From a virus, in the IMG/VR virus record IMGVR_UViG_3300033388_003934, positions 1-59,894 of that record: a DNA stretch of 59,894 bases. One strand, 5' to 3'. The notes below the pieces were generated by a model. That model had not been told where the DNA came from, ran no database searches, and was given only the letters and a program-made list of their open reading frames with translations. Every line of letters begins with the position of its first letter. The first letter of the stretch is position 1. The position numbers were made by a program, and so were the translations under genes. Positions 1-59,894 of this stretch are shown here, in pieces.

Positions 1-195
1 GAGAAGAAAGTTAAAGGAGCTGGTGGAATTAATCGTTCTATGATTATCAAGTATATTCCTGGAATGGTTGACCCATTTGATCAAGGTTCAATGAGAGCTG
101 CAAATTCAAGAGATTCCTTCACTTGCGAGATTCTATCAGAGTCTGGTATTGTTGTAAGAAATCCATTGTCTTGTGGACAACTTATTTTTGCTTAA
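1..195 (+). CDS. C-terminal end of putative major capsid protein (partial)
   Basis: The window opens inside a reading frame that runs 64 codons to a TAA at 193-195. The visible tail ends in NPLSCGQLIFA. Position just upstream of connector and tail genes is where crAss-like phages carry the major capsid protein (HK97 fold), so that is the inferred identity. Only the C-terminal end is visible and no fold-level motif can be checked. The 5' part lies outside the window. Confidence 0.55.
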   Translation, partial: EKKVKGAGGINRSMIIKYIPGMVDPFDQGSMRAANSRDSFTCEILSESGIVVRNPLSCGQLIFA

Positions 196-212
196 TTAAT
201 AATTGAAAGAAT

Positions 213-950
213 ATGGAAAAGGTAAAAGAAAAATCTGAAGTTTTAGAAATGCTTGATTTGTGTATTACAACGGGTAGTGCTGAAATAAGATTGAAAGATC
301 ATAAGAGAACAGGTTCAATAACTGTTAGAGATTATAATGACCCTGAAACTGGTGAATTGATGCAATTTGTTGATAAATTTGGTAATACTAAAGTGACTCG
401 TTTCACTAAAAATAGAACCTATGATTTAACAGATGAAAATCAAGCTTTAGAATATCATCATGTGAAAAATCATCCGATATATGCTAATGGACCAACACCA
501 ATTTTAGAGGCTGTTAATCTTGAAGAACAAGCACGAAATGATGTGTACTTAAAAGATTTAGAAGCTGAAGCTAATTATATAGTTCGAAAACTTTCTGGTG
601 AAAAACTACGAGATTTTGCTCGTGTTTTATTAGTAGGTAAAAGAATTAAAATTGGTGAAACTACTTCTGATGATGTAATCAAGCGTGAAATATATATGTT
701 AGCTGAAGAAACTGACCCAGCGGGTAAAAGTGGAGCTCAGAAAATTTTAGAAGCTTGGGAGAATCCTGATAGGAGTTTGAGAGAACTACTTGCAAAGGGT
801 GTTCACAACAAGACTTTTATAATTAAAGACGGTGTATATTTCTATGGTAAGATGAAAATGGGTACTACTATTGAGTATGCTATTGAATGGTTCAATGATA
901 ATAATGATATATTACCCCAAATAAGAAAAGAAGTTAACTCTAAGAAATGA
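213..950 (+). CDS. conserved structural-region protein downstream of capsid gene
   Basis: A 245-residue soluble protein with no signal peptide or membrane segment. The N-terminal third is beta-rich (GSITVRDYNDPETGEL) and the rest is charged and helical. It follows the capsid gene by 17 nt and overlaps the next gene by 4 nt (ATGA), so the two are probably translationally coupled. By position it should be a head or head-completion protein of the crAss-like virion. I do not recognise a characterised domain, and the virion role is inferred from context only. Confidence 0.6.
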   Translation: MEKVKEKSEVLEMLDLCITTGSAEIRLKDHKRTGSITVRDYNDPETGELMQFVDKFGNTKVTRFTKNRTYDLTDENQALEYHHVKNHPIYANGPTPILEAVNLEEQARNDVYLKDLEAEANYIVRKLSGEKLRDFARVLLVGKRIKIGETTSDDVIKREIYMLAEETDPAGKSGAQKILEAWENPDRSLRELLAKGVHNKTFIIKDGVYFYGKMKMGTTIEYAIEWFNDNNDILPQIRKEVNSKK

Positions 951-1579
951 CAATAGCTGAAATGCATACTACGATTGATTTGCTTTTAGATAAAGCAGAT
1001 GCTCCATGGTTTAATCCAACTGAAAAAGATGATTATATCAATCTTGCTCAAATTGAATTTGTGGAAACAAGGTATGCACAATTTGAAGCTATTGAAAAAA
1101 GAAGGGAAGAACTTTTGCCTCTTGTTAGGAAAAATTCATATTCGGGAATTAATATTATTAATTTAACAGCTATAAGTGAATTTCTTTATGTTTTAAGCTT
1201 ACAAGCTTATGTTAATGATACTTGTGAACCTACGGGGGTAAGAATAGAACCTGTACATCCTATACAATTAGATGATTTTGCTGGTGCCGAAAGGGATCCG
1301 TTTAACAAAACAACTGATGATAATGTAGGATATACACAATATAATGATGGAGCTGGTGCAAACACTCTTGAAGTGCATAGTACAAATGTTCCAAATTCTA
1401 TTGATTTGTTTTATTTAAAAAGACCTGTAGATGTTAGTATTACTGTTCCAACAAATTGTGAATTACCTGTTAGTACACATGAAGAAATAGTAAACATTGC
1501 AGTTCGAAAGATGATGATGACTATTCAAGATCAAAATTATCAAGTACAAATGAATGAAATACAACAACAAGGACAATAA
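947..1579 (+). CDS. putative head-tail connector / ring protein
   Basis: A 210-residue protein. Its N-terminus (DAPWFNPTEKDDYINLAQIEF, helices with alternating aromatics) resembles the all-helical adaptor/ring proteins under the portal of podoviruses (P22 gp4 / T7 gp11 type), which crAss-like phages also carry here. It overlaps the previous gene by 4 nt and lies upstream of the tail-hub genes. A ring role in the neck is inferred from position, size and helical N-terminus. No catalytic motif is expected or seen. Confidence 0.5.
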   Translation: MTIAEMHTTIDLLLDKADAPWFNPTEKDDYINLAQIEFVETRYAQFEAIEKRREELLPLVRKNSYSGINIINLTAISEFLYVLSLQAYVNDTCEPTGVRIEPVHPIQLDDFAGAERDPFNKTTDDNVGYTQYNDGAGANTLEVHSTNVPNSIDLFYLKRPVDVSITVPTNCELPVSTHEEIVNIAVRKMMMTIQDQNYQVQMNEIQQQGQ

Positions 1580-1589
1580 ATTATAAGTT

Positions 1590-1910
1590 ATGGCACAAAA
1601 GAAATACAAAAGAGCTGATTTAAGCAAAATGAAAATGACCGAACTTTATGAAATTGCTAAACACTATAAGTTAAAGAATATTAAAAAAATCAAAAAGTTT
1701 GATTTAATTCAGCAACTTACTGGTGAATTAGTAATTGGTCAGGAAGAACCTAAAAAGAAAGTTAGTAAACCAAAAGCATCTAAACCAAAGGCAAGTAAGC
1801 CAAAAGCTTCTAAGCCAAAAGCAACAAAGCCGGTGGAGAAAAAAGATGAAAGCGGATTAGTTAAATTTCATAGAGGGCTTCCTAAAAGAAGTTCAATGAC
1901 TTGGAGATAA
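1590..1910 (+). CDS. SAP/Rho-N-like protein with Lys-Pro-Lys-Ala-Ser repeats
   Basis: A 106-residue, very basic protein. Residues about 9-45 (ADLSKMKMTELYEIAKHYKL and following) match the two-helix SAP / Rho-N pattern that binds nucleic acid. Residues about 60-80 are four tandem KPKAS/KPKAT units. The C-terminus ends HRGLPKRSSMTWR. It sits between the connector gene and the 1939 gene in the head region. A nucleic-acid-binding head protein, perhaps helping to condense or anchor packaged DNA, is plausible; the function is inferred. Confidence 0.6.
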   Translation: MAQKKYKRADLSKMKMTELYEIAKHYKLKNIKKIKKFDLIQQLTGELVIGQEEPKKKVSKPKASKPKASKPKASKPKATKPVEKKDESGLVKFHRGLPKRSSMTWR

Positions 1911-1938
1911 ATTAAAAATTAAATAAAAACAAAATACC

Positions 1939-2643
1939 ATGGAAATAGGTAGATCTTACATAGCGTTTAACGCTGAAGCACATGTTCCGACTTTAACAGC
2001 GGGCATGATAGATATTACACCTTCTTTCGTAGTACCAACAAGTTCTTTATCAGGACAAGCACCTACAATGGCTGTTATTGCACAGGCTGCTGGAGTTCCT
2101 GCACAGAATGTTATTACATTCGCTGGAGCATTTGTTGCTGGAGATGATATTACTGTATCAATTACAAGTAGTGCAACATCTCGTCAACTATGGAGAAAGT
2201 CGTATTATTACACAGTACAACCTGGTGACGGATTAAATGATGTCGCTGAGGCAATTGGAAACCAAATATCAGCAGATGGTGAGCAATCAGAAACTCCATA
2301 TACTGGAGCTGTTGCTGCTCCTGTTGTAACAATAGCATTGAAAAGTGATGACACTGATTCATTGAATGTTACAGTTTGGACTAACTCTGCTGCTGGAACT
2401 TTAACTCCTGTAGCTACTGCAGCTACTATTTCAGAAGGGCAACCGTCTGATTTATTGGATAAAGGAATCCCAGCTGAAGATATTCTTTCTGCAAGTTATG
2501 ATACTTACAGATTTGAATACAGACCAACTGTTGCACAACCATTCATTGATATGGAAGGAAAGAAATCAATTGAGATTTATTTCTTTAGTGCTACTGGAAG
2601 TACTGGTGCTGCTACTTTAAAAGGTATTATAGACCTTTTATAA
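1939..2643 (+). CDS. putative head-decoration/fibre protein with GD(T)LNDIA domain
   Basis: A 234-residue beta-rich protein. Residues about 55-155 form a module with the pattern Y-x-V-x-x-GD-x-LNDVA-x-A (YTVQPGDGLNDVAEAI) and a later TNSAAGT. A related module is inserted in the tail protein at 3920-5107. Such domains are common on surface proteins of Bacteroidota phages. The gene is followed by a strong terminator, so it ends the head transcription unit, suggesting high expression. Likely a capsid-associated or head-fibre protein (inference from domain and position). Confidence 0.5.
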   Translation: MEIGRSYIAFNAEAHVPTLTAGMIDITPSFVVPTSSLSGQAPTMAVIAQAAGVPAQNVITFAGAFVAGDDITVSITSSATSRQLWRKSYYYTVQPGDGLNDVAEAIGNQISADGEQSETPYTGAVAAPVVTIALKSDDTDSLNVTVWTNSAAGTLTPVATAATISEGQPSDLLDKGIPAEDILSASYDTYRFEYRPTVAQPFIDMEGKKSIEIYFFSATGSTGAATLKGIIDLL

Positions 2644-2668
2644 GAAGTAATAAAATCATAAATTATCA

Positions 2669-2703
2669 AGAGAGCTTGATGCTTTTATTAAGCTCTCTTT
2701 TTT
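2669..2703 (+). terminator. intrinsic terminator after the head genes
   Basis: A perfect 9-bp stem (AGAGAGCTT at 2669-2677 with AAGCTCTCT at 2690-2698), a 12-nt loop and a run of six T (2698-2703). It lies between the stop at 2643 and the next start at 2715. Confidence 0.9.
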
Positions 2704-2714
2704 AAATAATTGGT

Positions 2715-3416
2715 ATGCCAACATTAAATGAATTTGCCTATAATATCCGTAATATCGGAAGAGCTGGAAATAGTGATGCTGATGATGAAAACATCAAAAT
2801 CAGTATGGTTAAGTTTTGGATTAATGGATATAGAGCTAAATTTATATTTGAATTTTCTAATGCTGGTAAATTAATCGATCCACAATTAGTACAAGACTTA
2901 GGTGTAGTTCCTTTAGAAGAAGTAGATAAAGCTGATTCTTCTTGTCCTGAATGTGTTAAATGGGGTTGCAATATATATAAAGTTGAAATTCCTAAATTAG
3001 TTGATTTACCTAATAATAGGGGATTAATGTTTGTAGGGTTAATAGACAAGCAAACTCCTATTATGTTAGATTATCCAGATACATCTATTTATAAAAGAGC
3101 TACCAGATTTGGAAAGAAATTTAATCGTTCTTATTTGATAGGAAATACATTATATGTGAGTACATCAAATGAAAATCTTGATTTAAAATATATTAACATT
3201 AGAGGAGTATTTGAAGACCCAAGAGAGGCCTACAATTATGTTGCTCCTGGTTGTGAACCTACTTGTTATAGTGATGATGATCCTTATCCGATACCAATGC
3301 GTATGTATGAGCCTATTACTAAAAGTATTTTAACAACTGAATTAAACATGGCAATTAACGCAGTCAATGACGAGTTAAACGATGGAAGACAAAACTATCA
3401 AGAGCAAGGACAATGA
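2715..3416 (+). CDS. putative tail/neck structural protein
   Basis: A 233-residue protein. The N-terminal part (NIRNIGRAGNSDADDENIKI, then a FWINGYRAKFI segment) looks like the conserved protein that precedes the tail tube/hub genes in crAss-like phages. It contains a CPEC / WGC pair near residues 78-86 and a second CEPTC. It overlaps the next gene by 35 nt. No enzymatic motif. A tail-hub or ring component is inferred from position; I am not certain which one. Confidence 0.5.
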   Translation: MPTLNEFAYNIRNIGRAGNSDADDENIKISMVKFWINGYRAKFIFEFSNAGKLIDPQLVQDLGVVPLEEVDKADSSCPECVKWGCNIYKVEIPKLVDLPNNRGLMFVGLIDKQTPIMLDYPDTSIYKRATRFGKKFNRSYLIGNTLYVSTSNENLDLKYINIRGVFEDPREAYNYVAPGCEPTCYSDDDPYPIPMRMYEPITKSILTTELNMAINAVNDELNDGRQNYQEQGQ

Positions 3417-3918
3417 TGGTGCTTTGACATTGTATGGTATATATTTGAGGACTAAAGGAAATGTAAATAAAGATATACTCCAATTAAACAAAGGTCGCAC
3501 CAATGTTAAAAATATAGGTTATAGACTATATGGTGATATTATACGCTCATATTTTAGCATCGTTTTTCGTGAAATCATAAGAGGATATACCTATCCTTTA
3601 TTAAATAAATTTGGTTGGTTTAAAGTAGTAAAGACATTATGTACAAGATATAATCCAAGTACATATAGTTTTAAAAAGATTAATGGTAAAATCATTCGTG
3701 AAAAAATTGATTTAAATATCAATAAAACGGATGGTTTTTTTTATTTTGTATTCTGGGATTCTCCAAAGAAATATAGACATTATAGATTAAGGGTTTCACC
3801 CAAATGGAAAAGATTAATATTTAAAGGTGTTATAGAAGATGAAATGGATTATCCAGATTACAGTTTATTAAGTTATGGTCGTAGAGCAACAAATAGTTAC
3901 ATACAAAAAATAAAATAA
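3382..3918 (+). CDS. conserved hypothetical protein of the tail module
   Basis: A 178-residue, strongly basic protein. The second half contains FFYFVFWDSPKKYRHYRLRV, rich in aromatic and basic residues. The start chosen (ATG at 3382) overlaps the preceding gene by 35 nt in another frame; a later start is possible. It ends 1 nt before the start at 3920. Small basic proteins occur at this place in crAss-like tail modules but I cannot name a function. Confidence 0.55.
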   Translation: MEDKTIKSKDNDGALTLYGIYLRTKGNVNKDILQLNKGRTNVKNIGYRLYGDIIRSYFSIVFREIIRGYTYPLLNKFGWFKVVKTLCTRYNPSTYSFKKINGKIIREKIDLNINKTDGFFYFVFWDSPKKYRHYRLRVSPKWKRLIFKGVIEDEMDYPDYSLLSYGRRATNSYIQKIK

Positions 3919-3919
3919 A

Positions 3920-5107
3920 ATGAGTCAGACAAATAATAAAATATCAATACATACTATAATTGGTAATGTTTGTGGAAACTTAGGTATTCGAAACATAAAT
4001 AATGTAATTGAAGATTTTGCTCGTTGGGCTGTAGATGCTGAAATGAAAATTGGTAGTGAGGGTTCATATAGAAGATTTGAGTGTGAATTAGATATTAAAG
4101 AAAGAAGAGCATGTTTACCTGACAATTTTATTAATCTAATAGCAGTTAAAAAAGGTGATGAAATATTAGATATGTCTACACAAAGTTTTAAGCTTATGAA
4201 TAAAGGAGCTGAAACTGGTGTAGCAAATGCAAACAGCAATTTTGTAAGTGGTAATTATCAACCATTTGATCCAGGTGCGCCTAATGTATTGTCTGTTGAA
4301 TTTTTAGGAACATATATAGGTGGTGAAACAATTAATTTAACAGTAGCTACTAATAGAAATGGAACTATTACGGTAAACACATTTAGCTATATAGTAGTTG
4401 GTGGAGATACATTAAATGATATAGCTTTAGCTTTTGAAGCACAATTTATGGCTGTATCTAACTTAGGATATAGTGTAATAGCTTCAGGAGGTGTATTAAA
4501 TCTAACTGCAAATGATAATTTAACTACATTACAAATAACTCCATTTACAGATTCAGCTGCCGGAACTATTGAAGTTAAAGTTTTACAAAATAGAAGATTA
4601 CCTTCTGAATGTGATCCTAAGCAAACTCCAAATGGAAATATAAACTTTACCTCACCTAACTTAGCGGAGCTACAATTAAATGATTTAAATACAGGAAGTT
4701 CTGCACAAGGTAATAATGGATTATCTTATTGGGGAAGGCAAGGATGGGGATTTACTGCATTTGCAAGTAAATTCACTATGGAAAATGGATATTTATATTT
4801 TAATCAATTAGACAATACTAAAGTTGGCGTTGCATATTGGGGGGTTGATTTAGATGAAGAAGGGTGGCCGCTTATTAATCAATTACATGAAGATGCTGTT
4901 ACACATTACTTAATGTATATGTATAAAGCAAGAGATTATTATGCTGGTAGGTTACCTCAAAATGTATATAAAGAAATGCAAGCAAGATGGTTTTGGTTAT
5001 GTGGTGAAGCTCGTGGAGATGATGAAATGCCTTCAGAAACAGAATTAAGACAACTTTCAAATATGTGGGCTCAAATATTACCATTACGAAATAAAAACTT
5101 CTTTTAA
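3920..5107 (+). CDS. putative tail tube / tail hub protein with inserted beta domain
   Basis: A 395-residue protein. The N-terminus (about 1-90, DFARWAVDAEMKIG, then a LPDNFINLIAV segment) and C-terminus (about 250-395, HEDAVTHYLMYMYKARDYY) have the pattern of crAss-like tail tubular/hub proteins. An inserted domain at about 118-225 (FSYIVVGGDTLNDIALAF, later TDSAAGT) is similar to the one in the 1939-2643 protein. It overlaps the muzzle gene by one base (TAATG). Likely part of the short tail, with a surface-exposed insertion; the exact position in the tail is inferred. Confidence 0.6.
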   Translation: MSQTNNKISIHTIIGNVCGNLGIRNINNVIEDFARWAVDAEMKIGSEGSYRRFECELDIKERRACLPDNFINLIAVKKGDEILDMSTQSFKLMNKGAETGVANANSNFVSGNYQPFDPGAPNVLSVEFLGTYIGGETINLTVATNRNGTITVNTFSYIVVGGDTLNDIALAFEAQFMAVSNLGYSVIASGGVLNLTANDNLTTLQITPFTDSAAGTIEVKVLQNRRLPSECDPKQTPNGNINFTSPNLAELQLNDLNTGSSAQGNNGLSYWGRQGWGFTAFASKFTMENGYLYFNQLDNTKVGVAYWGVDLDEEGWPLINQLHEDAVTHYLMYMYKARDYYAGRLPQNVYKEMQARWFWLCGEARGDDEMPSETELRQLSNMWAQILPLRNKNFF

Positions 5108-8100
5108 TGGCTGAATCAGGCAAAAACAGAACGATGAATACCTTCCAAGAAGGTATGAGAATGGATATTGATAAATTAAATCAACCTAATTCTTCATTTA
5201 GATATGGATTAAATGGAAGGTTAATATTTAATAGAGATGGTACATATGCGTGGGAATCAGAAAGAGGGAATAAGCTAAGTATTAATATTGCTCCTGATTC
5301 TGGAAGTGGACTTGCTGGAACAAACTATAAGCCTATTGGATGGACAGGAAAAAGTAATTTAATAGTATTATTTTTAGTTGGAGATACTGGATATAGTGAA
5401 ATTGGATTGTTAATTATAGATGAAAATGGAACCTCATCATATAAAACAATGTTTAATGACTTCAATGACCCAAATGGAGAGTTATTAAATTTTAGGGTTT
5501 ATAACCAAATAGAAGCTCGTTTTATTTATGAAACAGATAGATTGCTTAGAGCTTATTGGGTAGATGGAGTTAATAATGATAGTAATCAGCCACGATCATT
5601 TACTTTTTCTTATGATAACTCATTACCTGAAAATGATTTAAATGCCTATATACCTTTATCTAATTCTACTCACGATATTAATTTGCAGAGTAGTTTTAAT
5701 ATGGGTTTAATCAAATACAATAGAACTATTTCTGGTGGTGGCAATAAATTATCAGGTTCTTATCAATATACTTATAGATTAGTTACAGATGTTGGTTATA
5801 GAACTCCTTGGAAGCCATTAACAAATCCAGTTATAGTATCTACTGATCAAGTAACAGCTACTAACCCTTGGGAGTATGAAATGGAAGGTAGTGGAATTGA
5901 TAGTGGTAAAGCTGTTGAAATAGAAATTAAAGGAATAGACCAAAGGTTTGATGAAATAGAAGTTTGTTTTGTTTATTTAGAATCTGATGCTATACCTACA
6001 GAAGCATCCATATTTGAAATAACTCCCATTAGTGGTGATACAATGACATTTGTGGATAGCACAATGGATGGTGAGCCTGTATTAATAGATGAATTACCAG
6101 TATTTTTTCAAGGAATTAGAGCTGCTAAAACATTAAATATAAAAGATGAAAGTCTATATATAGGAAATACTATTGAATCATCATTTGAATTAAATGATTT
6201 AGAGGCAATATTAGAAAATCTAACTATAACTCCTTATTTTAAAAACATTAGATCAGATGAATATTCTATAGGTTCTTTTGAAGATGGTCGAGATGTAATT
6301 GGTATAGGTTCTAAGCCACCTATACATAGACAAAGTGTGGTAGCAAATGGTACAGCTACAATGATGTTACATGACCAACCTGGAGGTACTGAAGATTATA
6401 CTGTTGTAGATGAATATTCTAATTACAAAGGAACTCAAGTATCACATTTAAATAAAGGTTATTTTAGGGGAGAAACATACCGTTATGGTATTGTATTTTT
6501 TGACTTATTAGGATTTCAAAGTTTTGTATATCATTTATGTGATTTAGAAACACCTCAACAATATGAAAACACTTATACCGCAACAAGATTAAAATCTGAT
6601 GGTACAACTGTAGCTATTCCAGTAGTTCCATTAGCTGAAAGAGCTTGGACTACTTGTAATTTTGGAGATTATTTTGATGATGATGCTATTAATGGTTTAA
6701 GTGGTAGTGATACAGCTGATTCCTATTTAAGAATAATGGGAATTAAAGTAGGTGGTATTGATATATCTACAGTTAAAAGTCAAATTAGTGGCTTTATGAT
6801 TGTAAGAGCAAGATGTGAGGCACAAATATTAATGCAAGGTTTAGCTATGCCTTGTGTAAAAGAAAATGATACTACAAGACCGGCTCCTTATGGTCATGAT
6901 AGATGGTATGATTTTACTAATGGTGCAAATCCTTCTACTGTAACAGATATCACTGATATGGAATTAGTTTCAGCAAAAAGTATAGTAACAGGTGATACAT
7001 ATAAATTAAGACCAAATACAACTGTATTTTATCCTACTGATTTAGATTTTGGATATGCACAATTACCAAATGTTCAAACAGCAGATAGAATTAAATTAGT
7101 AAGTACTTGTTATCAAGTAGGACATGAATGTGTTGGAGATGAAGATGATGGTTCTGGGTGTTGGGAATATGTTAATCAATATTTTACTTGGGAAGATGAT
7201 AGTGGTTGTTGTGCTGATAGAGGTAGAGAAGGTGTAAGAAAACTATATAGAACTAAAAATGATTCTCAAGGTTATATAGATTTACCAGCAACAATAAATG
7301 ACCCATATCCAGCTCATGGTGTTGAAGCTAATATAGAGTATTTGCTTAATATGGGATTAGGAGATACAATAGATAATTATGAACCAGGATTAGATTTAGA
7401 TAATACTACTGAATTTGATGATGGTTTTCATATGGGTTATGAAGTTAATAAACAACATAAAGCGTGGGGAAAAGGAAATTCAGTATTTCTAAAACATGGA
7501 GATTTTACACCATTTGATGGTAGTGGAGTTGCTAAACCATGGAATCCATTTTTTCAAACGCCAAGTTCAGAATTGGCAGACCCTACATATATGGGTAGTT
7601 GGATAATGAATTATTTAAGACCTAATAATAATCCATATGGTGGGGTAACAAGGTCTTCATTAGAACGAACTGTATTTTTTAGTGTAGGACATTTTCAGCC
7701 TGTTAATAATCCAACATTTGATGCTCAAGGAATGCCTGCGACAGATATATTTAATGGTATAGAAGTTTGGGGTGGTGATTGTATATTAGATTATATGGGA
7801 TTTGCAAGATTATATCCAAGAATGCGAGATCCTTTTAATTGGAATAATCAACCTTTTGAATATGGTATTGGAGAACTTTTCCCATTAGAAAGTAGAGTAC
7901 ATCATCCATTAAGAAATGCTCCTTCTCAACAAAACCCAATATTTAGTAATGTAGGTTTAAGACCACAAAAAGAATTACAAGTTGGTGGTACAGAATGGCC
8001 AGATGGACTTTATTATGCAGCTGATTCAGAGTTAAGAGAAGAGTTTGATATTAATTCAGTCTTGTTTTATGAAGAAACAGTAATGTTGTATGCTCCAAAA

Positions 8101-9510
8101 CCATTAAGATTTAATGCAGTAGATCATTTTCCTGTAAGATGGAGATATACACCAAGTAAATTTTATGGTGATGAAATAGATAGCTGGAGAATATTCCAAG
8201 TAAATGATTTTGATGATTTAAATGGAGAATATGGAGAAATAACAAGTAGTTTATTTTTATTTAATGCAATATATTCATTTCAAGAAAGTGCATTTGGTAG
8301 ATTAAGAGCTTCTGACAGAGCTTTAATAGAATCTGCTAACCAAGGTTCACTTACTACGGGAATTGGCGAGAAATTAGATGGTGTTGATTATATCAATACT
8401 GAATTTGGCAATCAACATCAATGGAGTTTATTTAGTTCTGGAAAAGCAGCATATTGGATTGAAGTAAATCAAAGAAAGATATGTAGGTTTGCACAAGATG
8501 GATTTTTATCGTTAAGTGATGTAAGAGGATTACATCAATGGTCGGAAAATGAATTAAGATATTTTGAAAATCATGATACGCCTGTTGCTGGATTAGGAAT
8601 TAGTGGAATATTTGACTATCAAAATAATGTAGCACTATGGTCATTTATTAGAGAAAGAAGTGTTTTAGGCGCAAGAGAAGTGTATATAGTTTCTACACAA
8701 ACAAGAGTAGATGCTAATATTTATGAAGTTATAAATGATTTAGACCTTGTTGAAATTACACCTGATAAAGATATTGATGTATATATACCTAAAAATACTT
8801 CAGATAGCGGAAATAATTATTTATTTGTATTCTATATTACCAATACTTCTGTTGGTTTTAATTTAACTACAATTCAAAAAGAAGGTAATATAGATCAATC
8901 AATGATAACAATACTTCCAGGTGAAACATATAAGTTTTTTAGAAATAATATAAATGATGATTGGTCATATGTTTTAGTAACAAAACCTGAAATTAGAAGA
9001 AAATATTATAATACATTATCATTTAATGAAATTACTAATGCATTCGTAGGGTTTCATTCATATAATTCTAATATTTTTATAAATGCTAAGAATTTTACTT
9101 TAGCATATACAGTTTCTAAACAAAATGATTTATGGACTTTAAATACTGGAAGAATAGCTGAATTTTATGATGAATCTATTTATTCTATATTACAACCAAT
9201 AGTTGCTGATATGGCTATGTATGCAAAAGTTTTTGATACATTTAAAGGAAATGCAAACTTTAATTTAATAGATACATTAGAAGAAATACATTTAATTACG
9301 GATTCAACATATAATTTATTAAATCTAACAACTGATACAAGAAAAGCGTATAAAGAAAATGTATTAAGAATGCCTTTAAGAACACAAACACAATTAGATA
9401 GAACAAGAGGTAAGCGTTTAGAAGAAATAATGATTATAGATAATACAGATTTTAAATTAACTCAAATATCAAGTATAACAACTGATTATAGAGTTTCTAA
9501 TAGAATATAA
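5107..9510 (+). CDS. tail stabilisation / muzzle protein (P22 gp10-like family)
   Basis: A 1467-residue protein. The N-terminus NTFQEGMRMDIDKLNQPNSS followed by a FRYGLNGR segment is the signature of the crAss-like stabilisation (muzzle) protein that closes the tail tip. The rest is beta-rich with many aromatic turns and acidic patches. A central part (about 660-760) has clustered cysteines (CVGDEDDGSGCW, SGCCADRG). Adjacency to the tail hub upstream and the ejected proteins downstream fits. Family assignment is by motif recognition; the Cys cluster is seen directly, its role is unknown. Confidence 0.8.
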   Translation: MAESGKNRTMNTFQEGMRMDIDKLNQPNSSFRYGLNGRLIFNRDGTYAWESERGNKLSINIAPDSGSGLAGTNYKPIGWTGKSNLIVLFLVGDTGYSEIGLLIIDENGTSSYKTMFNDFNDPNGELLNFRVYNQIEARFIYETDRLLRAYWVDGVNNDSNQPRSFTFSYDNSLPENDLNAYIPLSNSTHDINLQSSFNMGLIKYNRTISGGGNKLSGSYQYTYRLVTDVGYRTPWKPLTNPVIVSTDQVTATNPWEYEMEGSGIDSGKAVEIEIKGIDQRFDEIEVCFVYLESDAIPTEASIFEITPISGDTMTFVDSTMDGEPVLIDELPVFFQGIRAAKTLNIKDESLYIGNTIESSFELNDLEAILENLTITPYFKNIRSDEYSIGSFEDGRDVIGIGSKPPIHRQSVVANGTATMMLHDQPGGTEDYTVVDEYSNYKGTQVSHLNKGYFRGETYRYGIVFFDLLGFQSFVYHLCDLETPQQYENTYTATRLKSDGTTVAIPVVPLAERAWTTCNFGDYFDDDAINGLSGSDTADSYLRIMGIKVGGIDISTVKSQISGFMIVRARCEAQILMQGLAMPCVKENDTTRPAPYGHDRWYDFTNGANPSTVTDITDMELVSAKSIVTGDTYKLRPNTTVFYPTDLDFGYAQLPNVQTADRIKLVSTCYQVGHECVGDEDDGSGCWEYVNQYFTWEDDSGCCADRGREGVRKLYRTKNDSQGYIDLPATINDPYPAHGVEANIEYLLNMGLGDTIDNYEPGLDLDNTTEFDDGFHMGYEVNKQHKAWGKGNSVFLKHGDFTPFDGSGVAKPWNPFFQTPSSELADPTYMGSWIMNYLRPNNNPYGGVTRSSLERTVFFSVGHFQPVNNPTFDAQGMPATDIFNGIEVWGGDCILDYMGFARLYPRMRDPFNWNNQPFEYGIGELFPLESRVHHPLRNAPSQQNPIFSNVGLRPQKELQVGGTEWPDGLYYAADSELREEFDINSVLFYEETVMLYAPKPLRFNAVDHFPVRWRYTPSKFYGDEIDSWRIFQVNDFDDLNGEYGEITSSLFLFNAIYSFQESAFGRLRASDRALIESANQGSLTTGIGEKLDGVDYINTEFGNQHQWSLFSSGKAAYWIEVNQRKICRFAQDGFLSLSDVRGLHQWSENELRYFENHDTPVAGLGISGIFDYQNNVALWSFIRERSVLGAREVYIVSTQTRVDANIYEVINDLDLVEITPDKDIDVYIPKNTSDSGNNYLFVFYITNTSVGFNLTTIQKEGNIDQSMITILPGETYKFFRNNINDDWSYVLVTKPEIRRKYYNTLSFNEITNAFVGFHSYNSNIFINAKNFTLAYTVSKQNDLWTLNTGRIAEFYDESIYSILQPIVADMAMYAKVFDTFKGNANFNLIDTLEEIHLITDSTYNLLNLTTDTRKAYKENVLRMPLRTQTQLDRTRGKRLEEIMIIDNTDFKLTQISSITTDYRVSNRI

Positions 9511-9511
9511 T

Positions 9512-10753
9512 ATGGCACTATTTACAGATAAAAGAGAATTAGCAAGACAGCCAGAGTATGTACCAATGGAAACTGCAACTGGTTTAAGAAAAGTTGGATT
9601 AGGAATTTTAGGCTATAATCCTCAAGGTGGTTTAAATACATGGGGTAAAATTCAAGAATATAATCCTTCGCCAGTACATGGATTAAGGAATTTAGGTGCT
9701 CAAGCTCTTTCAGAAAAAAATAAAGATTATGGAAAAGTAATTAGAGAAGGTGCTGGTGATGCATGGACTCAAGATTTAAATTCATTAGATTTTGCGTGGC
9801 AAGCATTTAAAATTTATTTAACTATGGGTGGTTCTGTAGGAGGTGGTGGTGCTTCAGCAACTGGTGGTGCAACATCTACACCGGCTACAGGTGCTCCAGT
9901 TACAAGTGGTGCAAGTGCGGCTCCTGCTGGAGCTGGTGCTCCAGTTCAAGGAATAGATGCTTCAAGTAGTGCTTTTAGTGGAATGGGTGGTGGTACAGAA
10001 ATAGCTTCTGGTCTTGGTACTGATATGGCTTCTACATCAGCTTCAATGGCGGCTGGTGTTCCATCATATGATGTTGCTTCATGGACAACTGGAACGGCTA
10101 TGGATGCATCGGGAAATATAGTCGATAAAAATATATTAGATGAAATTAATCAAGGAACATTTGATGAAATTTATGATACAGATGAAACTAAATTAATGGA
10201 TAGGTTTTTAGAATATATGGGTGCAGAAGAAGATGGTAAAACTGAAGGTATTACTCCATCTGGAGAAGAATATGATATTATTTCTCCTGATGTAATGGGA
10301 AGAAAAGGAAGTGGAACTGGAGAAGGAACGGGTGTAGATATAGATCCTGAAAGGCGTGGAAGTACATTTTTGGATAAATTAGACCCAAATCAAAAGAAAA
10401 TGTTAAATGAAAATCTTAATCAAGGTAAAAAAGAATTGTCACAAAAAGACAAAAAAGGAGCAGAAAGAGATTATGCAAATTGGAAAGCGGCTGCAGAAGC
10501 AAAAGGATTAAGAGTAATAGGAACTGATGCTGTTGATAATATGGGTCAAGTTCAAGCTACATATGTTGCAGAAGATGATTCAGCAGAAAATAAAAAGCGT
10601 TCTGGAGATGCACTTAAAAGTATGTTAAGTGGTAATATAGTTTCGTCTGGTGCTGCTATGATTAATACAGCAACATCAAATATTAATGATGCTGAAGATA
10701 GAATAAGAAAGTATCAAAATCAAGGTTCAATGACAACAAGTTATTTATTATAG
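9512..10753 (+). CDS. Gly/Ala/Ser-rich putative cargo (ejection) protein
   Basis: A 413-residue protein. The N-terminal 80 residues have an ordered look (KRELARQPEYVPMETATGLR). Residues about 105-190 are low-complexity Gly/Ala/Thr/Ser, the middle is acidic and the C-terminal 130 residues are helical. It is the first of five consecutive large genes between the muzzle and the fibres, the place where crAss-like phages encode proteins stored in the capsid and tail and delivered on infection. Start is 1 nt after the previous stop. Cargo role is inferred. Confidence 0.5.
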   Translation: MALFTDKRELARQPEYVPMETATGLRKVGLGILGYNPQGGLNTWGKIQEYNPSPVHGLRNLGAQALSEKNKDYGKVIREGAGDAWTQDLNSLDFAWQAFKIYLTMGGSVGGGGASATGGATSTPATGAPVTSGASAAPAGAGAPVQGIDASSSAFSGMGGGTEIASGLGTDMASTSASMAAGVPSYDVASWTTGTAMDASGNIVDKNILDEINQGTFDEIYDTDETKLMDRFLEYMGAEEDGKTEGITPSGEEYDIISPDVMGRKGSGTGEGTGVDIDPERRGSTFLDKLDPNQKKMLNENLNQGKKELSQKDKKGAERDYANWKAAAEAKGLRVIGTDAVDNMGQVQATYVAEDDSAENKKRSGDALKSMLSGNIVSSGAAMINTATSNINDAEDRIRKYQNQGSMTTSYLL

Positions 10754-10755
10754 TT

Positions 10756-13700
10756 ATGCCAAAAGAAAAAAGTAAATATGACGGTTTAAAAACTCAGTAT
10801 GGTTCTTATACTTCAGAAGCTGCTGCCGAATTAAATTATTTAGAAGGAGTTTATTATAGAACTCCGAGTCAAACTCGAAGAGCTGGTTATTTAAGAGGTT
10901 TAAAAGCTGATGCTGAAAAACAAGCTGCCGCTAATAAAGCTGCTGAAGAAGAAAAGCAAAATACTCAAAATGCTTTAAATACATATAAGTTTCGTCAAGA
11001 ATCTGAATTAGGAAGCTCTCAAAAAGAAAATCATTACGGGAAAAAACAAACTCCTGAAAAATTCTATGAAATATATTATCCAAAAGTTGCTAAAGCATTA
11101 GAAGGAACTAATGTATCTCCTGAATTAGCTATGGCACAATTAGCTATAGAAACTGGTTGGGGAAGAACTATTAATTCTGAAAATGGTTTTGCAGCAGTAT
11201 TTGGTAAAAAACATGGTTCAAAAGAAGATGGTAAATATGCTGAAATTCAAACAGTTGAAGATATATCTGAAGATAAAATACAAGAATATATAGATAAAAA
11301 TCGTGATAAACTTGTATTAACTGATACGCCAAATCAATATAATCAAAACTATAAAGTAGGAGATAAATATGTTGATTTAAATATGCACGAATATACTAAT
11401 AGACCAGGGGAACAATATAAAGAACCTAAACTAAGAGTTAAGATTCGAGATAATTTTAGTGCTTATGATTCATTTGAAGATGCTATAAAAGGATATGCAG
11501 AGCTTTTAACAACTAATGATAATTATAAAAATAATTTTTATGCTGCTGGAGATGGTTTAGATCCTATAGCACAAGCAAGAGGAATAGCTCCGAAATATGC
11601 AACAAGTGCTGGATATGCAGATGATTTAGTTTCAATAATAAATACAAGTAGAGAAAAAGGAAGATTAGCTGGTGGTAAAATGGCTGTTAGTGGTGCTAAA
11701 AATGAAGCTTTTATAGAAAGAAATCCTGATGGAACTGCTACATATTATACAAAGGCTGGTCCAGATGCATTGAAATTAAATGAAGATGGTGTATATGATT
11801 ATGGAAAATGGAATGACCCAAACAATAAATATTTTGGATATTATCAAGCTCCATTTACATTGCCAGATAACCATCAATTAATCAATGCAGGTGATTATCA
11901 ATATATTGTTTCGCCAGGAACTACAGATAATCCAAATGGTCAATTATTTAGAGTAGATGAAGCACAACAACAAGCAAAAAGTTGGAACTCATATAATACA
12001 AATTTTGATTTATCAAATAAAGTAGGTGTGTCTGATTTAACAAGTTGGGCATCTGGTTCAGATAAAGCAGGTTCTCCAGCGGCTGCATTATTAAGAGAAG
12101 CTAATGAATATGCTAATGAACATAATTTAGACAAAAAGGATGGTGATTGGTCACAAGAAGAATTTGACGGCATTAAAAAGTTTAGAAATCTTATGAATGT
12201 TTATAAATCAAATCCTCAATATAGAGATGATGATTTAGCTGAACAAGAATATGCATTTAATAAAAGGGTAATGGTTCCTTTTTATAAAAAACAATTAAAT
12301 GAAGTTGTTGATTGGTCACAACAAAGAGTAAATAATGTTGAAAATGAATTATTACAAGCTGTAGCAAATGATGCTCCAGATGATGTAATTGCAGAAATTA
12401 GAGGAAGAAGAGACCAAGTACAATATGATTATGAGCAAACAAAATTGGCTACTAATCAAATGATAAAAGGTATTGATGATGCTGTAGCACCTGAAAAAAG
12501 AACTCCAAGTAGTTATGGTGGCTTTGAAGAGATGGTAATGTCTTTTGAAAATTGGTTATCTCCTGGTGCTGTAGGAATACAATATAATGTTGATCAAGAA
12601 GGTAATAAATTAATAGGTACTTCTGATGAAGAAAAATCTGAATTTTTAGCAAATTTCGATGCAACATTAAAACCATTTTTTAATGCAGCTGTTGATAGAA
12701 ATAATGAAAGAATAGAAAATTGGAATGCTGCTCAAAATCAACCTCAAAACACAAGTGTAATAGACCCTAATAATCCATATCAAGGTCAAAATCCCAATAC
12801 AAATAATACTAATAGAACAAATACTGGAGTTAGTTATGGAACAAGTGGATATGGATATCAGCCAAAGATTAATGAAGCTAATTTTAATCCTAATATGGAT
12901 TATATTAATGATTTAGGTACAGTAGCAGAAGTAACTGATGATGGAGAAGTTGTAAGGAAAGAAAAAACACTTAAAGAGTTACAAAATGAAATGGCTGATG
13001 TTACAGCTTCATTAGAAACAGCAAGTACCCCTATTGAACAAGTGGGTGTTTATGCTCCTGATTTAGAATCTGATGATAATATTGGAGGATTTCTTGGAGA
13101 TGCTGGTAGAGCTTTAGTTGGTATTCGTGGTGCTACAGAGCAAGTTCCTGAATATCAAACTGGTAGTATGTATAATCTTGCTATGGATGAAATGACTGCT
13201 CGTAGAAATTTAGGTATGTCAGATGAGGAAATTGCTCAAATGAGAAATTTAGCTGAAAGAGGTTATGGATATGATGTTAAAAACATTAGAAGATTATCTG
13301 GTGGTAGTGCTGGTGTTGCATTAGGTAACTTAGGAAGAGCACAAAATCAATTATATGATCAATATACAAATATAGCTGCTGCAGACCAAAGAGTAAGACA
13401 AGCTAATAGAGCACAGTTTTATCAAGGTGCTATGACAGATGAAAATGTCAATAGACAAAAATTCCAAGATGAATTACAGCAAGTATTAATGAATAAACAA
13501 GCTGGTGCTGGTTTAGTTAATGATGCATTAAGTAATATAGATGATAGAATACAATTTAATAAATTCTATGGAAAAGGCTCACCATATTATGAAATGAAAA
13601 AATCTACATGGTTAAGTTCAGAACAAGAAAGAATCGATAAAGAAGAAGCATTAAAGAATAGTAGACAAAAACATATTGATGATTTAACAAAACAACAAAG

Positions 13701-15441
13701 AGATTTACAGGCTCAAATTGATGAAAAACAAACATATGATGTAAATACTCCTTTAACTCTTGCAAATCAAGATGATGATAAAACTACAGCGTCTGGAGAA
13801 GCTTTATTAAATTCTGTAACTAATAATATTCCATTTACTACACAAGAAGAAGGTGATGCATTTAGAACATATATGCAAAAAAATCATCCTGATTGGACAG
13901 CTGAAGATGGAGAAAAATTAGACCCAATAGGTGGTTATGACAATAAATGGATTAATCAAGCTAAACAAGAATTTGGAAAAGAATATGAAGGGTATCAAGA
14001 TGAAGTAGCTGCTCAAGCAGAAAAGACTCAAACAGGAGCTAATGAAGATGGATTCTTTAATGTAAGTAGTGAAGATGGTTTTCAGCCTAAAGGAGATCCT
14101 GCAGAAATAGAAATGTATAATAAGTTAGTTAATGAACAAGGAATGGAACCTATGAAAGCATTAACTGAAATTAGAAATCAAAGAAGAGGAGATGAAGTCG
14201 AAGAAGAAGTTACTACAGTAGAAGAAGAGCCTAAAACTGATTTTACTTTTGAAGAATGGAAAGCAAAATATCCAGATGGAACAAGAGAAGAATATGATAA
14301 TAGACCTCCTTCAAATTATAATGAAATTGTAGAAGAAACAAAACCAGCAGATTTAACTGGAAATGTATTTGATATGTCAGCTGCAGATGTTGGATATAGT
14401 CCTGAAGATTTTCCTGATGATCAAGATGAAAAATTCAATATATATGGTATTACTGAAAATACTTGGAATGGAATGGATGAAGATACTAAACAAACTATTA
14501 TAGAACAAGGTCCAGCAAAAAAAGAAGTAGCAGAACCAGGTACATCATTAGTTGAAAGTACAGAAGAAGGTGCTGCTGAAGCAGCTGATGCAATTGAAAA
14601 TGTATTAAAGCAAGGTGGTACTACCGAAGATGCAGAGGCTATAGCTGATGAATATGTTGCTACTGGAGAAACAACTGAACCAGTTTATAGTAATTCTGCA
14701 GTAAATGAAGGTGGTGAATTAGTATTTAATTTCAACGGTAAAGAAGTTAAAGAATCAGATTTTGCAGATCCTCCATTAGAAAATAAAAATGATGGTCAAG
14801 ATTATTTAAGAAATATTCATAATGAGGAAGCAGCATTTGGTAGCTTTAGTGGAACTGGAGTTGGCAATTATGGATATACTGGTACAGGAGCTAAAGGTAA
14901 AGCATTGTTGGGATATTTTAATCAAGCTGAAGGAGATAAAGCACAAAAAGCATTGACTACAACTAATAAATATATTATTGGAGAAGATGGTCAAGACAAA
15001 TTGAATGGTGGTAATACTACAATTCTACAAGATTTAAAAATGTCAAGAAAAGATTTTGATTTATTACCTGATGATGTTAAATCAGAATTAGTTAATTGGA
15101 AATTAAATACAGGTAGAGGAACTACTGATTTAGTTATGATAGCTGGTGGTGGAGATTGGGATGGGAAAAGAGCATTTAATGACCCATCTCCAACTGCTGA
15201 TAAAATCAAAAATATTGATTTATCTAAATTAACTAAAGAAGATTTAAAAGCAGCAAGACAAGAATTGTATAAAGGCAGAATTGATGGTTTAGAGGCAATT
15301 TGGGATGGATATTCTGAAAGATTAGATAATGATGATTATGGAGATGAAGGATTACATGCTTTATTAGCAAAATATGAAAAAGCATTGGCAAACTGGGAAG
15401 AAGCTCACAAGGGATATGAAAATTCACAAAAATACAGATAA
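10756..15441 (+). CDS. virion cargo protein with N-terminal GH73-like glucosaminidase domain
   Basis: A 1561-residue protein. Residues about 95-310 match the FlgJ/GH73 beta-N-acetylglucosaminidase family: the catalytic Glu is predicted at E132 in AQLAIETGWGR, and the family's second landmark is seen in ARGIAPKYATSAGYADDL (Y287). The centre (about 320-1350) is helical, Gln/Asn/Glu-rich and repetitive. The last 200 residues form another globular part (ELVNWKLNTGRGTTDLVMIA, later DGLEAIWDGYSERL) that could be a second murein-active or lysozyme-like domain. Likely ejected and locally digests peptidoglycan so DNA and the vRNAP can enter. GH73 assignment is good; the C-terminal one is a guess. Confidence 0.75.
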   Translation: MPKEKSKYDGLKTQYGSYTSEAAAELNYLEGVYYRTPSQTRRAGYLRGLKADAEKQAAANKAAEEEKQNTQNALNTYKFRQESELGSSQKENHYGKKQTPEKFYEIYYPKVAKALEGTNVSPELAMAQLAIETGWGRTINSENGFAAVFGKKHGSKEDGKYAEIQTVEDISEDKIQEYIDKNRDKLVLTDTPNQYNQNYKVGDKYVDLNMHEYTNRPGEQYKEPKLRVKIRDNFSAYDSFEDAIKGYAELLTTNDNYKNNFYAAGDGLDPIAQARGIAPKYATSAGYADDLVSIINTSREKGRLAGGKMAVSGAKNEAFIERNPDGTATYYTKAGPDALKLNEDGVYDYGKWNDPNNKYFGYYQAPFTLPDNHQLINAGDYQYIVSPGTTDNPNGQLFRVDEAQQQAKSWNSYNTNFDLSNKVGVSDLTSWASGSDKAGSPAAALLREANEYANEHNLDKKDGDWSQEEFDGIKKFRNLMNVYKSNPQYRDDDLAEQEYAFNKRVMVPFYKKQLNEVVDWSQQRVNNVENELLQAVANDAPDDVIAEIRGRRDQVQYDYEQTKLATNQMIKGIDDAVAPEKRTPSSYGGFEEMVMSFENWLSPGAVGIQYNVDQEGNKLIGTSDEEKSEFLANFDATLKPFFNAAVDRNNERIENWNAAQNQPQNTSVIDPNNPYQGQNPNTNNTNRTNTGVSYGTSGYGYQPKINEANFNPNMDYINDLGTVAEVTDDGEVVRKEKTLKELQNEMADVTASLETASTPIEQVGVYAPDLESDDNIGGFLGDAGRALVGIRGATEQVPEYQTGSMYNLAMDEMTARRNLGMSDEEIAQMRNLAERGYGYDVKNIRRLSGGSAGVALGNLGRAQNQLYDQYTNIAAADQRVRQANRAQFYQGAMTDENVNRQKFQDELQQVLMNKQAGAGLVNDALSNIDDRIQFNKFYGKGSPYYEMKKSTWLSSEQERIDKEEALKNSRQKHIDDLTKQQRDLQAQIDEKQTYDVNTPLTLANQDDDKTTASGEALLNSVTNNIPFTTQEEGDAFRTYMQKNHPDWTAEDGEKLDPIGGYDNKWINQAKQEFGKEYEGYQDEVAAQAEKTQTGANEDGFFNVSSEDGFQPKGDPAEIEMYNKLVNEQGMEPMKALTEIRNQRRGDEVEEEVTTVEEEPKTDFTFEEWKAKYPDGTREEYDNRPPSNYNEIVEETKPADLTGNVFDMSAADVGYSPEDFPDDQDEKFNIYGITENTWNGMDEDTKQTIIEQGPAKKEVAEPGTSLVESTEEGAAEAADAIENVLKQGGTTEDAEAIADEYVATGETTEPVYSNSAVNEGGELVFNFNGKEVKESDFADPPLENKNDGQDYLRNIHNEEAAFGSFSGTGVGNYGYTGTGAKGKALLGYFNQAEGDKAQKALTTTNKYIIGEDGQDKLNGGNTTILQDLKMSRKDFDLLPDDVKSELVNWKLNTGRGTTDLVMIAGGGDWDGKRAFNDPSPTADKIKNIDLSKLTKEDLKAARQELYKGRIDGLEAIWDGYSERLDNDDYGDEGLHALLAKYEKALANWEEAHKGYENSQKYR

Positions 15442-15469
15442 TAATAAAATAATACTTTAAATTTACATT

Positions 15470-17143
15470 ATGGCAGATTGGGGTTTATATTCAGCATTAA
15501 GAGGAAAGAACAATTGGCAACAAAAAAGAGCAGATGCCATGATGGATTTCCAAATGACTGAAGCTCTTAGAGCTAAAAGAGAAAGGGAAAACCAACAACG
15601 AATGCAAATGGAATCCAAATTTTTGGAATACCAAAATGCAGTTCAAAATTTAGATGTTTTAAAAGAAGATCAAGAAAGAATTAGAGGAGTAGAAAAACAA
15701 GCTCGACAAGATGTTGTTGCTGGTATTGCTAAATATGATGGTGATATTAAAAGATTTATGAGCAGTGGTGGTTTACAAACAATGAATGCATATCAACAAA
15801 AAGTAATGCAATCTGATGAATTAGCAAATGCTATTCGAAATAAACAGAACATGGCTCAATGGTTAGCTGATAGAGCTAAAGGTGATAGATTTATTAAAGG
15901 TGTTAAGGTAGAAAAAGAATTTACAGACCCAAAAACAGGTGAAAAAACAAAAAGAAATGTACAAACAACAATGGATGAACAAATGGCATTGTTTAAAGAA
16001 GGTAAATTAAATAACTTTCAGTATAATGGTTCTGAAAAGAAAGTTCAAATTAATCCAGCTTTATTTAAAAAATCTGTTAAAGATGCTACTAACCCATATA
16101 GTAAAGATAATTATGTTACTCAATCAAATGTATTTGATGCTGCATTAATGCAAGGTGCAAGTAATGAACAAGCTATGCAATTAGCACAAGATTATGGAAG
16201 AGCAGTTGAATCATCTGGAAGTCCTGAAAATGCATGGAGATGGGGAGCTGGTAATCCACTTGATGTTGAAAAATTAAAAATGCAAGCAAGTCAATTTGAT
16301 GAACAAATGGATTATAGATGGGCTTCATTAGAAAATCAAAAACAATGGCAAGCATATAAAGCTAAAGTAGGAGCTCAACAAGATAATAGAATAGGTTCGT
16401 TTGCTGAAACTACATATAGGAAATTATTACAAGGTGGAGATGGTGCAGTAAGTACAGACCAAATTGTTGCTAATGAAATTCCTAAAATAATGACTAATAA
16501 ATTTAAAGCATTTCCTTCAGGAAAGGATAATGTTTATAATGCACAATATATGTATAACGGTCCAATATTTACTGCTGATTCTAAAACGGTTGATGGAAGA
16601 ACAACAACTTCGATTGCTGGAAGTCAAATAGATGCTCAAGGATTGCCTATAACTATAGGTGACCCAAATAGTTATACATCTTTTGTAAATGTAACAGATG
16701 CAAATGGACAAGCTCAATTAATGATGCCTGTATTTGCTGCTGGTTCTCCTGATAATCCAGCATTTGCTCAAGCACAAGCAAACGGAAGTGTAGGAAATTG
16801 GAAAGTAAATGAAGATTATGTAGACCAAGTAACTCAAACTGCTGGAAGTTCATTTGTTGGTTTAATTCCTGTAACAGATATATTGGCTAATAGGTCAAAT
16901 ACTTTAGCAATAGATAAGTCTATAGGTATAGCTCCAGGTAAAATGGAATATGGTGGAGCTGCTGGAACAGCAAGTTATGAAGATGTAATGCAACAAAATC
17001 TTAATATGTTTGGTGGTGATATAAATGCTTATCAACAAATGGTAACTCAAAATTTAGGAACATATTATGGACCATCATCGCCTGGTGGTGCTACACAAAT
17101 GGGAATGGATCAATATTATCAATCAATGAATAGACAGCCTTAA
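15470..17143 (+). CDS. putative cargo protein, helical and Gln/Ala-rich
   Basis: A 557-residue protein beginning MADWGLYSALRGKNNWQQKRAD. The N-terminal 110 residues are strongly helical with many Glu, Arg and Gln, likely a coiled coil. The C-terminal half is Gly/Ala/Gln-rich with beta stretches. It lies between the murein hydrolase and the vRNAP gene and reads in the same direction with a 2-nt gap to the latter. Probably packaged and ejected with its neighbours; no recognisable domain. Confidence 0.5.
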   Translation: MADWGLYSALRGKNNWQQKRADAMMDFQMTEALRAKRERENQQRMQMESKFLEYQNAVQNLDVLKEDQERIRGVEKQARQDVVAGIAKYDGDIKRFMSSGGLQTMNAYQQKVMQSDELANAIRNKQNMAQWLADRAKGDRFIKGVKVEKEFTDPKTGEKTKRNVQTTMDEQMALFKEGKLNNFQYNGSEKKVQINPALFKKSVKDATNPYSKDNYVTQSNVFDAALMQGASNEQAMQLAQDYGRAVESSGSPENAWRWGAGNPLDVEKLKMQASQFDEQMDYRWASLENQKQWQAYKAKVGAQQDNRIGSFAETTYRKLLQGGDGAVSTDQIVANEIPKIMTNKFKAFPSGKDNVYNAQYMYNGPIFTADSKTVDGRTTTSIAGSQIDAQGLPITIGDPNSYTSFVNVTDANGQAQLMMPVFAAGSPDNPAFAQAQANGSVGNWKVNEDYVDQVTQTAGSSFVGLIPVTDILANRSNTLAIDKSIGIAPGKMEYGGAAGTASYEDVMQQNLNMFGGDINAYQQMVTQNLGTYYGPSSPGGATQMGMDQYYQSMNRQP

Positions 17144-17145
17144 TA

Positions 17146-20100
17146 ATGGGAGATTATGTAAAAAATAAAATGCAAGCATCTGGTGGGAATCCAGGTGGTA
17201 GAAGATATACTGATGATTTTCGTGATAGAACTCCACATCTTGTAGATGTAGAAGGAAATATCAATCTTGATAGAGAATTTTTAGAAGGTAGGTCTGATAT
17301 GGAACAACAAATGACTTCTATGGGGTTTGATGTTGGAAGATTAGATTTAGCTGAGGCTGACTATGCAGATATGTATAGAGATTGGAATAAGTTAGACGCT
17401 ATGGAAGTGCCTGATTTTTATGACCCTTTTGAAGCAGAATCATATGAATTTGAAAGATGGGCTATCACAGATTTAGCAGCTGGACTATGGAATAGAGGTG
17501 TAGCTGGAATGGTTAGTGGTGTTGCACAAGCTCCAGCATTACTTGGTGCTGCAATAACTGGTTCAGAAGAAGGAGATTTTTGGGACACTTGGATTGATGG
17601 TGTTAATGAAATGGAAGAGGGAATGTCTATTCAGGCAAGTGATAAAGCTTTAAAACCTATGACTGATGGTTTTAATGCTAATAACTTTGCATATGCGTTT
17701 GGTGATGGTTTAGGATTTATGGCTGATATATTTTTAGGTAGCAAAGGTGCTGGTGCATTATTAAAAGCCGGTTCAGCTGCGTCTAAAATACAAAGAACTC
17801 AAAGATTAGGTACTTTCATAACAGGTACTATGCAAATGCAAAAAGACCTTTATAAAGAAGGAATTGCTGCGGGATTGTCGCCAGGTAATGCTGCCAGAGT
17901 AGCAATACCTACTGCAATGGTAGTTTCTGCATCAGAAGGTGCTGCATTAGAAATGTTAGGAATGACAATAAGTGGACAAATGTTAAGAGGTGCATCAAGG
18001 TCTGCTTTAAGAGCTGAATTAAAAGCTTTAGGTAAAGCTGGGGGAGAATTAAATTTAGCAAACTTTAAAAAATTAGTTCCAAGTACTGCAAGAAGTGTTG
18101 GACAAAAAATGAAAGATTTTGGAACAGGTTTTGTAAAAGGTTATCCTGTAGAAGCAACACAAGAATTTGTACAAACATATATAGAAGATTTAGGAAAACA
18201 TGCATATGATACATGGTTTGCTGGAAAAGATGCAGTAAAAGGAGCAGGGAAATTTGGTGTAGATTGGAAAGAAACATTTGAAAAAGCTGTTGTTAGTGGT
18301 ATAGTTGGTGGAATGGTTGGTGGAACTATTGGTGGTGGAGGATCAGCTATAAGAGGAATAGAAGGAAATACTACATTTACTTATGTTAAAGATGCTATAG
18401 ATAATAATAAACCTGGTAAAGTAAAAAGGCTTATTAATAAAGTTAATAGAATGGGTTCTACGGGAGCGATAAAAAATGCTCCAGAAGTAATTCAAGCTAT
18501 TAAAGACATGACAAGATATTCACAATCTATTAAAGGTCTTAATATAGATTCAAGTACAGCGAATTTTCAATTATTCCAATTGAATCAAATACAAGATGAA
18601 TTTCAAACAAAATTTGGAAAAGAATTTAAAACAGATGCTAAAACAAATTATTTAATAGCTAATGCTTATAGGATTAATGAGGAAAAAGCTACTATGCTTA
18701 CTCAAGCTATGAATAATGAAATGCAAGTTCTTATTCAAGACAAAAAGCCATTAACTAAAGATTTAAATAAGTTTGAAAGAAAACTATCTAATTATCAAAA
18801 CTTATTTCATAAAATACAAAAAGGTAAAATTAATAAAGAAGAATTAGTTAGTGAGATTAGAAAAAATGAATCACCTGTAGTTACTAAATGGAGACAGCAG
18901 ATAGAAGCTGAAATGGAAGCTATTAAGCAATCACAATTAGATAATGATGGGGTTTCTATTAATCAAGAATTAGATAATTTAGATGATGCAAAGGCAGCTA
19001 AAAAAGCAGAAGGGAAACAATTTGCATATACAGAACTTCCAGGAAATAAAAAAGCATCTAAAGAAGCTATAAATGATTTTGAAAAATTAGTTGCTGAAAA
19101 GGAAAAAGTAAATCAATTAGCTGATACAGATGTTAATGCTGTTGAAAAATTTGCTACAAAATTAGAGCAACAATATGGAATGTCTATACAAGATTTAACT
19201 GCTCTTGAAGAAAATTGGTCTATTGGAGAAGAAATTGGTAAGAAATCTAAAGAAGGTAAATTAAAATATAAAGAACCAACAAAAACCAAAGCAAAGCAAG
19301 AAACTACTGATAAGCCTTTAACTGAAGATGAAAAAAGGATAGAAGCATTTGCTCAAAATTTTGCAGAATCAACAACTGATGAAAACAATAGAAGGTTTGC
19401 TAAAGATGCTAAAGAAGATGAAGCTTTTTATGAAGCTAATAAAGAAGCTATTGAAAAAAGGACATCTGAAATTAAGGCAGAAAAAATGGCTGATGATATG
19501 CTTGTTATGGGTGACGAATTTAAAGCATGGAAGCCAGGTACTAAAGAAGAAAAATTTTATAATGAAAATAAAGAGCTTGTAGATAAAAAATTAGAAGAAT
19601 TAAAAGCTGAAAAAAAGAAGCCTGAAACTAAGGAAAAAGAAACTAAGAAGAAAGAAGTTAAAGAAGAAGCTCCTAAAAATAAATTACAAGAATTATCAGA
19701 TTCAATTGATAATAATAAAAATTTAAATGAAAGAGATTTAAATGCATATCAAGATGAATTACAAAAATTAGCAGATGAAGGTGTTGGCACTGTAGAAGAA
19801 AGGGCAGAATTAAATGATAAAATAGCTAAAAATAGAGAGCAACTTAAATCATTAACAGAAGAACAAATTATAGAAGAAGCACCTACAGAAGCTAAAAAAG
19901 AAGAGTCTAAAGAAGAAGTTAAAGAAGATTTAACTGAAGAAATGGTTCCTGAAGGAGTTGATGAAGAAACTCTTTTAGAAGAAAGAGAAAAAGCTAAAAA
20001 AGATGTAGAATATAGTAAACTTTTAAATGAAGAAAATACTATAACAAATAAATTAAAAAAGGTAGGATTAACGGGTAAAGAAAGAGATGGATTGCGTAAA

Positions 20101-23100
20101 AGATTAAAAGAAATTCAAAAAGAAAAAAAAGAAATTGAAGATACTGATAAAGGGCAAGAACAAGAATATGTTGCACCAAGTAAAGAAGAAGAAAAAAATT
20201 CTCAAGATGCATTTGAAAAAAGAAGGCAAAGAAGAAATAGAATTAAAAAGGATCAAAGAAAAAATATAGAAAAAGATAATTTAGAAAGAAATTTAATTCA
20301 AAATAATCCTCAATTATTTAATAAAATATTAAATCATTTCAAAAAATTATTTCCTAATGTGCCTGTAGTAGATATTAATGTTGATACAGCATTTCAAAAT
20401 ACATTATTACATGAAGGTGCTCATATTATCAAAGATATTTTAGGAGATAATCATCCATTAATAAAAGCTGGTATGCAATTTATTAAGGGAACTCAATATT
20501 TTAAAAATGCTCAAATATTATATCCAGAATTAACTGTTGAAGAACAAGCTGAGGAAGCTTTAATGGAAGCTATTGCTGACAATTCTTTAGAAAAATTAAA
20601 AACTAAGTTAGAAGGTACTAATCTACAAAAGTTTGTTGCGTGGTTAAAAAGGTTTTGGAATGCTGCTAAAAAGGCTATAGGACTTAAAAAAGGAAAGCAA
20701 TCAGTTGATATGTTGGCAGATATGTTAGCTTATTCAAAAACTCCTTACAATGCAAATCTTGGTTTATTGCCGAGCTTTAAACAACAAAGATCTATACAAC
20801 ATTTAAAAACGATAAATGAAGTTCAAGTAACTGCTGCATTATCACGAATGGATTACATGCTTGGTGAAAGTAAATTCAATCCAAATGAAGGATTTAATTT
20901 GCAGACTATGGTATATGAAGATTTAGCTGATTTATTGGTGCTTGAACAAGAAATACCAGAATCTAATTCTATTTTTGATGGTTTATCATCTGAATCTGTT
21001 AAAAGTATTTTAGAAGCTAAAACACAAGCTAAAAAAGCACAAAAATTAATGTGGGCTCTTAAAACAGAGTCTAAGGAATTGTGGAATATAATAGAAACTT
21101 CTACAAGGCAATTATCTAAAAAAACATTACCAGTATTAGATGATGTAGAAAATTTAATAAAAGTTTCTTTAAAAAGAGATGATAATGTTTCTAATTCAGT
21201 AAGGTCTATAGTAACTGCATTAGTAGATAATAATGGTTTCTTATATGACTCTAATTTAGTTTATCAACAAATTGCTAAAATTGCTGATGTTTCTGTAGAC
21301 ATTAATTCTTTTGAAAAAACATTAAAAGATTTAGCTGATAACGGAAATGATATAGCTCATAAATTAAATCTAATATTAGATAGTTTTGAAGATAGCACTA
21401 AAAGAGGAATATTATCAGAATTAGCTTCATTAACAACAATAGAATATAGGTCATTAATTAAAAACACTACTGTTCAAGACGGAAAGAAAAAAGTTTCTGT
21501 TCTTTGGAAAAGAGTTAACAAAGATAGAACTGTTGAAGATCAAATAAATGAAATGAGTAATCATTGGAAAAATGCTGATTTACAACAAATAAAAAGTCTT
21601 TTAAATGAAACTATAAATCAAGAAAAAATTGGTCAATTAAAATATTGGAAAGCTGGTTTAAAAAATAATTGGTTTAGATATTCAAAAAATATATTTGAAC
21701 AATTATTTGGAATAAAATTATCAGAAAAAGAATATTTAGATTTCTTAAATAATTATGTAAAATCTGCTGTTGCAACAAAAGACTTATCAAAACAACAAGT
21801 AGAAAGAAGAAGGTTAAAAGGATTAATAGGGTTTAGAGCAAAAGGAAAATCATACGGTAGATTAACTGAAGCTTTTGATCAAATTGAAAGAGAAGGTAAA
21901 TTAGATAAAAAACAAATTTCTGGTGTATTAAGACAGCTTGCGTTAGCTAAACAAGGTGATGCTCTTGCTACTAATTTTGTAAATCAGGCTGGAAATAATG
22001 TTACTGCAACAAGATTAGGATATTGGGTAAATCAATTTAATAAATTATTTACTTATGATAAAGGTTTTAGAGGTGATATAAATAAATCAAATTTATATAA
22101 AGATAATCCTATAATTAATTATTGGAATAAATCTAAAGATAAGCCAGAATGGTTTATACATGATGCGTTTGAAAATGTTGGTTATAGTGGAGCTATTGAA
22201 CATTCATATGCTGAAGTAAATGATATTATACTCAATAACTTCTTTTATTTTTCTCAAAATAAAGGGATTAAAGATGCTTATTTTCAATCAATAGGTGTTA
22301 CTGGTGATAGAGGTCATTTAACTTATTTTAAAGTACCTAAATTTAAAGGAGATAGGCTTAAACAAGAATATAAGAAAAGAGCATTATTAGATGAACAGTT
22401 AATTAACAATAGAGTAAAAAATACTGGTAAGTCTTTAAATGAGGTTGTTATTCAATTTAATAAAACTTCTTTAAATGAAGCAGTTATTGAAAATGGAAAG
22501 GTTGTTGTTAAAACTCCATATGAAGGAAATAAATTTAGTAAGAAAATAAACCAAGAAGTAGATAAAATATATGGTTTATTAGAAAAAACTGATACAATAG
22601 AATCTGTACAATCAGCTAATCCTGATGTTGATGTTAAAAGTATAATTGGAGAATATATATACAATGAAAGCTTAAATCGTTCATATTTAACTGATATATA
22701 TGCCGGGCCTGCTATTTATAAAAAATCTGTTGCTGATGTAATGAAGCGTATGGCTGGATTAAATTCAGGAGGTAAATTAATAAACATAGATAAGCCTGTT
22801 CATGTATTTGTTATAGACACTAAAAAAATGTCTGATTCTTTTTCTTTTAATGGTTCTCATTTTGCGAAAAGGTTAACAGATATGAGTGGAGATACAGATG
22901 TTGTGGGTGTGAATGTAAAAGATATGTTATATGAAATCGGTCCAGAAGGAGATTTAGATTTTTATAAAATGTCTACATTAAATGTTACTGGAGATGTAGA
23001 TGCTAATTCATTAACAGAATTTGCTGATCAAAATGATTTAGCTAATCCTACTGGATATAATGCAATAGGAAATGCAATATTAGAAATTGAAAAAGCTTTA

Positions 23101-26100
23101 GGTGGAGATGCATATGTAAAAGTTATTGATAAAGATGTTGTTAAAGGTGATTTATCTCAATATGAATATGTTGATGTTGATACTGGTAAAGTAAGACAAG
23201 CAATACCAATAGAACAATTTGTAGAAAATCCTACAAAATTTGCATCAAAAGAACAAAGAGCATATAAACTCAAAAACTTTAAAAATTATCGTGTAGCATT
23301 TAATCTTAATAAAGATTTAACTAAAGTTCCATTATCAAAACAAAACCATGTACTTTCTACACAATTAGCTAAAATTCTATTAAATTATGATGTAAGTCAA
23401 AATGAAATTCAAAAATTTGAAGATTCATTAGTAAATGTATTAAGAGATTCATTAGAAATAAAGGGAGATGATTATTATAAATCAGCAGTTGTTAATAGAT
23501 TAAAATATGTAAATTCTTTATTAGAAAATTTAACAGCAAATTCAGAAGAAAATACTAAATCTGAAATCATTGAGATATTAACAGAAATGCAAAAAATCAA
23601 TGATAAACAAAGATTAACTACATATAAAATTGGTCCTTATGTTTACAATAAACAACAAATTTCAAATTTAGGAGCACTATCTGATTTATATGAAAATGTA
23701 TATATAAAACAAACACAAACTGAAGATGTTTGGGAAGAAAGGTTAAAACAAAATGAATTAACACTTGCTCAGTTTGATAATTTAATGGCAAATGATATAA
23801 TCACTAAATCAGAAAACGATCAATTATCAGAATATGAACAAGAAACTGTTTTATCTAAAAAAGCAAAAGAACCATTAGAATCTTTTGATCATCCTAATTT
23901 AAAACCAATGGTTGAACAATTTATTGCAAGTCGTTTAACTAAAACTGGTGTTAGAACTGAAATAGCTGGTATGTATGCTCATATGATGCCTGATATGTCT
24001 AATAAACTTAAAGGGTATAAAGAAAATGGATTAGAGCCTATGGAAGTAGCTGTTCCATGGTCTATGTTTGTTGAAAAGAAAGAAGGTGAAGAAGATGCAG
24101 AAGCTAAAGCGAGAGCTGAACAAATGTTAAAAGATAGTCCTGAGAAGTTTAAAACTGTTGTTGTTCGTGTTCCAGCTTCTGGTGCGGTATCTCAATTTGT
24201 TGGGCAAGTTAAATATTTTATAGACGGTCATTCAAATACTTCTATTGTTCCTAAAGAATTTGTTGATGCTTCAGATGCTGATCACGATGGAGATAAAGTA
24301 TTTGTTTATAAAGCTGAAATAAATACTAATGGAGATATTGTAGAAGGAAGTAAAACAGATGCTTTTAATCAAATCTATGAAAGGGCTAATAGTAAAGCTA
24401 CTAAAGAAGCAGCAACTAAAGGAAGTTTAAGTTTAGATTTAATTAAAGATATGTTAGTTAAATTAGATTTATACAATGAAGATGTATTTAAGCTTAATAA
24501 CTATGAGGATTTTGCTAAGTTAGCAAACAATATGTCTTTTGGTCAAGACGCTATTGGTATATGGGCGATTGCTTCAAAAATGTTATCTGTTTTATCTCAA
24601 TCAGAAGAACAATTAAAAACACCAATTTCTTTTGGATTTAAAAATGGTAAATTAATTGAAGAGAAAAGACAAAAATTCACTAACAATGCTTTAGATGATG
24701 TTGCAAGATTTTTACAAGCAGCACTTGATATGGGTAATGATCCTATACATATTTCAACTGGTATTAATGAAAATACTATTGGAGTAGCTACTGCTTTATC
24801 TTTAATGGATGTTAAGTTTGAAGAAATAATTGAATTTTTAAATAGTCCAACGATAGTTAAATTAAATGAAGATATATCATCTGCAAAAACTAATTATATT
24901 GATAAAGGTACATTTAGTGTTAATAGATATTTAAAAGAGAAAAAAGGAGAATTAGGAGCTAAGAAAGGGGATTTAACTAAAAATGCATTAAATGAAATTA
25001 TAGAAAGAGGTGGTAAAAAGAAATTAGCTAAAGATGTTCAGCCAGGTATTTATAGTACTAAAGATGGTAAATCTTATTATAAAGTAGAAGATTTAGGAAA
25101 TAGAACAGCTGGATATTCATTTGCATCAGAAAATGATTTAGCAAATAAAGATGAATTAGCAATAATTAAAAAGTTTGCTGAATTACAAGAAATAGCTACT
25201 GATTTACAAAGATTGATACCTGTATTACAATTAGATAATAAATTACCTAATAATGGTTTTGATGTAAGAAAAACATTAGAAATATTAGAAGATATGGTAG
25301 CTGGAGATTTTAAATTTACTACTGATAGAATATCTCAAAGACCATTAATAAAACATTATAGAAATCTATTAAAACAACAACAAAGAGTTTATAATTCTAA
25401 ATTTTATATTAATGATAGTCAATTTTATGATGAAGCTTTAACAATGGCTTCTAATATTTGGGGTACAGATAATGGCATCTATAAACATAAAAATGTTTAT
25501 AAAGCAATGGAAGAGTCTATGTATTTATATAGAGCTCAAAAAGAGTTTAATAATAAAATAGATGTATCAGCTAAATTTATTGATGATACAGTTAATAAAT
25601 ACGAAACTATTATAGGTGCTATTAATAATCCTAACAATAATAATTTATTTGTATCAAAGCCATTTGGAATAAGTGAAGATGCTTTTAATCAGGTAATTAC
25701 TGAATTACAAAGTGCTAAGTCAATGGGTGAACAAGTATTTCAAAGAGAATTACAAAGATTATTAGAATCACAAAATGCTATTGAAAGAGTTATTGGAGAA
25801 AGAGTTGAAGCTGACGAAGAAAATAAAGCAATTGCTTTTGGTTTAAGAAACAATGCATTTATTAAACATTTAACGATAAGAGAAAATAAAGATGGCACAA
25901 AACATATTGTACCTGTAAGTTCTCTTAATGATATGACAACTTCAGGATTGAAAATAATTCAAGATTCATATAATCAATTACCAGAAAATATACAAAATGA
26001 AATTAGAGCATATGCAATGTTGAGGTTTGGTATTGCGTCTAAATTAGGTAGCATATCTAAAATGTTCCCTACTGGAATGTCTATTGCTGTTCTTAAAAAT

Positions 26101-26517
26101 TCTAATGAATTATTAAAGTATGGTATTGGAGTAGAAAGTGAAACTAATTTCTTTGCAAATAAAGAAAATGTAGATCTTTTAAAAGCAAATACAGCTATAA
26201 TGATGAAAGAAACATTACCTCTTGTTACTCCAGCTGAAGATATTCAAAGTGAAAAAGATGTAGCTTATAATGAATATTATTTTTCTGGTGATAAAGCTTA
26301 TGTTAATACTAATTCAGAGTTTGTTAGAATAGGAGAAGATGTTTATCGTAGAGTAGGTGATTCAGATAGTCGTATATTTGAAAACTTAAGAGATTTTGGT
26401 GGCGTTAAATCAAAAGGATATAATATCTTAATAAGAAATAAAAACTTGTTGGCTAAAACCTCAGAAAATTTCAATAAAGAAAAAGAAGAAGTAAGAAAAT
26501 GTTTTATCGGTTTATAA
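17146..26517 (+). CDS. giant virion protein: RNA polymerase catalytic barrel plus zincin motif
   Basis: 3123 residues. (1) About 90-420: hydrophobic Gly/Ala-rich stretches (IVGGMVGGTIGGGG) that could insert in membrane. (2) About 640-1050: Lys/Glu coiled coil. (3) H1089-EGA-H1093, inside LLHEGAHIIKDIL with downstream acidic helix EEQAEEALMEAIAD: an HExxH zincin metalloprotease motif. (4) About 1800-2900: polymerase-like region with DADHDGD at 2377-2383, matching the metal-binding NADFDGD of RNA polymerase beta' (D2379, D2381, D2383), preceded by a VVRVPASG segment where beta' has RAPTLHR. Crass-like phages carry such virion RNA polymerases to transcribe early genes after ejection. The DPBB1 half is not identified by eye. 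Self-processing by the zincin is only a hypothesis. Confidence 0.8.
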   Translation: MGDYVKNKMQASGGNPGGRRYTDDFRDRTPHLVDVEGNINLDREFLEGRSDMEQQMTSMGFDVGRLDLAEADYADMYRDWNKLDAMEVPDFYDPFEAESYEFERWAITDLAAGLWNRGVAGMVSGVAQAPALLGAAITGSEEGDFWDTWIDGVNEMEEGMSIQASDKALKPMTDGFNANNFAYAFGDGLGFMADIFLGSKGAGALLKAGSAASKIQRTQRLGTFITGTMQMQKDLYKEGIAAGLSPGNAARVAIPTAMVVSASEGAALEMLGMTISGQMLRGASRSALRAELKALGKAGGELNLANFKKLVPSTARSVGQKMKDFGTGFVKGYPVEATQEFVQTYIEDLGKHAYDTWFAGKDAVKGAGKFGVDWKETFEKAVVSGIVGGMVGGTIGGGGSAIRGIEGNTTFTYVKDAIDNNKPGKVKRLINKVNRMGSTGAIKNAPEVIQAIKDMTRYSQSIKGLNIDSSTANFQLFQLNQIQDEFQTKFGKEFKTDAKTNYLIANAYRINEEKATMLTQAMNNEMQVLIQDKKPLTKDLNKFERKLSNYQNLFHKIQKGKINKEELVSEIRKNESPVVTKWRQQIEAEMEAIKQSQLDNDGVSINQELDNLDDAKAAKKAEGKQFAYTELPGNKKASKEAINDFEKLVAEKEKVNQLADTDVNAVEKFATKLEQQYGMSIQDLTALEENWSIGEEIGKKSKEGKLKYKEPTKTKAKQETTDKPLTEDEKRIEAFAQNFAESTTDENNRRFAKDAKEDEAFYEANKEAIEKRTSEIKAEKMADDMLVMGDEFKAWKPGTKEEKFYNENKELVDKKLEELKAEKKKPETKEKETKKKEVKEEAPKNKLQELSDSIDNNKNLNERDLNAYQDELQKLADEGVGTVEERAELNDKIAKNREQLKSLTEEQIIEEAPTEAKKEESKEEVKEDLTEEMVPEGVDEETLLEEREKAKKDVEYSKLLNEENTITNKLKKVGLTGKERDGLRKRLKEIQKEKKEIEDTDKGQEQEYVAPSKEEEKNSQDAFEKRRQRRNRIKKDQRKNIEKDNLERNLIQNNPQLFNKILNHFKKLFPNVPVVDINVDTAFQNTLLHEGAHIIKDILGDNHPLIKAGMQFIKGTQYFKNAQILYPELTVEEQAEEALMEAIADNSLEKLKTKLEGTNLQKFVAWLKRFWNAAKKAIGLKKGKQSVDMLADMLAYSKTPYNANLGLLPSFKQQRSIQHLKTINEVQVTAALSRMDYMLGESKFNPNEGFNLQTMVYEDLADLLVLEQEIPESNSIFDGLSSESVKSILEAKTQAKKAQKLMWALKTESKELWNIIETSTRQLSKKTLPVLDDVENLIKVSLKRDDNVSNSVRSIVTALVDNNGFLYDSNLVYQQIAKIADVSVDINSFEKTLKDLADNGNDIAHKLNLILDSFEDSTKRGILSELASLTTIEYRSLIKNTTVQDGKKKVSVLWKRVNKDRTVEDQINEMSNHWKNADLQQIKSLLNETINQEKIGQLKYWKAGLKNNWFRYSKNIFEQLFGIKLSEKEYLDFLNNYVKSAVATKDLSKQQVERRRLKGLIGFRAKGKSYGRLTEAFDQIEREGKLDKKQISGVLRQLALAKQGDALATNFVNQAGNNVTATRLGYWVNQFNKLFTYDKGFRGDINKSNLYKDNPIINYWNKSKDKPEWFIHDAFENVGYSGAIEHSYAEVNDIILNNFFYFSQNKGIKDAYFQSIGVTGDRGHLTYFKVPKFKGDRLKQEYKKRALLDEQLINNRVKNTGKSLNEVVIQFNKTSLNEAVIENGKVVVKTPYEGNKFSKKINQEVDKIYGLLEKTDTIESVQSANPDVDVKSIIGEYIYNESLNRSYLTDIYAGPAIYKKSVADVMKRMAGLNSGGKLINIDKPVHVFVIDTKKMSDSFSFNGSHFAKRLTDMSGDTDVVGVNVKDMLYEIGPEGDLDFYKMSTLNVTGDVDANSLTEFADQNDLANPTGYNAIGNAILEIEKALGGDAYVKVIDKDVVKGDLSQYEYVDVDTGKVRQAIPIEQFVENPTKFASKEQRAYKLKNFKNYRVAFNLNKDLTKVPLSKQNHVLSTQLAKILLNYDVSQNEIQKFEDSLVNVLRDSLEIKGDDYYKSAVVNRLKYVNSLLENLTANSEENTKSEIIEILTEMQKINDKQRLTTYKIGPYVYNKQQISNLGALSDLYENVYIKQTQTEDVWEERLKQNELTLAQFDNLMANDIITKSENDQLSEYEQETVLSKKAKEPLESFDHPNLKPMVEQFIASRLTKTGVRTEIAGMYAHMMPDMSNKLKGYKENGLEPMEVAVPWSMFVEKKEGEEDAEAKARAEQMLKDSPEKFKTVVVRVPASGAVSQFVGQVKYFIDGHSNTSIVPKEFVDASDADHDGDKVFVYKAEINTNGDIVEGSKTDAFNQIYERANSKATKEAATKGSLSLDLIKDMLVKLDLYNEDVFKLNNYEDFAKLANNMSFGQDAIGIWAIASKMLSVLSQSEEQLKTPISFGFKNGKLIEEKRQKFTNNALDDVARFLQAALDMGNDPIHISTGINENTIGVATALSLMDVKFEEIIEFLNSPTIVKLNEDISSAKTNYIDKGTFSVNRYLKEKKGELGAKKGDLTKNALNEIIERGGKKKLAKDVQPGIYSTKDGKSYYKVEDLGNRTAGYSFASENDLANKDELAIIKKFAELQEIATDLQRLIPVLQLDNKLPNNGFDVRKTLEILEDMVAGDFKFTTDRISQRPLIKHYRNLLKQQQRVYNSKFYINDSQFYDEALTMASNIWGTDNGIYKHKNVYKAMEESMYLYRAQKEFNNKIDVSAKFIDDTVNKYETIIGAINNPNNNNLFVSKPFGISEDAFNQVITELQSAKSMGEQVFQRELQRLLESQNAIERVIGERVEADEENKAIAFGLRNNAFIKHLTIRENKDGTKHIVPVSSLNDMTTSGLKIIQDSYNQLPENIQNEIRAYAMLRFGIASKLGSISKMFPTGMSIAVLKNSNELLKYGIGVESETNFFANKENVDLLKANTAIMMKETLPLVTPAEDIQSEKDVAYNEYYFSGDKAYVNTNSEFVRIGEDVYRRVGDSDSRIFENLRDFGGVKSKGYNILIRNKNLLAKTSENFNKEKEEVRKCFIGL

Positions 26518-26526
26518 ATTTAATAT

Positions 26527-29500
26527 ATGGCAACCTGTCCAAATAAATCTAATCCAGAGTGGAGATACTTAGAAGAGTCTGTTGGTAGAGAACAAGCTAT
26601 TGATAGATATGTTAAAAATGGAAATAAAATACCTAAAATAAATGGGTATGTAAATCCATATACACAAGGATTGAGTGATTTAAAATTTAATCAAATAACT
26701 ACTGCTACTAAATTAAATGAAGCACCTGAAGTAGCTAATGAGATTATTAATAAATTAAATGAGCAATATCCTAATGTACAAGTATCTAAAGATGGTTTAA
26801 TAAAAGATGGTAAGTGGGTTAAAATAGCTCCTGGTACACAAGGAATGCACAATAGGGCAGCGTTTGTTGGAGCTGTTGCTTGGGCTAATGATTCATATTT
26901 GGAAACACCTCCACATGAGTATGCTCACGATTATATAGAAATGTTTCAAAATCATCCATTAATGCGTAAAGCAATATTAGCTTATGGTTCAGAAAAGTTA
27001 GCTGATAAAATGGGTAAAGATTATGTGAATAATGTTTTAAACAGAAATGAAAAAAATCTTATTCAAAGGATATGGGATATGATTAGAAACTTTTTTGGTT
27101 CTCAAGATATAGGAGATTTGATTTCAGATAATTTTTACAAAGGTGTAAATATGTCTGAACATATTCATGAAGGAAATAATATTATGAATTATCAAACTAA
27201 AAGAGAGCCTTTAAAGAGAGTACAAGGTGCGTTTGATAGTAAAGGAAGATATGATCAAAATTCTATTGAATTAACAACAATAGATACTGATAGAGCTGTA
27301 GATTATATTATGCATACTATGGCTGGATATAATGTATTTGGCTCTATGAAAACTGAATTTGATGTTGATGAAGAAATATTTGTTGATAAAGTAGAGGGTG
27401 GAATAAATAATGATAGAGCTGCATTAATATTTAATTTTTTAATGGAGCAGATAATGGCTTCAGACACTGATAGTAATGGTAAATATGTGAATAGGTCTGG
27501 ATTATCAAGACATCAGATTAGAGAGTTCAAAAAAAGAATGAGGGGTGTTAATAACACTGAACATGTACAAGAGCTTTTAGATATACTACAAGGCAACAAA
27601 GAAAAGCCTTCAATGAATAATATGTCAAATATCTCTAAAGATTTTTGGCTATTAGTAAGAGCAATGCAAAAACTTAATTATTTAGCTAAAGAAAAGCAAT
27701 CTATAATAGCTGATGATAATAAGATGATTAGCAAAAATACTATTAGAGATGAAATTCTTAATGAGATAAATACTATTAATGCTAAAAGAGAAGCAACATT
27801 AGAAAAGAAATTTAAAAATCCATTAATTAAGAAATTTGTTAAATGGTCAAATAAACAAATAACAGATTTTTTTATTACACCATATTTAACTGCTAAATAT
27901 TTAGCTGGAGAAAATTCAGTATTTATGGATTTATTTTATCGTGCATTAGATAATGCTGATACTAATAAACTAAAAATACTTCAACAGTTTGATAAAGATT
28001 TAGCTTTGTCGGAAGAAGATAAAAGAATGTTAGGAAGATTTTCTTCTTTTTCAGATCCTAAAGGAACAATTGATTCTTATAAAGGTGCAACTATAGATAT
28101 AAAAATTGGTGAAGATTCTAAACAAAAGATTAAATTAACTGATGGAGAATTACTTTCTCTTTATATGACATTAAAACAAACAGGTGATCAATCTATATTT
28201 CCTGATTCTGATAGTCCAGCTGTTACATTAATTAAACAAGGTTTTCATTTAGATAAAATTGAAGGTAGACCTGGTATGGCTAAAACAAAATACAATTTTA
28301 CTGTAGGTACACAAGAACAGATTATAAATCATATAGAGTCTAATCCTTCATTAATGAAAGTTGTTAAAAATGTAAATCAATCTCTTGATAATTTATATAT
28401 ACCATTAAATAAAACATTTAAACAACAAAATGGTTTTGCTTTACCTAAGTATGAAAATTATTTTCCAGTAACTACTTTTTTTGGTGCTTATGATATGAAA
28501 ACTCAAAAGAAAAATATTGAGAATTTTAAATCAATAAGAGATAGAGTAGGTTCTGGACAGCCATTAATTATTTCAGATGTTAATAAAGTATTAGCATATC
28601 ATTCACAAAATGCTGCTTCATATTCAGCTTACGCTATACCAATAGAAAATAATAGAAAAATTCTTAGAGATTTAAAAAATGAATTTGCTGGTGGTGGAAA
28701 AGAATATGCTACTATCAATAGATTAATAGACCAAGCAGAAGGTAAATTAGTTCAATTAAATGATCCTACATTCCTTTCAACTTCTGAAGGAGAAAAAGAT
28801 TTTTCTAATTTACTAAATAAAGGTATGAGTAATTTTGCTGTTGCTGTATTGTCATGGAATATACCTGTAATGATGAAACAGCCTATTTCATATATGGCTG
28901 CAAGAGAAATGATAAATGCTAAATATTTAGCTAAAGCTGGATGGGGTGCGGGAGGTATTGCCGGTATTACTCCTGGTCAAATATTTAAAGCAATAAAATA
29001 TACAGGAGTTAAAGAAGGTAAAACAGTATTACCTTTTGAGTGGCAAATGGATGAAAAGAATCCTACTTATCAAGATATTATAAAATGGTCTCCAAAATTA
29101 ACTGCAAGATTTGATGGTGCTGTTTCTAAAGAAATGGGTGAAGCTATGTTTGAAAAAACATTTGGAAAAGATGAAATAACAATACCAGGTCTTAAAAATA
29201 AAGATGGTAATAACTATAAAGTATCTCGTGCAAGATTAATGGAAGGTATTAAGATATTTGATGCTGCTACTGTAATGTCTATATGGAAAGCTGTTAAAGC
29301 AGAAACAGCAGAAATGCATCCAGAATTAAAAGAAGGTAGTGATGAATATATGGAGCATGTAGCTCAAAGAACTGAAAATATAGTTAATGCTACACAACCT
29401 ACATTTGATTTAATGAATAGAACAAATTTAAGTTCTATGAAAAATCCTTTTGCAAGAACATTTTCTATGTTTGGTTCTGCAAGAAGTAAATTAGGTGCAT

Positions 29501-30018
29501 TAATGATAGATGGTTTTTATGATATGATTACAAACCCTACTAAAGAAAACAAAAGGAAATTTAGAAAAAGAATGTTCAATTTAGCTGTATTAAATGGTTT
29601 AGCTATTTCTATGGCTAATGCATTAGCAATGGGTTTTGATTGGGAAGATGAAGATAAAGATGGTGAATTAGTAGATGATATTGGAAATTGGACAACTTAT
29701 CAAATGATTAATGCGTCATTTGGTAACTTATATTTTGCTGGTGAAATATCAAGGTTTGTAACATCAAGAATTGATGATGCTCCTTGGCGAAGTGAAATAG
29801 AAAATCCATTAGAAGTTGTTTTAAATGATGGATTAGAGGCGGCTGTTAAGATAGTTCGAGTTGGAAAAACAGATAAAAGAACTGGTGAATGGAACTATAC
29901 AATAGATGATGGTATGCTTGAAATGCTTGATGTAACAACCAAGATGATAGGAGTGCCAAATAAATTAATAAAAACTCCACAAAATTCTTATGAGTATTTT
30001 TTTGGAGAAGATGAATAA
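26527..30018 (+). CDS. virion cargo protein with zincin motif and polyvalent-protein-like C-terminus
   Basis: 1163 residues. The N-terminus (NKSNPEWRYLEESVGREQAI) is a short module often found at the start of large phage and ICE proteins. H130-EYA-H134 in TPPHEYAHDYIEMF is a second HExxH zincin motif. The C-terminal 450 residues (TQPTFDLMNRTNLSSMKNPF, then ARTFSMFGSARSK and a hydrophobic stretch FNLAVLNGLAISMANALAM) resemble the tail of large polyvalent, ejected phage proteins. Last gene of the cargo block. A protease acting on phage or host proteins early in infection is inferred; the hydrophobic stretch suggests membrane contact. Confidence 0.65.
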   Translation: MATCPNKSNPEWRYLEESVGREQAIDRYVKNGNKIPKINGYVNPYTQGLSDLKFNQITTATKLNEAPEVANEIINKLNEQYPNVQVSKDGLIKDGKWVKIAPGTQGMHNRAAFVGAVAWANDSYLETPPHEYAHDYIEMFQNHPLMRKAILAYGSEKLADKMGKDYVNNVLNRNEKNLIQRIWDMIRNFFGSQDIGDLISDNFYKGVNMSEHIHEGNNIMNYQTKREPLKRVQGAFDSKGRYDQNSIELTTIDTDRAVDYIMHTMAGYNVFGSMKTEFDVDEEIFVDKVEGGINNDRAALIFNFLMEQIMASDTDSNGKYVNRSGLSRHQIREFKKRMRGVNNTEHVQELLDILQGNKEKPSMNNMSNISKDFWLLVRAMQKLNYLAKEKQSIIADDNKMISKNTIRDEILNEINTINAKREATLEKKFKNPLIKKFVKWSNKQITDFFITPYLTAKYLAGENSVFMDLFYRALDNADTNKLKILQQFDKDLALSEEDKRMLGRFSSFSDPKGTIDSYKGATIDIKIGEDSKQKIKLTDGELLSLYMTLKQTGDQSIFPDSDSPAVTLIKQGFHLDKIEGRPGMAKTKYNFTVGTQEQIINHIESNPSLMKVVKNVNQSLDNLYIPLNKTFKQQNGFALPKYENYFPVTTFFGAYDMKTQKKNIENFKSIRDRVGSGQPLIISDVNKVLAYHSQNAASYSAYAIPIENNRKILRDLKNEFAGGGKEYATINRLIDQAEGKLVQLNDPTFLSTSEGEKDFSNLLNKGMSNFAVAVLSWNIPVMMKQPISYMAAREMINAKYLAKAGWGAGGIAGITPGQIFKAIKYTGVKEGKTVLPFEWQMDEKNPTYQDIIKWSPKLTARFDGAVSKEMGEAMFEKTFGKDEITIPGLKNKDGNNYKVSRARLMEGIKIFDAATVMSIWKAVKAETAEMHPELKEGSDEYMEHVAQRTENIVNATQPTFDLMNRTNLSSMKNPFARTFSMFGSARSKLGALMIDGFYDMITNPTKENKRKFRKRMFNLAVLNGLAISMANALAMGFDWEDEDKDGELVDDIGNWTTYQMINASFGNLYFAGEISRFVTSRIDDAPWRSEIENPLEVVLNDGLEAAVKIVRVGKTDKRTGEWNYTIDDGMLEMLDVTTKMIGVPNKLIKTPQNSYEYFFGEDE

Positions 30019-30039
30019 TAAAATTAAATTTGTTAAGTC

Positions 30040-30960
30040 ATGGCTTTAGAACTGGATTTTGAATTAAGTATTACGGACTGTTGTGATGAATTACAGTTCT
30101 GTGATACAACCTGTAAATTTGATCCAAATAAACCAGCGTTATGTTGCGATGGATATGGCGCTTTAGGAAATCCTAATATTCAAGATATATATTCCACATC
30201 ATTTAATTGGATTTTACCTGATGGTTCTCATTATAATAATGTTAATCCTTTATTTGTACAAGGGCTTCCAGCCACTTATACTTTTCAAATAACTGGTGGA
30301 ACTGTTGGAAATGTAGGGGTTGCTATAAATAGCACATATATTGGAACAACATTTTTTCAAACAGATTTAGAGACAACAACTACAGTTTTAGTTAATAGTA
30401 TAAATTCATTAACTGCTGGTACAGGTTGGTATGCATATAAAGATACAAATGATACTACAGGAACGACTGTAATTATTTCAAATGTAAATAATGGTATAGC
30501 ATATAATTCAATGACTGTGCTTGTTGATGCTGATGGAGATATGACAACATCTTGGCTTCTTGGCGATGTTACTGCCGGAGCTCGTAATGGAGGTGCTTGT
30601 TATACTGTAAACTTAGATGATGTTGTAACTGAGCCATGTTCAGTAGATTCTTTTCCAAATTGGTTAGATGGAGTATATTGTTTAACATATATTGTATATG
30701 ACCAGAATGGAGTAGAAATAGCAAGAAAAACCAAAAAATTCTTTATAGACTGTAATGCTAAAAATTGTTTAAAGACTCTGATTAAGACTTTGTTAGATGA
30801 TTGTAAAGATTGTGACGAAGCTGATCCGAGAATAGTTATGTTAAGGTCAAAGTTAGATGCAGCCAGAAATCAATTTGATGAATGTTTATATGATTGCGCT
30901 CAAGAAACAATTGAGTCAGTTAGTAAACAATGTAGAAACTTTTGCCTTGATTGTGACTAA
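30040..30960 (+). CDS. Cys-rich putative tail fibre/appendage protein
   Basis: 306 residues with an unusual number of cysteines: an N-terminal set (ITDCCDELQFCDTTCKF, then ALCCDG) and a C-terminal set (DCNAKNCLKTLI, LDDCKDCDE, CLYDCAQE, CRNFCLDCD). The middle (about 80-190) is a beta domain distantly like the module in the 1939 and 3920 proteins. Overlaps the next gene by one base. First of the appendage genes after the cargo block. Cysteines may bind metal or form disulfides in the mature virion (inference). Confidence 0.5.
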   Translation: MALELDFELSITDCCDELQFCDTTCKFDPNKPALCCDGYGALGNPNIQDIYSTSFNWILPDGSHYNNVNPLFVQGLPATYTFQITGGTVGNVGVAINSTYIGTTFFQTDLETTTTVLVNSINSLTAGTGWYAYKDTNDTTGTTVIISNVNNGIAYNSMTVLVDADGDMTTSWLLGDVTAGARNGGACYTVNLDDVVTEPCSVDSFPNWLDGVYCLTYIVYDQNGVEIARKTKKFFIDCNAKNCLKTLIKTLLDDCKDCDEADPRIVMLRSKLDAARNQFDECLYDCAQETIESVSKQCRNFCLDCD

Positions 30961-31724
30961 TGAGTTTTGTAGACGATATAGTAGCTAATACAGCATTTGT
31001 TAACTCTTTTAAAGGGAGTATGCCTGTCATACCAACAGTTGATTGGATATGGTGTGATAATGCTACGAAAATATCTATATTTCCTGAATCTCGTTCTGGA
31101 TTTTATTGTTCACCATGTTTTTTATTAAAAAAATCAGATAGTTGTGATACATTTTATTTATTAGATAGTTCAAATTATTGTGGTAGTGAATTACCTACAT
31201 GTCCATATACGGTTTTAACGGTTGGAGCACAAGAGTTTTGGTTATTACCAGCTACAGTTAATCAATATAGTGTAGATTTTAAAGGTTGTTGTGATACAGA
31301 ATGGGAGAATATATTAGGTATAAATACTTTTTCACAAGGAGCTAAAACAGCAATAACTGCTTCAAGGGGTGATGGTTGTTATAGAGTAAATATAACAATA
31401 AGTGTAGATGTTTATGAGAATGTTGATATTGGTAGAGTTCCAGATTTAGAATTTAGAGAAACTATTACTAAAACATATTCGTATGAAATTACAATAGATT
31501 GTTGTAAAGTGTTGAAAAAGAACTTAATAGAAAAAGTAAAATGTAAATTAGGTTTAATATCTTGTAAGATTAATACTAATGAAACAATAGGTAAAAAAAC
31601 AAGTCATTTATATAATGACATGTATAGATTGTTAAATATATTATGGGTTTTAGAGAATTTTCCTTTGGATTGTAAATGTATTCAATCTTTAAAGTGTGGA
31701 TTTGATAAAATAAAAAATTGTTAA
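30960..31724 (+). CDS. Cys-rich putative tail appendage protein
   Basis: 254 residues. Cys pairs are spread along it (CSPCF, CGSELPTC, GCCDTEW, IDCCKVL, DCKCIQSLKCGF) and the last residue is Cys. Beta-rich in the centre, helical in the last 80 residues. It shares the CC-rich style and helical Cys-containing C-terminus of the upstream gene, so the pair may form one structure. No named family recognised. Confidence 0.5.
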   Translation: MSFVDDIVANTAFVNSFKGSMPVIPTVDWIWCDNATKISIFPESRSGFYCSPCFLLKKSDSCDTFYLLDSSNYCGSELPTCPYTVLTVGAQEFWLLPATVNQYSVDFKGCCDTEWENILGINTFSQGAKTAITASRGDGCYRVNITISVDVYENVDIGRVPDLEFRETITKTYSYEITIDCCKVLKKNLIEKVKCKLGLISCKINTNETIGKKTSHLYNDMYRLLNILWVLENFPLDCKCIQSLKCGFDKIKNC

Positions 31725-31726
31725 TT

Positions 31727-32761
31727 ATGGGCGGTAATTGTTGCGATAATAAAGAAAGTATTTACCTCAGTGATATTATTTATGACTGTGAAGAATTTCA
31801 GTGTCCTGGATTTCCAGAATTATCTTTAACGCATTGTAAAGATATGTGTTATGTCATTGATGTTATAATGACTGCAATATGTGATTTAAAAGGCGCTGTT
31901 GGTTTTACTAATGTAAATGTTGGTGGTGGAGAACAAGTATTTAGAGATTCTATAGGAATAAATGAAAACTTTAGAACATTAGTAGCTGGACCTTCAGGAG
32001 ATGTTAGTGTAGCTACTGTTGGAGATACTATAGAAATTGATTTTATAGGTGCTGATTTAAATACAACATATGATCTTACATCGGTTCAAAATGGAAGTGA
32101 TAGCGATATAACTTTAACTGGTTCTGATGCTACTACAGATATAGTAAAACTTGTAGCTGGAACAAATATTACAATAACAGATACAGGTTCTAATATTACA
32201 ATAGATGCTGCTGGTGGTGGAGAAGTTAATACTGCTTCAAATGTTGGCACAGGAAATGGACAAGTATTTAAACAAAAGACTGGTGTTGATTTAGAATTAA
32301 GAACACTTAGAGAAGGTTATGGTATTGATATTTCTACAGGTACAGATGAAGTTACTACTGGTGTAGATTTAACAAATTTTTCTATAGAATTTGGAACTTT
32401 AGGTATTGTAATTCCAGCTTTTACATCGCCTCCTACTGTAGCTAATCAACATGCTCCAGCGCAATATACAATTCCTGCAGATGCTAATTATCATATTAAT
32501 ATAACAGGTAATTGTACATTAAATAATGGAGATGAAGCTGCATTTTATATTATTCAAGAATTAGGAGGAGTTTGGAGTGTGATAGGTCAAAAATATCCAC
32601 ATACTTTTGGTGCTGGTGATGGTTCTATTATAACTTGGAATTTTAGTTTGTCCAATACAGTATTCTTAAATTTTGGAGCAATTATAAATTTAGGATTTGA
32701 AAAGACAGCTGGTGCTCCAACATTAAATAACATTTGTTTAAATGTAACAAGAATTGATTAA
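31727..32761 (+). CDS. putative tail fibre with Cys-rich N-terminal anchor
   Basis: 344 residues from the ATG at 31727 (an in-frame TTG 9 nt upstream lies inside the previous gene). The N-terminal 60 residues are Cys-rich (GGNCCDNKES, CEEFQCPG, HCKDMCYVID). Then come fibre-like beta repeats (NTASNVGTGNGQVFK, LRTLREGYGIDIS) typical of Bacteroidota phage fibres, and a C-terminal beta domain from about 230. Likely a trimeric fibre anchored by the Cys-rich head; role inferred from sequence style. Confidence 0.6.
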   Translation: MGGNCCDNKESIYLSDIIYDCEEFQCPGFPELSLTHCKDMCYVIDVIMTAICDLKGAVGFTNVNVGGGEQVFRDSIGINENFRTLVAGPSGDVSVATVGDTIEIDFIGADLNTTYDLTSVQNGSDSDITLTGSDATTDIVKLVAGTNITITDTGSNITIDAAGGGEVNTASNVGTGNGQVFKQKTGVDLELRTLREGYGIDISTGTDEVTTGVDLTNFSIEFGTLGIVIPAFTSPPTVANQHAPAQYTIPADANYHINITGNCTLNNGDEAAFYIIQELGGVWSVIGQKYPHTFGAGDGSIITWNFSLSNTVFLNFGAIINLGFEKTAGAPTLNNICLNVTRID

Positions 32762-32772
32762 AAAATTATACT

Positions 32773-33213
32773 ATGGGTTGTTGTTCTAATAAAAAAAGTA
32801 AAGTACAGAGTTGTGGTTGCAAACCTTCTGAAGAAGGAACATTTAATATAGTAGCTCCAAGTAAAGATTTTGATCCACGAGAGTTTGATATAAATATGTC
32901 GGCTACTTTAGATGCAGAAGTTTTTTTAGAAGCTGATTTTGTAATTTGGTATGATAGAATTAGTTGTGAAGGAGATATTACAGTTTCATTTTCTACAAAT
33001 GATGTTACTGTTGAAAAAATATTTGTTGGCTTTCCTGGTATTAATGAATTTACATCAAGAGTAATACCTTCTTATCAAAGTACTGCTGTAGTTGGAGATT
33101 TATATATTAGATTTGTAGGTGTACCAGCTCCTGGAACAGTAGTAACATTTTTTGTAACCCATGAAGGTTGTGGAACTAAAAAAGTACAAACAGGTACAGC
33201 TTTAATACCTTAA
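32773..33213 (+). CDS. small Cys-containing beta-rich appendage protein
   Basis: 146 residues. It starts MGCCSNKKSKVQSCGCK, continuing the Cys-rich N-terminal theme of the upstream genes, followed by a compact beta domain ending in THEGCGTKKVQTGTALIP. Possibly a decorator or connector of the fibre complex. No family recognised. Confidence 0.5.
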   Translation: MGCCSNKKSKVQSCGCKPSEEGTFNIVAPSKDFDPREFDINMSATLDAEVFLEADFVIWYDRISCEGDITVSFSTNDVTVEKIFVGFPGINEFTSRVIPSYQSTAVVGDLYIRFVGVPAPGTVVTFFVTHEGCGTKKVQTGTALIP

Positions 33214-33216
33214 ATT

Positions 33217-34239
33217 ATGAATAATACATTAAATAACAATCCTAATAATTTTAATAGCTGGCAAGAAGCTGTTAAGAATATTTATGGTGTACTACATAAT
33301 TTAGGTGGTTCTTCTACATTAGAAGTTAATGATAACTTAGTATTAGAAGGAACTACAAATGCATCTACATCACAAGCTATATATGGAGTTAATGTTATAA
33401 CAACTTCTACAACTTCTGATTTAGCTACAAGATTACCTGATGCTAAAACTGGAAGGCAAGTAGTATTTATAAATAATTCTTCAATGTCTATATTAGTTTT
33501 TCCATCAGTTGTAGGAGGAAAAATAAATGGTGTTGTAGATGGTCAAGCTTCTATTCCTAATGATGGTAGAGCTTATGTTTTTTATTGTACAGATAATCCA
33601 CTTCCAGGTGCGTGGTCGTGGAATCCACCAGCTGTAGGACAAATACAACTTCCAAGAATTAGTGTTTCTCACACTAATGGAGTAGGTACTGTTGCGTATG
33701 GAGTAGGTGTTTCTGGAGCTCAATTAATTAACCCTCCAGGACCATATTGGTATGATGATATAAATATAACTGGATTTCCTATTGCAAGCGGAGGAATGCA
33801 GTTAACTTTTGTTCCTGGTCAAGATTATTGGGCTACAGCTAATTTTAATCCTGTCAGAACACTTATAACAACAAAAGTATATTCAAATTTTCTTCCATCA
33901 GATGCTGTTGTTCCGAGTCAAGTTCCGACTATTGGTAGATATGTGTCTTATAGTAATGGTAGTGGATTTAATAATTATACTGCTTCTTCACTTGGTTTAA
34001 GTACTTTATTTGGAGGACAAACTGTTCCAACCGGTCCTACTAATGTTCCAGCTCAAATAGGTGATGTTGATACTCTTTATTGTATTCAACCAGAAAATTT
34101 AGTACAAATACCTCCAGCTGAAACAAGCGCTATAGGAATTGGTCCTAATGGTAATCATTATTATACTTTTAGAATAAACATTCCATCTACAGCTGTAACC
34201 AAAGTATATGAATTTGATATATTTTTAGAACATGATTAA
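33217..34239 (+). CDS. putative tail fibre with NNPNNFNSW anchor motif
   Basis: 340 residues. The first 30 residues (NNPNNFNSWQEAVKNIYGVL) carry a motif shared with the fibre-like genes at 36886 and 38089. Residues about 40-125 form a beta domain (NNSSMSILVFPSVVGGKING) similar to small appendage domains, and the rest is a beta-rich receptor-type domain. Probably a virion-attached adhesin. Attachment by the shared N-terminus is inferred from its repetition. Confidence 0.6.
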   Translation: MNNTLNNNPNNFNSWQEAVKNIYGVLHNLGGSSTLEVNDNLVLEGTTNASTSQAIYGVNVITTSTTSDLATRLPDAKTGRQVVFINNSSMSILVFPSVVGGKINGVVDGQASIPNDGRAYVFYCTDNPLPGAWSWNPPAVGQIQLPRISVSHTNGVGTVAYGVGVSGAQLINPPGPYWYDDINITGFPIASGGMQLTFVPGQDYWATANFNPVRTLITTKVYSNFLPSDAVVPSQVPTIGRYVSYSNGSGFNNYTASSLGLSTLFGGQTVPTGPTNVPAQIGDVDTLYCIQPENLVQIPPAETSAIGIGPNGNHYYTFRINIPSTAVTKVYEFDIFLEHD

Positions 34240-34257
34240 AATTAAAAATAAATAAAA

Positions 34258-34713
34258 ATGGAAAAAAAAAAAAAAAAAGAAAATGGAGTTGCTATAAGTA
34301 ATATTTATAGCAATAAAGATTTAATTGAGCTTAATATTGCATTTACTCAAATATTAGATAATTGTACTAATATGAATGGTAAATTTATTTATGCTATGCA
34401 TAAAAATATTAAAACTATTAAACCGTATTTAGATACTTTAAATGTTACAAGAAATGAAATAATTGAAACATTAGTAGAAAAAGATAAAGATGGTAAACCA
34501 ATTCTTACAGAAGATGAAGAAGGAAAGCCAAAATTGTCATATAAAGGAAAAAATGAAGAAAAAGCTAAGTCAAAATTTAATGAAGTTTTAAAAACAGAAA
34601 ATGAAATTCATTTTCACTTAATAAATTTAAAAGATTGGGAAAGTGTTAATGGATTAAATTTGAATAAAATTACGGGATTGGCTTTATTCATGGATAGAAT
34701 GTTAACAGAATGA
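34258..34713 (+). CDS. hypothetical helical protein with poly-Lys start
   Basis: 151 residues. Codons 3-7 are Lys, encoded by a run of 17 A (34262-34278). The rest is soluble and helical/charged (NTEIHFHLINLKDWE-like C-terminal helix: ENEIHFHLINLKDWESVNGL). It overlaps the next gene by 4 nt (ATGA). No domain recognised. The A-run could permit polymerase slippage or reflect an assembly error; the frame given yields the only long product. Confidence 0.5.
   Translation: MEKKKKKENGVAISNIYSNKDLIELNIAFTQILDNCTNMNGKFIYAMHKNIKTIKPYLDTLNVTRNEIIETLVEKDKDGKPILTEDEEGKPKLSYKGKNEEKAKSKFNEVLKTENEIHFHLINLKDWESVNGLNLNKITGLALFMDRMLTE
34262..34278 (+). repeat. A17 homopolymer at gene start
   Basis: Seventeen consecutive A directly after the start region of the gene at 34258. 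It sits in the coding frame and encodes Lys residues. Confidence 0.9.
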
Positions 34714-35315
34714 GAAAGGATATAACAGTACCATTATTAATAAAAGCGATGAATAAGCTTGGACATACTGTGTTTGAGCATGATTTAAGCCCTTACAATT
34801 TAAATATTGTAGGTATAAGAGCTGCTAATCCTAAAGTAAATGACTTTAATGGGTTAATGACTGTTTTTTGGAAATATGAAGGTAATTGGAATTTGATAAT
34901 GATGCAGTGTACTACATTACCTGGATTATATTGGCTTGTCAATCCTTCCAATCCATTAGGCTGTGCTATTTTAAAAGAAGGTCAATATCGTTCAACATAT
35001 TCTGTAGACAAACATTCTGGCAAGTACGATGCTTTGTGCCAGAGGTTGGCTCCCGTCACTGTTTACAGAGATAATGATCGTGATAGAGAATATGATACAA
35101 TACAAGGAACTGAAAATACAGGTATGTTTGGTATTAATATTCATAGAGCACATCAAGATTATGAATTAGAAACTGTAGATAAATATTCAGCTGGTTGTCA
35201 AGTTATACAAGACCCTGATGAATTTGCAGTGTTTATGGCTGTTGTAAAACAAGCTAAAGAAGTATGGGGTAATAAATTTACCTATACATTAATAAATGAA
35301 AACGATTTAAATTAG
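34710..35315 (+). CDS. putative endolysin/peptidase with H-x(14)-SAGCQ motif
   Basis: 201 residues. The C-terminal half has GINIHRAHQDYE followed by YSAGCQVIQDPDEF (H145, S160, C163), reminiscent of the His...S-x-GC catalytic layout of YkuD-like L,D-transpeptidase/peptidase folds and of a group of phage lysis enzymes. No signal peptide, so release would need a holin; membrane candidates lie downstream (39791, 40545). Translationally coupled to the upstream gene. Murein cleavage is inferred from the motif and context, and an alternative is a tail-associated peptidase. Confidence 0.5.
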   Translation: MRKDITVPLLIKAMNKLGHTVFEHDLSPYNLNIVGIRAANPKVNDFNGLMTVFWKYEGNWNLIMMQCTTLPGLYWLVNPSNPLGCAILKEGQYRSTYSVDKHSGKYDALCQRLAPVTVYRDNDRDREYDTIQGTENTGMFGINIHRAHQDYELETVDKYSAGCQVIQDPDEFAVFMAVVKQAKEVWGNKFTYTLINENDLN

Positions 35316-35320
35316 AAATT

Positions 35321-35593
35321 ATGGCAAGTAGTTCAGATATATCATTAGACTTAATACAAAAAGGTGTTACAAGAACTCCACAATTTACAAGAGCTGCTGG
35401 TGCAGGTACTGTAGAAAAAGGAGCTCGTTCAGTTACTTTTTATAATGCTGGAGCTGTAAATGCAACTGTATTAGGAACAAATTTATTACCACAAGAAAAA
35501 GTAACTATTGATGGTGGTGGTCAATCAGACCATTTAAATGAAATAGCTTATGATGGTACAGGAACTGATTTAGTAATCGTAACAATTATATAA
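35321..35593 (+). CDS. small beta-rich virion-type protein
   Basis: 90 residues, with the pattern GARSVTFYNAGAVNATVLGT, then LLPQEKVTIDGGGQ, seen in small beta-sandwich proteins of phage fibres. Three nt before the next gene, which is a fibre. Possibly a fibre cap or adaptor; role inferred. Confidence 0.5.
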   Translation: MASSSDISLDLIQKGVTRTPQFTRAAGAGTVEKGARSVTFYNAGAVNATVLGTNLLPQEKVTIDGGGQSDHLNEIAYDGTGTDLVIVTII

Positions 35594-35595
35594 TT

Positions 35596-36462
35596 ATGGC
35601 AATTACAGATTTTGATAAAATATCAACAGGAGGTGGTGGTGGAGGCGTTACTGGTGTAACGGCAACAGCTCCTATTACATCAACAGGTGGTGCTACTCCA
35701 GATATTGGAATTACATCTGCAACTCCACTTACAGATGGTTCTATGAGTGCATCTGATAAAAATAAATTAAATGGTATAGCTCCTGGAGCTCAACCAGGTA
35801 CAGTAACAAGTGTTGTTGGTACTGCTCCTATTTCAGTTGTTGCTTCACCTACAGCTCCATCTGTGGGAATTACTCAGTCTGGTGTAGGTACTGATGGATA
35901 TTTAAGTTCAGTAGATTGGAATACTTTTAATAATAAAGGAGATGGTGTTGTAACAACACTAACAACTATTGGTTCGGGTGCTGCAACTTTAGTAGGTGAT
36001 ACTTTAAATATACCAACTCCAACAGGAACTGGAGATATGTTAGCAGCTACTTATGACCCCACAGGTGTTGCTGCTGATGTTTATGATTATGCTAATGCTT
36101 TAGGTATTACACAAATAACAGACGATATAATTACAGCTCCTACATTAACTGGAAATGTAGATAATTGGAATCCAACAGGTTTTGCAGATGCCAATATGAT
36201 TAGAGTAGATGTAGATGCAAATAATAGAGAAATAACTGGTATGATTGCTCCATCAGCTGGAGTTAATAGAATTGTTAGAATTAATAATCTAAATTCAGGG
36301 AGTTTTGATCTTAAGTTTAAAGAAAATGATGCAAGCTCTGATGCTGCAAACAGATTTTTACTTAGAGATAATGGTGATAAAGCAATTAAACCAAATGAAA
36401 CAGCTGCTTTTTGGTATGACCATACATCTTTAAGATGGAGACCTTTAAATAGAATAGGATAA
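35596..36462 (+). CDS. putative tail fibre with repeat modules
   Basis: 288 residues. After a Gly-rich start (about 11-16) it has modules typical of phage fibres: TPLTDGSMSASDKNKLNGIA, GTVTSVVGTAPISVV, GYLSSVDWNTFNNK. The C-terminal 110 residues form a distinct beta domain (RIVRINNLNSGSFDLKF, ending FWYDHTSLRWRPLNR) frequent at the tips of Bacteroidota phage fibres. Receptor binding inferred. Confidence 0.65.
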   Translation: MAITDFDKISTGGGGGGVTGVTATAPITSTGGATPDIGITSATPLTDGSMSASDKNKLNGIAPGAQPGTVTSVVGTAPISVVASPTAPSVGITQSGVGTDGYLSSVDWNTFNNKGDGVVTTLTTIGSGAATLVGDTLNIPTPTGTGDMLAATYDPTGVAADVYDYANALGITQITDDIITAPTLTGNVDNWNPTGFADANMIRVDVDANNREITGMIAPSAGVNRIVRINNLNSGSFDLKFKENDASSDAANRFLLRDNGDKAIKPNETAAFWYDHTSLRWRPLNRIG

Positions 36463-36472
36463 AATTAATATA

Positions 36473-36865
36473 ATGGCAAGAAAATTTTATAAAGAAAATA
36501 ACGAAGCTATTCCAGCTATTAAGTTTGAAAATAGTTTACCTACTGGTTTTACTGAAATTACAGATGAAACTGAAATTAAAAGATTGTATAAAATTCAATA
36601 TGGATATAGAATTTCTGATGGTAAAAATTTTGTATTAGATTTTACTACTGAAAAATATGTTGATGTATTAAATGGTACTTATACAGAAGCAGAAGTATTT
36701 GCTTTAGAAAATCATATTAAAGATTTATATGACCAATTAAATAATGGTTGGTGGTTGACTGCTCAAAATACAAATTCTGTATTAATTTTGGATGGTATTT
36801 ATAATCAAGCAATGAAAGATAGCATTCAAGCTATTATAGATGAATATGTAACGAATAATTATTAA
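36473..36865 (+). CDS. hypothetical protein of the fibre region
   Basis: 130 residues. Beta-rich N-terminus (GYRISDGKNFVLDF) and helical C-terminus (YNQAMKDSIQAIIDEY). Lies between two fibre genes with short gaps. Size and place would suit a fibre assembly helper or small tip protein, but no motif identifies it. Confidence 0.5.
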   Translation: MARKFYKENNEAIPAIKFENSLPTGFTEITDETEIKRLYKIQYGYRISDGKNFVLDFTTEKYVDVLNGTYTEAEVFALENHIKDLYDQLNNGWWLTAQNTNSVLILDGIYNQAMKDSIQAIIDEYVTNNY

Positions 36866-36885
36866 CAACACAAAAAAGAAAAAAA

Positions 36886-37485
36886 ATGAGAATTAATGAA
36901 GATCCCAGACAATTTAACAATTGGATTGAAGCAATTGTAAGAGTTTTTAGATATTTAAATAGTGCTTTTACAAATTTAGATTTATTGTCAGACAAAATTT
37001 CAACTGAAAGTGAATCTTCTACTATCCCGGCACCTTTTTTACAAAAAACAGCTACTCAAATTACTTATGATGATGGTACAATATTACAAGGTTGGAAGTT
37101 AACTGGTGGTATGCTTTTAACTGGTGCTAATATGTATGCAGAAGCACAAGGTACTTTAACAATACCAGCAGTTCCTGAATTTGAAGGAAGTGAAGGTTTT
37201 TACATTGCATATGATACAAGAGGTTCAGTAAAGTGTATTAATGAAATAGATGAAAATCAAATTGATATTGTAAATGCATTTGCATCAGGTGCTGATATGA
37301 CTGATATGACAACACAAGTTGCTAATAAATCAGATTACATGGGATTATCATTAGATGATGATGATAATGGAATATATGTAATAATGTTAAATGCTGCTGC
37401 TGGTAATGCTAATCCAGCTGAAGCTGAAGTATTTTATCAATTTGAATTTTTATGTTACTCAGAAGTAACTCCAACATTAAGTTAA
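36886..37485 (+). CDS. putative fibre/appendage protein with shared N-terminal anchor
   Basis: 199 residues. N-terminus RINEDPRQFNNWIEAIVRVF matches the shared anchor pattern E/N-x-P-x-x-F-x-x-W-x-x-A-[IV] of the genes at 33217 and 38089. The rest is an acidic beta-rich domain. Expected to be attached to the virion like its paralogues; ligand unknown. Confidence 0.55.
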   Translation: MRINEDPRQFNNWIEAIVRVFRYLNSAFTNLDLLSDKISTESESSTIPAPFLQKTATQITYDDGTILQGWKLTGGMLLTGANMYAEAQGTLTIPAVPEFEGSEGFYIAYDTRGSVKCINEIDENQIDIVNAFASGADMTDMTTQVANKSDYMGLSLDDDDNGIYVIMLNAAAGNANPAEAEVFYQFEFLCYSEVTPTLS

Positions 37486-37504
37486 TCATTAAAATTATAA
37501 TATC

Positions 37505-38092
37505 ATGGAAGAAAAATTTGCACCCGAATTAACAACTAAAGATAAAAGAGTCCAAGAAATGGCATTTTCTGATGTAAGATTATCAGAAAAAGCAATTACT
37601 GAAACAGTAGCAATTCAACCAAGAATTGCAGTAAAAAATGCTGATGAAGAAATTCCTGTTCCAGAAGATAGTAGATTTGAAGAATTTACTGAAGATGAAT
37701 TAGCCACTATGAAAGAAGAAGTGGTTGAGATTAAAGAAGATCCTGGTTCAACTGCTGATGAAAAAGCAGCTGCTGACATTTTAGAAGAGGTTGTTATAAG
37801 AGAAAAACAAGTTAAAGAAAGAGAAAGAACTAAAGTAAAAGTAAGATATGGAGATTCAAGAAATATGTTTAGTTCTATTAAACTATACAAAGCTCCAGAA
37901 GTTGGAAGTGATTCATATTTGAAAATCTTAAAATATTCTCAATTAAGAGAATTAGGTATTGTATGGTTAGAGGGAAGAGGTTTTTCTGGTGGTTCTTTAG
38001 TATTATCAGATAATATTAAAAGAAGAGTTGCTGGTTCACCGCTTGCTTTATCAGGTGCAGCTCAACCAGAAGTTAAATATTCTGATTTATGA
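37505..38092 (+). CDS. hypothetical structural-region protein, acidic coiled coil
   Basis: 195 residues. Residues about 55-105 are Glu/Lys-rich and helical, probably a coiled coil. The C-terminal 60 residues (SSIKLYKAPEVGSDSYLKIL) form a compact end. Overlaps the next gene by 4 nt, so it may be made in step with the beta-helix protein and assist it or link it. No family recognised. Confidence 0.5.
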   Translation: MEEKFAPELTTKDKRVQEMAFSDVRLSEKAITETVAIQPRIAVKNADEEIPVPEDSRFEEFTEDELATMKEEVVEIKEDPGSTADEKAAADILEEVVIREKQVKERERTKVKVRYGDSRNMFSSIKLYKAPEVGSDSYLKILKYSQLRELGIVWLEGRGFSGGSLVLSDNIKRRVAGSPLALSGAAQPEVKYSDL

Positions 38093-39672
38093 TAACGATA
38101 AACGAAAATCCGAAAGCATTTAGGAATTGGGATTCTGCTGTTATTAGAATTTATGAAATTTTAAGAGCATTAAATGCCGGAGGTGGCGGTGGTGGACTTT
38201 TTGGTTCTACATATTTTGTAGCTCCAGAAGGTGAAGATGATACTGCGGCTGTTGGTAGTTTATCTAATCCTTGGAAAACAATAAGTGCTGCAAGGGATCA
38301 AGCTGTAGTTGATGGTCTTGCTACAAGTTTAATATATGTATTTCCTGGTGTTTATGATGAAACTGAATTACAGTATGATGGTGGAAATATTTATTTAGAG
38401 GCAGGAGTATTAATTCAGCCAAGAGCTCGAATAAATGGAGTTGGTGCTTCAATGGTAGCAGTTAATGTAGGAGAAAAGAAATTTACTTTTGCGGGAAATT
38501 GGGCTGTTTATTTACTACCTGGAGAACAATTTCAAGTTATAGGTGGGGCAAATGCTGGAAAATATACTATAGCTTCAGCAATAGATAATGGTCCAAATGT
38601 AGATGTTTTTGTTGCTGAAGTAGTTCCTTCAGCTTCTGTTGCTGGTTATTTACGAAATACAAGAGCAGTATTTGTTGTAGGGTATGACCCTATATATGCT
38701 CCAATTACATCTCAAGCTGATAGTTTTAAAGTATTTGGTGAAGGAAGTATTAATATTGTTGAAACATTAGACAATGATTGGTCTGGTGGAGTTATAAATG
38801 TTGGTTTTGATGGAGATGCTTACTTAGAAGGAGTTGATTATAGACAGCAACAAGGGGTAATGATTTATGTTGAAGATGAAGGAAAATTAACTGTAAATGT
38901 AAGTACATTAGAAGTATATGGAACTGGTGGTTATTGTATTACAGCAAGAGATAAATCAGATACAGCTATCAATGCTGATAGATTAATAAGTAATGGTTCA
39001 TGGGCTTTTTATATTAGACAAGGTGTTGACCCTACATTTACAGGACAATGTGTTATAACAGCTAATAGAATAACACAAACTACTAATTTTCAACCTCTTG
39101 CAGTTCAAAATATGTCTGCGGGTAGGGTATTAATAAATTGTCCTATTGTTGAATCTGAAAATTATTCTTTAAATTTTAATGTAATTAGTGGTGGTTCTAT
39201 TACTTTCAATGGAAATATAATAGCTACAACTGGAACTGGTAATGGATTAATTGGACAAAATATGTCTGGTGGAGAAATCATTGTGAATGGTAATATTGAA
39301 GTAGAAGATGGTAGAACATTACAGGTATTAGGTGGAATGACTGGTGGAGAAATTTACATTAATGGTGATCAAAAAGTTGTTAATGGAAATGATGTAGAAG
39401 CAATTGTTATTACAGGAACAAGTTGTGCATATAGATTTAATGGTAGAATTACTAATACTAATGGTGGTGCATTATGTACTGGAATATTAAAAAATGGTGG
39501 AGATTGTGTTATTGATACTGTTACGATTATTTCAGATACTGATAGTATTGATGCTTCTACCGCACAAAATATAATTGTTAATCATAGTCTTGCAGCAAAT
39601 CAAGCTCTTGATGCCAATATTACTAATATTGTTACAGGAAGTTTGGTTACTATAGACGCAAATGTTAAATAA
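38089..39672 (+). CDS. putative receptor-binding protein with right-handed beta-helix (pectin-lyase-like)
   Basis: 527 residues. N-terminus ITINENPKAFRNWDSAVIRI is the shared anchor motif, then a GGGGGG linker. Residues about 45-90 (STYFVAPEGEDDTAAVGSLS, NPWKTISAA) match the entry of pectin-lyase-like beta-helix proteins. Regular short Gly/Asn-containing beta repeats fill the rest (GGSITFNGNIIA, GGEIIVNGNIEV, GGEIYINGDQ). Probably a tailspike-type host-surface binder; whether it cuts polysaccharide cannot be told. Confidence 0.65.
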   Translation: MITINENPKAFRNWDSAVIRIYEILRALNAGGGGGGLFGSTYFVAPEGEDDTAAVGSLSNPWKTISAARDQAVVDGLATSLIYVFPGVYDETELQYDGGNIYLEAGVLIQPRARINGVGASMVAVNVGEKKFTFAGNWAVYLLPGEQFQVIGGANAGKYTIASAIDNGPNVDVFVAEVVPSASVAGYLRNTRAVFVVGYDPIYAPITSQADSFKVFGEGSINIVETLDNDWSGGVINVGFDGDAYLEGVDYRQQQGVMIYVEDEGKLTVNVSTLEVYGTGGYCITARDKSDTAINADRLISNGSWAFYIRQGVDPTFTGQCVITANRITQTTNFQPLAVQNMSAGRVLINCPIVESENYSLNFNVISGGSITFNGNIIATTGTGNGLIGQNMSGGEIIVNGNIEVEDGRTLQVLGGMTGGEIYINGDQKVVNGNDVEAIVITGTSCAYRFNGRITNTNGGALCTGILKNGGDCVIDTVTIISDTDSIDASTAQNIIVNHSLAANQALDANITNIVTGSLVTIDANVK

Positions 39673-39788
39673 TGGCTCACGAAAGTAATAATTCAGATGC
39701 GGATCAAATTTATTTTGAAATGTTTGGTTACTATCCTTGGGAAGTACCACAAAATCCAATTGAACCTCATCCTCCCGAAAATGAATAG
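39672..39788 (+). CDS. small acidic ORF, 38 residues
   Basis: Starts on the last base of the upstream stop (TAATG) and runs MAHESNNSDADQIYFEMFGY to a TAG at 39786-39788. Coupled position suggests it is translated. Pro-rich C-terminus (NPIEPHPPENE). Function unknown. Confidence 0.5.
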   Translation: MAHESNNSDADQIYFEMFGYYPWEVPQNPIEPHPPENE

Positions 39789-39790
39789 CG

Positions 39791-40186
39791 ATGCAAGAAA
39801 TGTTTTTAAATGTGACTACTCCAGATGACCTACATGTAAATGTAAAAGATGTTGTATATATTGTAGGAATTTTAGTAACTTTATTAACAGCGTGGTTTAA
39901 ATTAAAGCACGATAACGATAGGCAAACTGAAAAAATTAAAGAATTAAGTATCAGAGCTGATCGTTATTATAACGAATGTAAAGAAGAATTTATGAATGCT
40001 AAAAATGGCCGAGTTTCTATTCGTAGAGATGTTGATGATAAGGTTAAAGCTGTTCAAAATGAAGTTACTAAGAATAGAGAAACATTTAGTACAGAAATTA
40101 CTAATATCAATAATAGCTTAACAGCTGTTAAAACAGATACTGCGGAAATTAAAGGTATGATTTCTACGCTTTTAAACAAAAAATAA
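39791..40186 (+). CDS. membrane-anchored coiled-coil protein
   Basis: 131 residues. One membrane segment at about 21-36 (VVYIVGILVTLLTAWF), then a long charged helix to the end (KIKELSIRADRYYNECKEEF). Could be a holin-like or membrane-lysis helper, since a putative holin and spanin follow within 1 kb. No family identified; lysis role is by position. Confidence 0.55.
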   Translation: MQEMFLNVTTPDDLHVNVKDVVYIVGILVTLLTAWFKLKHDNDRQTEKIKELSIRADRYYNECKEEFMNAKNGRVSIRRDVDDKVKAVQNEVTKNRETFSTEITNINNSLTAVKTDTAEIKGMISTLLNKK

Positions 40187-40211
40187 CTAACTTTAATTAA
40201 AATTTTCAATT

Positions 40212-40346
40212 ATGAAAGGTAAATCACATGATGGATGGAGTGGATTAAGAAAAGGTAAAGCTAAAGATATGGCTAAACCAGCTCCACAAGCTAAAACTTA
40301 CGGTGGTCTTAAAAATTCTACAGACATTAGGCCTCAGTCTAAGTAA
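40212..40346 (+). CDS. small basic ORF, 44 residues
   Basis: MKGKSHDGWSGLRKGKAKDM to the TAA at 40344-40346. Very rich in Lys and Gly. The next ORF starts on the last base of its stop (TAATG). First of three consecutive tiny basic ORFs linked by overlapping stop/start codons, which argues for real translation. Nucleic-acid or virion binding is possible. Confidence 0.5.
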   Translation: MKGKSHDGWSGLRKGKAKDMAKPAPQAKTYGGLKNSTDIRPQSK

Positions 40347-40462
40347 TGCCATTTACAAAAATTACTAAGGGTAAAAACAAAGGCAAGTATAGATCTCCTT
40401 CTGGAAAGGTATGGAGCTCTAAACAAATGCGTGCATACTATGCTAAAAAGAAAAAGAAATGA
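40346..40462 (+). CDS. small basic ORF, 38 residues
   Basis: MPFTKITKGKNKGKYRSPSG, then SSKQMRAYYAKKKKK. The pattern GKYRSPSGKVWSSKQMRAYY is seen in tiny proteins of many phages. Overlaps both neighbours (1 nt and 4 nt). Function unknown; strongly cationic. Confidence 0.55.
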   Translation: MPFTKITKGKNKGKYRSPSGKVWSSKQMRAYYAKKKKK

Positions 40463-40548
40463 GATATACTTATTCAAAACCTAAAGTAAAAAAGAAAAAG
40501 ACTTCTAATAAAAGTAAAAAGTCAAAAACTAAATCTAAGAAAAAATGA
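40459..40548 (+). CDS. small Lys-rich ORF, 29 residues
   Basis: MRYTYSKPKVKKKKTSNKSK plus more Lys/Ser to the TGA at 40546-40548. Overlaps the upstream ORF by 4 nt and the downstream membrane gene by 4 nt (ATGA). About half Lys. Real translation is likely given the coupling, but function is unknown. Confidence 0.45.
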   Translation: MRYTYSKPKVKKKKTSNKSKKSKTKSKKK

Positions 40549-40730
40549 AAAATCGTTTATTTTCTAATTATGTTACAACAATCCTGGGATTGTTAATCAT
40601 TGTTTTTTGTGGAGTAATGGTCTTTTTGGAGAAATCATCAGTTCAAGATATGGCTGGATGGTTTGCTACTGGATTATTATTCTTAAGATCTAAAGACTCT
40701 CTAATTGCGCTTCCTAAAGAGGATAAATAG
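40545..40730 (+). CDS. putative holin
   Basis: 61 residues. A membrane segment at about 9-27 (YVTTILGLLIIVFCGVMVF) and a weaker one at 36-47 (MAGWFATGLLFL), with a charged C-terminus. Size and topology fit small phage holins, and the next gene is a spanin candidate. The spanin start lies inside this gene (26-nt overlap), as is common in lysis cassettes. Confidence 0.55.
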   Translation: MKNRLFSNYVTTILGLLIIVFCGVMVFLEKSSVQDMAGWFATGLLFLRSKDSLIALPKEDK

Positions 40731-41154
40731 CATCCTCTTAATTCTGTTGTTAATAGCCTGTTCGCCACAAAAGAGGTTGAACAGGTTAATTGACAAGCAT
40801 CCAGAATTATTACAACAAGATACTTTAAATTTAGTAATACATGATACTGTAGTAATAGAATCAGTTTCACACGATACTACTACACAGTTAATTTATCATG
40901 ACTCTACTATTATAGTTAATAATGAAAAGGTATTTGCTAAATATTACTATGACACTATAACAAGGGAATTTCATCATTATGTTGAGTGTAAAGGAGATAC
41001 TGTAACTGTTATTAAAGAGATAGCAGTTCCGTTTGAAAAAGTTGTTGTTGTAGAATTGACTTGGTGGGAAAAATGGCGTGATACCATAATAATTGTCGGA
41101 ATAATTATATTATTGTTAATACTTTTTAAGAAGTTTGGTAAAGTATTACTTTAA
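40705..41154 (+). CDS. putative unimolecular spanin (lipoprotein with C-terminal membrane anchor)
   Basis: 149 residues. N-terminal lipoprotein signal LLILLLIAC with the lipid-modified Cys predicted at C19, a periplasmic beta-type stretch with repeated DT motifs (IHDTVVI, SHDTTTQ, YYDTITRE), and a C-terminal membrane segment at about 127-141 followed by KKFGKVLL. An outer-membrane lipid anchor plus an inner-membrane helix in one chain is the u-spanin layout that joins the two membranes at lysis. The start is a TTG at 40705 inside the putative holin gene; no ATG sits in a useful place before the signal peptide. Confidence 0.6.
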   Translation: MRFLKRINSILLILLLIACSPQKRLNRLIDKHPELLQQDTLNLVIHDTVVIESVSHDTTTQLIYHDSTIIVNNEKVFAKYYYDTITREFHHYVECKGDTVTVIKEIAVPFEKVVVVELTWWEKWRDTIIIVGIIILLLILFKKFGKVLL

Positions 41155-41171
41155 AATAATTATATTTGAGA

Positions 41172-41462
41172 ATGAGTTATAGAGAAGTAGAAGTAGATGT
41201 TATAGTAGGAGATAAAAAAATACCTTATACATTTAATGTAGATGCTATTAATTATTATCGTACTTTTTCGGATAACTCAGGAACATTAAAGACTATGATA
41301 TATTTAAAAGGTTCTTTAAAAGGAGTTATTTTAAATATTGGATATGAGACTTTAAAAAGCCAACTACAACAAAGTAATGAAGTGTATAATTATATACTTT
41401 CATTAAGCCCAGAAGAATTTAAGCATATTAAATCATTAATGGGTAGTATAGAATACAAATAA
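41172..41462 (+). CDS. hypothetical protein, last gene of the late operon
   Basis: 96 residues from the ATG at 41172; an in-frame TTG at 41166 would add two residues. MSYREVEVDVIVGDKKIPYT starts a small beta part, and the rest is helical (EVYNYILSLSPEEFKHIKS). It precedes the convergent terminator. No family recognised. Confidence 0.5.
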   Translation: MSYREVEVDVIVGDKKIPYTFNVDAINYYRTFSDNSGTLKTMIYLKGSLKGVILNIGYETLKSQLQQSNEVYNYILSLSPEEFKHIKSLMGSIEYK

Positions 41463-41500
41463 TCGCGTTTCTTCATATATCCATAGTAACCTGGATAAGT

Positions 41501-41541
41501 AAAAAAGAAAAGGAGCTCTCAAAGGCTCCTTTTTCTTTCTT
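41501..41541. terminator. bidirectional terminator between convergent gene blocks
   Basis: A 9-bp stem (AAAAGGAGC at 41508-41516 with GCTCCTTTT at 41525-41533) with A-rich sequence to the left and T-rich to the right, so it can stop transcription from both sides. The - strand gene ends inside the loop (41519). A second small hairpin (TATCCA 41478-41483 with TGGATA 41492-41497) lies just before it. Confidence 0.85.
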
Positions 41542-41926
41542 GAATGAATCTTTTTCTAACCATTCGTACATCTTCAGTTAATCTTGTAATTTTTTTATAC
41601 AAGTGTTTATCTGAAAATAAATAATTTTCAATAGATGTTTTAGCGTGTAATACTGTTGCGTGGTCATAACCACCATAAGCATCGCCAATTTTCTTAAGTG
41701 TTTGGCTACTCATACTATTGTATGCTAAATACATCATTAATTGTCTTGCAAATACATATTTGCGTTTTCTTGATCTTTCGAAAACTTTATCTTTATCAAT
41801 ATCAAATTCTGAACATACCAGTTCTTTAATGAATTTATATCCATCAAGATTCATTCCTGGTATTGCCATGTATGATATTTTTATTACAGTTTCCGTTTCA
41901 CATATTTCTTCATTAGTAACTGACAT
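41519..41926 (-). CDS. stand-alone DnaA domain IV-like DNA-binding protein
   Basis: 135 residues. Residues about 45-110 match the C-terminal DNA-binding domain of DnaA: RSRKRKYVFARQLMMYLAYN and the signature GGYDHATVLHA (85-95), including D88-H89-A90-T91 that contact the DnaA box. The AAA+ ATPase domain of DnaA is absent, so it can bind but not remodel an origin on its own. It overlaps the HTH gene upstream by 43 nt. Role in phage replication start or repression of host DnaA sites is inferred. Confidence 0.85.
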   Translation of the reverse strand: MSVTNEEICETETVIKISYMAIPGMNLDGYKFIKELVCSEFDIDKDKVFERSRKRKYVFARQLMMYLAYNSMSSQTLKKIGDAYGGYDHATVLHAKTSIENYLFSDKHLYKKITRLTEDVRMVRKRFIQERKRSL

Positions 41927-42105
41927 AATTCTTCAGGTTTTATTTCCATATATTGAGCTATATTGATTATATAAGAAAAAGGTATATCTCCTTTGTTAAA
42001 ATGATGTTGTAACAATTGAGGAGATACACCAATAGTACGAGCTAAATCGCTCTTATTGATTTTACATTTTTTGCAAAACTTATGTAAATCAAAAATTATA
42101 ATCAT
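41884..42105 (-). CDS. Cro/C1-type helix-turn-helix protein
   Basis: 73 residues. FCKKCKINKSDLARTIGVSP and QLLQHHFNKGDIPF form a lambda-repressor-like HTH. It ends inside the DnaA-like gene and starts 4 nt inside the end of the nuclease gene (ATGA overlap). Likely a small DNA-binding regulator; target unknown. Confidence 0.7.
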   Translation of the reverse strand: MIIIFDLHKFCKKCKINKSDLARTIGVSPQLLQHHFNKGDIPFSYIINIAQYMEIKPEELCQLLMKKYVKRKL

Positions 42106-42956
42106 ATGCTTCCAAAATAACAGAAATTATTTACATATTCTTTATCGTAATTCTTTAAATTATTTCTATGAACATTTAAAAGGTGTCGGTATTTTTCTCT
42201 TCCAGCATCTAATGTATCTCCAGAAACTTCATATATACCTACAGTATATGGAAATGTCTTTTCTACATTAATAAACCAAAATTGATTTACACCTACTATA
42301 TCACAATAAAAAGCAGCTTGTCTATCTAAATGATATTTATTTACTTCTCTTTTAAAATTATATGGATTAGGAACATCTTTAAAGCCTTTTAAATCAACTA
42401 TATAGTTTCCTACATTAATTGCATCTACTTTGCATTTACAATTAAATCCTTCTAACTTTTTCCAATAAGCAATTTCTTTTTTAGTGTTTTCTAATAATTG
42501 TACAGCTTGAGGTATTTTATCTAATTTCTCTGCAATACATTTAATATCACAATACCAATCAAAAGATATTTCATCTTTATCTTGATTTTCCACTATAAGC
42601 TGTACTTTCCATTCTTTATAAGCTTTTGTAGCTCTGGGCTTTGCGCCACCTATTTCATCACATTTAGCTTGATCGTCTATATACCAAAATCTTTTATCAA
42701 ATTCTTCAAATTCTAATATATAGCAATGTAAAGCTCTACCGTCTATGTACGCTTGTTTTTGTTGTCTCCAGGCTGGATATTTTATATAAGCATCAAAATG
42801 TTCAGGAGAATCATTAATGTATTTTAACATTGAATTTGAAATGTACTTAATATCATTATAATATTTAGCATCATTCCATTCCAAAACATTGTTTGGCTCA
42901 TATTTCTTAATTTCATTCATGAAATCTTTGGCTTGACTACTTGGTATTAATCCCAT
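42102..42956 (-). CDS. PD-(D/E)XK exonuclease, RecE/DUF3799-like
   Basis: 284 residues. YISNSMLKYINDSPEHFDAY and DGRALHCYILEFEEFDKRF are the entry motifs of the exonuclease VIII-type family. The catalytic core is D178 (CKVDAI) and D188-x-K190 (IVDLKG), followed by YHLDRQAAFYCD. Such enzymes digest one strand of duplex DNA to feed a recombinase. A SSB and Sak4-like ATPase are encoded 2-4 kb upstream in the same transcription direction, giving a recombination set. Confidence 0.85.
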   Translation of the reverse strand: MGLIPSSQAKDFMNEIKKYEPNNVLEWNDAKYYNDIKYISNSMLKYINDSPEHFDAYIKYPAWRQQKQAYIDGRALHCYILEFEEFDKRFWYIDDQAKCDEIGGAKPRATKAYKEWKVQLIVENQDKDEISFDWYCDIKCIAEKLDKIPQAVQLLENTKKEIAYWKKLEGFNCKCKVDAINVGNYIVDLKGFKDVPNPYNFKREVNKYHLDRQAAFYCDIVGVNQFWFINVEKTFPYTVGIYEVSGDTLDAGREKYRHLLNVHRNNLKNYDKEYVNNFCYFGSI

Positions 42957-43393
42957 TTTCTTTTTTTCTTTGCTTTAAAAGGTTTTTCTCTAACAGGAGG
43001 TAGTTCTTGTTCATATTCATCTCTTGTTAAGAAGAAAAAGTCTTTTTTTCTTTTGTTTAAGTATTTGACAAATAAAGTCAAATCAAATTTCTTTTCTTGA
43101 CGCACTATAACATATTCAGGAAAATAAGTTAATTTTTTTTTATCTTCTTCTGAAATGTCTACATCTTTTAAAAGATTCTTAACTGCAACATCTTTCCCTT
43201 TATAATCAATTAAGACTTTTTTAGGGGGATCATAAGTTATTGTACAATATTTAGAAGTCCTAAATAAAGCTAACCATTTTTTGACTACAGATACTTTGTA
43301 ATTTGTCCAAATTACTCCTTCTCTATCATAATCATCTAATAGAAATACTTGATTAAGATACTTCGTATTTAAATTGTTTAATAGTTTTGACAT
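42947..43393 (-). CDS. hypothetical protein
   Basis: 148 residues, basic, ending in EKPFKAKKKRKWD. Mixed alpha/beta (FLLDDYDREGVIWTNYKVSV). It overlaps the nuclease genes on both sides (10 nt and 41 nt), so it belongs to the same operon. No catalytic motif or family recognised. Confidence 0.5.
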   Translation of the reverse strand: MSKLLNNLNTKYLNQVFLLDDYDREGVIWTNYKVSVVKKWLALFRTSKYCTITYDPPKKVLIDYKGKDVAVKNLLKDVDISEEDKKKLTYFPEYVIVRQEKKFDLTLFVKYLNKRKKDFFFLTRDEYEQELPPVREKPFKAKKKRKWD

Positions 43394-43904
43394 TTTTATA
43401 CTTCAATTTTCTTGGTTTGAAAGATTTGTCTGTTAACAAATATCTTTCTGGTGTAAAAGTTTTATTAAATATTTTATCTGGTGTAACTATTTGTATGTAT
43501 TTACCGTATTTATCCATTACCCACTTAATATTAAGTGTTGCTAATCTTGTCATGTTCTGAAAATCAAAACTCCCTTTTATTTCCCAAATTGATTCATTTC
43601 TTTGAGCAACAAAGGGAGCTGTAATCTTTTCATTATCTTCTAAATTTTGATAAAATAAACCTTTAGCAGAGTAATCCCATTTAACTACAACATCGGGAGT
43701 ATATGAATGAGGTTGTAAAATAGTAGTTTCCATTTCTTTATCATCAACTCTTTTCATTGGTTTTATCCAATTATGAGTTATTTTTTTAGATAATGGAAAT
43801 GAATAATCTTCAAAATTATAACTATCTACATACCCATGATTTAACAAGGTTTGTAAATACCAATCTATATACTTTTCTTCATTGCTATCAAATGATCTTC
43901 TCAT
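43353..43904 (-). CDS. PD-(D/E)XK-type endonuclease
   Basis: 183 residues. P70-D71 in HSYTPDVVVKW and E108-x-K110 in SIWEIKGSF give the PD...ExK active site, with FQNMTRLATLNIKWVMDKYG after it. crAss-like phages carry nucleases of this type in their replication region; a role in DNA processing or host DNA breakdown is inferred. Confidence 0.75.
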   Translation of the reverse strand: MRRSFDSNEEKYIDWYLQTLLNHGYVDSYNFEDYSFPLSKKITHNWIKPMKRVDDKEMETTILQPHSYTPDVVVKWDYSAKGLFYQNLEDNEKITAPFVAQRNESIWEIKGSFDFQNMTRLATLNIKWVMDKYGKYIQIVTPDKIFNKTFTPERYLLTDKSFKPRKLKYKNVKTIKQFKYEVS

Positions 43905-43995
43905 AAAGCTTCCTTATTTTATCTTCATATTCAATAAATAACCAATCGATTTTTATTTCAAATTCCATAAATAATAGTTCTAACTTTTCTTCCAT
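43888..43995 (-). CDS. small ORF, 35 residues
   Basis: Reads MEEKLELLFMEFEIKIDWLF and on to TGA at 43888-43890. Overlaps the HNH gene end by 16 nt and the next gene start by 17 nt, the tight overlap style seen across this cluster. Acidic and helical. Function unknown. Confidence 0.4.
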   Translation of the reverse strand: MEEKLELLFMEFEIKIDWLFIEYEDKIRKLYEKII

Positions 43996-44240
43996 TTCAG
44001 TATTTCTAAATGTTTAGCTTTAACTTTTTTATTAAATTCTGGTTTTTTTTCTGCTTCATTATGACAATTTCTACATAAACCAGCTAAGTTTTCAATAAAA
44101 TCTTTTGTTTTACTACCACCCATTCCACGAGCTTCAATATGATGTACATCTACAGCTCTGGAAGAACACATTTCACAAGGTATAAAATCTTGTTCTCCAT
44201 ACCCAAAATGCTTAAGGTATATCCTGGTGTGTTTCCTCAT
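43980..44240 (-). CDS. HNH endonuclease
   Basis: 86 residues from the ATG at 44240 (MRKHTRIYLKHFGYGEQDFI); an in-frame GTG at 44261 would add seven. Classic small HNH: CEMC, VDVHHIEARGMGG, NLAGLCRNCHNEAE. Two Cys pairs bind a structural zinc and HH plus the later H/N form the beta-beta-alpha metal site. Could be a free-standing homing-type nuclease or a replication/packaging nuclease. Confidence 0.85.
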   Translation of the reverse strand: MRKHTRIYLKHFGYGEQDFIPCEMCSSRAVDVHHIEARGMGGSKTKDFIENLAGLCRNCHNEAEKKPEFNKKVKAKHLEILKWKKS

Positions 44241-44364
44241 TGGTAGAAAATATATTTTCACAAGTTATTTTAATAAATAACCATAAAAGTCTTAATCCCC
44301 ATCCTATAACTAAATAGATAGAGATAAATAATGCTGTTATAAATCCTAAAAATCTATATATCAT
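44212..44364 (-). CDS. small membrane ORF, 50 residues
   Basis: MIYRFLGFITALFISIYLVI starts a long hydrophobic stretch to about residue 31, then a polar tail ending HQDIP. Overlaps the HNH start by 29 nt and the upstream ORF by 11 nt. Likely an inner-membrane protein made early; function unknown. Confidence 0.5.
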   Translation of the reverse strand: MIYRFLGFITALFISIYLVIGWGLRLLWLFIKITCENIFSTNEETHQDIP

Positions 44365-44491
44365 GATTAATTGCTAAATATTTTAAAACCATTTTATCAG
44401 TTACCTGAGCCGGTTTAATATTATAAAATCTTGATGTTTCAAAATACCATCTGTTTAATTTCTCTTGTAATTTTACAATTTTACTTGCCAT
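44354..44491 (-). CDS. small ORF, 45 residues
   Basis: MASKIVKLQEKLNRWYFETS followed by RFYNIKPAQVTDKMVLKYL. Helical and basic. Overlaps each neighbour by 11 nt. The start follows the repeated segment catcttcttttggttttaaa (read on +), which encodes the end of the upstream ORF. Function unknown. Confidence 0.5.
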   Translation of the reverse strand: MASKIVKLQEKLNRWYFETSRFYNIKPAQVTDKMVLKYLAINHDI

Positions 44492-44576
44492 CTTCTTTTG
44501 GTTTTAAAGATTTTGCTTTTCTTATCGCTTCTGAGGATTCAAAATCCAATTGCATTATTCTGTATCTATCGCTCAT
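44481..44576 (-). CDS. small ORF, 31 residues
   Basis: MSDRYRIMQLDFESSEAIRK and on to KPKEDGK. It ends with the same LKPKED-basic tail as the next gene upstream (LKPKEDER), because both ends lie in a 20-nt direct repeat. 11-nt overlaps on both sides. Possibly arose by a small duplication of the junction. Function unknown. Confidence 0.45.
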   Translation of the reverse strand: MSDRYRIMQLDFESSEAIRKAKSLKPKEDGK

Positions 44577-44593
44577 CTTCTTTTGGTTTTAAA
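44489..44593. repeat. pair of 20-nt direct repeats at two gene junctions
   Basis: The 20-mer catcttcttttggttttaaa occurs at 44489-44508 and 44574-44593. Each copy carries the end of one - strand ORF and the start codon of the next. Confidence 0.85.
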
Positions 44594-44766
44594 TCTTCTT
44601 CTGTTATACCATTTATAGCATAACTTACTTCATTTAAATTTTGTTGTAAAAAAGTTCTTTGACAATTTTCACTATTATTGCCATTAATTGGCATAGTCTG
44701 AATATGTTCTTCTAATTTGTCTAAAAGATTTTCAGCTTTATTTTTAAATTTTTCTAATTTATTCAT
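44566..44766 (-). CDS. small helical ORF
   Basis: 66 residues from the ATG at 44766 (MNKLEKFKNKAENLLDKLEE); an in-frame TTG at 44778 would add four. Charged helix followed by a Cys-containing polar part and the LKPKEDER tail. Overlaps the 31-residue ORF downstream by 11 nt. Function unknown. Confidence 0.5.
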   Translation of the reverse strand: MNKLEKFKNKAENLLDKLEEHIQTMPINGNNSENCQRTFLQQNLNEVSYAINGITEEDLKPKEDER

Positions 44767-44767
44767 T

Positions 44768-45211
44768 TTAAAGTCCAATTTGATTCATAAAGTTTTCTTC
44801 ATTAGGATCTGGAATATCAATTCCTTTAGAAGCCCAATGAGCTTGTATAGACTGCTTAAAGTCATTAAACTGTATAGTATTCATACTTTTAGTAGAAATA
44901 TCGTTAAAAACCATTATTTCAGTTCCTAATACATTTAAAGTACTAAACTTAGAAGATGATATAATAGCTTTATGATAAGCGTGTATTTCTTCTTTAGTAA
45001 ATAATTCGCCTTGTATATTGTATAAATCTTGTGTAATTTTCTTTAAAGCAACGCCCCAATACCATCTATTTTGAGCATCAGAACGATTTTTCTTATGTTT
45101 CTTAATATTTATTACAATATTCTTACCTTCCATTGATGATATAAAAGATTTTACCTTTTCTTCTTCAAGAAAGATTAATTTACCGTTTTCTATTTTAGTT
45201 AAAAATTCCAT
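44768..45211 (-). CDS. NinB-like recombination protein (tentative)
   Basis: 147 residues. RSDAQNRWYWGVALKKI fits the R-S-x-x-QN-R-x-x-W pattern of NinB/Orf-type recombination mediators, followed by an HxYHK segment (EIHAYHKAII). Lies downstream of ssb after a hairpin and upstream of the nuclease cluster, fitting a recombination module. Assignment rests on one motif, so it is tentative. Confidence 0.4.
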   Translation of the reverse strand: MEFLTKIENGKLIFLEEEKVKSFISSMEGKNIVINIKKHKKNRSDAQNRWYWGVALKKITQDLYNIQGELFTKEEIHAYHKAIISSSKFSTLNVLGTEIMVFNDISTKSMNTIQFNDFKQSIQAHWASKGIDIPDPNEENFMNQIGL

Positions 45212-45224
45212 AGTATTTAATTAA

Positions 45225-45248
45225 CAAGGCGCACCAAAGTACGCCTTG
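45225..45248 (-). terminator. intergenic hairpin, UUUG loop
   Basis: On the - strand a 10-bp stem (CAAGGCGTAC with GTGCGCCTTG, one G-U) closed by the loop TTTG, then TTAATTAAATACT and the start codon at 45211. First member of a recurrent hairpin family of the early region. Terminator, attenuator or RNA-processing site. Confidence 0.7.
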
Positions 45249-45253
45249 CAATC

Positions 45254-45895
45254 TTAGAATGGTAAATCATCTCCTTCAGTATCTCCAATAGAGTTATCAT
45301 CATCAAAACCTTTGTCACTTGCTGGCTTGCCTTGTTTGGCAGCAGCTTGTGACGGCTTGTGTTCTGATTCCCAATCAGCTAATCTTTCTTTAAATTGTTC
45401 CATCTTAGCCGGTTTTAAAGGAGTAAAGAAATAAGATTGATTACCTTTAATGGTATCGTGTTCAGCAGCACAAAAACTATATTCAATAGCAGTTTTAATT
45501 ACTGGCTTATTGTAATTGTCTTTGTCTTTACCAACATATTCAATTTTCTTAAATAACGCTTTAACTCTGTTACCTATAACAGATTTAATAGCATCTTCAC
45601 CATCTAAAGTATCATTATAACTTGCATTTGCTAAAAATTCTTTAAGTCTTTTTAACTTAAATTCTCTTGCAGTATCAGATTCTTTACCAGTAATTCTATA
45701 AAATGTAATGGTATTTTCTTTCTCAGATTCTACATCTTGTACTGTAAATTCTATAAAAGGATTTCCTTTGTAGTCTTTTTTACTTTCAGATGTTTGATAT
45801 CCTGTTATCTTAACAATAAAAACACCAGGCTCGTTTATATACTTGCCTGAGTTTTTAAAGTCTTTTACTAAGTTTAATTCATCATTTAGATTCAT
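45254..45895 (-). CDS. ssb: single-stranded DNA-binding protein
   Basis: 213 residues. Beta-rich N-terminal two-thirds consistent with an OB fold (PGVFIVKITGYQTSESK, then FIEFTVQDVESE). A flexible Gln/Ala/Lys linker (about 180-195) leads to an acidic tail ending GDDLPF, the hallmark SSB tip that recruits replication and recombination enzymes. Overlaps the Sak4-like ATPase by 14 nt. Coats ssDNA at the fork and in recombination. Confidence 0.8.
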   Translation of the reverse strand: MNLNDELNLVKDFKNSGKYINEPGVFIVKITGYQTSESKKDYKGNPFIEFTVQDVESEKENTITFYRITGKESDTAREFKLKRLKEFLANASYNDTLDGEDAIKSVIGNRVKALFKKIEYVGKDKDNYNKPVIKTAIEYSFCAAEHDTIKGNQSYFFTPLKPAKMEQFKERLADWESEHKPSQAAAKQGKPASDKGFDDDNSIGDTEGDDLPF

Positions 45896-46574
45896 CTACT
45901 TTTTCTTTTTTTGGTTTAACTTTCTTTTTATCCCATCCATAATATTTATCAACTTCATTTAATATAGAATTAATATCATTCTCCATTATTGGAGGTAACA
46001 TTTCCATTGGTGATTTAGCTGATATTCTATTATATCCAGGTTGTTTATTTGTAATAAATCGATATTCTTGCTTATCATTAATTTCTTTAGCTTCAGAATA
46101 AACTACTATTACAAATTCTTTTTCTACTTTTTTCTTCCAACTACCATCTACAGCTATAAATCTTTCTTCAACTCCAGAATCTCCTTCAACGAATTGATCT
46201 ATACCTATAAAAATTATGTATTTATCTGTATTCTTAGACATTTCCATAATTTTCTTGATTTCATTCTTATAATAATCCCATACATCAAAACCATCATATA
46301 ATGATTTAGCTTTCATGTAAATAAGCTCTATTAAAGAAGTAAAGCTTTCAATTACTATAATATCAATCTCAGGATTTTCAATTGCTTTAGTTAAAGCAGT
46401 TTTAAATAATTGTAGAGAATTAATTGGTACATTAAGTTTAAATTCAATTCCTTTTCTAAAAGGAAGTGCTTTTTGTTCAGTATTTAGTATTACTGTTCTT
46501 TCAGGTGGTAAATTACGCATAGAGGTACTTTTACCAGTCCCTGATGGGCCGCAAATAAAAATATTCGGTTTCAT
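45882..46574 (-). CDS. Sak4-like RecA-fold ATPase (AAA_24)
   Basis: 230 residues. Walker A G9-PSGTGKST17 at the very N-terminus, Walker B-like DIIVIES (71-77), then FIGIDQFVEGDSG and a Lys-rich end. Short RecA-core ATPases next to ssb are the Sak4 single-strand annealing recombinases of phages. Works with SSB and the RecE-like nuclease. Start ATG at 46574 overlaps the upstream stop by one base. Confidence 0.75.
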   Translation of the reverse strand: MKPNIFICGPSGTGKSTSMRNLPPERTVILNTEQKALPFRKGIEFKLNVPINSLQLFKTALTKAIENPEIDIIVIESFTSLIELIYMKAKSLYDGFDVWDYYKNEIKKIMEMSKNTDKYIIFIGIDQFVEGDSGVEERFIAVDGSWKKKVEKEFVIVVYSEAKEINDKQEYRFITNKQPGYNRISAKSPMEMLPPIMENDINSILNEVDKYYGWDKKKVKPKKEKVDESK

Positions 46575-46840
46575 TAATTTTTGTAAATAAGAATTACTAA
46601 TTCATTTTCTATTACTTCTTCGTATTCTTTCTCTTCTTTAGGTACACTTTGAATTTGTTTTGTACCCATGTTAATCATTTCGCAAAATTTGGTTTTACAT
46701 CTATGCATTGTAGTTATTTCTACTAATCTTTGCAATAATGCAAAATCTTTCATAGTTGTATTTTCTTTTAAGCGAATATTAACTTCTTTCAAGTAATTAT
46801 CTTGACGGTATTTGTATTTTGATACTTTTTTAAAGTACAT
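46574..46840 (-). CDS. hypothetical small basic protein
   Basis: 88 residues from the ATG at 46840; a TTG at 46882 would add 14. MYFKKVSKYKYRQDNYLKEV then a helical DFALLQRLVEITTMHRCKTK. Lies between the HU/IHF-like gene and the Sak4-like gene. No family recognised. Confidence 0.5.
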   Translation of the reverse strand: MYFKKVSKYKYRQDNYLKEVNIRLKENTTMKDFALLQRLVEITTMHRCKTKFCEMINMGTKQIQSVPKEEKEYEEVIENELVILIYKN

Positions 46841-46883
46841 AGTTTTCAGATTAAATTTAAAAATATACTTTAATCTTTGCAAA

Positions 46884-47132
46884 TTATTTATACTTTTTTT
46901 GGTGTTTTCTTTTTCTTAAATTTATATTCTTGCCCTCTTTGAGCATTTTATTCTTATACCTTTTTAATAGTTTTATTTTGAAATACCCTTTAAGGTTTAT
47001 TTCTTCATTGTTCTGTAAGGCATTACGAAATCCATCAAAGAAATGGAAAACCACAATGTGAACAACAGCTTTATCAATTCCTAATTTCTTAGAAATCTCT
47101 GTTATAATTTTCGAATGCTTGTAATTTTTCAT
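46884..47132 (-). CDS. HU/IHF-like DNA-bending protein
   Basis: 82 residues. KIITEISKKLGIDKAVVHIV, FFDGFRNALQNNEEINLKGY and FKIKLLKRYK match the HU/IHF pattern (helix pair, then the INL-x-G-(Y/F)-F-x-I strand). The C-terminus is very basic. It lacks the usual NPxTG arm, so DNA bending may be altered. Starts 44 nt inside the dnaB gene in another frame. crAss-like phages often carry IHF-like proteins. Confidence 0.7.
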   Translation of the reverse strand: MKNYKHSKIITEISKKLGIDKAVVHIVVFHFFDGFRNALQNNEEINLKGYFKIKLLKRYKNKMLKEGKNINLRKRKHQKKYK

Positions 47133-48486
47133 TTTCTAAAAATTCAATTTCGGATGCAAACTTTGCAAATTGACTTATATACTTAAGGTTTTCATTTCCA
47201 ATACCGGTTGATCTTCCTTTAGCAATAATTATTTCAACATTTTCTATTTCAGGTATTCTTTCTTCAATTTCATAATAAGCTGCTCTATAAACAAACATTA
47301 CCATATCAGCATCTTGCTCAATGGCTCCTGATTCTCTTAAATCAGATAATATTGGTCTTTTGTTAGCTCTTTGTGTTACAGCTCTTGAGATTTGAGATAT
47401 AGCTATAATAACAATTTTTAATTCTCTGCATAACTGCTTGAATGTTCTTGATATTTTTGCTATTTCTTGCTCTCTTGTTCCGTTTCGTTTTGTGTTTGGA
47501 ATAGTAACTAATTGAAGATAATCTACTATAAAAAATTTACAGTTGTTTTTGATATTTAATTTTCTGATTTTATTACATATATGATTTAAATCTCCAGATT
47601 TATCATCAATAAAATAATTTTCATTTTCAAAATATTTAGCAGAATCATAAAAATCATTCCAATCTTTTTCTTTTAATTGCTTTTTTCTGATTTTACCTAA
47701 ATGTATGCATCCATAAGATGCTATCATTCTTGTAAGTAATTGCTCTTTAGACATTTCTAAAGAAAAAATAGCTACAGGTAAGTTTCTAATAATATGATTT
47801 TTAGCAATTTCTAATGCAAATGCAGTTTTACCCATTGATGGAGCTCCAGCAACTATTATTAAGTCTGAAAGTTCCCAACCATATATAAAATTATCTATTT
47901 CCTGAATAAATGTTTTAATATAATTCTTACCATCTTTATCAGACATATTATCTATTACGCCTTGTAAAGTTTTAATAGGGTTATATTCTTCAACATCTGC
48001 ATATTCTTGTAATTCAACAATTTTATCGGTTATTTTAGAGATAATTTCATCTGGATTAACCATATCATTTGAATCTTCGTTAATCTGATTTGCAAGATTT
48101 AGCAATTCTCTTCTTTGAGAATATGCCATTAATAATTTAATATGTGTTTTAATATGTGCATCAGTTGATACTCTGTCTGCAATTTCATTAATATAATCAA
48201 TTAATGTAGCTCCTGTTTTTTCTATAATTCTTGTATTATAACCTTTTGTATTTACTCTATCAGTAACAGTTATAATATCAATTTTTGAATCTTCTGCACA
48301 TTCTTGAATTGCTGTAAAAACATATCTTGAAGCTTCTGTAGAAAATCCTTTTATATTTACCTGGTCTGCAAATTCATAATATCTGTCAGGGTAATTAATA
48401 AAAGTACCTAATACAATTTCTTCTAAATCGTGGTTACTTTGTCCAAAAAATGTACCTTCTTGTAAAAATGTTAATTGGTCGTTCAT
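47089..48486 (-). CDS. dnaB: DnaB-type replicative helicase
   Basis: 465 residues. N-terminal helical domain (about 15-150), linker, then RecA-like helicase domain: Walker A G214-APSMGKT221, SLEMSKEQLLTRM (motif H1a), FFIVDYLQLVTIPN (Walker B), QISRAVTQRANKRPILSDLR and ESGAIEQDADMVMFVYR. All hallmark DnaB motifs are present and the length is standard. Unwinds the phage fork ahead of a polymerase and primase not in this window. Confidence 0.95.
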   Translation of the reverse strand: MNDQLTFLQEGTFFGQSNHDLEEIVLGTFINYPDRYYEFADQVNIKGFSTEASRYVFTAIQECAEDSKIDIITVTDRVNTKGYNTRIIEKTGATLIDYINEIADRVSTDAHIKTHIKLLMAYSQRRELLNLANQINEDSNDMVNPDEIISKITDKIVELQEYADVEEYNPIKTLQGVIDNMSDKDGKNYIKTFIQEIDNFIYGWELSDLIIVAGAPSMGKTAFALEIAKNHIIRNLPVAIFSLEMSKEQLLTRMIASYGCIHLGKIRKKQLKEKDWNDFYDSAKYFENENYFIDDKSGDLNHICNKIRKLNIKNNCKFFIVDYLQLVTIPNTKRNGTREQEIAKISRTFKQLCRELKIVIIAISQISRAVTQRANKRPILSDLRESGAIEQDADMVMFVYRAAYYEIEERIPEIENVEIIIAKGRSTGIGNENLKYISQFAKFASEIEFLENEKLQAFENYNRDF

Positions 48487-48499
48487 ATTATTTTAATTT

Positions 48500-48527
48500 C
48501 AAGGCACACCAAAGATGGCGTGCCCTG
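48500..48527 (-). terminator. intergenic hairpin
   Basis: A 12-bp stem (CAGGGCACGCCA with TGGTGTGCCTTG, with G-U pairs) and loop TCTT on the - strand, between the GFFSW gene stop and the dnaB start. Same family as 45225-45248. Confidence 0.7.
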
Positions 48528-48532
48528 ATTAA

Positions 48533-48964
48533 TTAGAAATTTTTAAAGATTTTTTCCATTATATTATCTGTAAAAAATCCTTGATCTTCTGCATCTTCTG
48601 AAGTTGGCAACATATTATACAGTTCTTTAACTTCAATATACTTATCTTTTAATATAGCTTCATAACAAGATAAGTGCAATGCTTTAATAGGAAATTTATT
48701 GTCAAAATATTCAGTTATTGCTTGACTTCTTTCAATATCTATATTTTTAGGAGAATCTTTATATATTTCATTTATAATATCAGTATCTCCATTATATTTT
48801 GCTAAAATATAAATATCTTTCCCATTTATCTCTCCATACCCATTATATGATTTGTCTATAAATACATTGTTAGGTGTAACTAAGACTATTCCATCATTAT
48901 ATTGAGTATGAGCATTTTTGATACTCTCTTTACAATGAGAGCAATTCCAGCTAAAAAATCCCAT
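48533..48964 (-). CDS. conserved phage protein beginning GFFSW-x-C-x-x-C
   Basis: 143 residues. MGFFSWNCSHCKESIKNAHT opens with a short motif and a Cys pair common to a family of uncharacterised phage and plasmid proteins. The remainder is alpha/beta (DGIVLVTPNNVFIDKS). Start overlaps the DUF932 stop by one base (TAATG), so the two are co-translated. Function unknown. Confidence 0.6.
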   Translation of the reverse strand: MGFFSWNCSHCKESIKNAHTQYNDGIVLVTPNNVFIDKSYNGYGEINGKDIYILAKYNGDTDIINEIYKDSPKNIDIERSQAITEYFDNKFPIKALHLSCYEAILKDKYIEVKELYNMLPTSEDAEDQGFFTDNIMEKIFKNF

Positions 48965-50070
48965 TATATTGTAACTAATAGTTTACCTGCGATATCTTCA
49001 ATATCTCTTTTTCTTCTTGTATTACCTGATTGAACACCTACTTGAGTCATTGCTTGAGTTAGTTTCCAAATAGTATTTCTACCTTGAACACCATGTTCTG
49101 GGTTGTTATCAGAAAGTATATCAGTTAAAGATTTAACTTCATCTTTTCTCATACCCATTTTAGGAAGTTTTTTGATTTCAGTATCAATATTTACTAATCT
49201 GGATCCTGCTCTTTCAATATTTGAAACTTCGTGTAATAGAAATTCAGTATCAAAAGCACTATTAACAATATCTCTTACTAAAGAAGCTTGTGTTTCAGTA
49301 TCTAATTTATAAGTTTCATTACTTAAAATTAAATTATCAGGTAATTTTTTACCTAAATGAACTTGTCTAATAAGATTATCTCTTGTCATTCCATTTAAAC
49401 AAACTACTTGCATAGAATATGATTGTACTCTTAAAGCTCCATCTCCATAATCAGAGTTAGAAATTCTAAGTCCAAATACCATATATGTTACACCATTATA
49501 CTGTGTGTGTACAGGTACAACTTCTGGTAAAATAAATTCTATGTAAGTTCTTGTTTCATCATAACAGCAATCCATTAATTGTGCACCTTGATTCACACAA
49601 GCATTAAAAAATTCAGCATATATTTCAGCTGTATTTAATCTTCTATACTTGTCTGATAATACACCTTTAACTTGATTATCAAGAGTTCTTATAAGAAATC
49701 TTTTAGGTTCATGATTAATGGTATGTTCATTTAACATTTGAGTAGCTAAATCTCTTTCCCATTGATTTGTACCAGTAGCTAAAGATTTTAGATAGGTTGT
49801 TGGTATTCCTAATTTATCTCCTAATTGACCTACAGCATGTCTATGAATTTTTTGATAGTTTCCATCAATATTCATTTGCACAGATCCATTAGCGTAAAAT
49901 AAATTATAGTTTGTCATACCACCAATTGGCATAATCAAATCTTCAATACCGTTACTTTCTTCTTGAATTTTTCTAATAGTTGGCATTTTATCAGATGCAT
50001 CACTTAATACTCTGGTAATTTTTTCTTGCAGAATACTCTGCTCAGTTGGATTAATTGTTTGTATTTCCAT
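48964..50070 (-). CDS. DUF932 family phage/plasmid protein
   Basis: 368 residues. GQLGDKLGIPTTYLKSLA, PKRFLIRTLDNQVKGVLSDK, YRRLNTAEIYAEF, GLRISNSDYGDGALRVQ and VCLNGMT are the recurring blocks of DUF932 (phage/plasmid-like TIGR03299 group), found on mobile elements and near PRTRC genes. Activity is not established. It directly follows the ThiF gene after a hairpin, so it may be part of the same functional cluster. Confidence 0.8.
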   Translation of the reverse strand: MEIQTINPTEQSILQEKITRVLSDASDKMPTIRKIQEESNGIEDLIMPIGGMTNYNLFYANGSVQMNIDGNYQKIHRHAVGQLGDKLGIPTTYLKSLATGTNQWERDLATQMLNEHTINHEPKRFLIRTLDNQVKGVLSDKYRRLNTAEIYAEFFNACVNQGAQLMDCCYDETRTYIEFILPEVVPVHTQYNGVTYMVFGLRISNSDYGDGALRVQSYSMQVVCLNGMTRDNLIRQVHLGKKLPDNLILSNETYKLDTETQASLVRDIVNSAFDTEFLLHEVSNIERAGSRLVNIDTEIKKLPKMGMRKDEVKSLTDILSDNNPEHGVQGRNTIWKLTQAMTQVGVQSGNTRRKRDIEDIAGKLLVTI

Positions 50071-50089
50071 AATATATTATTAAAACAAA

Positions 50090-50108
50090 GAGCACCAAAG
50101 AGGTGCCC
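50090..50108 (-). terminator. intergenic hairpin with U-rich tail
   Basis: A 7-bp stem (GGGCACC with GGTGCTC) with loop TCTTT, followed on the - strand by TTTGTTTTAAT. Between thiF-like and DUF932 genes. Looks like an intrinsic terminator or attenuator. Confidence 0.7.
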
Positions 50109-50113
50109 TTGCT

Positions 50114-50878
50114 TTAAAGTTTGATAGGATTTACAGCCATTGTATCTAAATTCATAAAAACACCATGTTGAGCGGTTCTATAATTTCTAAATAACTTCCA
50201 TAATAAATTCATACCAAATTCTGCTAATGTTGAATTAACTAATAAATCTTGTTTATTTAAAGCTTCTAAAGTACTACAGCTTGGAGTATCTTCATTTTCT
50301 TTTAATTTACCAATAGTTTTTTCCATTTCTATTATAGTAGGCATTGTAGGGTTATTAGCACCTTCAGGTTGGTTTATATGACCCATAGTTCCTAAAATTG
50401 CTTGTCCAAAATTATCTCCATTTCCAAAATCTAACCAATAATGGCAAGTATTATATGGACTTCTTGTTCTCAAATAGCATTTAGCTTTTTGAATGTCTTT
50501 TCTAATTTGAACATTATCTACACATGTTATTATAATATTAAATGGTATGCTTGGGTTATCAAAATCAATTTCAAACTTTCCTGGAATACTATCCCAATTA
50601 GTACTATAAAATCTGTTAATTCTTTCTATTGTTACATCTGCTTTAAATCTGTCTAAATCTGTTTCAGAGAATAATTGTCTACCAATATTTGCTCTTGAAA
50701 CTTTATCAGGATCATAGCATCTAACAAAAAATCCTGGGTGACCTAAGCCAATTAATCCAGCATTCATTCTTCCTAAAATAGCTAACACTGAACTACCAGT
50801 ACCTCCAGCTCCTATAACTGCTATAGTTACTTTATGTACTGGTGCTATCAATGTTTGCTCCATATAATGATATTTCAT
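50114..50878 (-). CDS. PRTRC ThiF-family protein (E1-like adenylating enzyme)
   Basis: 254 residues. Rossmann ATP-binding G23-AGGTGS29, D56-PDKVSRANIGRQ68 (matching the E1 D-x-D-x-V-x-x-x-N-x-x-RQ motif) and TCVDN (119-122). TPSCST places a conserved cysteine at C201, the likely thioester-forming residue. These are all parts of an E1 that adenylates a Ubl C-terminus. It overlaps the E2-like PRTRC B gene by 4 nt, and the Ubl-like PRTRC C is in the same operon. Expected to activate PRTRC C; substrate not shown. Confidence 0.85.
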   Translation of the reverse strand: MKYHYMEQTLIAPVHKVTIAVIGAGGTGSSVLAILGRMNAGLIGLGHPGFFVRCYDPDKVSRANIGRQLFSETDLDRFKADVTIERINRFYSTNWDSIPGKFEIDFDNPSIPFNIIITCVDNVQIRKDIQKAKCYLRTRSPYNTCHYWLDFGNGDNFGQAILGTMGHINQPEGANNPTMPTIIEMEKTIGKLKENEDTPSCSTLEALNKQDLLVNSTLAEFGMNLLWKLFRNYRTAQHGVFMNLDTMAVNPIKL

Positions 50879-51555
50879 ATTATATCTTTTAGCTTTTTTT
50901 TACGATAATTTGTTAAGTTTTTAGAATCTCCAAAACCATTTTTATCCCAAATAACATTAATATTGTTTTTGAAATTCTGATGGTTTAAATGTGTAAATTT
51001 TGATCTAAAAAATAGTTGTTCTATATGTTGTATCAATTTTTCTAAATTGCATATATTCCAATCTATACTTGCATTTCCCATACATACTTTACCATCATTA
51101 TATATATTATGAAATGGTGCATAAAAAAGATTAGTTTCTAATCCTTTAAAACATTTATAGGCATATACAGATAGCTTAGTATCTTTTATTTTAAATATTA
51201 AATTAGGTACACATTTAAATTCCTTAGAAATATTATGTTTTTCATCAAAATTCAAATTAATATGACTCTTTTTAAAAGTCCATATTAAATTTAATTCTTG
51301 ATTATTTGTATTAAAATAAATAACATTCTTAGGTATTAATCCTTTAAATTCATATTTACTTTTATCTAAACCTTCTATTTCTTTTAACAGTTTTCCTAAA
51401 ATTTTGATTCGTGCTGGTTTACCAGGTCCAAATGTAAATTTGTTTTCTTGTAATTCTCTAATTGCGTGTTCTTCTATATAAGTGTTAACTGTTTTTTCAG
51501 TTTTATACACAACTAAACTCATTACGGGTTTCATATACTCGGGAATTTCATTCAT
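50875..51555 (-). CDS. PRTRC system protein B (E2-like)
   Basis: 226 residues. FGPGKPARIKILGKLLKEIE and YAPFHNIYNDGKVCMGNASI match PRTRC B / prokaryotic E2 group D. C158 in KVCMG is the predicted acceptor cysteine, with the preceding P-F-x-N-x-Y loop typical of the family. Lies between the unknown 341-residue gene (8-nt overlap) and ThiF (4-nt overlap). Expected to take the activated Ubl from the ThiF protein. Target specificity is unknown. Confidence 0.8.
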   Translation of the reverse strand: MNEIPEYMKPVMSLVVYKTEKTVNTYIEEHAIRELQENKFTFGPGKPARIKILGKLLKEIEGLDKSKYEFKGLIPKNVIYFNTNNQELNLIWTFKKSHINLNFDEKHNISKEFKCVPNLIFKIKDTKLSVYAYKCFKGLETNLFYAPFHNIYNDGKVCMGNASIDWNICNLEKLIQHIEQLFFRSKFTHLNHQNFKNNINVIWDKNGFGDSKNLTNYRKKKLKDII

Positions 51556-52573
51556 ATATTAAATACATACTTGCTAACCAATTTCTATAATTTTCAGGAA
51601 ATTCATCCTTTTTGTTTTTATTAAAAGGATTTTTAGCTGTTATTTGACATTCTTTATAAAATGGTAATATATCATAGTTTTGATAGTAATGATTTGCTTG
51701 TTCTTCATATCTATTAAAGACAACATCAGCTTCATCTACATTCCATAATAAATTAGCATAATATTCTGGTCCAAACCAAAAATCATCATCTTCATTAACG
51801 ATAGTTTTATAAGGTATATAATTATTAAAATCTTCTGTAATAATTTCAAACCCTTCTTCTATCCAAGCTAATATTTTCTGATCTTTATAGTTGTTAATTT
51901 TTATTTTACTGAGCATTTCTCTTAAAGATTTCTCAGTATGATTAGATTTTTGAAAATTAATTTTTTGCTCTAAAGGCATTACGGTTTTTTTATAAAATTT
52001 AATCGTTTCAAAAGCTTTTTTAATTTCATCTTTATCTAAATCTTCTACCCAGTCATTAATATAATCTTCACATATATCTACAATATAATCCATACCATGT
52101 AGAAAAGGAATATGAAAATGTTGTACTAAATAGGAGAAATACTCCCAAATGAAATTTTGCCAATCTTTTTTAAGACCCATAATCCAATATAATTCACTAC
52201 AAAATCCATTGTAATTTGTAGTGTTATCTTCAGCTGTCCATAATTCATAATCTCCATCATCATTTTTAGAAATTTTCCAGATATCTAAATCTTTTGTTAT
52301 TTCTTTTAATAGATAATGATTGAAATCATATATATTCATATTAGGCACATCATCTTTGATATAGTGTTTACCTATAGGATATAAAAAATTAAGTAACTTA
52401 GTAGGTTCCTCTTTAAAGATTAATTCAGATTTAGCTTTTAATATAGGGGTTTTAAGAGTGAAGAAGGAGTTTTCATTCTTTCTTCCATAATGACATTTAC
52501 TTTGTCTTTTTCTTCTTGCAAAATAATTATTGCGATACTGTGCCTCTGTTGAGGATAACATTTCTTTTTGCAT
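51548..52573 (-). CDS. unassigned protein inside the PRTRC operon
   Basis: 341 residues, rich in aromatic residues (WNVDEADVVFNRYEEQANHY, DFWFGPEYYANLLW) and with a Lys/Arg-rich start (NYFARRKRQSKCHYGRKNEN). No JAB/JAMM motif (E, then H-x-H-x(7-8)-S-x-x-D) is visible; QHFHIPFLHGMD has the histidines but no serine at the right spacing. It overlaps PRTRC B by 8 nt. Possible substrate, adaptor or phage-specific replacement of another PRTRC component. Function unknown. Confidence 0.55.
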   Translation of the reverse strand: MQKEMLSSTEAQYRNNYFARRKRQSKCHYGRKNENSFFTLKTPILKAKSELIFKEEPTKLLNFLYPIGKHYIKDDVPNMNIYDFNHYLLKEITKDLDIWKISKNDDGDYELWTAEDNTTNYNGFCSELYWIMGLKKDWQNFIWEYFSYLVQHFHIPFLHGMDYIVDICEDYINDWVEDLDKDEIKKAFETIKFYKKTVMPLEQKINFQKSNHTEKSLREMLSKIKINNYKDQKILAWIEEGFEIITEDFNNYIPYKTIVNEDDDFWFGPEYYANLLWNVDEADVVFNRYEEQANHYYQNYDILPFYKECQITAKNPFNKNKKDEFPENYRNWLASMYLIYE

Positions 52574-52612
52574 TTAGTCAGTTTTTTAAATAAATCTGTA
52601 TGTTTCATAATC

Positions 52613-52637
52613 AGGGAACAACAAAGCGTTGCTCCCT
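52613..52637 (-). terminator. intergenic hairpin
   Basis: A 10-bp stem (AGGGAGCAAC with GTTGTTCCCT, one G-U) and loop GCTTT on the - strand, upstream of the 341-residue gene. Splits the PRTRC cassette into two transcriptional segments, E-C-plus-small and unknown-B-ThiF. Confidence 0.65.
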
Positions 52638-52642
52638 AATTA

Positions 52643-52870
52643 TTACTTCTTTGCAAAAAGATATTTCTTTAAATTTATGTCTTTACACATAGTAGTTTTA
52701 GTTGATAATTTTACTTTTTCACAACATAAATAACTTGTGTTCTTTCCGTAATTATCTGATACATAAGTGTCAAAATCGAATCTTGCAAATTCTGCATATC
52801 TTGCAAATTCTATAGATTCTATAACAACACTTGCAGTAGCATATTCAAATATGATAATGTATTGTATCAT
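52643..52870 (-). CDS. small protein of the PRTRC operon
   Basis: 75 residues. MIQYIIIFEYATASVVIESI then a region with a CC pair (LCCEKVKL) and a Lys-rich end. Overlaps the upstream 56-residue ORF by 4 nt. Similar small alpha/beta proteins sit in mobile-element operons, but I cannot name it. Confidence 0.5.
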   Translation of the reverse strand: MIQYIIIFEYATASVVIESIEFARYAEFARFDFDTYVSDNYGKNTSYLCCEKVKLSTKTTMCKDINLKKYLFAKK

Positions 52871-53037
52871 TTTTTCTTATTTAGATATTTTTTGAAATAT
52901 TCAAGATTAAAATTTGCACAAGTTTTTTTCAAGTGCATACAAATAGTATGAGATACATCTGCAAATGTTTCTGGAGATGTATGTTTCTTGACCTCTAATA
53001 GAGAGTCTGCTACGATAATGAAATCTTTTCTTGTCAT
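52867..53037 (-). CDS. small ORF between PRTRC C and the 75-residue gene
   Basis: 56 residues: MTRKDFIIVADSLLEVKKHT, then FADVSHTICMHLKKTCANF and a Lys-rich end. Overlaps PRTRC C by one base (TAATG type) and the next gene by 4 nt (ATGA), strong signs of translation. The MTRKDF-x-x-x-A-x-x-L start is common among small phage proteins of unknown function. Confidence 0.55.
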   Translation of the reverse strand: MTRKDFIIVADSLLEVKKHTSPETFADVSHTICMHLKKTCANFNLEYFKKYLNKKK

Positions 53038-53240
53038 TAGCCTTTTGTTCCTACATTATTTTTAAAAGTATAAACACATTTTTCATTTTCAATTTTTGGA
53101 CCTTCTACAGTAGCTGTAGTTAATTCCGGAAATTGACCTGAATAAAAATCTAAAACTTCATTGACAGTCATATCTTGCGAAGGATCTGCCAGTTCAGTTT
53201 TATTGAGTAAAAAGATTCTTTCAATTTTAGTTGCTTTCAT
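53037..53240 (-). CDS. PRTRC system protein C (ubiquitin-like)
   Basis: 67 residues, the usual size. ELADPSQDMTVNEVLDFYSG and FPELTTATVEGP (37-48) plus a final VGTKG are the diagnostic blocks of PRTRC C, a prokaryotic ubiquitin-like family. The chain ends in a free Gly, so it would need no processing before adenylation by the ThiF protein. It lies directly after PRTRC E (one-base overlap) and upstream of the E2- and E1-like genes. Conjugation is inferred from family and neighbours. Confidence 0.9.
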   Translation of the reverse strand: MKATKIERIFLLNKTELADPSQDMTVNEVLDFYSGQFPELTTATVEGPKIENEKCVYTFKNNVGTKG

Positions 53241-54073
53241 TAGTATGTAAATGTTGATTGTGAACTATTAAATCTATTATCTCTTTCTTGTCTTATCATT
53301 TCTTCTTGTTCATCAGAAATTGGTTGAATATCATTGCCTACAGAATTATTTTCTTGAATAGGTGGAGTTTTATATTCTTCAATATTAGCTTCATCTACTC
53401 TTGCTTCAAATTCTTTATCTTGCCTATGCATTTCTTCATCTACATTTTCCATTTCTTTTTGAAACTTTGGTGTTCCATCAGGATAAGTAGATTGAACTGG
53501 TTCAGCTTTTGGTACATTAGGTAATGGTTGTATTTCTTCAACAACAGGTTCTTTAGGTGCTTCAACTTGACTAAACATATCTGGTTGAGAGTTATTTGCA
53601 TCACATTCTTTAACAAGTTGTGTAGCTTTACTAAACTTAGGATCATCTTTAAGAATTTGATTACAGATAAATTTACATTTATCATATTCTTTTTCATCCC
53701 AATATTTTTGAGCTTTCTCAAGTTGTTTAATTGAATGTTCTCTAACTTTCTTTTGCTTATCTTTTTCTGCTTTAGCAATTTCAGATTCTTCTTTAGCTTT
53801 TTCAACAGCTTTTTCGTGCTCATGCATATTTCTTAATAATCCACTTGATTTTTCTAAAGGAGTTTTTAGAAGCTGAAAAAATTGAGCATCAAATTCATCT
53901 ACAGTTCCAGTAAATAATATTGGTTGTAAATAATCTTTTGCATTGTCTTTGACTTTCTTTAATGGATTAACAGATACACATAATTCAGTTTCATTATTCT
54001 TTCGAATAGTAACATTAAGTGTTTCTGATACCAATAATAAGTCATTAATTTGTTTAAAAAAGGTTGTATTCAT
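53240..54073 (-). CDS. PRTRC system protein E
   Basis: 277 residues. The first 110 residues (FFKQINDLLLVSETLNVTIR, LQPILFTGTVDEFDAQFF, SGLLRNMHEHEKAVE) match PRTRC E. Then a Lys/Glu coiled coil (about 105-145), a TPR-like stretch (YWDEKEYDKCKFICNQIL), and a long disordered acidic Pro/Gln tail that is an expected site of protein contacts. First gene of the cassette, preceded by a 13-bp hairpin. Biochemical role unknown; possibly the Ubl target or scaffold. Confidence 0.85.
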   Translation of the reverse strand: MNTTFFKQINDLLLVSETLNVTIRKNNETELCVSVNPLKKVKDNAKDYLQPILFTGTVDEFDAQFFQLLKTPLEKSSGLLRNMHEHEKAVEKAKEESEIAKAEKDKQKKVREHSIKQLEKAQKYWDEKEYDKCKFICNQILKDDPKFSKATQLVKECDANNSQPDMFSQVEAPKEPVVEEIQPLPNVPKAEPVQSTYPDGTPKFQKEMENVDEEMHRQDKEFEARVDEANIEEYKTPPIQENNSVGNDIQPISDEQEEMIRQERDNRFNSSQSTFTY

Positions 54074-54089
54074 ATATATATATTTTTAA

Positions 54090-54121
54090 AACTTAACCCA
54101 CAACAAAGTGTGAGTTAAGTT
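54090..54121 (-). terminator. intergenic hairpin upstream of PRTRC E
   Basis: A 13-bp stem (AACTTAACTCACA with TGTGGGTTAAGTT, one T-G pair) and loop CTTTGT, then TTTAAAAATATATATATG on the - strand. Lies directly ahead of the PRTRC operon and may end upstream transcription or mark the operon 5' end. Confidence 0.7.
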
Positions 54122-54137
54122 GTATGCGTGCATACTT

Positions 54138-54545
54138 TTAATCAAATAGATTTCTATTCAAATTATTTCTTTGTTTAGTTAAAGCAGATGCTACAGAAAA
54201 TATAGCTTTTGCTCTTTTTTCTAAAGACTCTATGTACCTGTTAATATCTTCGACATTATTAGTTACATAATATCCTTTAGAACTACTTACTAAACAACTA
54301 ACTTTATCATATAATCTAATATGATTTATAATCTTCCTTATACGAGCTCCATTAACATCTTTATAATTAGATTTTAATTTTCTACACATTTCAGCATTGG
54401 TAATAGCATTACTTTTACCTATTCTTCTTTGTAGTCCTCTAATCATTGCAGGCATTAATATATTTTTCTCATAATCATTTAAGGGTGCTGTATGATCTTC
54501 AAATCCTGGTATCATTTCTTCTCCATTTTTCAATATCATCAACAT
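54138..54545 (-). CDS. putative winged-helix/HTH phage protein
   Basis: 135 residues. IPGFEDHTAPLNDYEKNILM and GKSNAITNAEMCRKLKSNYK, DVNGARIRKIINHIRL then SSSKGYYVTNNVEDI form a helix-turn-helix plus wing pattern found in small proteins of many Bacteroidota phages. An in-frame ATG at 54515 (MIPGF) preceded by GGAGAAGAA is an alternative start and reduces overlap with the upstream gene to 17 nt. DNA binding inferred. Confidence 0.55.
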   Translation of the reverse strand: MLMILKNGEEMIPGFEDHTAPLNDYEKNILMPAMIRGLQRRIGKSNAITNAEMCRKLKSNYKDVNGARIRKIINHIRLYDKVSCLVSSSKGYYVTNNVEDINRYIESLEKRAKAIFSVASALTKQRNNLNRNLFD

Positions 54546-54711
54546 TATCTCCTAATATCTCTTTACTTGCTCCCCATTGTTCCCAAGATTCATAGCATTT
54601 GCATCCATAAATAGTATGGATTTTATTGCTTTCATCTTTGCGAATAAACACTATTTCAGCGTGTTTTTCTTTTTTTGTGGGTTTTCTAATTTCAATAAGC
54701 TTTGTTGCCAT
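54499..54711 (-). CDS. small hypothetical protein
   Basis: 70 residues. MATKLIEIRKPTKKEKHAEI, later IHTIYGCKCYESWEQWGASK with a C-x-C. Alpha/beta, soluble. Ends inside the next gene. No family recognised. Confidence 0.5.
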   Translation of the reverse strand: MATKLIEIRKPTKKEKHAEIVFIRKDESNKIHTIYGCKCYESWEQWGASKEILGDNVDDIEKWRRNDTRI

Positions 54712-54713
54712 AA

Positions 54714-54959
54714 TTATGATATTTTAGGAAATGTTAAAGATTTATTATCACGAGATTGACCAAACAATGCTCCAGCATCATTACCTTCATCATCACTTGA
54801 TGGAAATAATAATGAACCATCACTTAATTCTAATACAATAGATTTATTGTGCCAGCCCATACCTTTCATTTCTTGATCAGTTAAATATCTTACATCTACA
54901 ATAGTTCTTCCTTCCAGATGTTTTCTTGCGTAATTTTCCCAATAATTATTATTTTCCAT
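54714..54959 (-). CDS. conserved small phage protein (FPSxDDEGNDAGALFG motif)
   Basis: 81 residues from the ATG at 54959; the frame is open to 55001 but the upstream ORF ends at 54949 with an 11-nt overlap, as elsewhere in the cluster. ARKHLEGRTIVDVRYLTDQE and LFPSSDDEGNDAGALFG form a motif set I recognise from many phage genomes as an uncharacterised family. Function unknown. Confidence 0.6.
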   Translation of the reverse strand: MENNNYWENYARKHLEGRTIVDVRYLTDQEMKGMGWHNKSIVLELSDGSLLFPSSDDEGNDAGALFGQSRDNKSLTFPKIS

Positions 54960-55089
54960 CTTTCTTTTTTTTCTGCTTTCCAAAATCTCTTCGGTCAACA
55001 AATTCTTGTTCTTTCTTAGTCATACTTGTGTATGTACCAGTTTTCTCGTAAAAGTCGCTTAAACGACCTGTATTCATTTTTCTTGCCAT
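54949..55089 (-). CDS. small basic ORF, 46 residues
   Basis: MARKMNTGRLSDFYEKTGTY and TSMTKKEQEFVDRRDFGKQK with a Lys-rich end. Overlaps the upstream gene by 16 nt and the downstream start by 11 nt. The coupled arrangement supports translation. Function unknown. Confidence 0.5.
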   Translation of the reverse strand: MARKMNTGRLSDFYEKTGTYTSMTKKEQEFVDRRDFGKQKKKKDGK

Positions 55090-55313
55090 TTTGCTTTTTC
55101 TTTTTTAGCTATTTCGAAGATATCATCTTCTGTATCTTCAATATTATTAACTCTTTTTTTAATATCTTCTTTAACTCTATATCTTCTTTCTTCTTCTGCA
55201 CAAGCTTGACAAGATAAATATGCTTCATAATCGCTTCCTACATATAGATCGCAAGTATGTCCTGTTCCACCTGTTGCAGCTAATAAAAATGTATCTTCTT
55301 CAAATTGACCCAT
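55074..55313 (-). CDS. small Cys-containing hypothetical protein
   Basis: 79 residues. GHTCDLYVGSDYEAYLSCQA carries a short Cys cluster (CxxxxxGS...C..C), and the rest is a charged helix. Ends inside the next ORF. May bind a metal; no family recognised. Confidence 0.5.
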   Translation of the reverse strand: MGQFEEDTFLLAATGGTGHTCDLYVGSDYEAYLSCQACAEEERRYRVKEDIKKRVNNIEDTEDDIFEIAKKEKAKWQEK

Positions 55314-55315
55314 TA

Positions 55316-55417
55316 TTAAAACTTTAGAATAATTAGTATAAAAAGTAAAAGAATAAGCAAAGTGTTAACAATGCTTATTCTTAATGCTTTTCTTGCTGTA
55401 TAGCTACCTCTTCTCAT
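55316..55417 (-). CDS. small membrane ORF, 33 residues
   Basis: MRRGSYTARKALRISIVNTL, then LILLLFILIILKF: basic head and one hydrophobic helix, so an N-in membrane peptide. Its start overlaps the upstream gene's stop by 4 nt (ATGA), arguing for real expression. Function unknown. Confidence 0.5.
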   Translation of the reverse strand: MRRGSYTARKALRISIVNTLLILLLFILIILKF

Positions 55418-55614
55418 GGTTGAACATTTGATGAGGTTTGTAATTTAATTTCTTTTTTATCGTAGTTATTAACTAAAGGTGCTACTTTATGTCCAATTCC
55501 ACTATTATATTTAGTAGAACAGCTTGTAGTAGCCATAATTGATAAAATAATTCCTGCTATCCATAGTACTGATACTATTCCAGCAAATACTGATTGTAAT
55601 GATAAGTTTTTCAT
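55414..55614 (-). CDS. small membrane/lipoprotein-like protein
   Basis: 66 residues. Hydrophobic helix (VFAGIVSVLWIAGIILSIMA) followed by TTSCSTKYNSG, whose Cys could be a lipobox variant though the spacing is long. Polar tail to the end. Lies just upstream of the 33-residue membrane ORF. Function unknown. Confidence 0.5.
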   Translation of the reverse strand: MKNLSLQSVFAGIVSVLWIAGIILSIMATTSCSTKYNSGIGHKVAPLVNNYDKKEIKLQTSSNVQP

Positions 55615-55630
55615 TTGTTATAGTTTTTAA

Positions 55631-55653
55631 AATTCAAACCACAACAAAGAATT
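55631..55653 (-). other. degenerate member of the hairpin family
   Basis: The CTTTGTTGTG core of the other hairpins is present but only a 5-bp AATTC/GAATT stem remains. It overlaps the stop of the upstream gene. Confidence 0.4.
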
Positions 55654-55954
55654 ATCTGCTTTTTAAATCTGGAGGAAAATAGTTATCAGGATCAATAATA
55701 TTAATTTGTCCTAATCTATACATTTTGCCTACTACTAAACTATCAGTAGTTATTATAATTTCAGCTTTTTTAGTTTTTGGATTATGTAAATGATACATAT
55801 TTACACGCACTTCTTGTACGACCTGGTATTTAGAACAACCTATAAATAGAAATATTAATAATATTGTAAACAGCTTATTTTCCATATATTTTCTTAAAAA
55901 GAATAACAAAACTAAGAGAGTAACCCATATTAGTATTGTTATAAAAGTAGTCAT
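55652..55954 (-). CDS. putative membrane protein/lipoprotein
   Basis: 100 residues from ATG 55954; the internal ATG at 55885 (MENKLFTILLIFLFIGC) gives a 77-residue lipoprotein with lipobox FIGC. The longer form adds another hydrophobic helix (FITILIWVTLLVLLFFL) that would make an inner-membrane protein. The polar half (VVQEVRVNMYHLHNPKTKKA) looks periplasmic. Could be a superinfection-exclusion-type protein, purely by topology. It starts 15 nt past the terminator of the putative ncRNA. Confidence 0.5.
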   Translation of the reverse strand: MTTFITILIWVTLLVLLFFLRKYMENKLFTILLIFLFIGCSKYQVVQEVRVNMYHLHNPKTKKAEIIITTDSLVVGKMYRLGQINIIDPDNYFPPDLKSR

Positions 55955-55968
55955 AATTTATGATACGG

Positions 55969-56270
55969 AAAAAAAAGGGAGCTGTTACACTCCCTTTTAT
56001 GTTGAACAAATCAACGCACAAATTAGGCTGAATAGTTGGTAGTTATCACTTTTACTATTCATTACAGGTGTTATAAACCACTCGACCTACCTAAATTAAT
56101 ATGTAATAGAGTTATTCGGGTACTATCTTTCAAGCTACACTATATTCACCTCCATCCCCCATGAAGTTATCGTAGTTGGATTATTACATTTTTAGTTTTA
56201 AGAGCTATTCTTTTAGAATGTAACATAAACACCCCTGTCCATCTAACAAACTATAGGAAATAGCTCTTAA
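55969..56270 (-). ncRNA. candidate structured RNA ending in an intrinsic terminator
   Basis: A stretch of about 300 nt without a credible ORF, read right to left. Stem 1: perfect 12-bp inverted repeat 56259-56270 / 56198-56209. Stem 2: 8-bp 56182-56189 / 56101-56108. Stem 3: 56090-56097 / 56020-56027 (7 of 8 pairs), enclosing a tRNA-like AGGT...ACCT arm (56085-56088 / 56066-56069) and a perfect 7-bp hairpin 56054-56060 / 56030-56036. It ends in a 9-bp terminator stem (55990-55998 / 55973-55981) and a U-run. tRNA-like pieces (GGTCGAGTGGTTT) occur but no canonical T-loop or anticodon arm. Family unknown; could be a cluster of structured elements. Confidence 0.55.
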
Positions 56271-56581
56271 TCTTTTGGTTTAATATCAAGATCATCTAAT
56301 GTTTTAACATCAAATCCAAGCATATTAGTTAAAGTACTATCAAATTTATCTTTCCACTTTTTATCATCTCTATCTTCTGAATTATCTTCTTCTAATAAAG
56401 CTTCTAAAGTTCTAAATTTTTTAATAATTTCTTCTAATATAACTGTTAGAGAAGAAGCTCTCTTGACATAATAATATTTATCTGACCCATCATTTGGTTT
56501 TGCGTCTAATTCTTTTAATCTTGTTTCAGCATGGTCTATACACCATCCTAAATTGTCTTGTAAATTTTCTTTTGTTATCAT
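56267..56581 (-). CDS. hypothetical acidic helical protein
   Basis: 104 residues. MITKENLQDNLGWCIDHAET and KKFRTLEALLEEDNSEDRDD: acidic and helical. The C-terminus ends KPKD. Its stop codon is inside stem 1 of the structured RNA that follows, so translation end and RNA folding may be linked. No family recognised. Confidence 0.5.
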   Translation of the reverse strand: MITKENLQDNLGWCIDHAETRLKELDAKPNDGSDKYYYVKRASSLTVILEEIIKKFRTLEALLEEDNSEDRDDKKWKDKFDSTLTNMLGFDVKTLDDLDIKPKD

Positions 56582-56606
56582 ATATTTAAAATTATATTGT
56601 AAAACT

Positions 56607-56645
56607 AAAGGACAACAACGGAATTTTTTTACGCTGTTGTCCTTT
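56607..56645 (-). terminator. intergenic hairpin, 14-bp stem
   Basis: Stem AAAGGACAACAGCG with CGTTGTTGTCCTTT (one G-U), loop of 11 nt, then TAGTTTTAC on the - strand. T-runs on both sides. Same TTGTTG-containing right arm as other family members. Confidence 0.75.
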
Positions 56646-56727
56646 TTATCCTATAATGCTCTAATTGGATTATAGTTTTTGCAAATTTGTGCTTAAGATT
56701 GGTTCTTTAGAAATAGAACTATGTATG

Positions 56728-57048
56728 TTATTTTATTTCACAAGTGTATTCGATTTTTAAGTTAATACTATCTAATGAGCTGTAATAATTCTTCTTATAA
56801 AAGAATAATAGCTTATTATTTACAATAATAGGTTTAGCTAATACTTTCTCTCCATTAAGATTGATCATTGCTTTTTTTATTCTCCCTTTATTATCCAGTT
56901 TCATCTGGATAGAGTTTAAAACACAATGTCTTTTCAATAGTGAATATAGCTTTCCGGCTATCTTATAGTCGTTTTTTTTAAGCTTAAGTGAAATAGTTTC
57001 CAGGCTTTTTAATTGGTTTTCCATCAATAAGTGCGCTAATTTTGCCAT
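56728..57048 (-). CDS. hypothetical small basic protein
   Basis: 106 residues. MAKLAHLLMENQLKSLETIS, KIAGKLYSLLKRHCVLNSIQ, then a beta part (GEKVLAKPIIVNNKLLFFYK). Basic and soluble. Bounded by hairpins on both sides, so probably a single-gene unit. No family recognised. Confidence 0.5.
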   Translation of the reverse strand: MAKLAHLLMENQLKSLETISLKLKKNDYKIAGKLYSLLKRHCVLNSIQMKLDNKGRIKKAMINLNGEKVLAKPIIVNNKLLFFYKKNYYSSLDSINLKIEYTCEIK

Positions 57049-57111
57049 AATTTAATAATTTATAGGTTTAAAATATAATTGTAAAAAATGCAGATTATTA
57101 TATAAATAAAA

Positions 57112-57142
57112 AGCAAGACACAACAAAGTGTTGCGACTTGCT
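57112..57142 (-). terminator. intergenic hairpin with U-rich tail
   Basis: A 14-nt stem with one mismatch (AGCAAGTCGCAACA / TGTTGTGTCTTGCT) and a tight CTT apex, then TTTTATTTATATAATA. Intrinsic-terminator-like. Lies between 57165-57476 and 56728-57048. Confidence 0.75.
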
Positions 57143-57164
57143 CTAAAACGCACATTATGTTTTA

Positions 57165-57476
57165 TCATTCTATCTTACCTTTTTTAATAAATTTCTGCAC
57201 TTCAAATAGTAGTATTTTATCGTTTACTATTTGTTTTAATCTCCATTTTCTAAAATCGATAAATAGCAAAAATGTTAGCTTGATTACACTGTTATCAAAA
57301 TAATGCTCCATTTTAATATCTAATTTCTTTAATTTCATTAACTCAAGTTTTAAATGATACAAGAACATATTATACTCTTCTATAATATTTAGCATGTAGT
57401 AAAAACGAAATAATAAAAGTAGAAATATCGGTATAAATGAAATAAGTAATATTCCTGGGATCTCAATTGTTTCCAT
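57165..57476 (-). CDS. small membrane protein
   Basis: 103 residues. N-terminal hydrophobic helix (GILLISFIPIFLLLLFRFYY) followed by a basic, helical cytoplasmic tail (KLELMKLKKLDIKMEHYF). Early-region phage membrane proteins are often exclusion or host-takeover factors, but nothing here proves that. No family recognised. Confidence 0.5.
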   Translation of the reverse strand: METIEIPGILLISFIPIFLLLLFRFYYMLNIIEEYNMFLYHLKLELMKLKKLDIKMEHYFDNSVIKLTFLLFIDFRKWRLKQIVNDKILLFEVQKFIKKGKIE

Positions 57477-57535
57477 ATTAGATTTTTAGGGGTTTATAAT
57501 AATTTGATTTTCTATTTACAATTTACAAAAAATAT

Positions 57536-57620
57536 ATCCTCGATCAGCCCGCCTGTAACATAAGAGGTTTATTCACGAGCCTATTGGCCTGCGAATGAAA
57601 GCGTGTGATGGAAGTCCATT
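57536..57620 (-). ncRNA. GC-rich non-coding element, candidate structured RNA
   Basis: This segment is visibly richer in G+C than the flanking A/T DNA and has no credible ORF. Hairpins can be drawn: CCTC 57538-57541 with GAGG 57564-57567 (enclosing CAG/CTG 57545-57547 / 57553-57555), GCC-TATT-GGC at 57579-57588 inside CACG 57574-57577 with CGTG 57602-57605, and ATGG/CCAT at 57608-57619. Strand is unknown, given as - by its neighbours. Family unknown. Confidence 0.4.
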
Positions 57621-57640
57621 TTAAAATCATAAAAAAATAA

Positions 57641-57656
57641 TCATAACAAAGTATGA
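57641..57656 (-). terminator. short hairpin of the CTTTG family
   Basis: TCATA/TATGA stem with loop CTTTGT, followed on the - strand by a U-rich run (TTATTTTTTT). It lies between the terminator at 57662-57695 and the GC-rich element. Confidence 0.6.
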
Positions 57657-57661
57657 CGCAT

Positions 57662-57695
57662 AAAAAAGGGTACACATTTAGTAATGCATACCCTT
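57662..57695 (-). terminator. intrinsic terminator after the 269-residue gene
   Basis: AAGGGTA (57689-57695) pairs with TACCCTT (57666-57672), followed on the - strand by a run of six U (57662-57667). Ends the transcript of the gene at 57717-58526. Confidence 0.75.
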
Positions 57696-57716
57696 ATTAT
57701 TGAATTTAAAATTAAC

Positions 57717-58526
57717 CTATGATAGATTATCTTTTTTATAGGATTTAATTTTCTGACCTTTGTAGTTACTATTTTCGTCAACACCTACTTCAAGTATTAC
57801 AAACTTATTTACATAAGGTTGCATTAACTCTACAATAGCATTTACGAATGAAGGAACTTTATCAGAATTAATTCCCATAGCGATGTAATATTCTTTAGAA
57901 ATTACCTCTTTTTCTACACCATTTTCATCTTGTACTTTGTGAAACACATCTTTAGATGGATTCTTTATTAAGTCGCAATCAGCGTCTAATGTAGAACGAA
58001 TTTCTTGAAGTCTTAATGCTTTTAATTTAGCATATCTATCTCCAATACTTTTACCTTCAGGTATTTTTCCATTAGCAAAATCTTGTTCAGCTTGAGCATA
58101 TAATGCTTGACAATCCAATTCCCAATACTTTAATGTTTGTACTGTTTGTGGCTCTTCGCCTGGATTAGCAGTTTGCTGAACAGAAGTCATAATTGGATAA
58201 GTGATTTCAGGAATTTTACCTTCAGAAATTGCTTTAGAGAAAAACAATTCATCAGTTGCAATACTTCTCATAAGGTATCTCAACCTTTGAAAAGAATTTT
58301 GTAAATTTCTGTAATTTGAAGTTCTTAAATAATCATCAATACCCATTTCAGGATTTAGATTATTTACGAAATCAAATTTAACACTTAAACTCCCATTCTT
58401 CTTATTAGAATGGCTTTCAATTGACTTTAAAAAATGTTTACCATTTTTGGTTTCACGAATGTTCTTTAAATTTTCAGACATTCCGCCTAAAGTTAAATTG
58501 TTTAAGAAATCTTGTTCTGTATTCAT
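57717..58526 (-). CDS. hypothetical protein, 269 residues
   Basis: Soluble and mostly helical. IDDYLRTSNYRNLQNSFQRL, KYWELDCQALYAQAEQDFAN and GKSIGDRYAKLKALRLQEIR are the main helices. A C-terminal beta part (VNKFVILEVGVDENSNYKG) ends Lys-rich. No enzyme motif. Flanked by a strong terminator downstream and a 14-bp hairpin upstream, so it is a single-gene early unit and may be abundantly made. Function unknown. Confidence 0.6.
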   Translation of the reverse strand: MNTEQDFLNNLTLGGMSENLKNIRETKNGKHFLKSIESHSNKKNGSLSVKFDFVNNLNPEMGIDDYLRTSNYRNLQNSFQRLRYLMRSIATDELFFSKAISEGKIPEITYPIMTSVQQTANPGEEPQTVQTLKYWELDCQALYAQAEQDFANGKIPEGKSIGDRYAKLKALRLQEIRSTLDADCDLIKNPSKDVFHKVQDENGVEKEVISKEYYIAMGINSDKVPSFVNAIVELMQPYVNKFVILEVGVDENSNYKGQKIKSYKKDNLS

Positions 58527-58548
58527 AATATATAATTTTATTGATTAA

Positions 58549-58584
58549 ACAAGGAACAACAAAGCAATGCTTGTTATCCCTTGT
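58549..58584 (-). terminator. intergenic hairpin, 14-bp stem
   Basis: ACAAGGGATAACAA pairs with TTGTTGTTCCTTGT with G-U pairs, loop GCATTGCT, then TTAATCAATAAAATTATATATTATG. Same right-arm sequence as other family members. Confidence 0.75.
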
Positions 58585-58590
58585 GATTTC

Positions 58591-59001
58591 TTAAAAATAT
58601 GTTTCTTCTTCATAATCATAGTTAATGCATTTACATTTCAATTTTTGTGCTTTAACTTTACTATTATGTTCTTGTACCCATTTATCATATATAGCATACT
58701 TTCTATTAATATTTTTCAAAATATTATAATTGTTATAATATTTAGATTTTTTAATAAATATATTATCTCTTCTATGCTGATATATAGATTTCATTATTCT
58801 ATTAACAAACTTTTTATCTATAACTGCATAAAGAGCATATAATTTAAATACTTTATAATGTTTATTGGTTGATTTGACTTTCTTTACATATAAGTAACTC
58901 ATATCATAACCAAAACACCAATAAACATTATTATTTAAAAGATGCTCAACTTGAAAAGGTTCTTCAAGAACTCTAATTTTAGAAAATTTTATTTTTCTCA
59001 T
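58591..59001 (-). CDS. hypothetical basic protein
   Basis: 136 residues from ATG 59001 (MRKIKFSKIRVLEEPFQVEH); a longer start at 59037 would lie in the hairpin. Rich in Lys, Tyr and Asn (FIKKSKYYNNYNILKNINRK) with a C-x-C near the end (KLKCKCINY). Strongly basic, possibly nucleic-acid binding. No family recognised. Confidence 0.5.
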   Translation of the reverse strand: MRKIKFSKIRVLEEPFQVEHLLNNNVYWCFGYDMSYLYVKKVKSTNKHYKVFKLYALYAVIDKKFVNRIMKSIYQHRRDNIFIKKSKYYNNYNILKNINRKYAIYDKWVQEHNSKVKAQKLKCKCINYDYEEETYF

Positions 59002-59019
59002 AGCTAATAATTTAAAATT

Positions 59020-59043
59020 CAACCAACACCGAAGCATTGGCTG
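59020..59043 (-). terminator. intergenic hairpin, UUCG tetraloop
   Basis: A 10-bp stem (CAGCCAATGC with GTGTTGGTTG, including G-U pairs) closed by the stable TTCG tetraloop, then AATTTTAAATTATTAGCTATG. Directly ahead of the start at 59001. Confidence 0.75.
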
Positions 59044-59049
59044 AAAACA

Positions 59050-59151
59050 TTATTGTGTTAAATATGCATATAACACAACAGAAATAACAGTTATAATGAA
59101 TATAACCATTGCCTCTGCACCTGCTGTTTCAACTGGAGTTTTCTTTTTCAT
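59050..59151 (-). CDS. small membrane ORF, 33 residues
   Basis: MKKKTPVETAGAEAMVIFII then TVISVVLYAYLTQ: basic start, one hydrophobic helix of about 18 residues. Fits the small-membrane-peptide class of this region. Function unknown. Confidence 0.5.
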   Translation of the reverse strand: MKKKTPVETAGAEAMVIFIITVISVVLYAYLTQ

Positions 59152-59161
59152 AACATTAATT

Positions 59162-59434
59162 TTAAGAGATTAGATACCTTTGTCTTTTACTTACACAATC
59201 AAAAATGCATAATATCTTTTTGACAACAACTTTAGTCATAATATTATCAGGATTTTTGATAAGTAAAGTGCAATTATTATTACAGCTTTCATCTACATAT
59301 TTAATCTTATGTTTATCTAACATAATCTTAATAATATTGTAAACTTCTTCAGCATAATTTATTGCACAAAATTCATCTTCATTACCTCTTATCATTAACT
59401 TATGAGGGTAAATCTTTAAATCGAAAGTTTTCAT
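59162..59434 (-). CDS. hypothetical protein, 90 residues
   Basis: ATG at 59434 (MKTFDLKIYPHKLMIRGNED) is preferred over a TTG at 59455 inside the hairpin. Alpha/beta, with NNNCTLLIKNPDN and a basic C-terminal helix (VVVKKILCIFDCVSKRQ). No family recognised. Confidence 0.5.
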   Translation of the reverse strand: MKTFDLKIYPHKLMIRGNEDEFCAINYAEEVYNIIKIMLDKHKIKYVDESCNNNCTLLIKNPDNIMTKVVVKKILCIFDCVSKRQRYLIS

Positions 59435-59450
59435 AATTATAATTTTTAAA

Positions 59451-59479
59451 TTCAAGGAACAGCGAAGCGATCCCTTGAA
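59451..59479 (-). terminator. intergenic hairpin with CTTCG apex
   Basis: TTCAAGGGATCGC pairs with GCTGTTCCTTGAA (one mismatch, G-U pairs) around a CTTCG apex, followed by TTTAAAAATTATAATTATG. Confidence 0.75.
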
Positions 59480-59485
59480 TAAAAA

Positions 59486-59770
59486 TTAGTTTAGATTAAA
59501 TAACTCATTACCCATACAATCATATTGTTGTATTTTATAATGTAAATCATTATCATTCTTTAATGCATATTCTCTAATTAATTCCTTATTAGCATATGCA
59601 TTATGATACTTAAAGATTATTGCTGGGTCTATATCCTTTTGATACATAAAGTTTTTAATCTCTTTAAATGTCATAAATGGATTCATATCAGAATAATCTT
59701 TCCATAGCTCGTTTTCTATTTCATTAATAGTTTTACAAGCTGTCGTGTAGTAATCGAAATAATTTCTCAT
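59486..59770 (-). CDS. hypothetical protein, 94 residues
   Basis: Helical and acidic (MRNYFDYYTTACKTINEIEN, then FKEIKNFMYQKDIDPAIIFK) with an aromatic-rich end (HYKIQQYDCMGNELFNLN). Bounded by hairpins on both sides, so a single-gene unit. No family recognised. Confidence 0.5.
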   Translation of the reverse strand: MRNYFDYYTTACKTINEIENELWKDYSDMNPFMTFKEIKNFMYQKDIDPAIIFKYHNAYANKELIREYALKNDNDLHYKIQQYDCMGNELFNLN

Positions 59771-59787
59771 AATAGTATAATTTTAAA

Positions 59788-59813
59788 TTCAAGGCACAAT
59801 TAAGTGCCCTGAA
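59788..59813 (-). terminator. intergenic hairpin, last in the series
   Basis: TTCAGGGCAC pairs with GTGCCTTGAA (10 bp with one G-U), loop TTAATT, then TTTAAAATTATACTATTATG. Confidence 0.7.
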
Positions 59814-59894
59814 TAAAAATGGTTTTCTCATTATATGCTTACCAATAGCATATAAGATATTATAACTTGATGTAGCTATAATTACAGACTTCTA
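59814..59894 (-). other. right edge: possible end of an upstream gene and a 7-bp hairpin
   Basis: On the - strand TATATGC (59848-59854) pairs with GCATATA (59832-59838). A gene entering from the right would stop at 59860, 59882 or 59892 depending on frame; no identity can be given. Confidence 0.3.

Follow-up and report, generated by a model that had tools for sequence, protein, structure and literature searches.

Cassettes of the PRTRC type have so far been a named set of genes without a function, and one of them in the early region of a crAss-like phage raises the question of what such a virus would use it for. The window analysed here is the whole of IMG/VR record IMGVR_UViG_3300033388_003934, a virus fragment of 59,894 nt, in which the cassette occupies positions 50114-54073 of the minus strand in the order E-C-F-B-ThiF, the gene order of known PRTRC loci (Table 1). 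We infer, as the best reading of the sequence, that these genes form an active ubiquitin-like protein (Ubl) conjugation operon that would be expressed with the replication genes. The literature searched yielded no description of a PRTRC cassette in crAss-like phages.

Table 1. The PRTRC operon and neighbouring features, in window coordinates
Feature	Coordinates	Strand	Matches and remarks
Strong hairpin ahead of E	54074..54137	-	-19.1 kcal/mol, z -5.1
PRTRC E (277 aa)	53240..54073	-	PF19556 1.7e-31; TIGR03741 1.4e-16
PRTRC C (67 aa, putative Ubl tag)	53037..53240	-	PF14454 2.9e-25; TIGR03738 1.8e-21
Small ORF, 56 aa	52867..53037	-	ATG overlaps stop of C (TAATG)
Small ORF, 75 aa	52643..52870	-	orthologues in relatives L002, L003, L181
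Strong RNA hairpin	52574..52642	-	fold -21.9 kcal/mol, z -6.5 vs shuffles
F-position gene, 341 aa	51548..52573	-	iterative profile; 111 F-position proteins
PRTRC B (226 aa, Prok-E2_D)	50875..51555	-	PF14460 2.5e-22; Cys 158
PRTRC ThiF (254 aa, E1-like)	50114..50878	-	TIGR03736 7.1e-70; Cys 201
Intrinsic-terminator-like hairpin	50071..50113	-	z -4.2; directly 3' of ThiF, operon end
DUF932-like protein, next gene downstream of ThiF	48964..50070	-	phrog_1362 1.3e-56; PF06067 weak, 0.027
DnaB-type replicative helicase	47089..48486	-	PF03796 1.3e-84

A first-pass annotation of this DNA had named the E, C, B and ThiF genes, and all four are matched by NCBIfam or Pfam families. ThiF scores 235 bits against TIGR03736 (cut-off 144.75), C 76 bits against TIGR03738 (cut-off 45.95) and 88 bits against PF14454 Prok_Ub (cut-off 25), and E 60.4 bits against TIGR03741 (cut-off 37.95) and 109.7 bits against PF19556 (cut-off 26). 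B matches PF14460 Prok-E2_D with 79.9 bits (cut-off 25) and TIGR03737 PRTRC_B with an E-value of 4.7e-26 over 184 residues, the latter at 91.5 bits and below its cut-off of 131. E, the first cassette gene in relatives too, has a conserved N-terminal domain and a C-terminal half of low complexity; C, which overlaps E by 1 nt, ends in GTKG without a C-terminal extension, and its terminal Gly is conserved in relatives. B overlaps the F-position gene by 8 nt and ThiF overlaps B by 4 nt. Also part of the block, though not named in that annotation, are the 341-aa F-position gene and two small ORFs, of which the 75-aa one is conserved in the nearest relatives only and has no family match. The 341-aa protein belongs by iterative profile to a Bacteroidota F-position family of 111 loci; it has no TIGR03742 match and a weak profile link to PRTRC F, and its AlphaFold model (pLDDT 81) found no match in the PDB by fold search and one among viral structures, the uncharacterised phage protein A0A6J5L345 (1.6e-8). 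The hairpin upstream of this gene separates the C part of the operon from the F-B-ThiF part, and the one ahead of E lies between E and the upstream gene (54138-54545).

The catalytic residues expected of an E1 and an E2 are present. ThiF has a GAGGTG site, D56, N64, R67, K79, D121 and Cys 201 in the motif PSCS; this cysteine and C158 of B, both singled out earlier from the single sequence, proved to be conserved wherever they could be aligned. The catalytic Cys is found in 167/167 aligned B proteins, the E1 site with C201 and the E2 C158 are kept in about 170 loci (the remainder are cut or misaligned), and the same residues persist in diverged Crassvirales loci with 31-43% ThiF identity. By profile, ThiF matches the E1 structures UBA6, UBA1, UBA3 and Cap2, the ubiquitin E1s being the best. 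The AlphaFold model of B (pLDDT 91.5) has an order of elements (helix, strands, Cys loop, helix) that fits an E2; neither a fold search of this model nor a profile search found an E2 match in the PDB, and a profile search of C against PDB sequences gave no match.

Among crAss-like relatives, a survey of which the first-pass annotation had proposed, the cassette is retained with its E1 ATP site, E2 Cys and terminal Gly, and independent contigs with 85-87% ThiF identity carry the same block in the same order. The conserved synteny is PRTRC-DnaB-Sak4: in the DnaB clade the cassette stands just before DnaB in 16 of the 17 fetched contigs that have at least 3 kb of upstream sequence, and in those 16 loci both catalytic cysteines and the Gly end of C are intact. 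PRTRC is widely distributed in IMG/VR, where its ThiF occurs in 196 stretches, and a terminase is also present in 22/49 tested PRTRC records. A phage DnaN gene lies directly before E in 20/77 viral loci vs 1/80 genome loci, and all six loci fetched via a DnaN query (6/6) carry the cassette; the window has no DnaN near its cassette, and in 12/22 terminase-bearing PRTRC records these profiles detect no DnaN, DnaB or Ssb within 5 kb. A single Crassvirales ThiF clade was not rejected by the AU test (p 0.80), a result that is no proof of such a clade because the group was chosen after the trees had been seen.

We give about an even chance to the reading in which the A-less PRTRC operon of these phages is a Ubl-conjugation cascade that acts early in infection, with the replisome as the favoured target, a choice that is a guess guided by analogy with PCNA. 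ThiF would adenylate the ready-made C-terminal Gly of C, ThiF Cys201 would hand C to Cys158 of B, and B would join C to its target at a lysine (or at another nucleophile), while E and the F-like protein may serve as scaffold or substrate adaptors. The likeliest targets, again by analogy and as a guess, would be phage or host replication and recombination proteins, above all DnaB, the sliding clamp or their partners. Since C ends at its last Gly no maturing peptidase would be needed, and since the record encodes no JAMM peptidase the cassette itself would not remove the tag. The gene context (DnaB, sliding clamp, Sak4) suggests a link with DNA replication and not with tail or capsid, and no specific sign emerged of the tagging of virion proteins that had been suggested at first. 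Phage early regions are in any case rich in replication genes, so adjacency to a clamp or helicase gene alone names no substrate. A broader proposal, in which a crAss-like lineage and several other Bacteroidota phages modify a replisome component such as the clamp or DnaB through a Ubl system of their own and PRTRC A matures the Ubl in the other branch, we hold to be rather unlikely.

Early expression, which the position of the cassette would allow, would also fit a role in counter-defence, in which conjugation of C to a host immune protein, or competition with host Ubl systems (Cap2/Cap3 of type II CBASS, Bil, Bub), would disable the defence. Compatible with such a role are the Mom-family DNA-modification gene inserted between F and B in the relative L003 and the occurrence of PRTRC in plasmids, integrative elements and phages, all of which face host defence. 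However, the cassette is present almost throughout the DnaB clade and is not patchy as typical counter-defence genes are, a mere decoy would not be expected to keep its E1, E2 and tag residues, and the clamp and helicase adjacency is left unexplained; we judge counter-defence unlikely. Nothing found points specifically to the blocking of Bil or type II CBASS raised in the first-pass annotation, and a search of the window record for genes of these two systems gave weak E1-domain PADLOC matches only and no JAB.

The description of the locus as a PRTRC cassette with Ubl, E2 and E1 genes, carried by a phage in an early region of crAss-like type, stands, but "full set" was too strong, as PRTRC A, D and ParB are absent from the window record. 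PRTRC A (TIGR03735, a JAMM peptidase) had no match in the window, L002 and L192 records and was found in the control, Burkholderia phage BgVeeders33; no Prok-JAB was found in the window record or its relatives, and PRTRC D (actin-like) and PRTRC ParB had no match in the window, L002, L192 or BgVeeders33. Nearly all Bacteroidota PRTRC loci also lack A, which is therefore not universal in PRTRC, and the window cassette is thus of the A-less form, as on Bacteroidota plasmids and integrative elements. With ends counted by profile end, and internal GxKA motifs not counted as ends, C stops at its last Gly (129 cassettes) or Ala (2 cassettes) in every one of the 131 that lack A, and in 23/25 of those with A, a peptidase that keeps its JAMM motif, it extends past GTKG; this count is not readable as a p-value because the tree offers few independent supported contrasts, 2 of them starred and 6 on the best tree, with every difference in the same direction. 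That the tail occurs only where A is present suggests that PRTRC A is the maturing peptidase of C, a concrete and testable role for that protein. Both the tail rule for C and the direct adjoining of DnaN to E are regularities new here. The lack of ParB and D in these four records also weighs against a part for PRTRC in partition or copy-number control of a phage in an episomal carrier state, a role for which one could cite the PRTRC ParB gene that adjoins plasmid cassettes, the ParB_N-like genes near 10 viral cassettes and the presumed persistence of crAss-like phages with their hosts; we consider it improbable.

Still less probable is a sulfur-carrier or peptide-modifying chemistry, in which C would be a ThiS/MoaD-like protein thiocarboxylated by ThiF for the modification of small molecules or bases. 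The ThiF family does also contain ThiF, MoeB and MccB, but the PRTRC ThiF is almost never without a Prok-E2_D partner whose Cys is invariant, its best structural matches are ubiquitin E1s, and among the neighbours of the cassette no sulfur-transfer gene was seen.

The crAss-like context is borne out by matches in the window record to Crassvirales ring protein 1 (gp43, 7.8e-7), to phrog_9863 (1.1e-24) and to the Crassvirales stabilisation protein (as in cr106_1 and others); the major capsid protein gene lies outside the fragment and is present in the relatives L192 and L194. IMG/VR can contain non-viral elements, and some of its hits (L055, L063) match chromosomal elements exactly or almost exactly, but misassembled plasmid or element DNA, or a decaying import, is a very remote prospect here, and plasmid contamination was rejected, given the same block with phage neighbours in several independent contigs, the Crassvirales capsid and ring proteins on the same 70-kb contigs as the cassette in L192 and L194, and the intact residues.

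An intact, near-constant DnaB neighbour in a crAss lineage that is clamp-adjacent elsewhere and complete in the culturable BgVeeders33 reduces the question of PRTRC function to a few experiments. If conjugation takes place, some of the most common viruses of the gut, the crAss-like phages, possess their own pathway of ubiquitin-like modification, and if its target is in the replisome, this would be a viral parallel, in bacteria, of PCNA ubiquitination and SUMOylation.

Among known systems, Cap2/Cap3 of type II CBASS, Bil and other Ubl systems of bacteria have a detectably related E1 domain (Cap2 structures and PADLOC E1-E2 models); in the phage cassette, by contrast, E1, E2 and Ubl are each encoded by a gene of their own, the E2 is of another family (D), and JAB, sensor and effector are lacking. 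Cultured Steigviridae crAss phages (crAss001, PhiCrAssBcn18, DAC15) carry in their early regions an E1-like ThiF next to a JAB-like gene; this ThiF is 25-33% similar to that of the window, the JAB is an addition, and profiles find no PRTRC C or B there. The cultured phage BgVeeders33 (OK665841) has a complete E-C-F-B-A-ThiF cassette whose genes are mostly annotated as hypothetical (B of a Tunicatimonas PRTRC plasmid is likewise so annotated), but it is a Mu-like proteobacterial phage of an unrelated lineage, and its cassette is of the A-containing type. The proteobacterial plasmid cassettes include A (JAMM) and PRTRC F, in many cases ParB as well, and their C mostly has a tail beyond GTKG; that of Rhodoferax NC_007901 (ParB-E-C-F-B-A-ThiF) shares homologous E, C, B and ThiF and their order with the phage, which has no A, ParB or D. 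The cassettes of Bacteroidota plasmids and integrative elements resemble the phage cassette in having no PRTRC A, a C that ends at Gly and a ThiF about 42% identical, although their neighbours are topoisomerase, Ssb and DUF932 genes rather than DnaB and Sak4 and their F-position protein is only about 16% identical; the element of Parabacteroides distasonis NZ_OY725769 (E-C-hyp-B-ThiF) has the same genes in the same order as the phage.

In family profile searches, four genes of the minus strand at 50114-54073 score far above chance against PRTRC families, and the cassette is real. These matches bear out the first-pass annotation's identification of the genes as PRTRC E, C, B and ThiF, with B under the NCBIfam cut-off; its gene list was right for these four but missed a fifth cassette member, which encodes a 341 amino acid protein at the F position. 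No database family matched this protein, and it is among the 111 members of an iterative profile seeded with same-position proteins from Bacteroidota plasmids and integrative elements. A weak profile match between the C-terminal part of this family and proteobacterial PRTRC F suggests that the two are related. Gene B is a putative E2, given its Pfam match and invariant Cys; its predicted model is confident, yet has no PDB match. The cassette genes overlap or abut (overlaps of 1 nt for E/C, 8 nt for F/B and 4 nt for B/ThiF). A strong hairpin lies at each end of the block, in front of E and behind ThiF, and an internal one could yield C in excess over the enzymes.

Features of the PRTRC cassette in the window
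Feature	Position	Strand	Remarks
PRTRC E	within 50114-54073	-	PRTRC E family match
PRTRC C/Prok_Ub	within 50114-54073	-	family match
PRTRC B (Prok-E2_D)	within 50114-54073	-	4.7e-26, yet below NCBIfam cut-off
PRTRC ThiF	within 50114-54073	-	family match
341-aa gene	51548-52573		part of cassette; F-position family profile
Small ORFs (two)	52867-53037, 52643-52870		between C and F
Hairpin	52574-52642		very stable; inside operon, separates C part from F-B-ThiF part
Hairpin	54074-54137		strong; 5' of E, bounds block

The window, which spans an entire IMG/VR record of 59,894 bases, is crAss-like by its matches to ring protein 1 (crAss001 gp43, 7.8e-7), to the ring-protein family phrog_9863 (1.1e-24) and to the stabilisation protein of named Crassvirales; no capsid or terminase genes were found in this fragment. 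The cassette belongs to the early strand, where it is followed downstream by DUF932-like, DnaB, Sak4, NinB-like and ExoVIII genes. A ThiF query returned independent contigs at 85–87% identity that carry the same block, and a DnaB query placed PRTRC upstream of DnaB in 16 of 17 contigs; the count covers members of the window's DnaB clade whose flank upstream of DnaB is 3 kb or longer, and some of the 17 are near-copies of each other. This makes PRTRC-DnaB synteny characteristic of the lineage. In the one exception, L186, no PRTRC was found and the contig stops 3.3 kb upstream of DnaB; since the ThiF-to-DnaB gap in another contig, L190, is 3.4 kb, its cassette is perhaps simply cut off, and the absence may reflect either loss or the contig end. 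Two ~70 kb records of this clade have a Crassvirales ring protein (~1e-27) and a match to the cr106_1 capsid protein. A single common origin of these Crassvirales ThiFs is not rejected by the tree (p 0.80), and three other contigs (L065, L074 and L094) combine a crAss ring protein with PRTRC from other branches. One near relative, L003, has a Mom-family gene (PF25680, 4.6e-28; 8710-9336) inserted between F and B of its cassette.

Across the DnaB-clade relatives ThiF identity falls to 29–43% (DnaB, 41–50% over the same span), and despite this the terminal Gly and the E2 Cys, whose loss would have counted against the cassette, are unchanged, as is the E1 Cys. Practically all loci conserve the ThiF GxGGxG site, D56, N64, R67, K79, D121 and C201, together with C158 in B; the exceptions are mostly truncated or misaligned. 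Of the cassettes without PRTRC A, all 131 have a C protein with no residue beyond its last Gly (129) or Ala (2); in those with A, a Prok-JAB protein with a complete E...HSHx7Sx2D motif, C extends past GTKG in 23 of 25, by at least 37 residues in 20. On the tree A presence and the C tail change 6 and 5 times, in the same direction in every contrast where both differ, but only two contrasts are well supported. This pattern is as expected if A matures C, in agreement with the general proposal for JAB and Ubl pairs by Iyer, Burroughs and Aravind (PMC1779556). The phage C, ending at Gly, would need no maturation, and no JAB was found in the window record, so the phage form by itself would be unable to remove the tag.

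A broad profile finds 196 ThiF stretches in IMG/VR; of these, 80 were fetched, almost all with the order E-C-(F)-B-ThiF. Terminase is also present in 22 of 49 PRTRC records tested, and several clades in the tree are viral-only with support; two IMG/VR matches (L055 and L063) are identical or near-identical to chromosomal elements. Burkholderia phage BgVeeders33 (OK665841), a cultured Mu-like phage, carries a complete E-C-F-B-A-ThiF cassette (16222-20708), annotated mostly as hypothetical or dinucleotide-utilizing. It is the handiest experimental system for PRTRC, whose function is now testable. No report of PRTRC in phages was found among the open-access papers searched.

A gene for a phage beta sliding clamp of DNA polymerase III (PF00712) lies within 1 kb of E in 20 of 77 viral loci (for example L033 2911-4002, L027 6285-7364 and L024 6293-7441), in most of them immediately ahead of E and on its strand. 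One of 80 genome loci has it, and this locus and viral contig L043 are one element. The reverse search with a clamp query returned six loci, all with the cassette. DnaB is near the cassette in 17 viral loci, and a divergent fecal phage contig (L011, MT835919; 1-2761 and 6385-7137) has consecutive JAB, ThiF and DnaN genes, with a Prok-E2_D-like gene 3.6 kb further. With these profiles, no DnaN, DnaB or Ssb was found within 5 kb in 12 of the 22 terminase-bearing PRTRC records. From the neighbouring genes our guess is that the target of conjugation would be the replisome. Viral contig L053 encodes, near its cassette, an Amidoligase_2, phage DAM-like and GNAT-like fusion (9821-11911), with similar proteins in 10 viral loci.

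Other Ubl-like gene sets were met. The cultured Steigviridae crAss phages PhiCrAssBcn18 (L269, 4299-9454), DAC15 (L270, 4477-9403) and crAss001 have a JAB-like gene adjoining ThiF in the early region, annotated 'metalloprotease' and 'thiamine biosynthesis protein'. Nearby is a 225–246 amino acid protein with a long tail and an N-terminal part that is Ubl-like by eye and ends in KKIKSG; this set is possibly a second, divergent Ubl system of crAss phages. Salmonella phage Arash (1519-4539) has consecutive Prok-E2_D-like (B profile 7.7e-7), JAB (1.4e-7) and ThiF (7.8e-15) candidates, annotated 'structural protein' or hypothetical, and a Tunicatimonas pelagia plasmid carries a second Ubl-type set (multiubiquitin, ThiF and DUF6527; 15059-17259) beside PRTRC in the same region.

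Membership of the window cassette in Bil or CBASS is unsupported. What is new here is where the cassette resides, as an early module conserved within a Crassvirales lineage, together with the clamp and helicase linkage and the A/tail rule. The cassette had been called a full set; it is of the A-less Bacteroidota PRTRC type. E, C, ThiF and the gene order agree with PRTRC, B comes close, the F-position protein has a weak profile link to PRTRC F, and A, D and ParB are absent. We propose from the sequences that it would act in the manner of a ubiquitin cascade.
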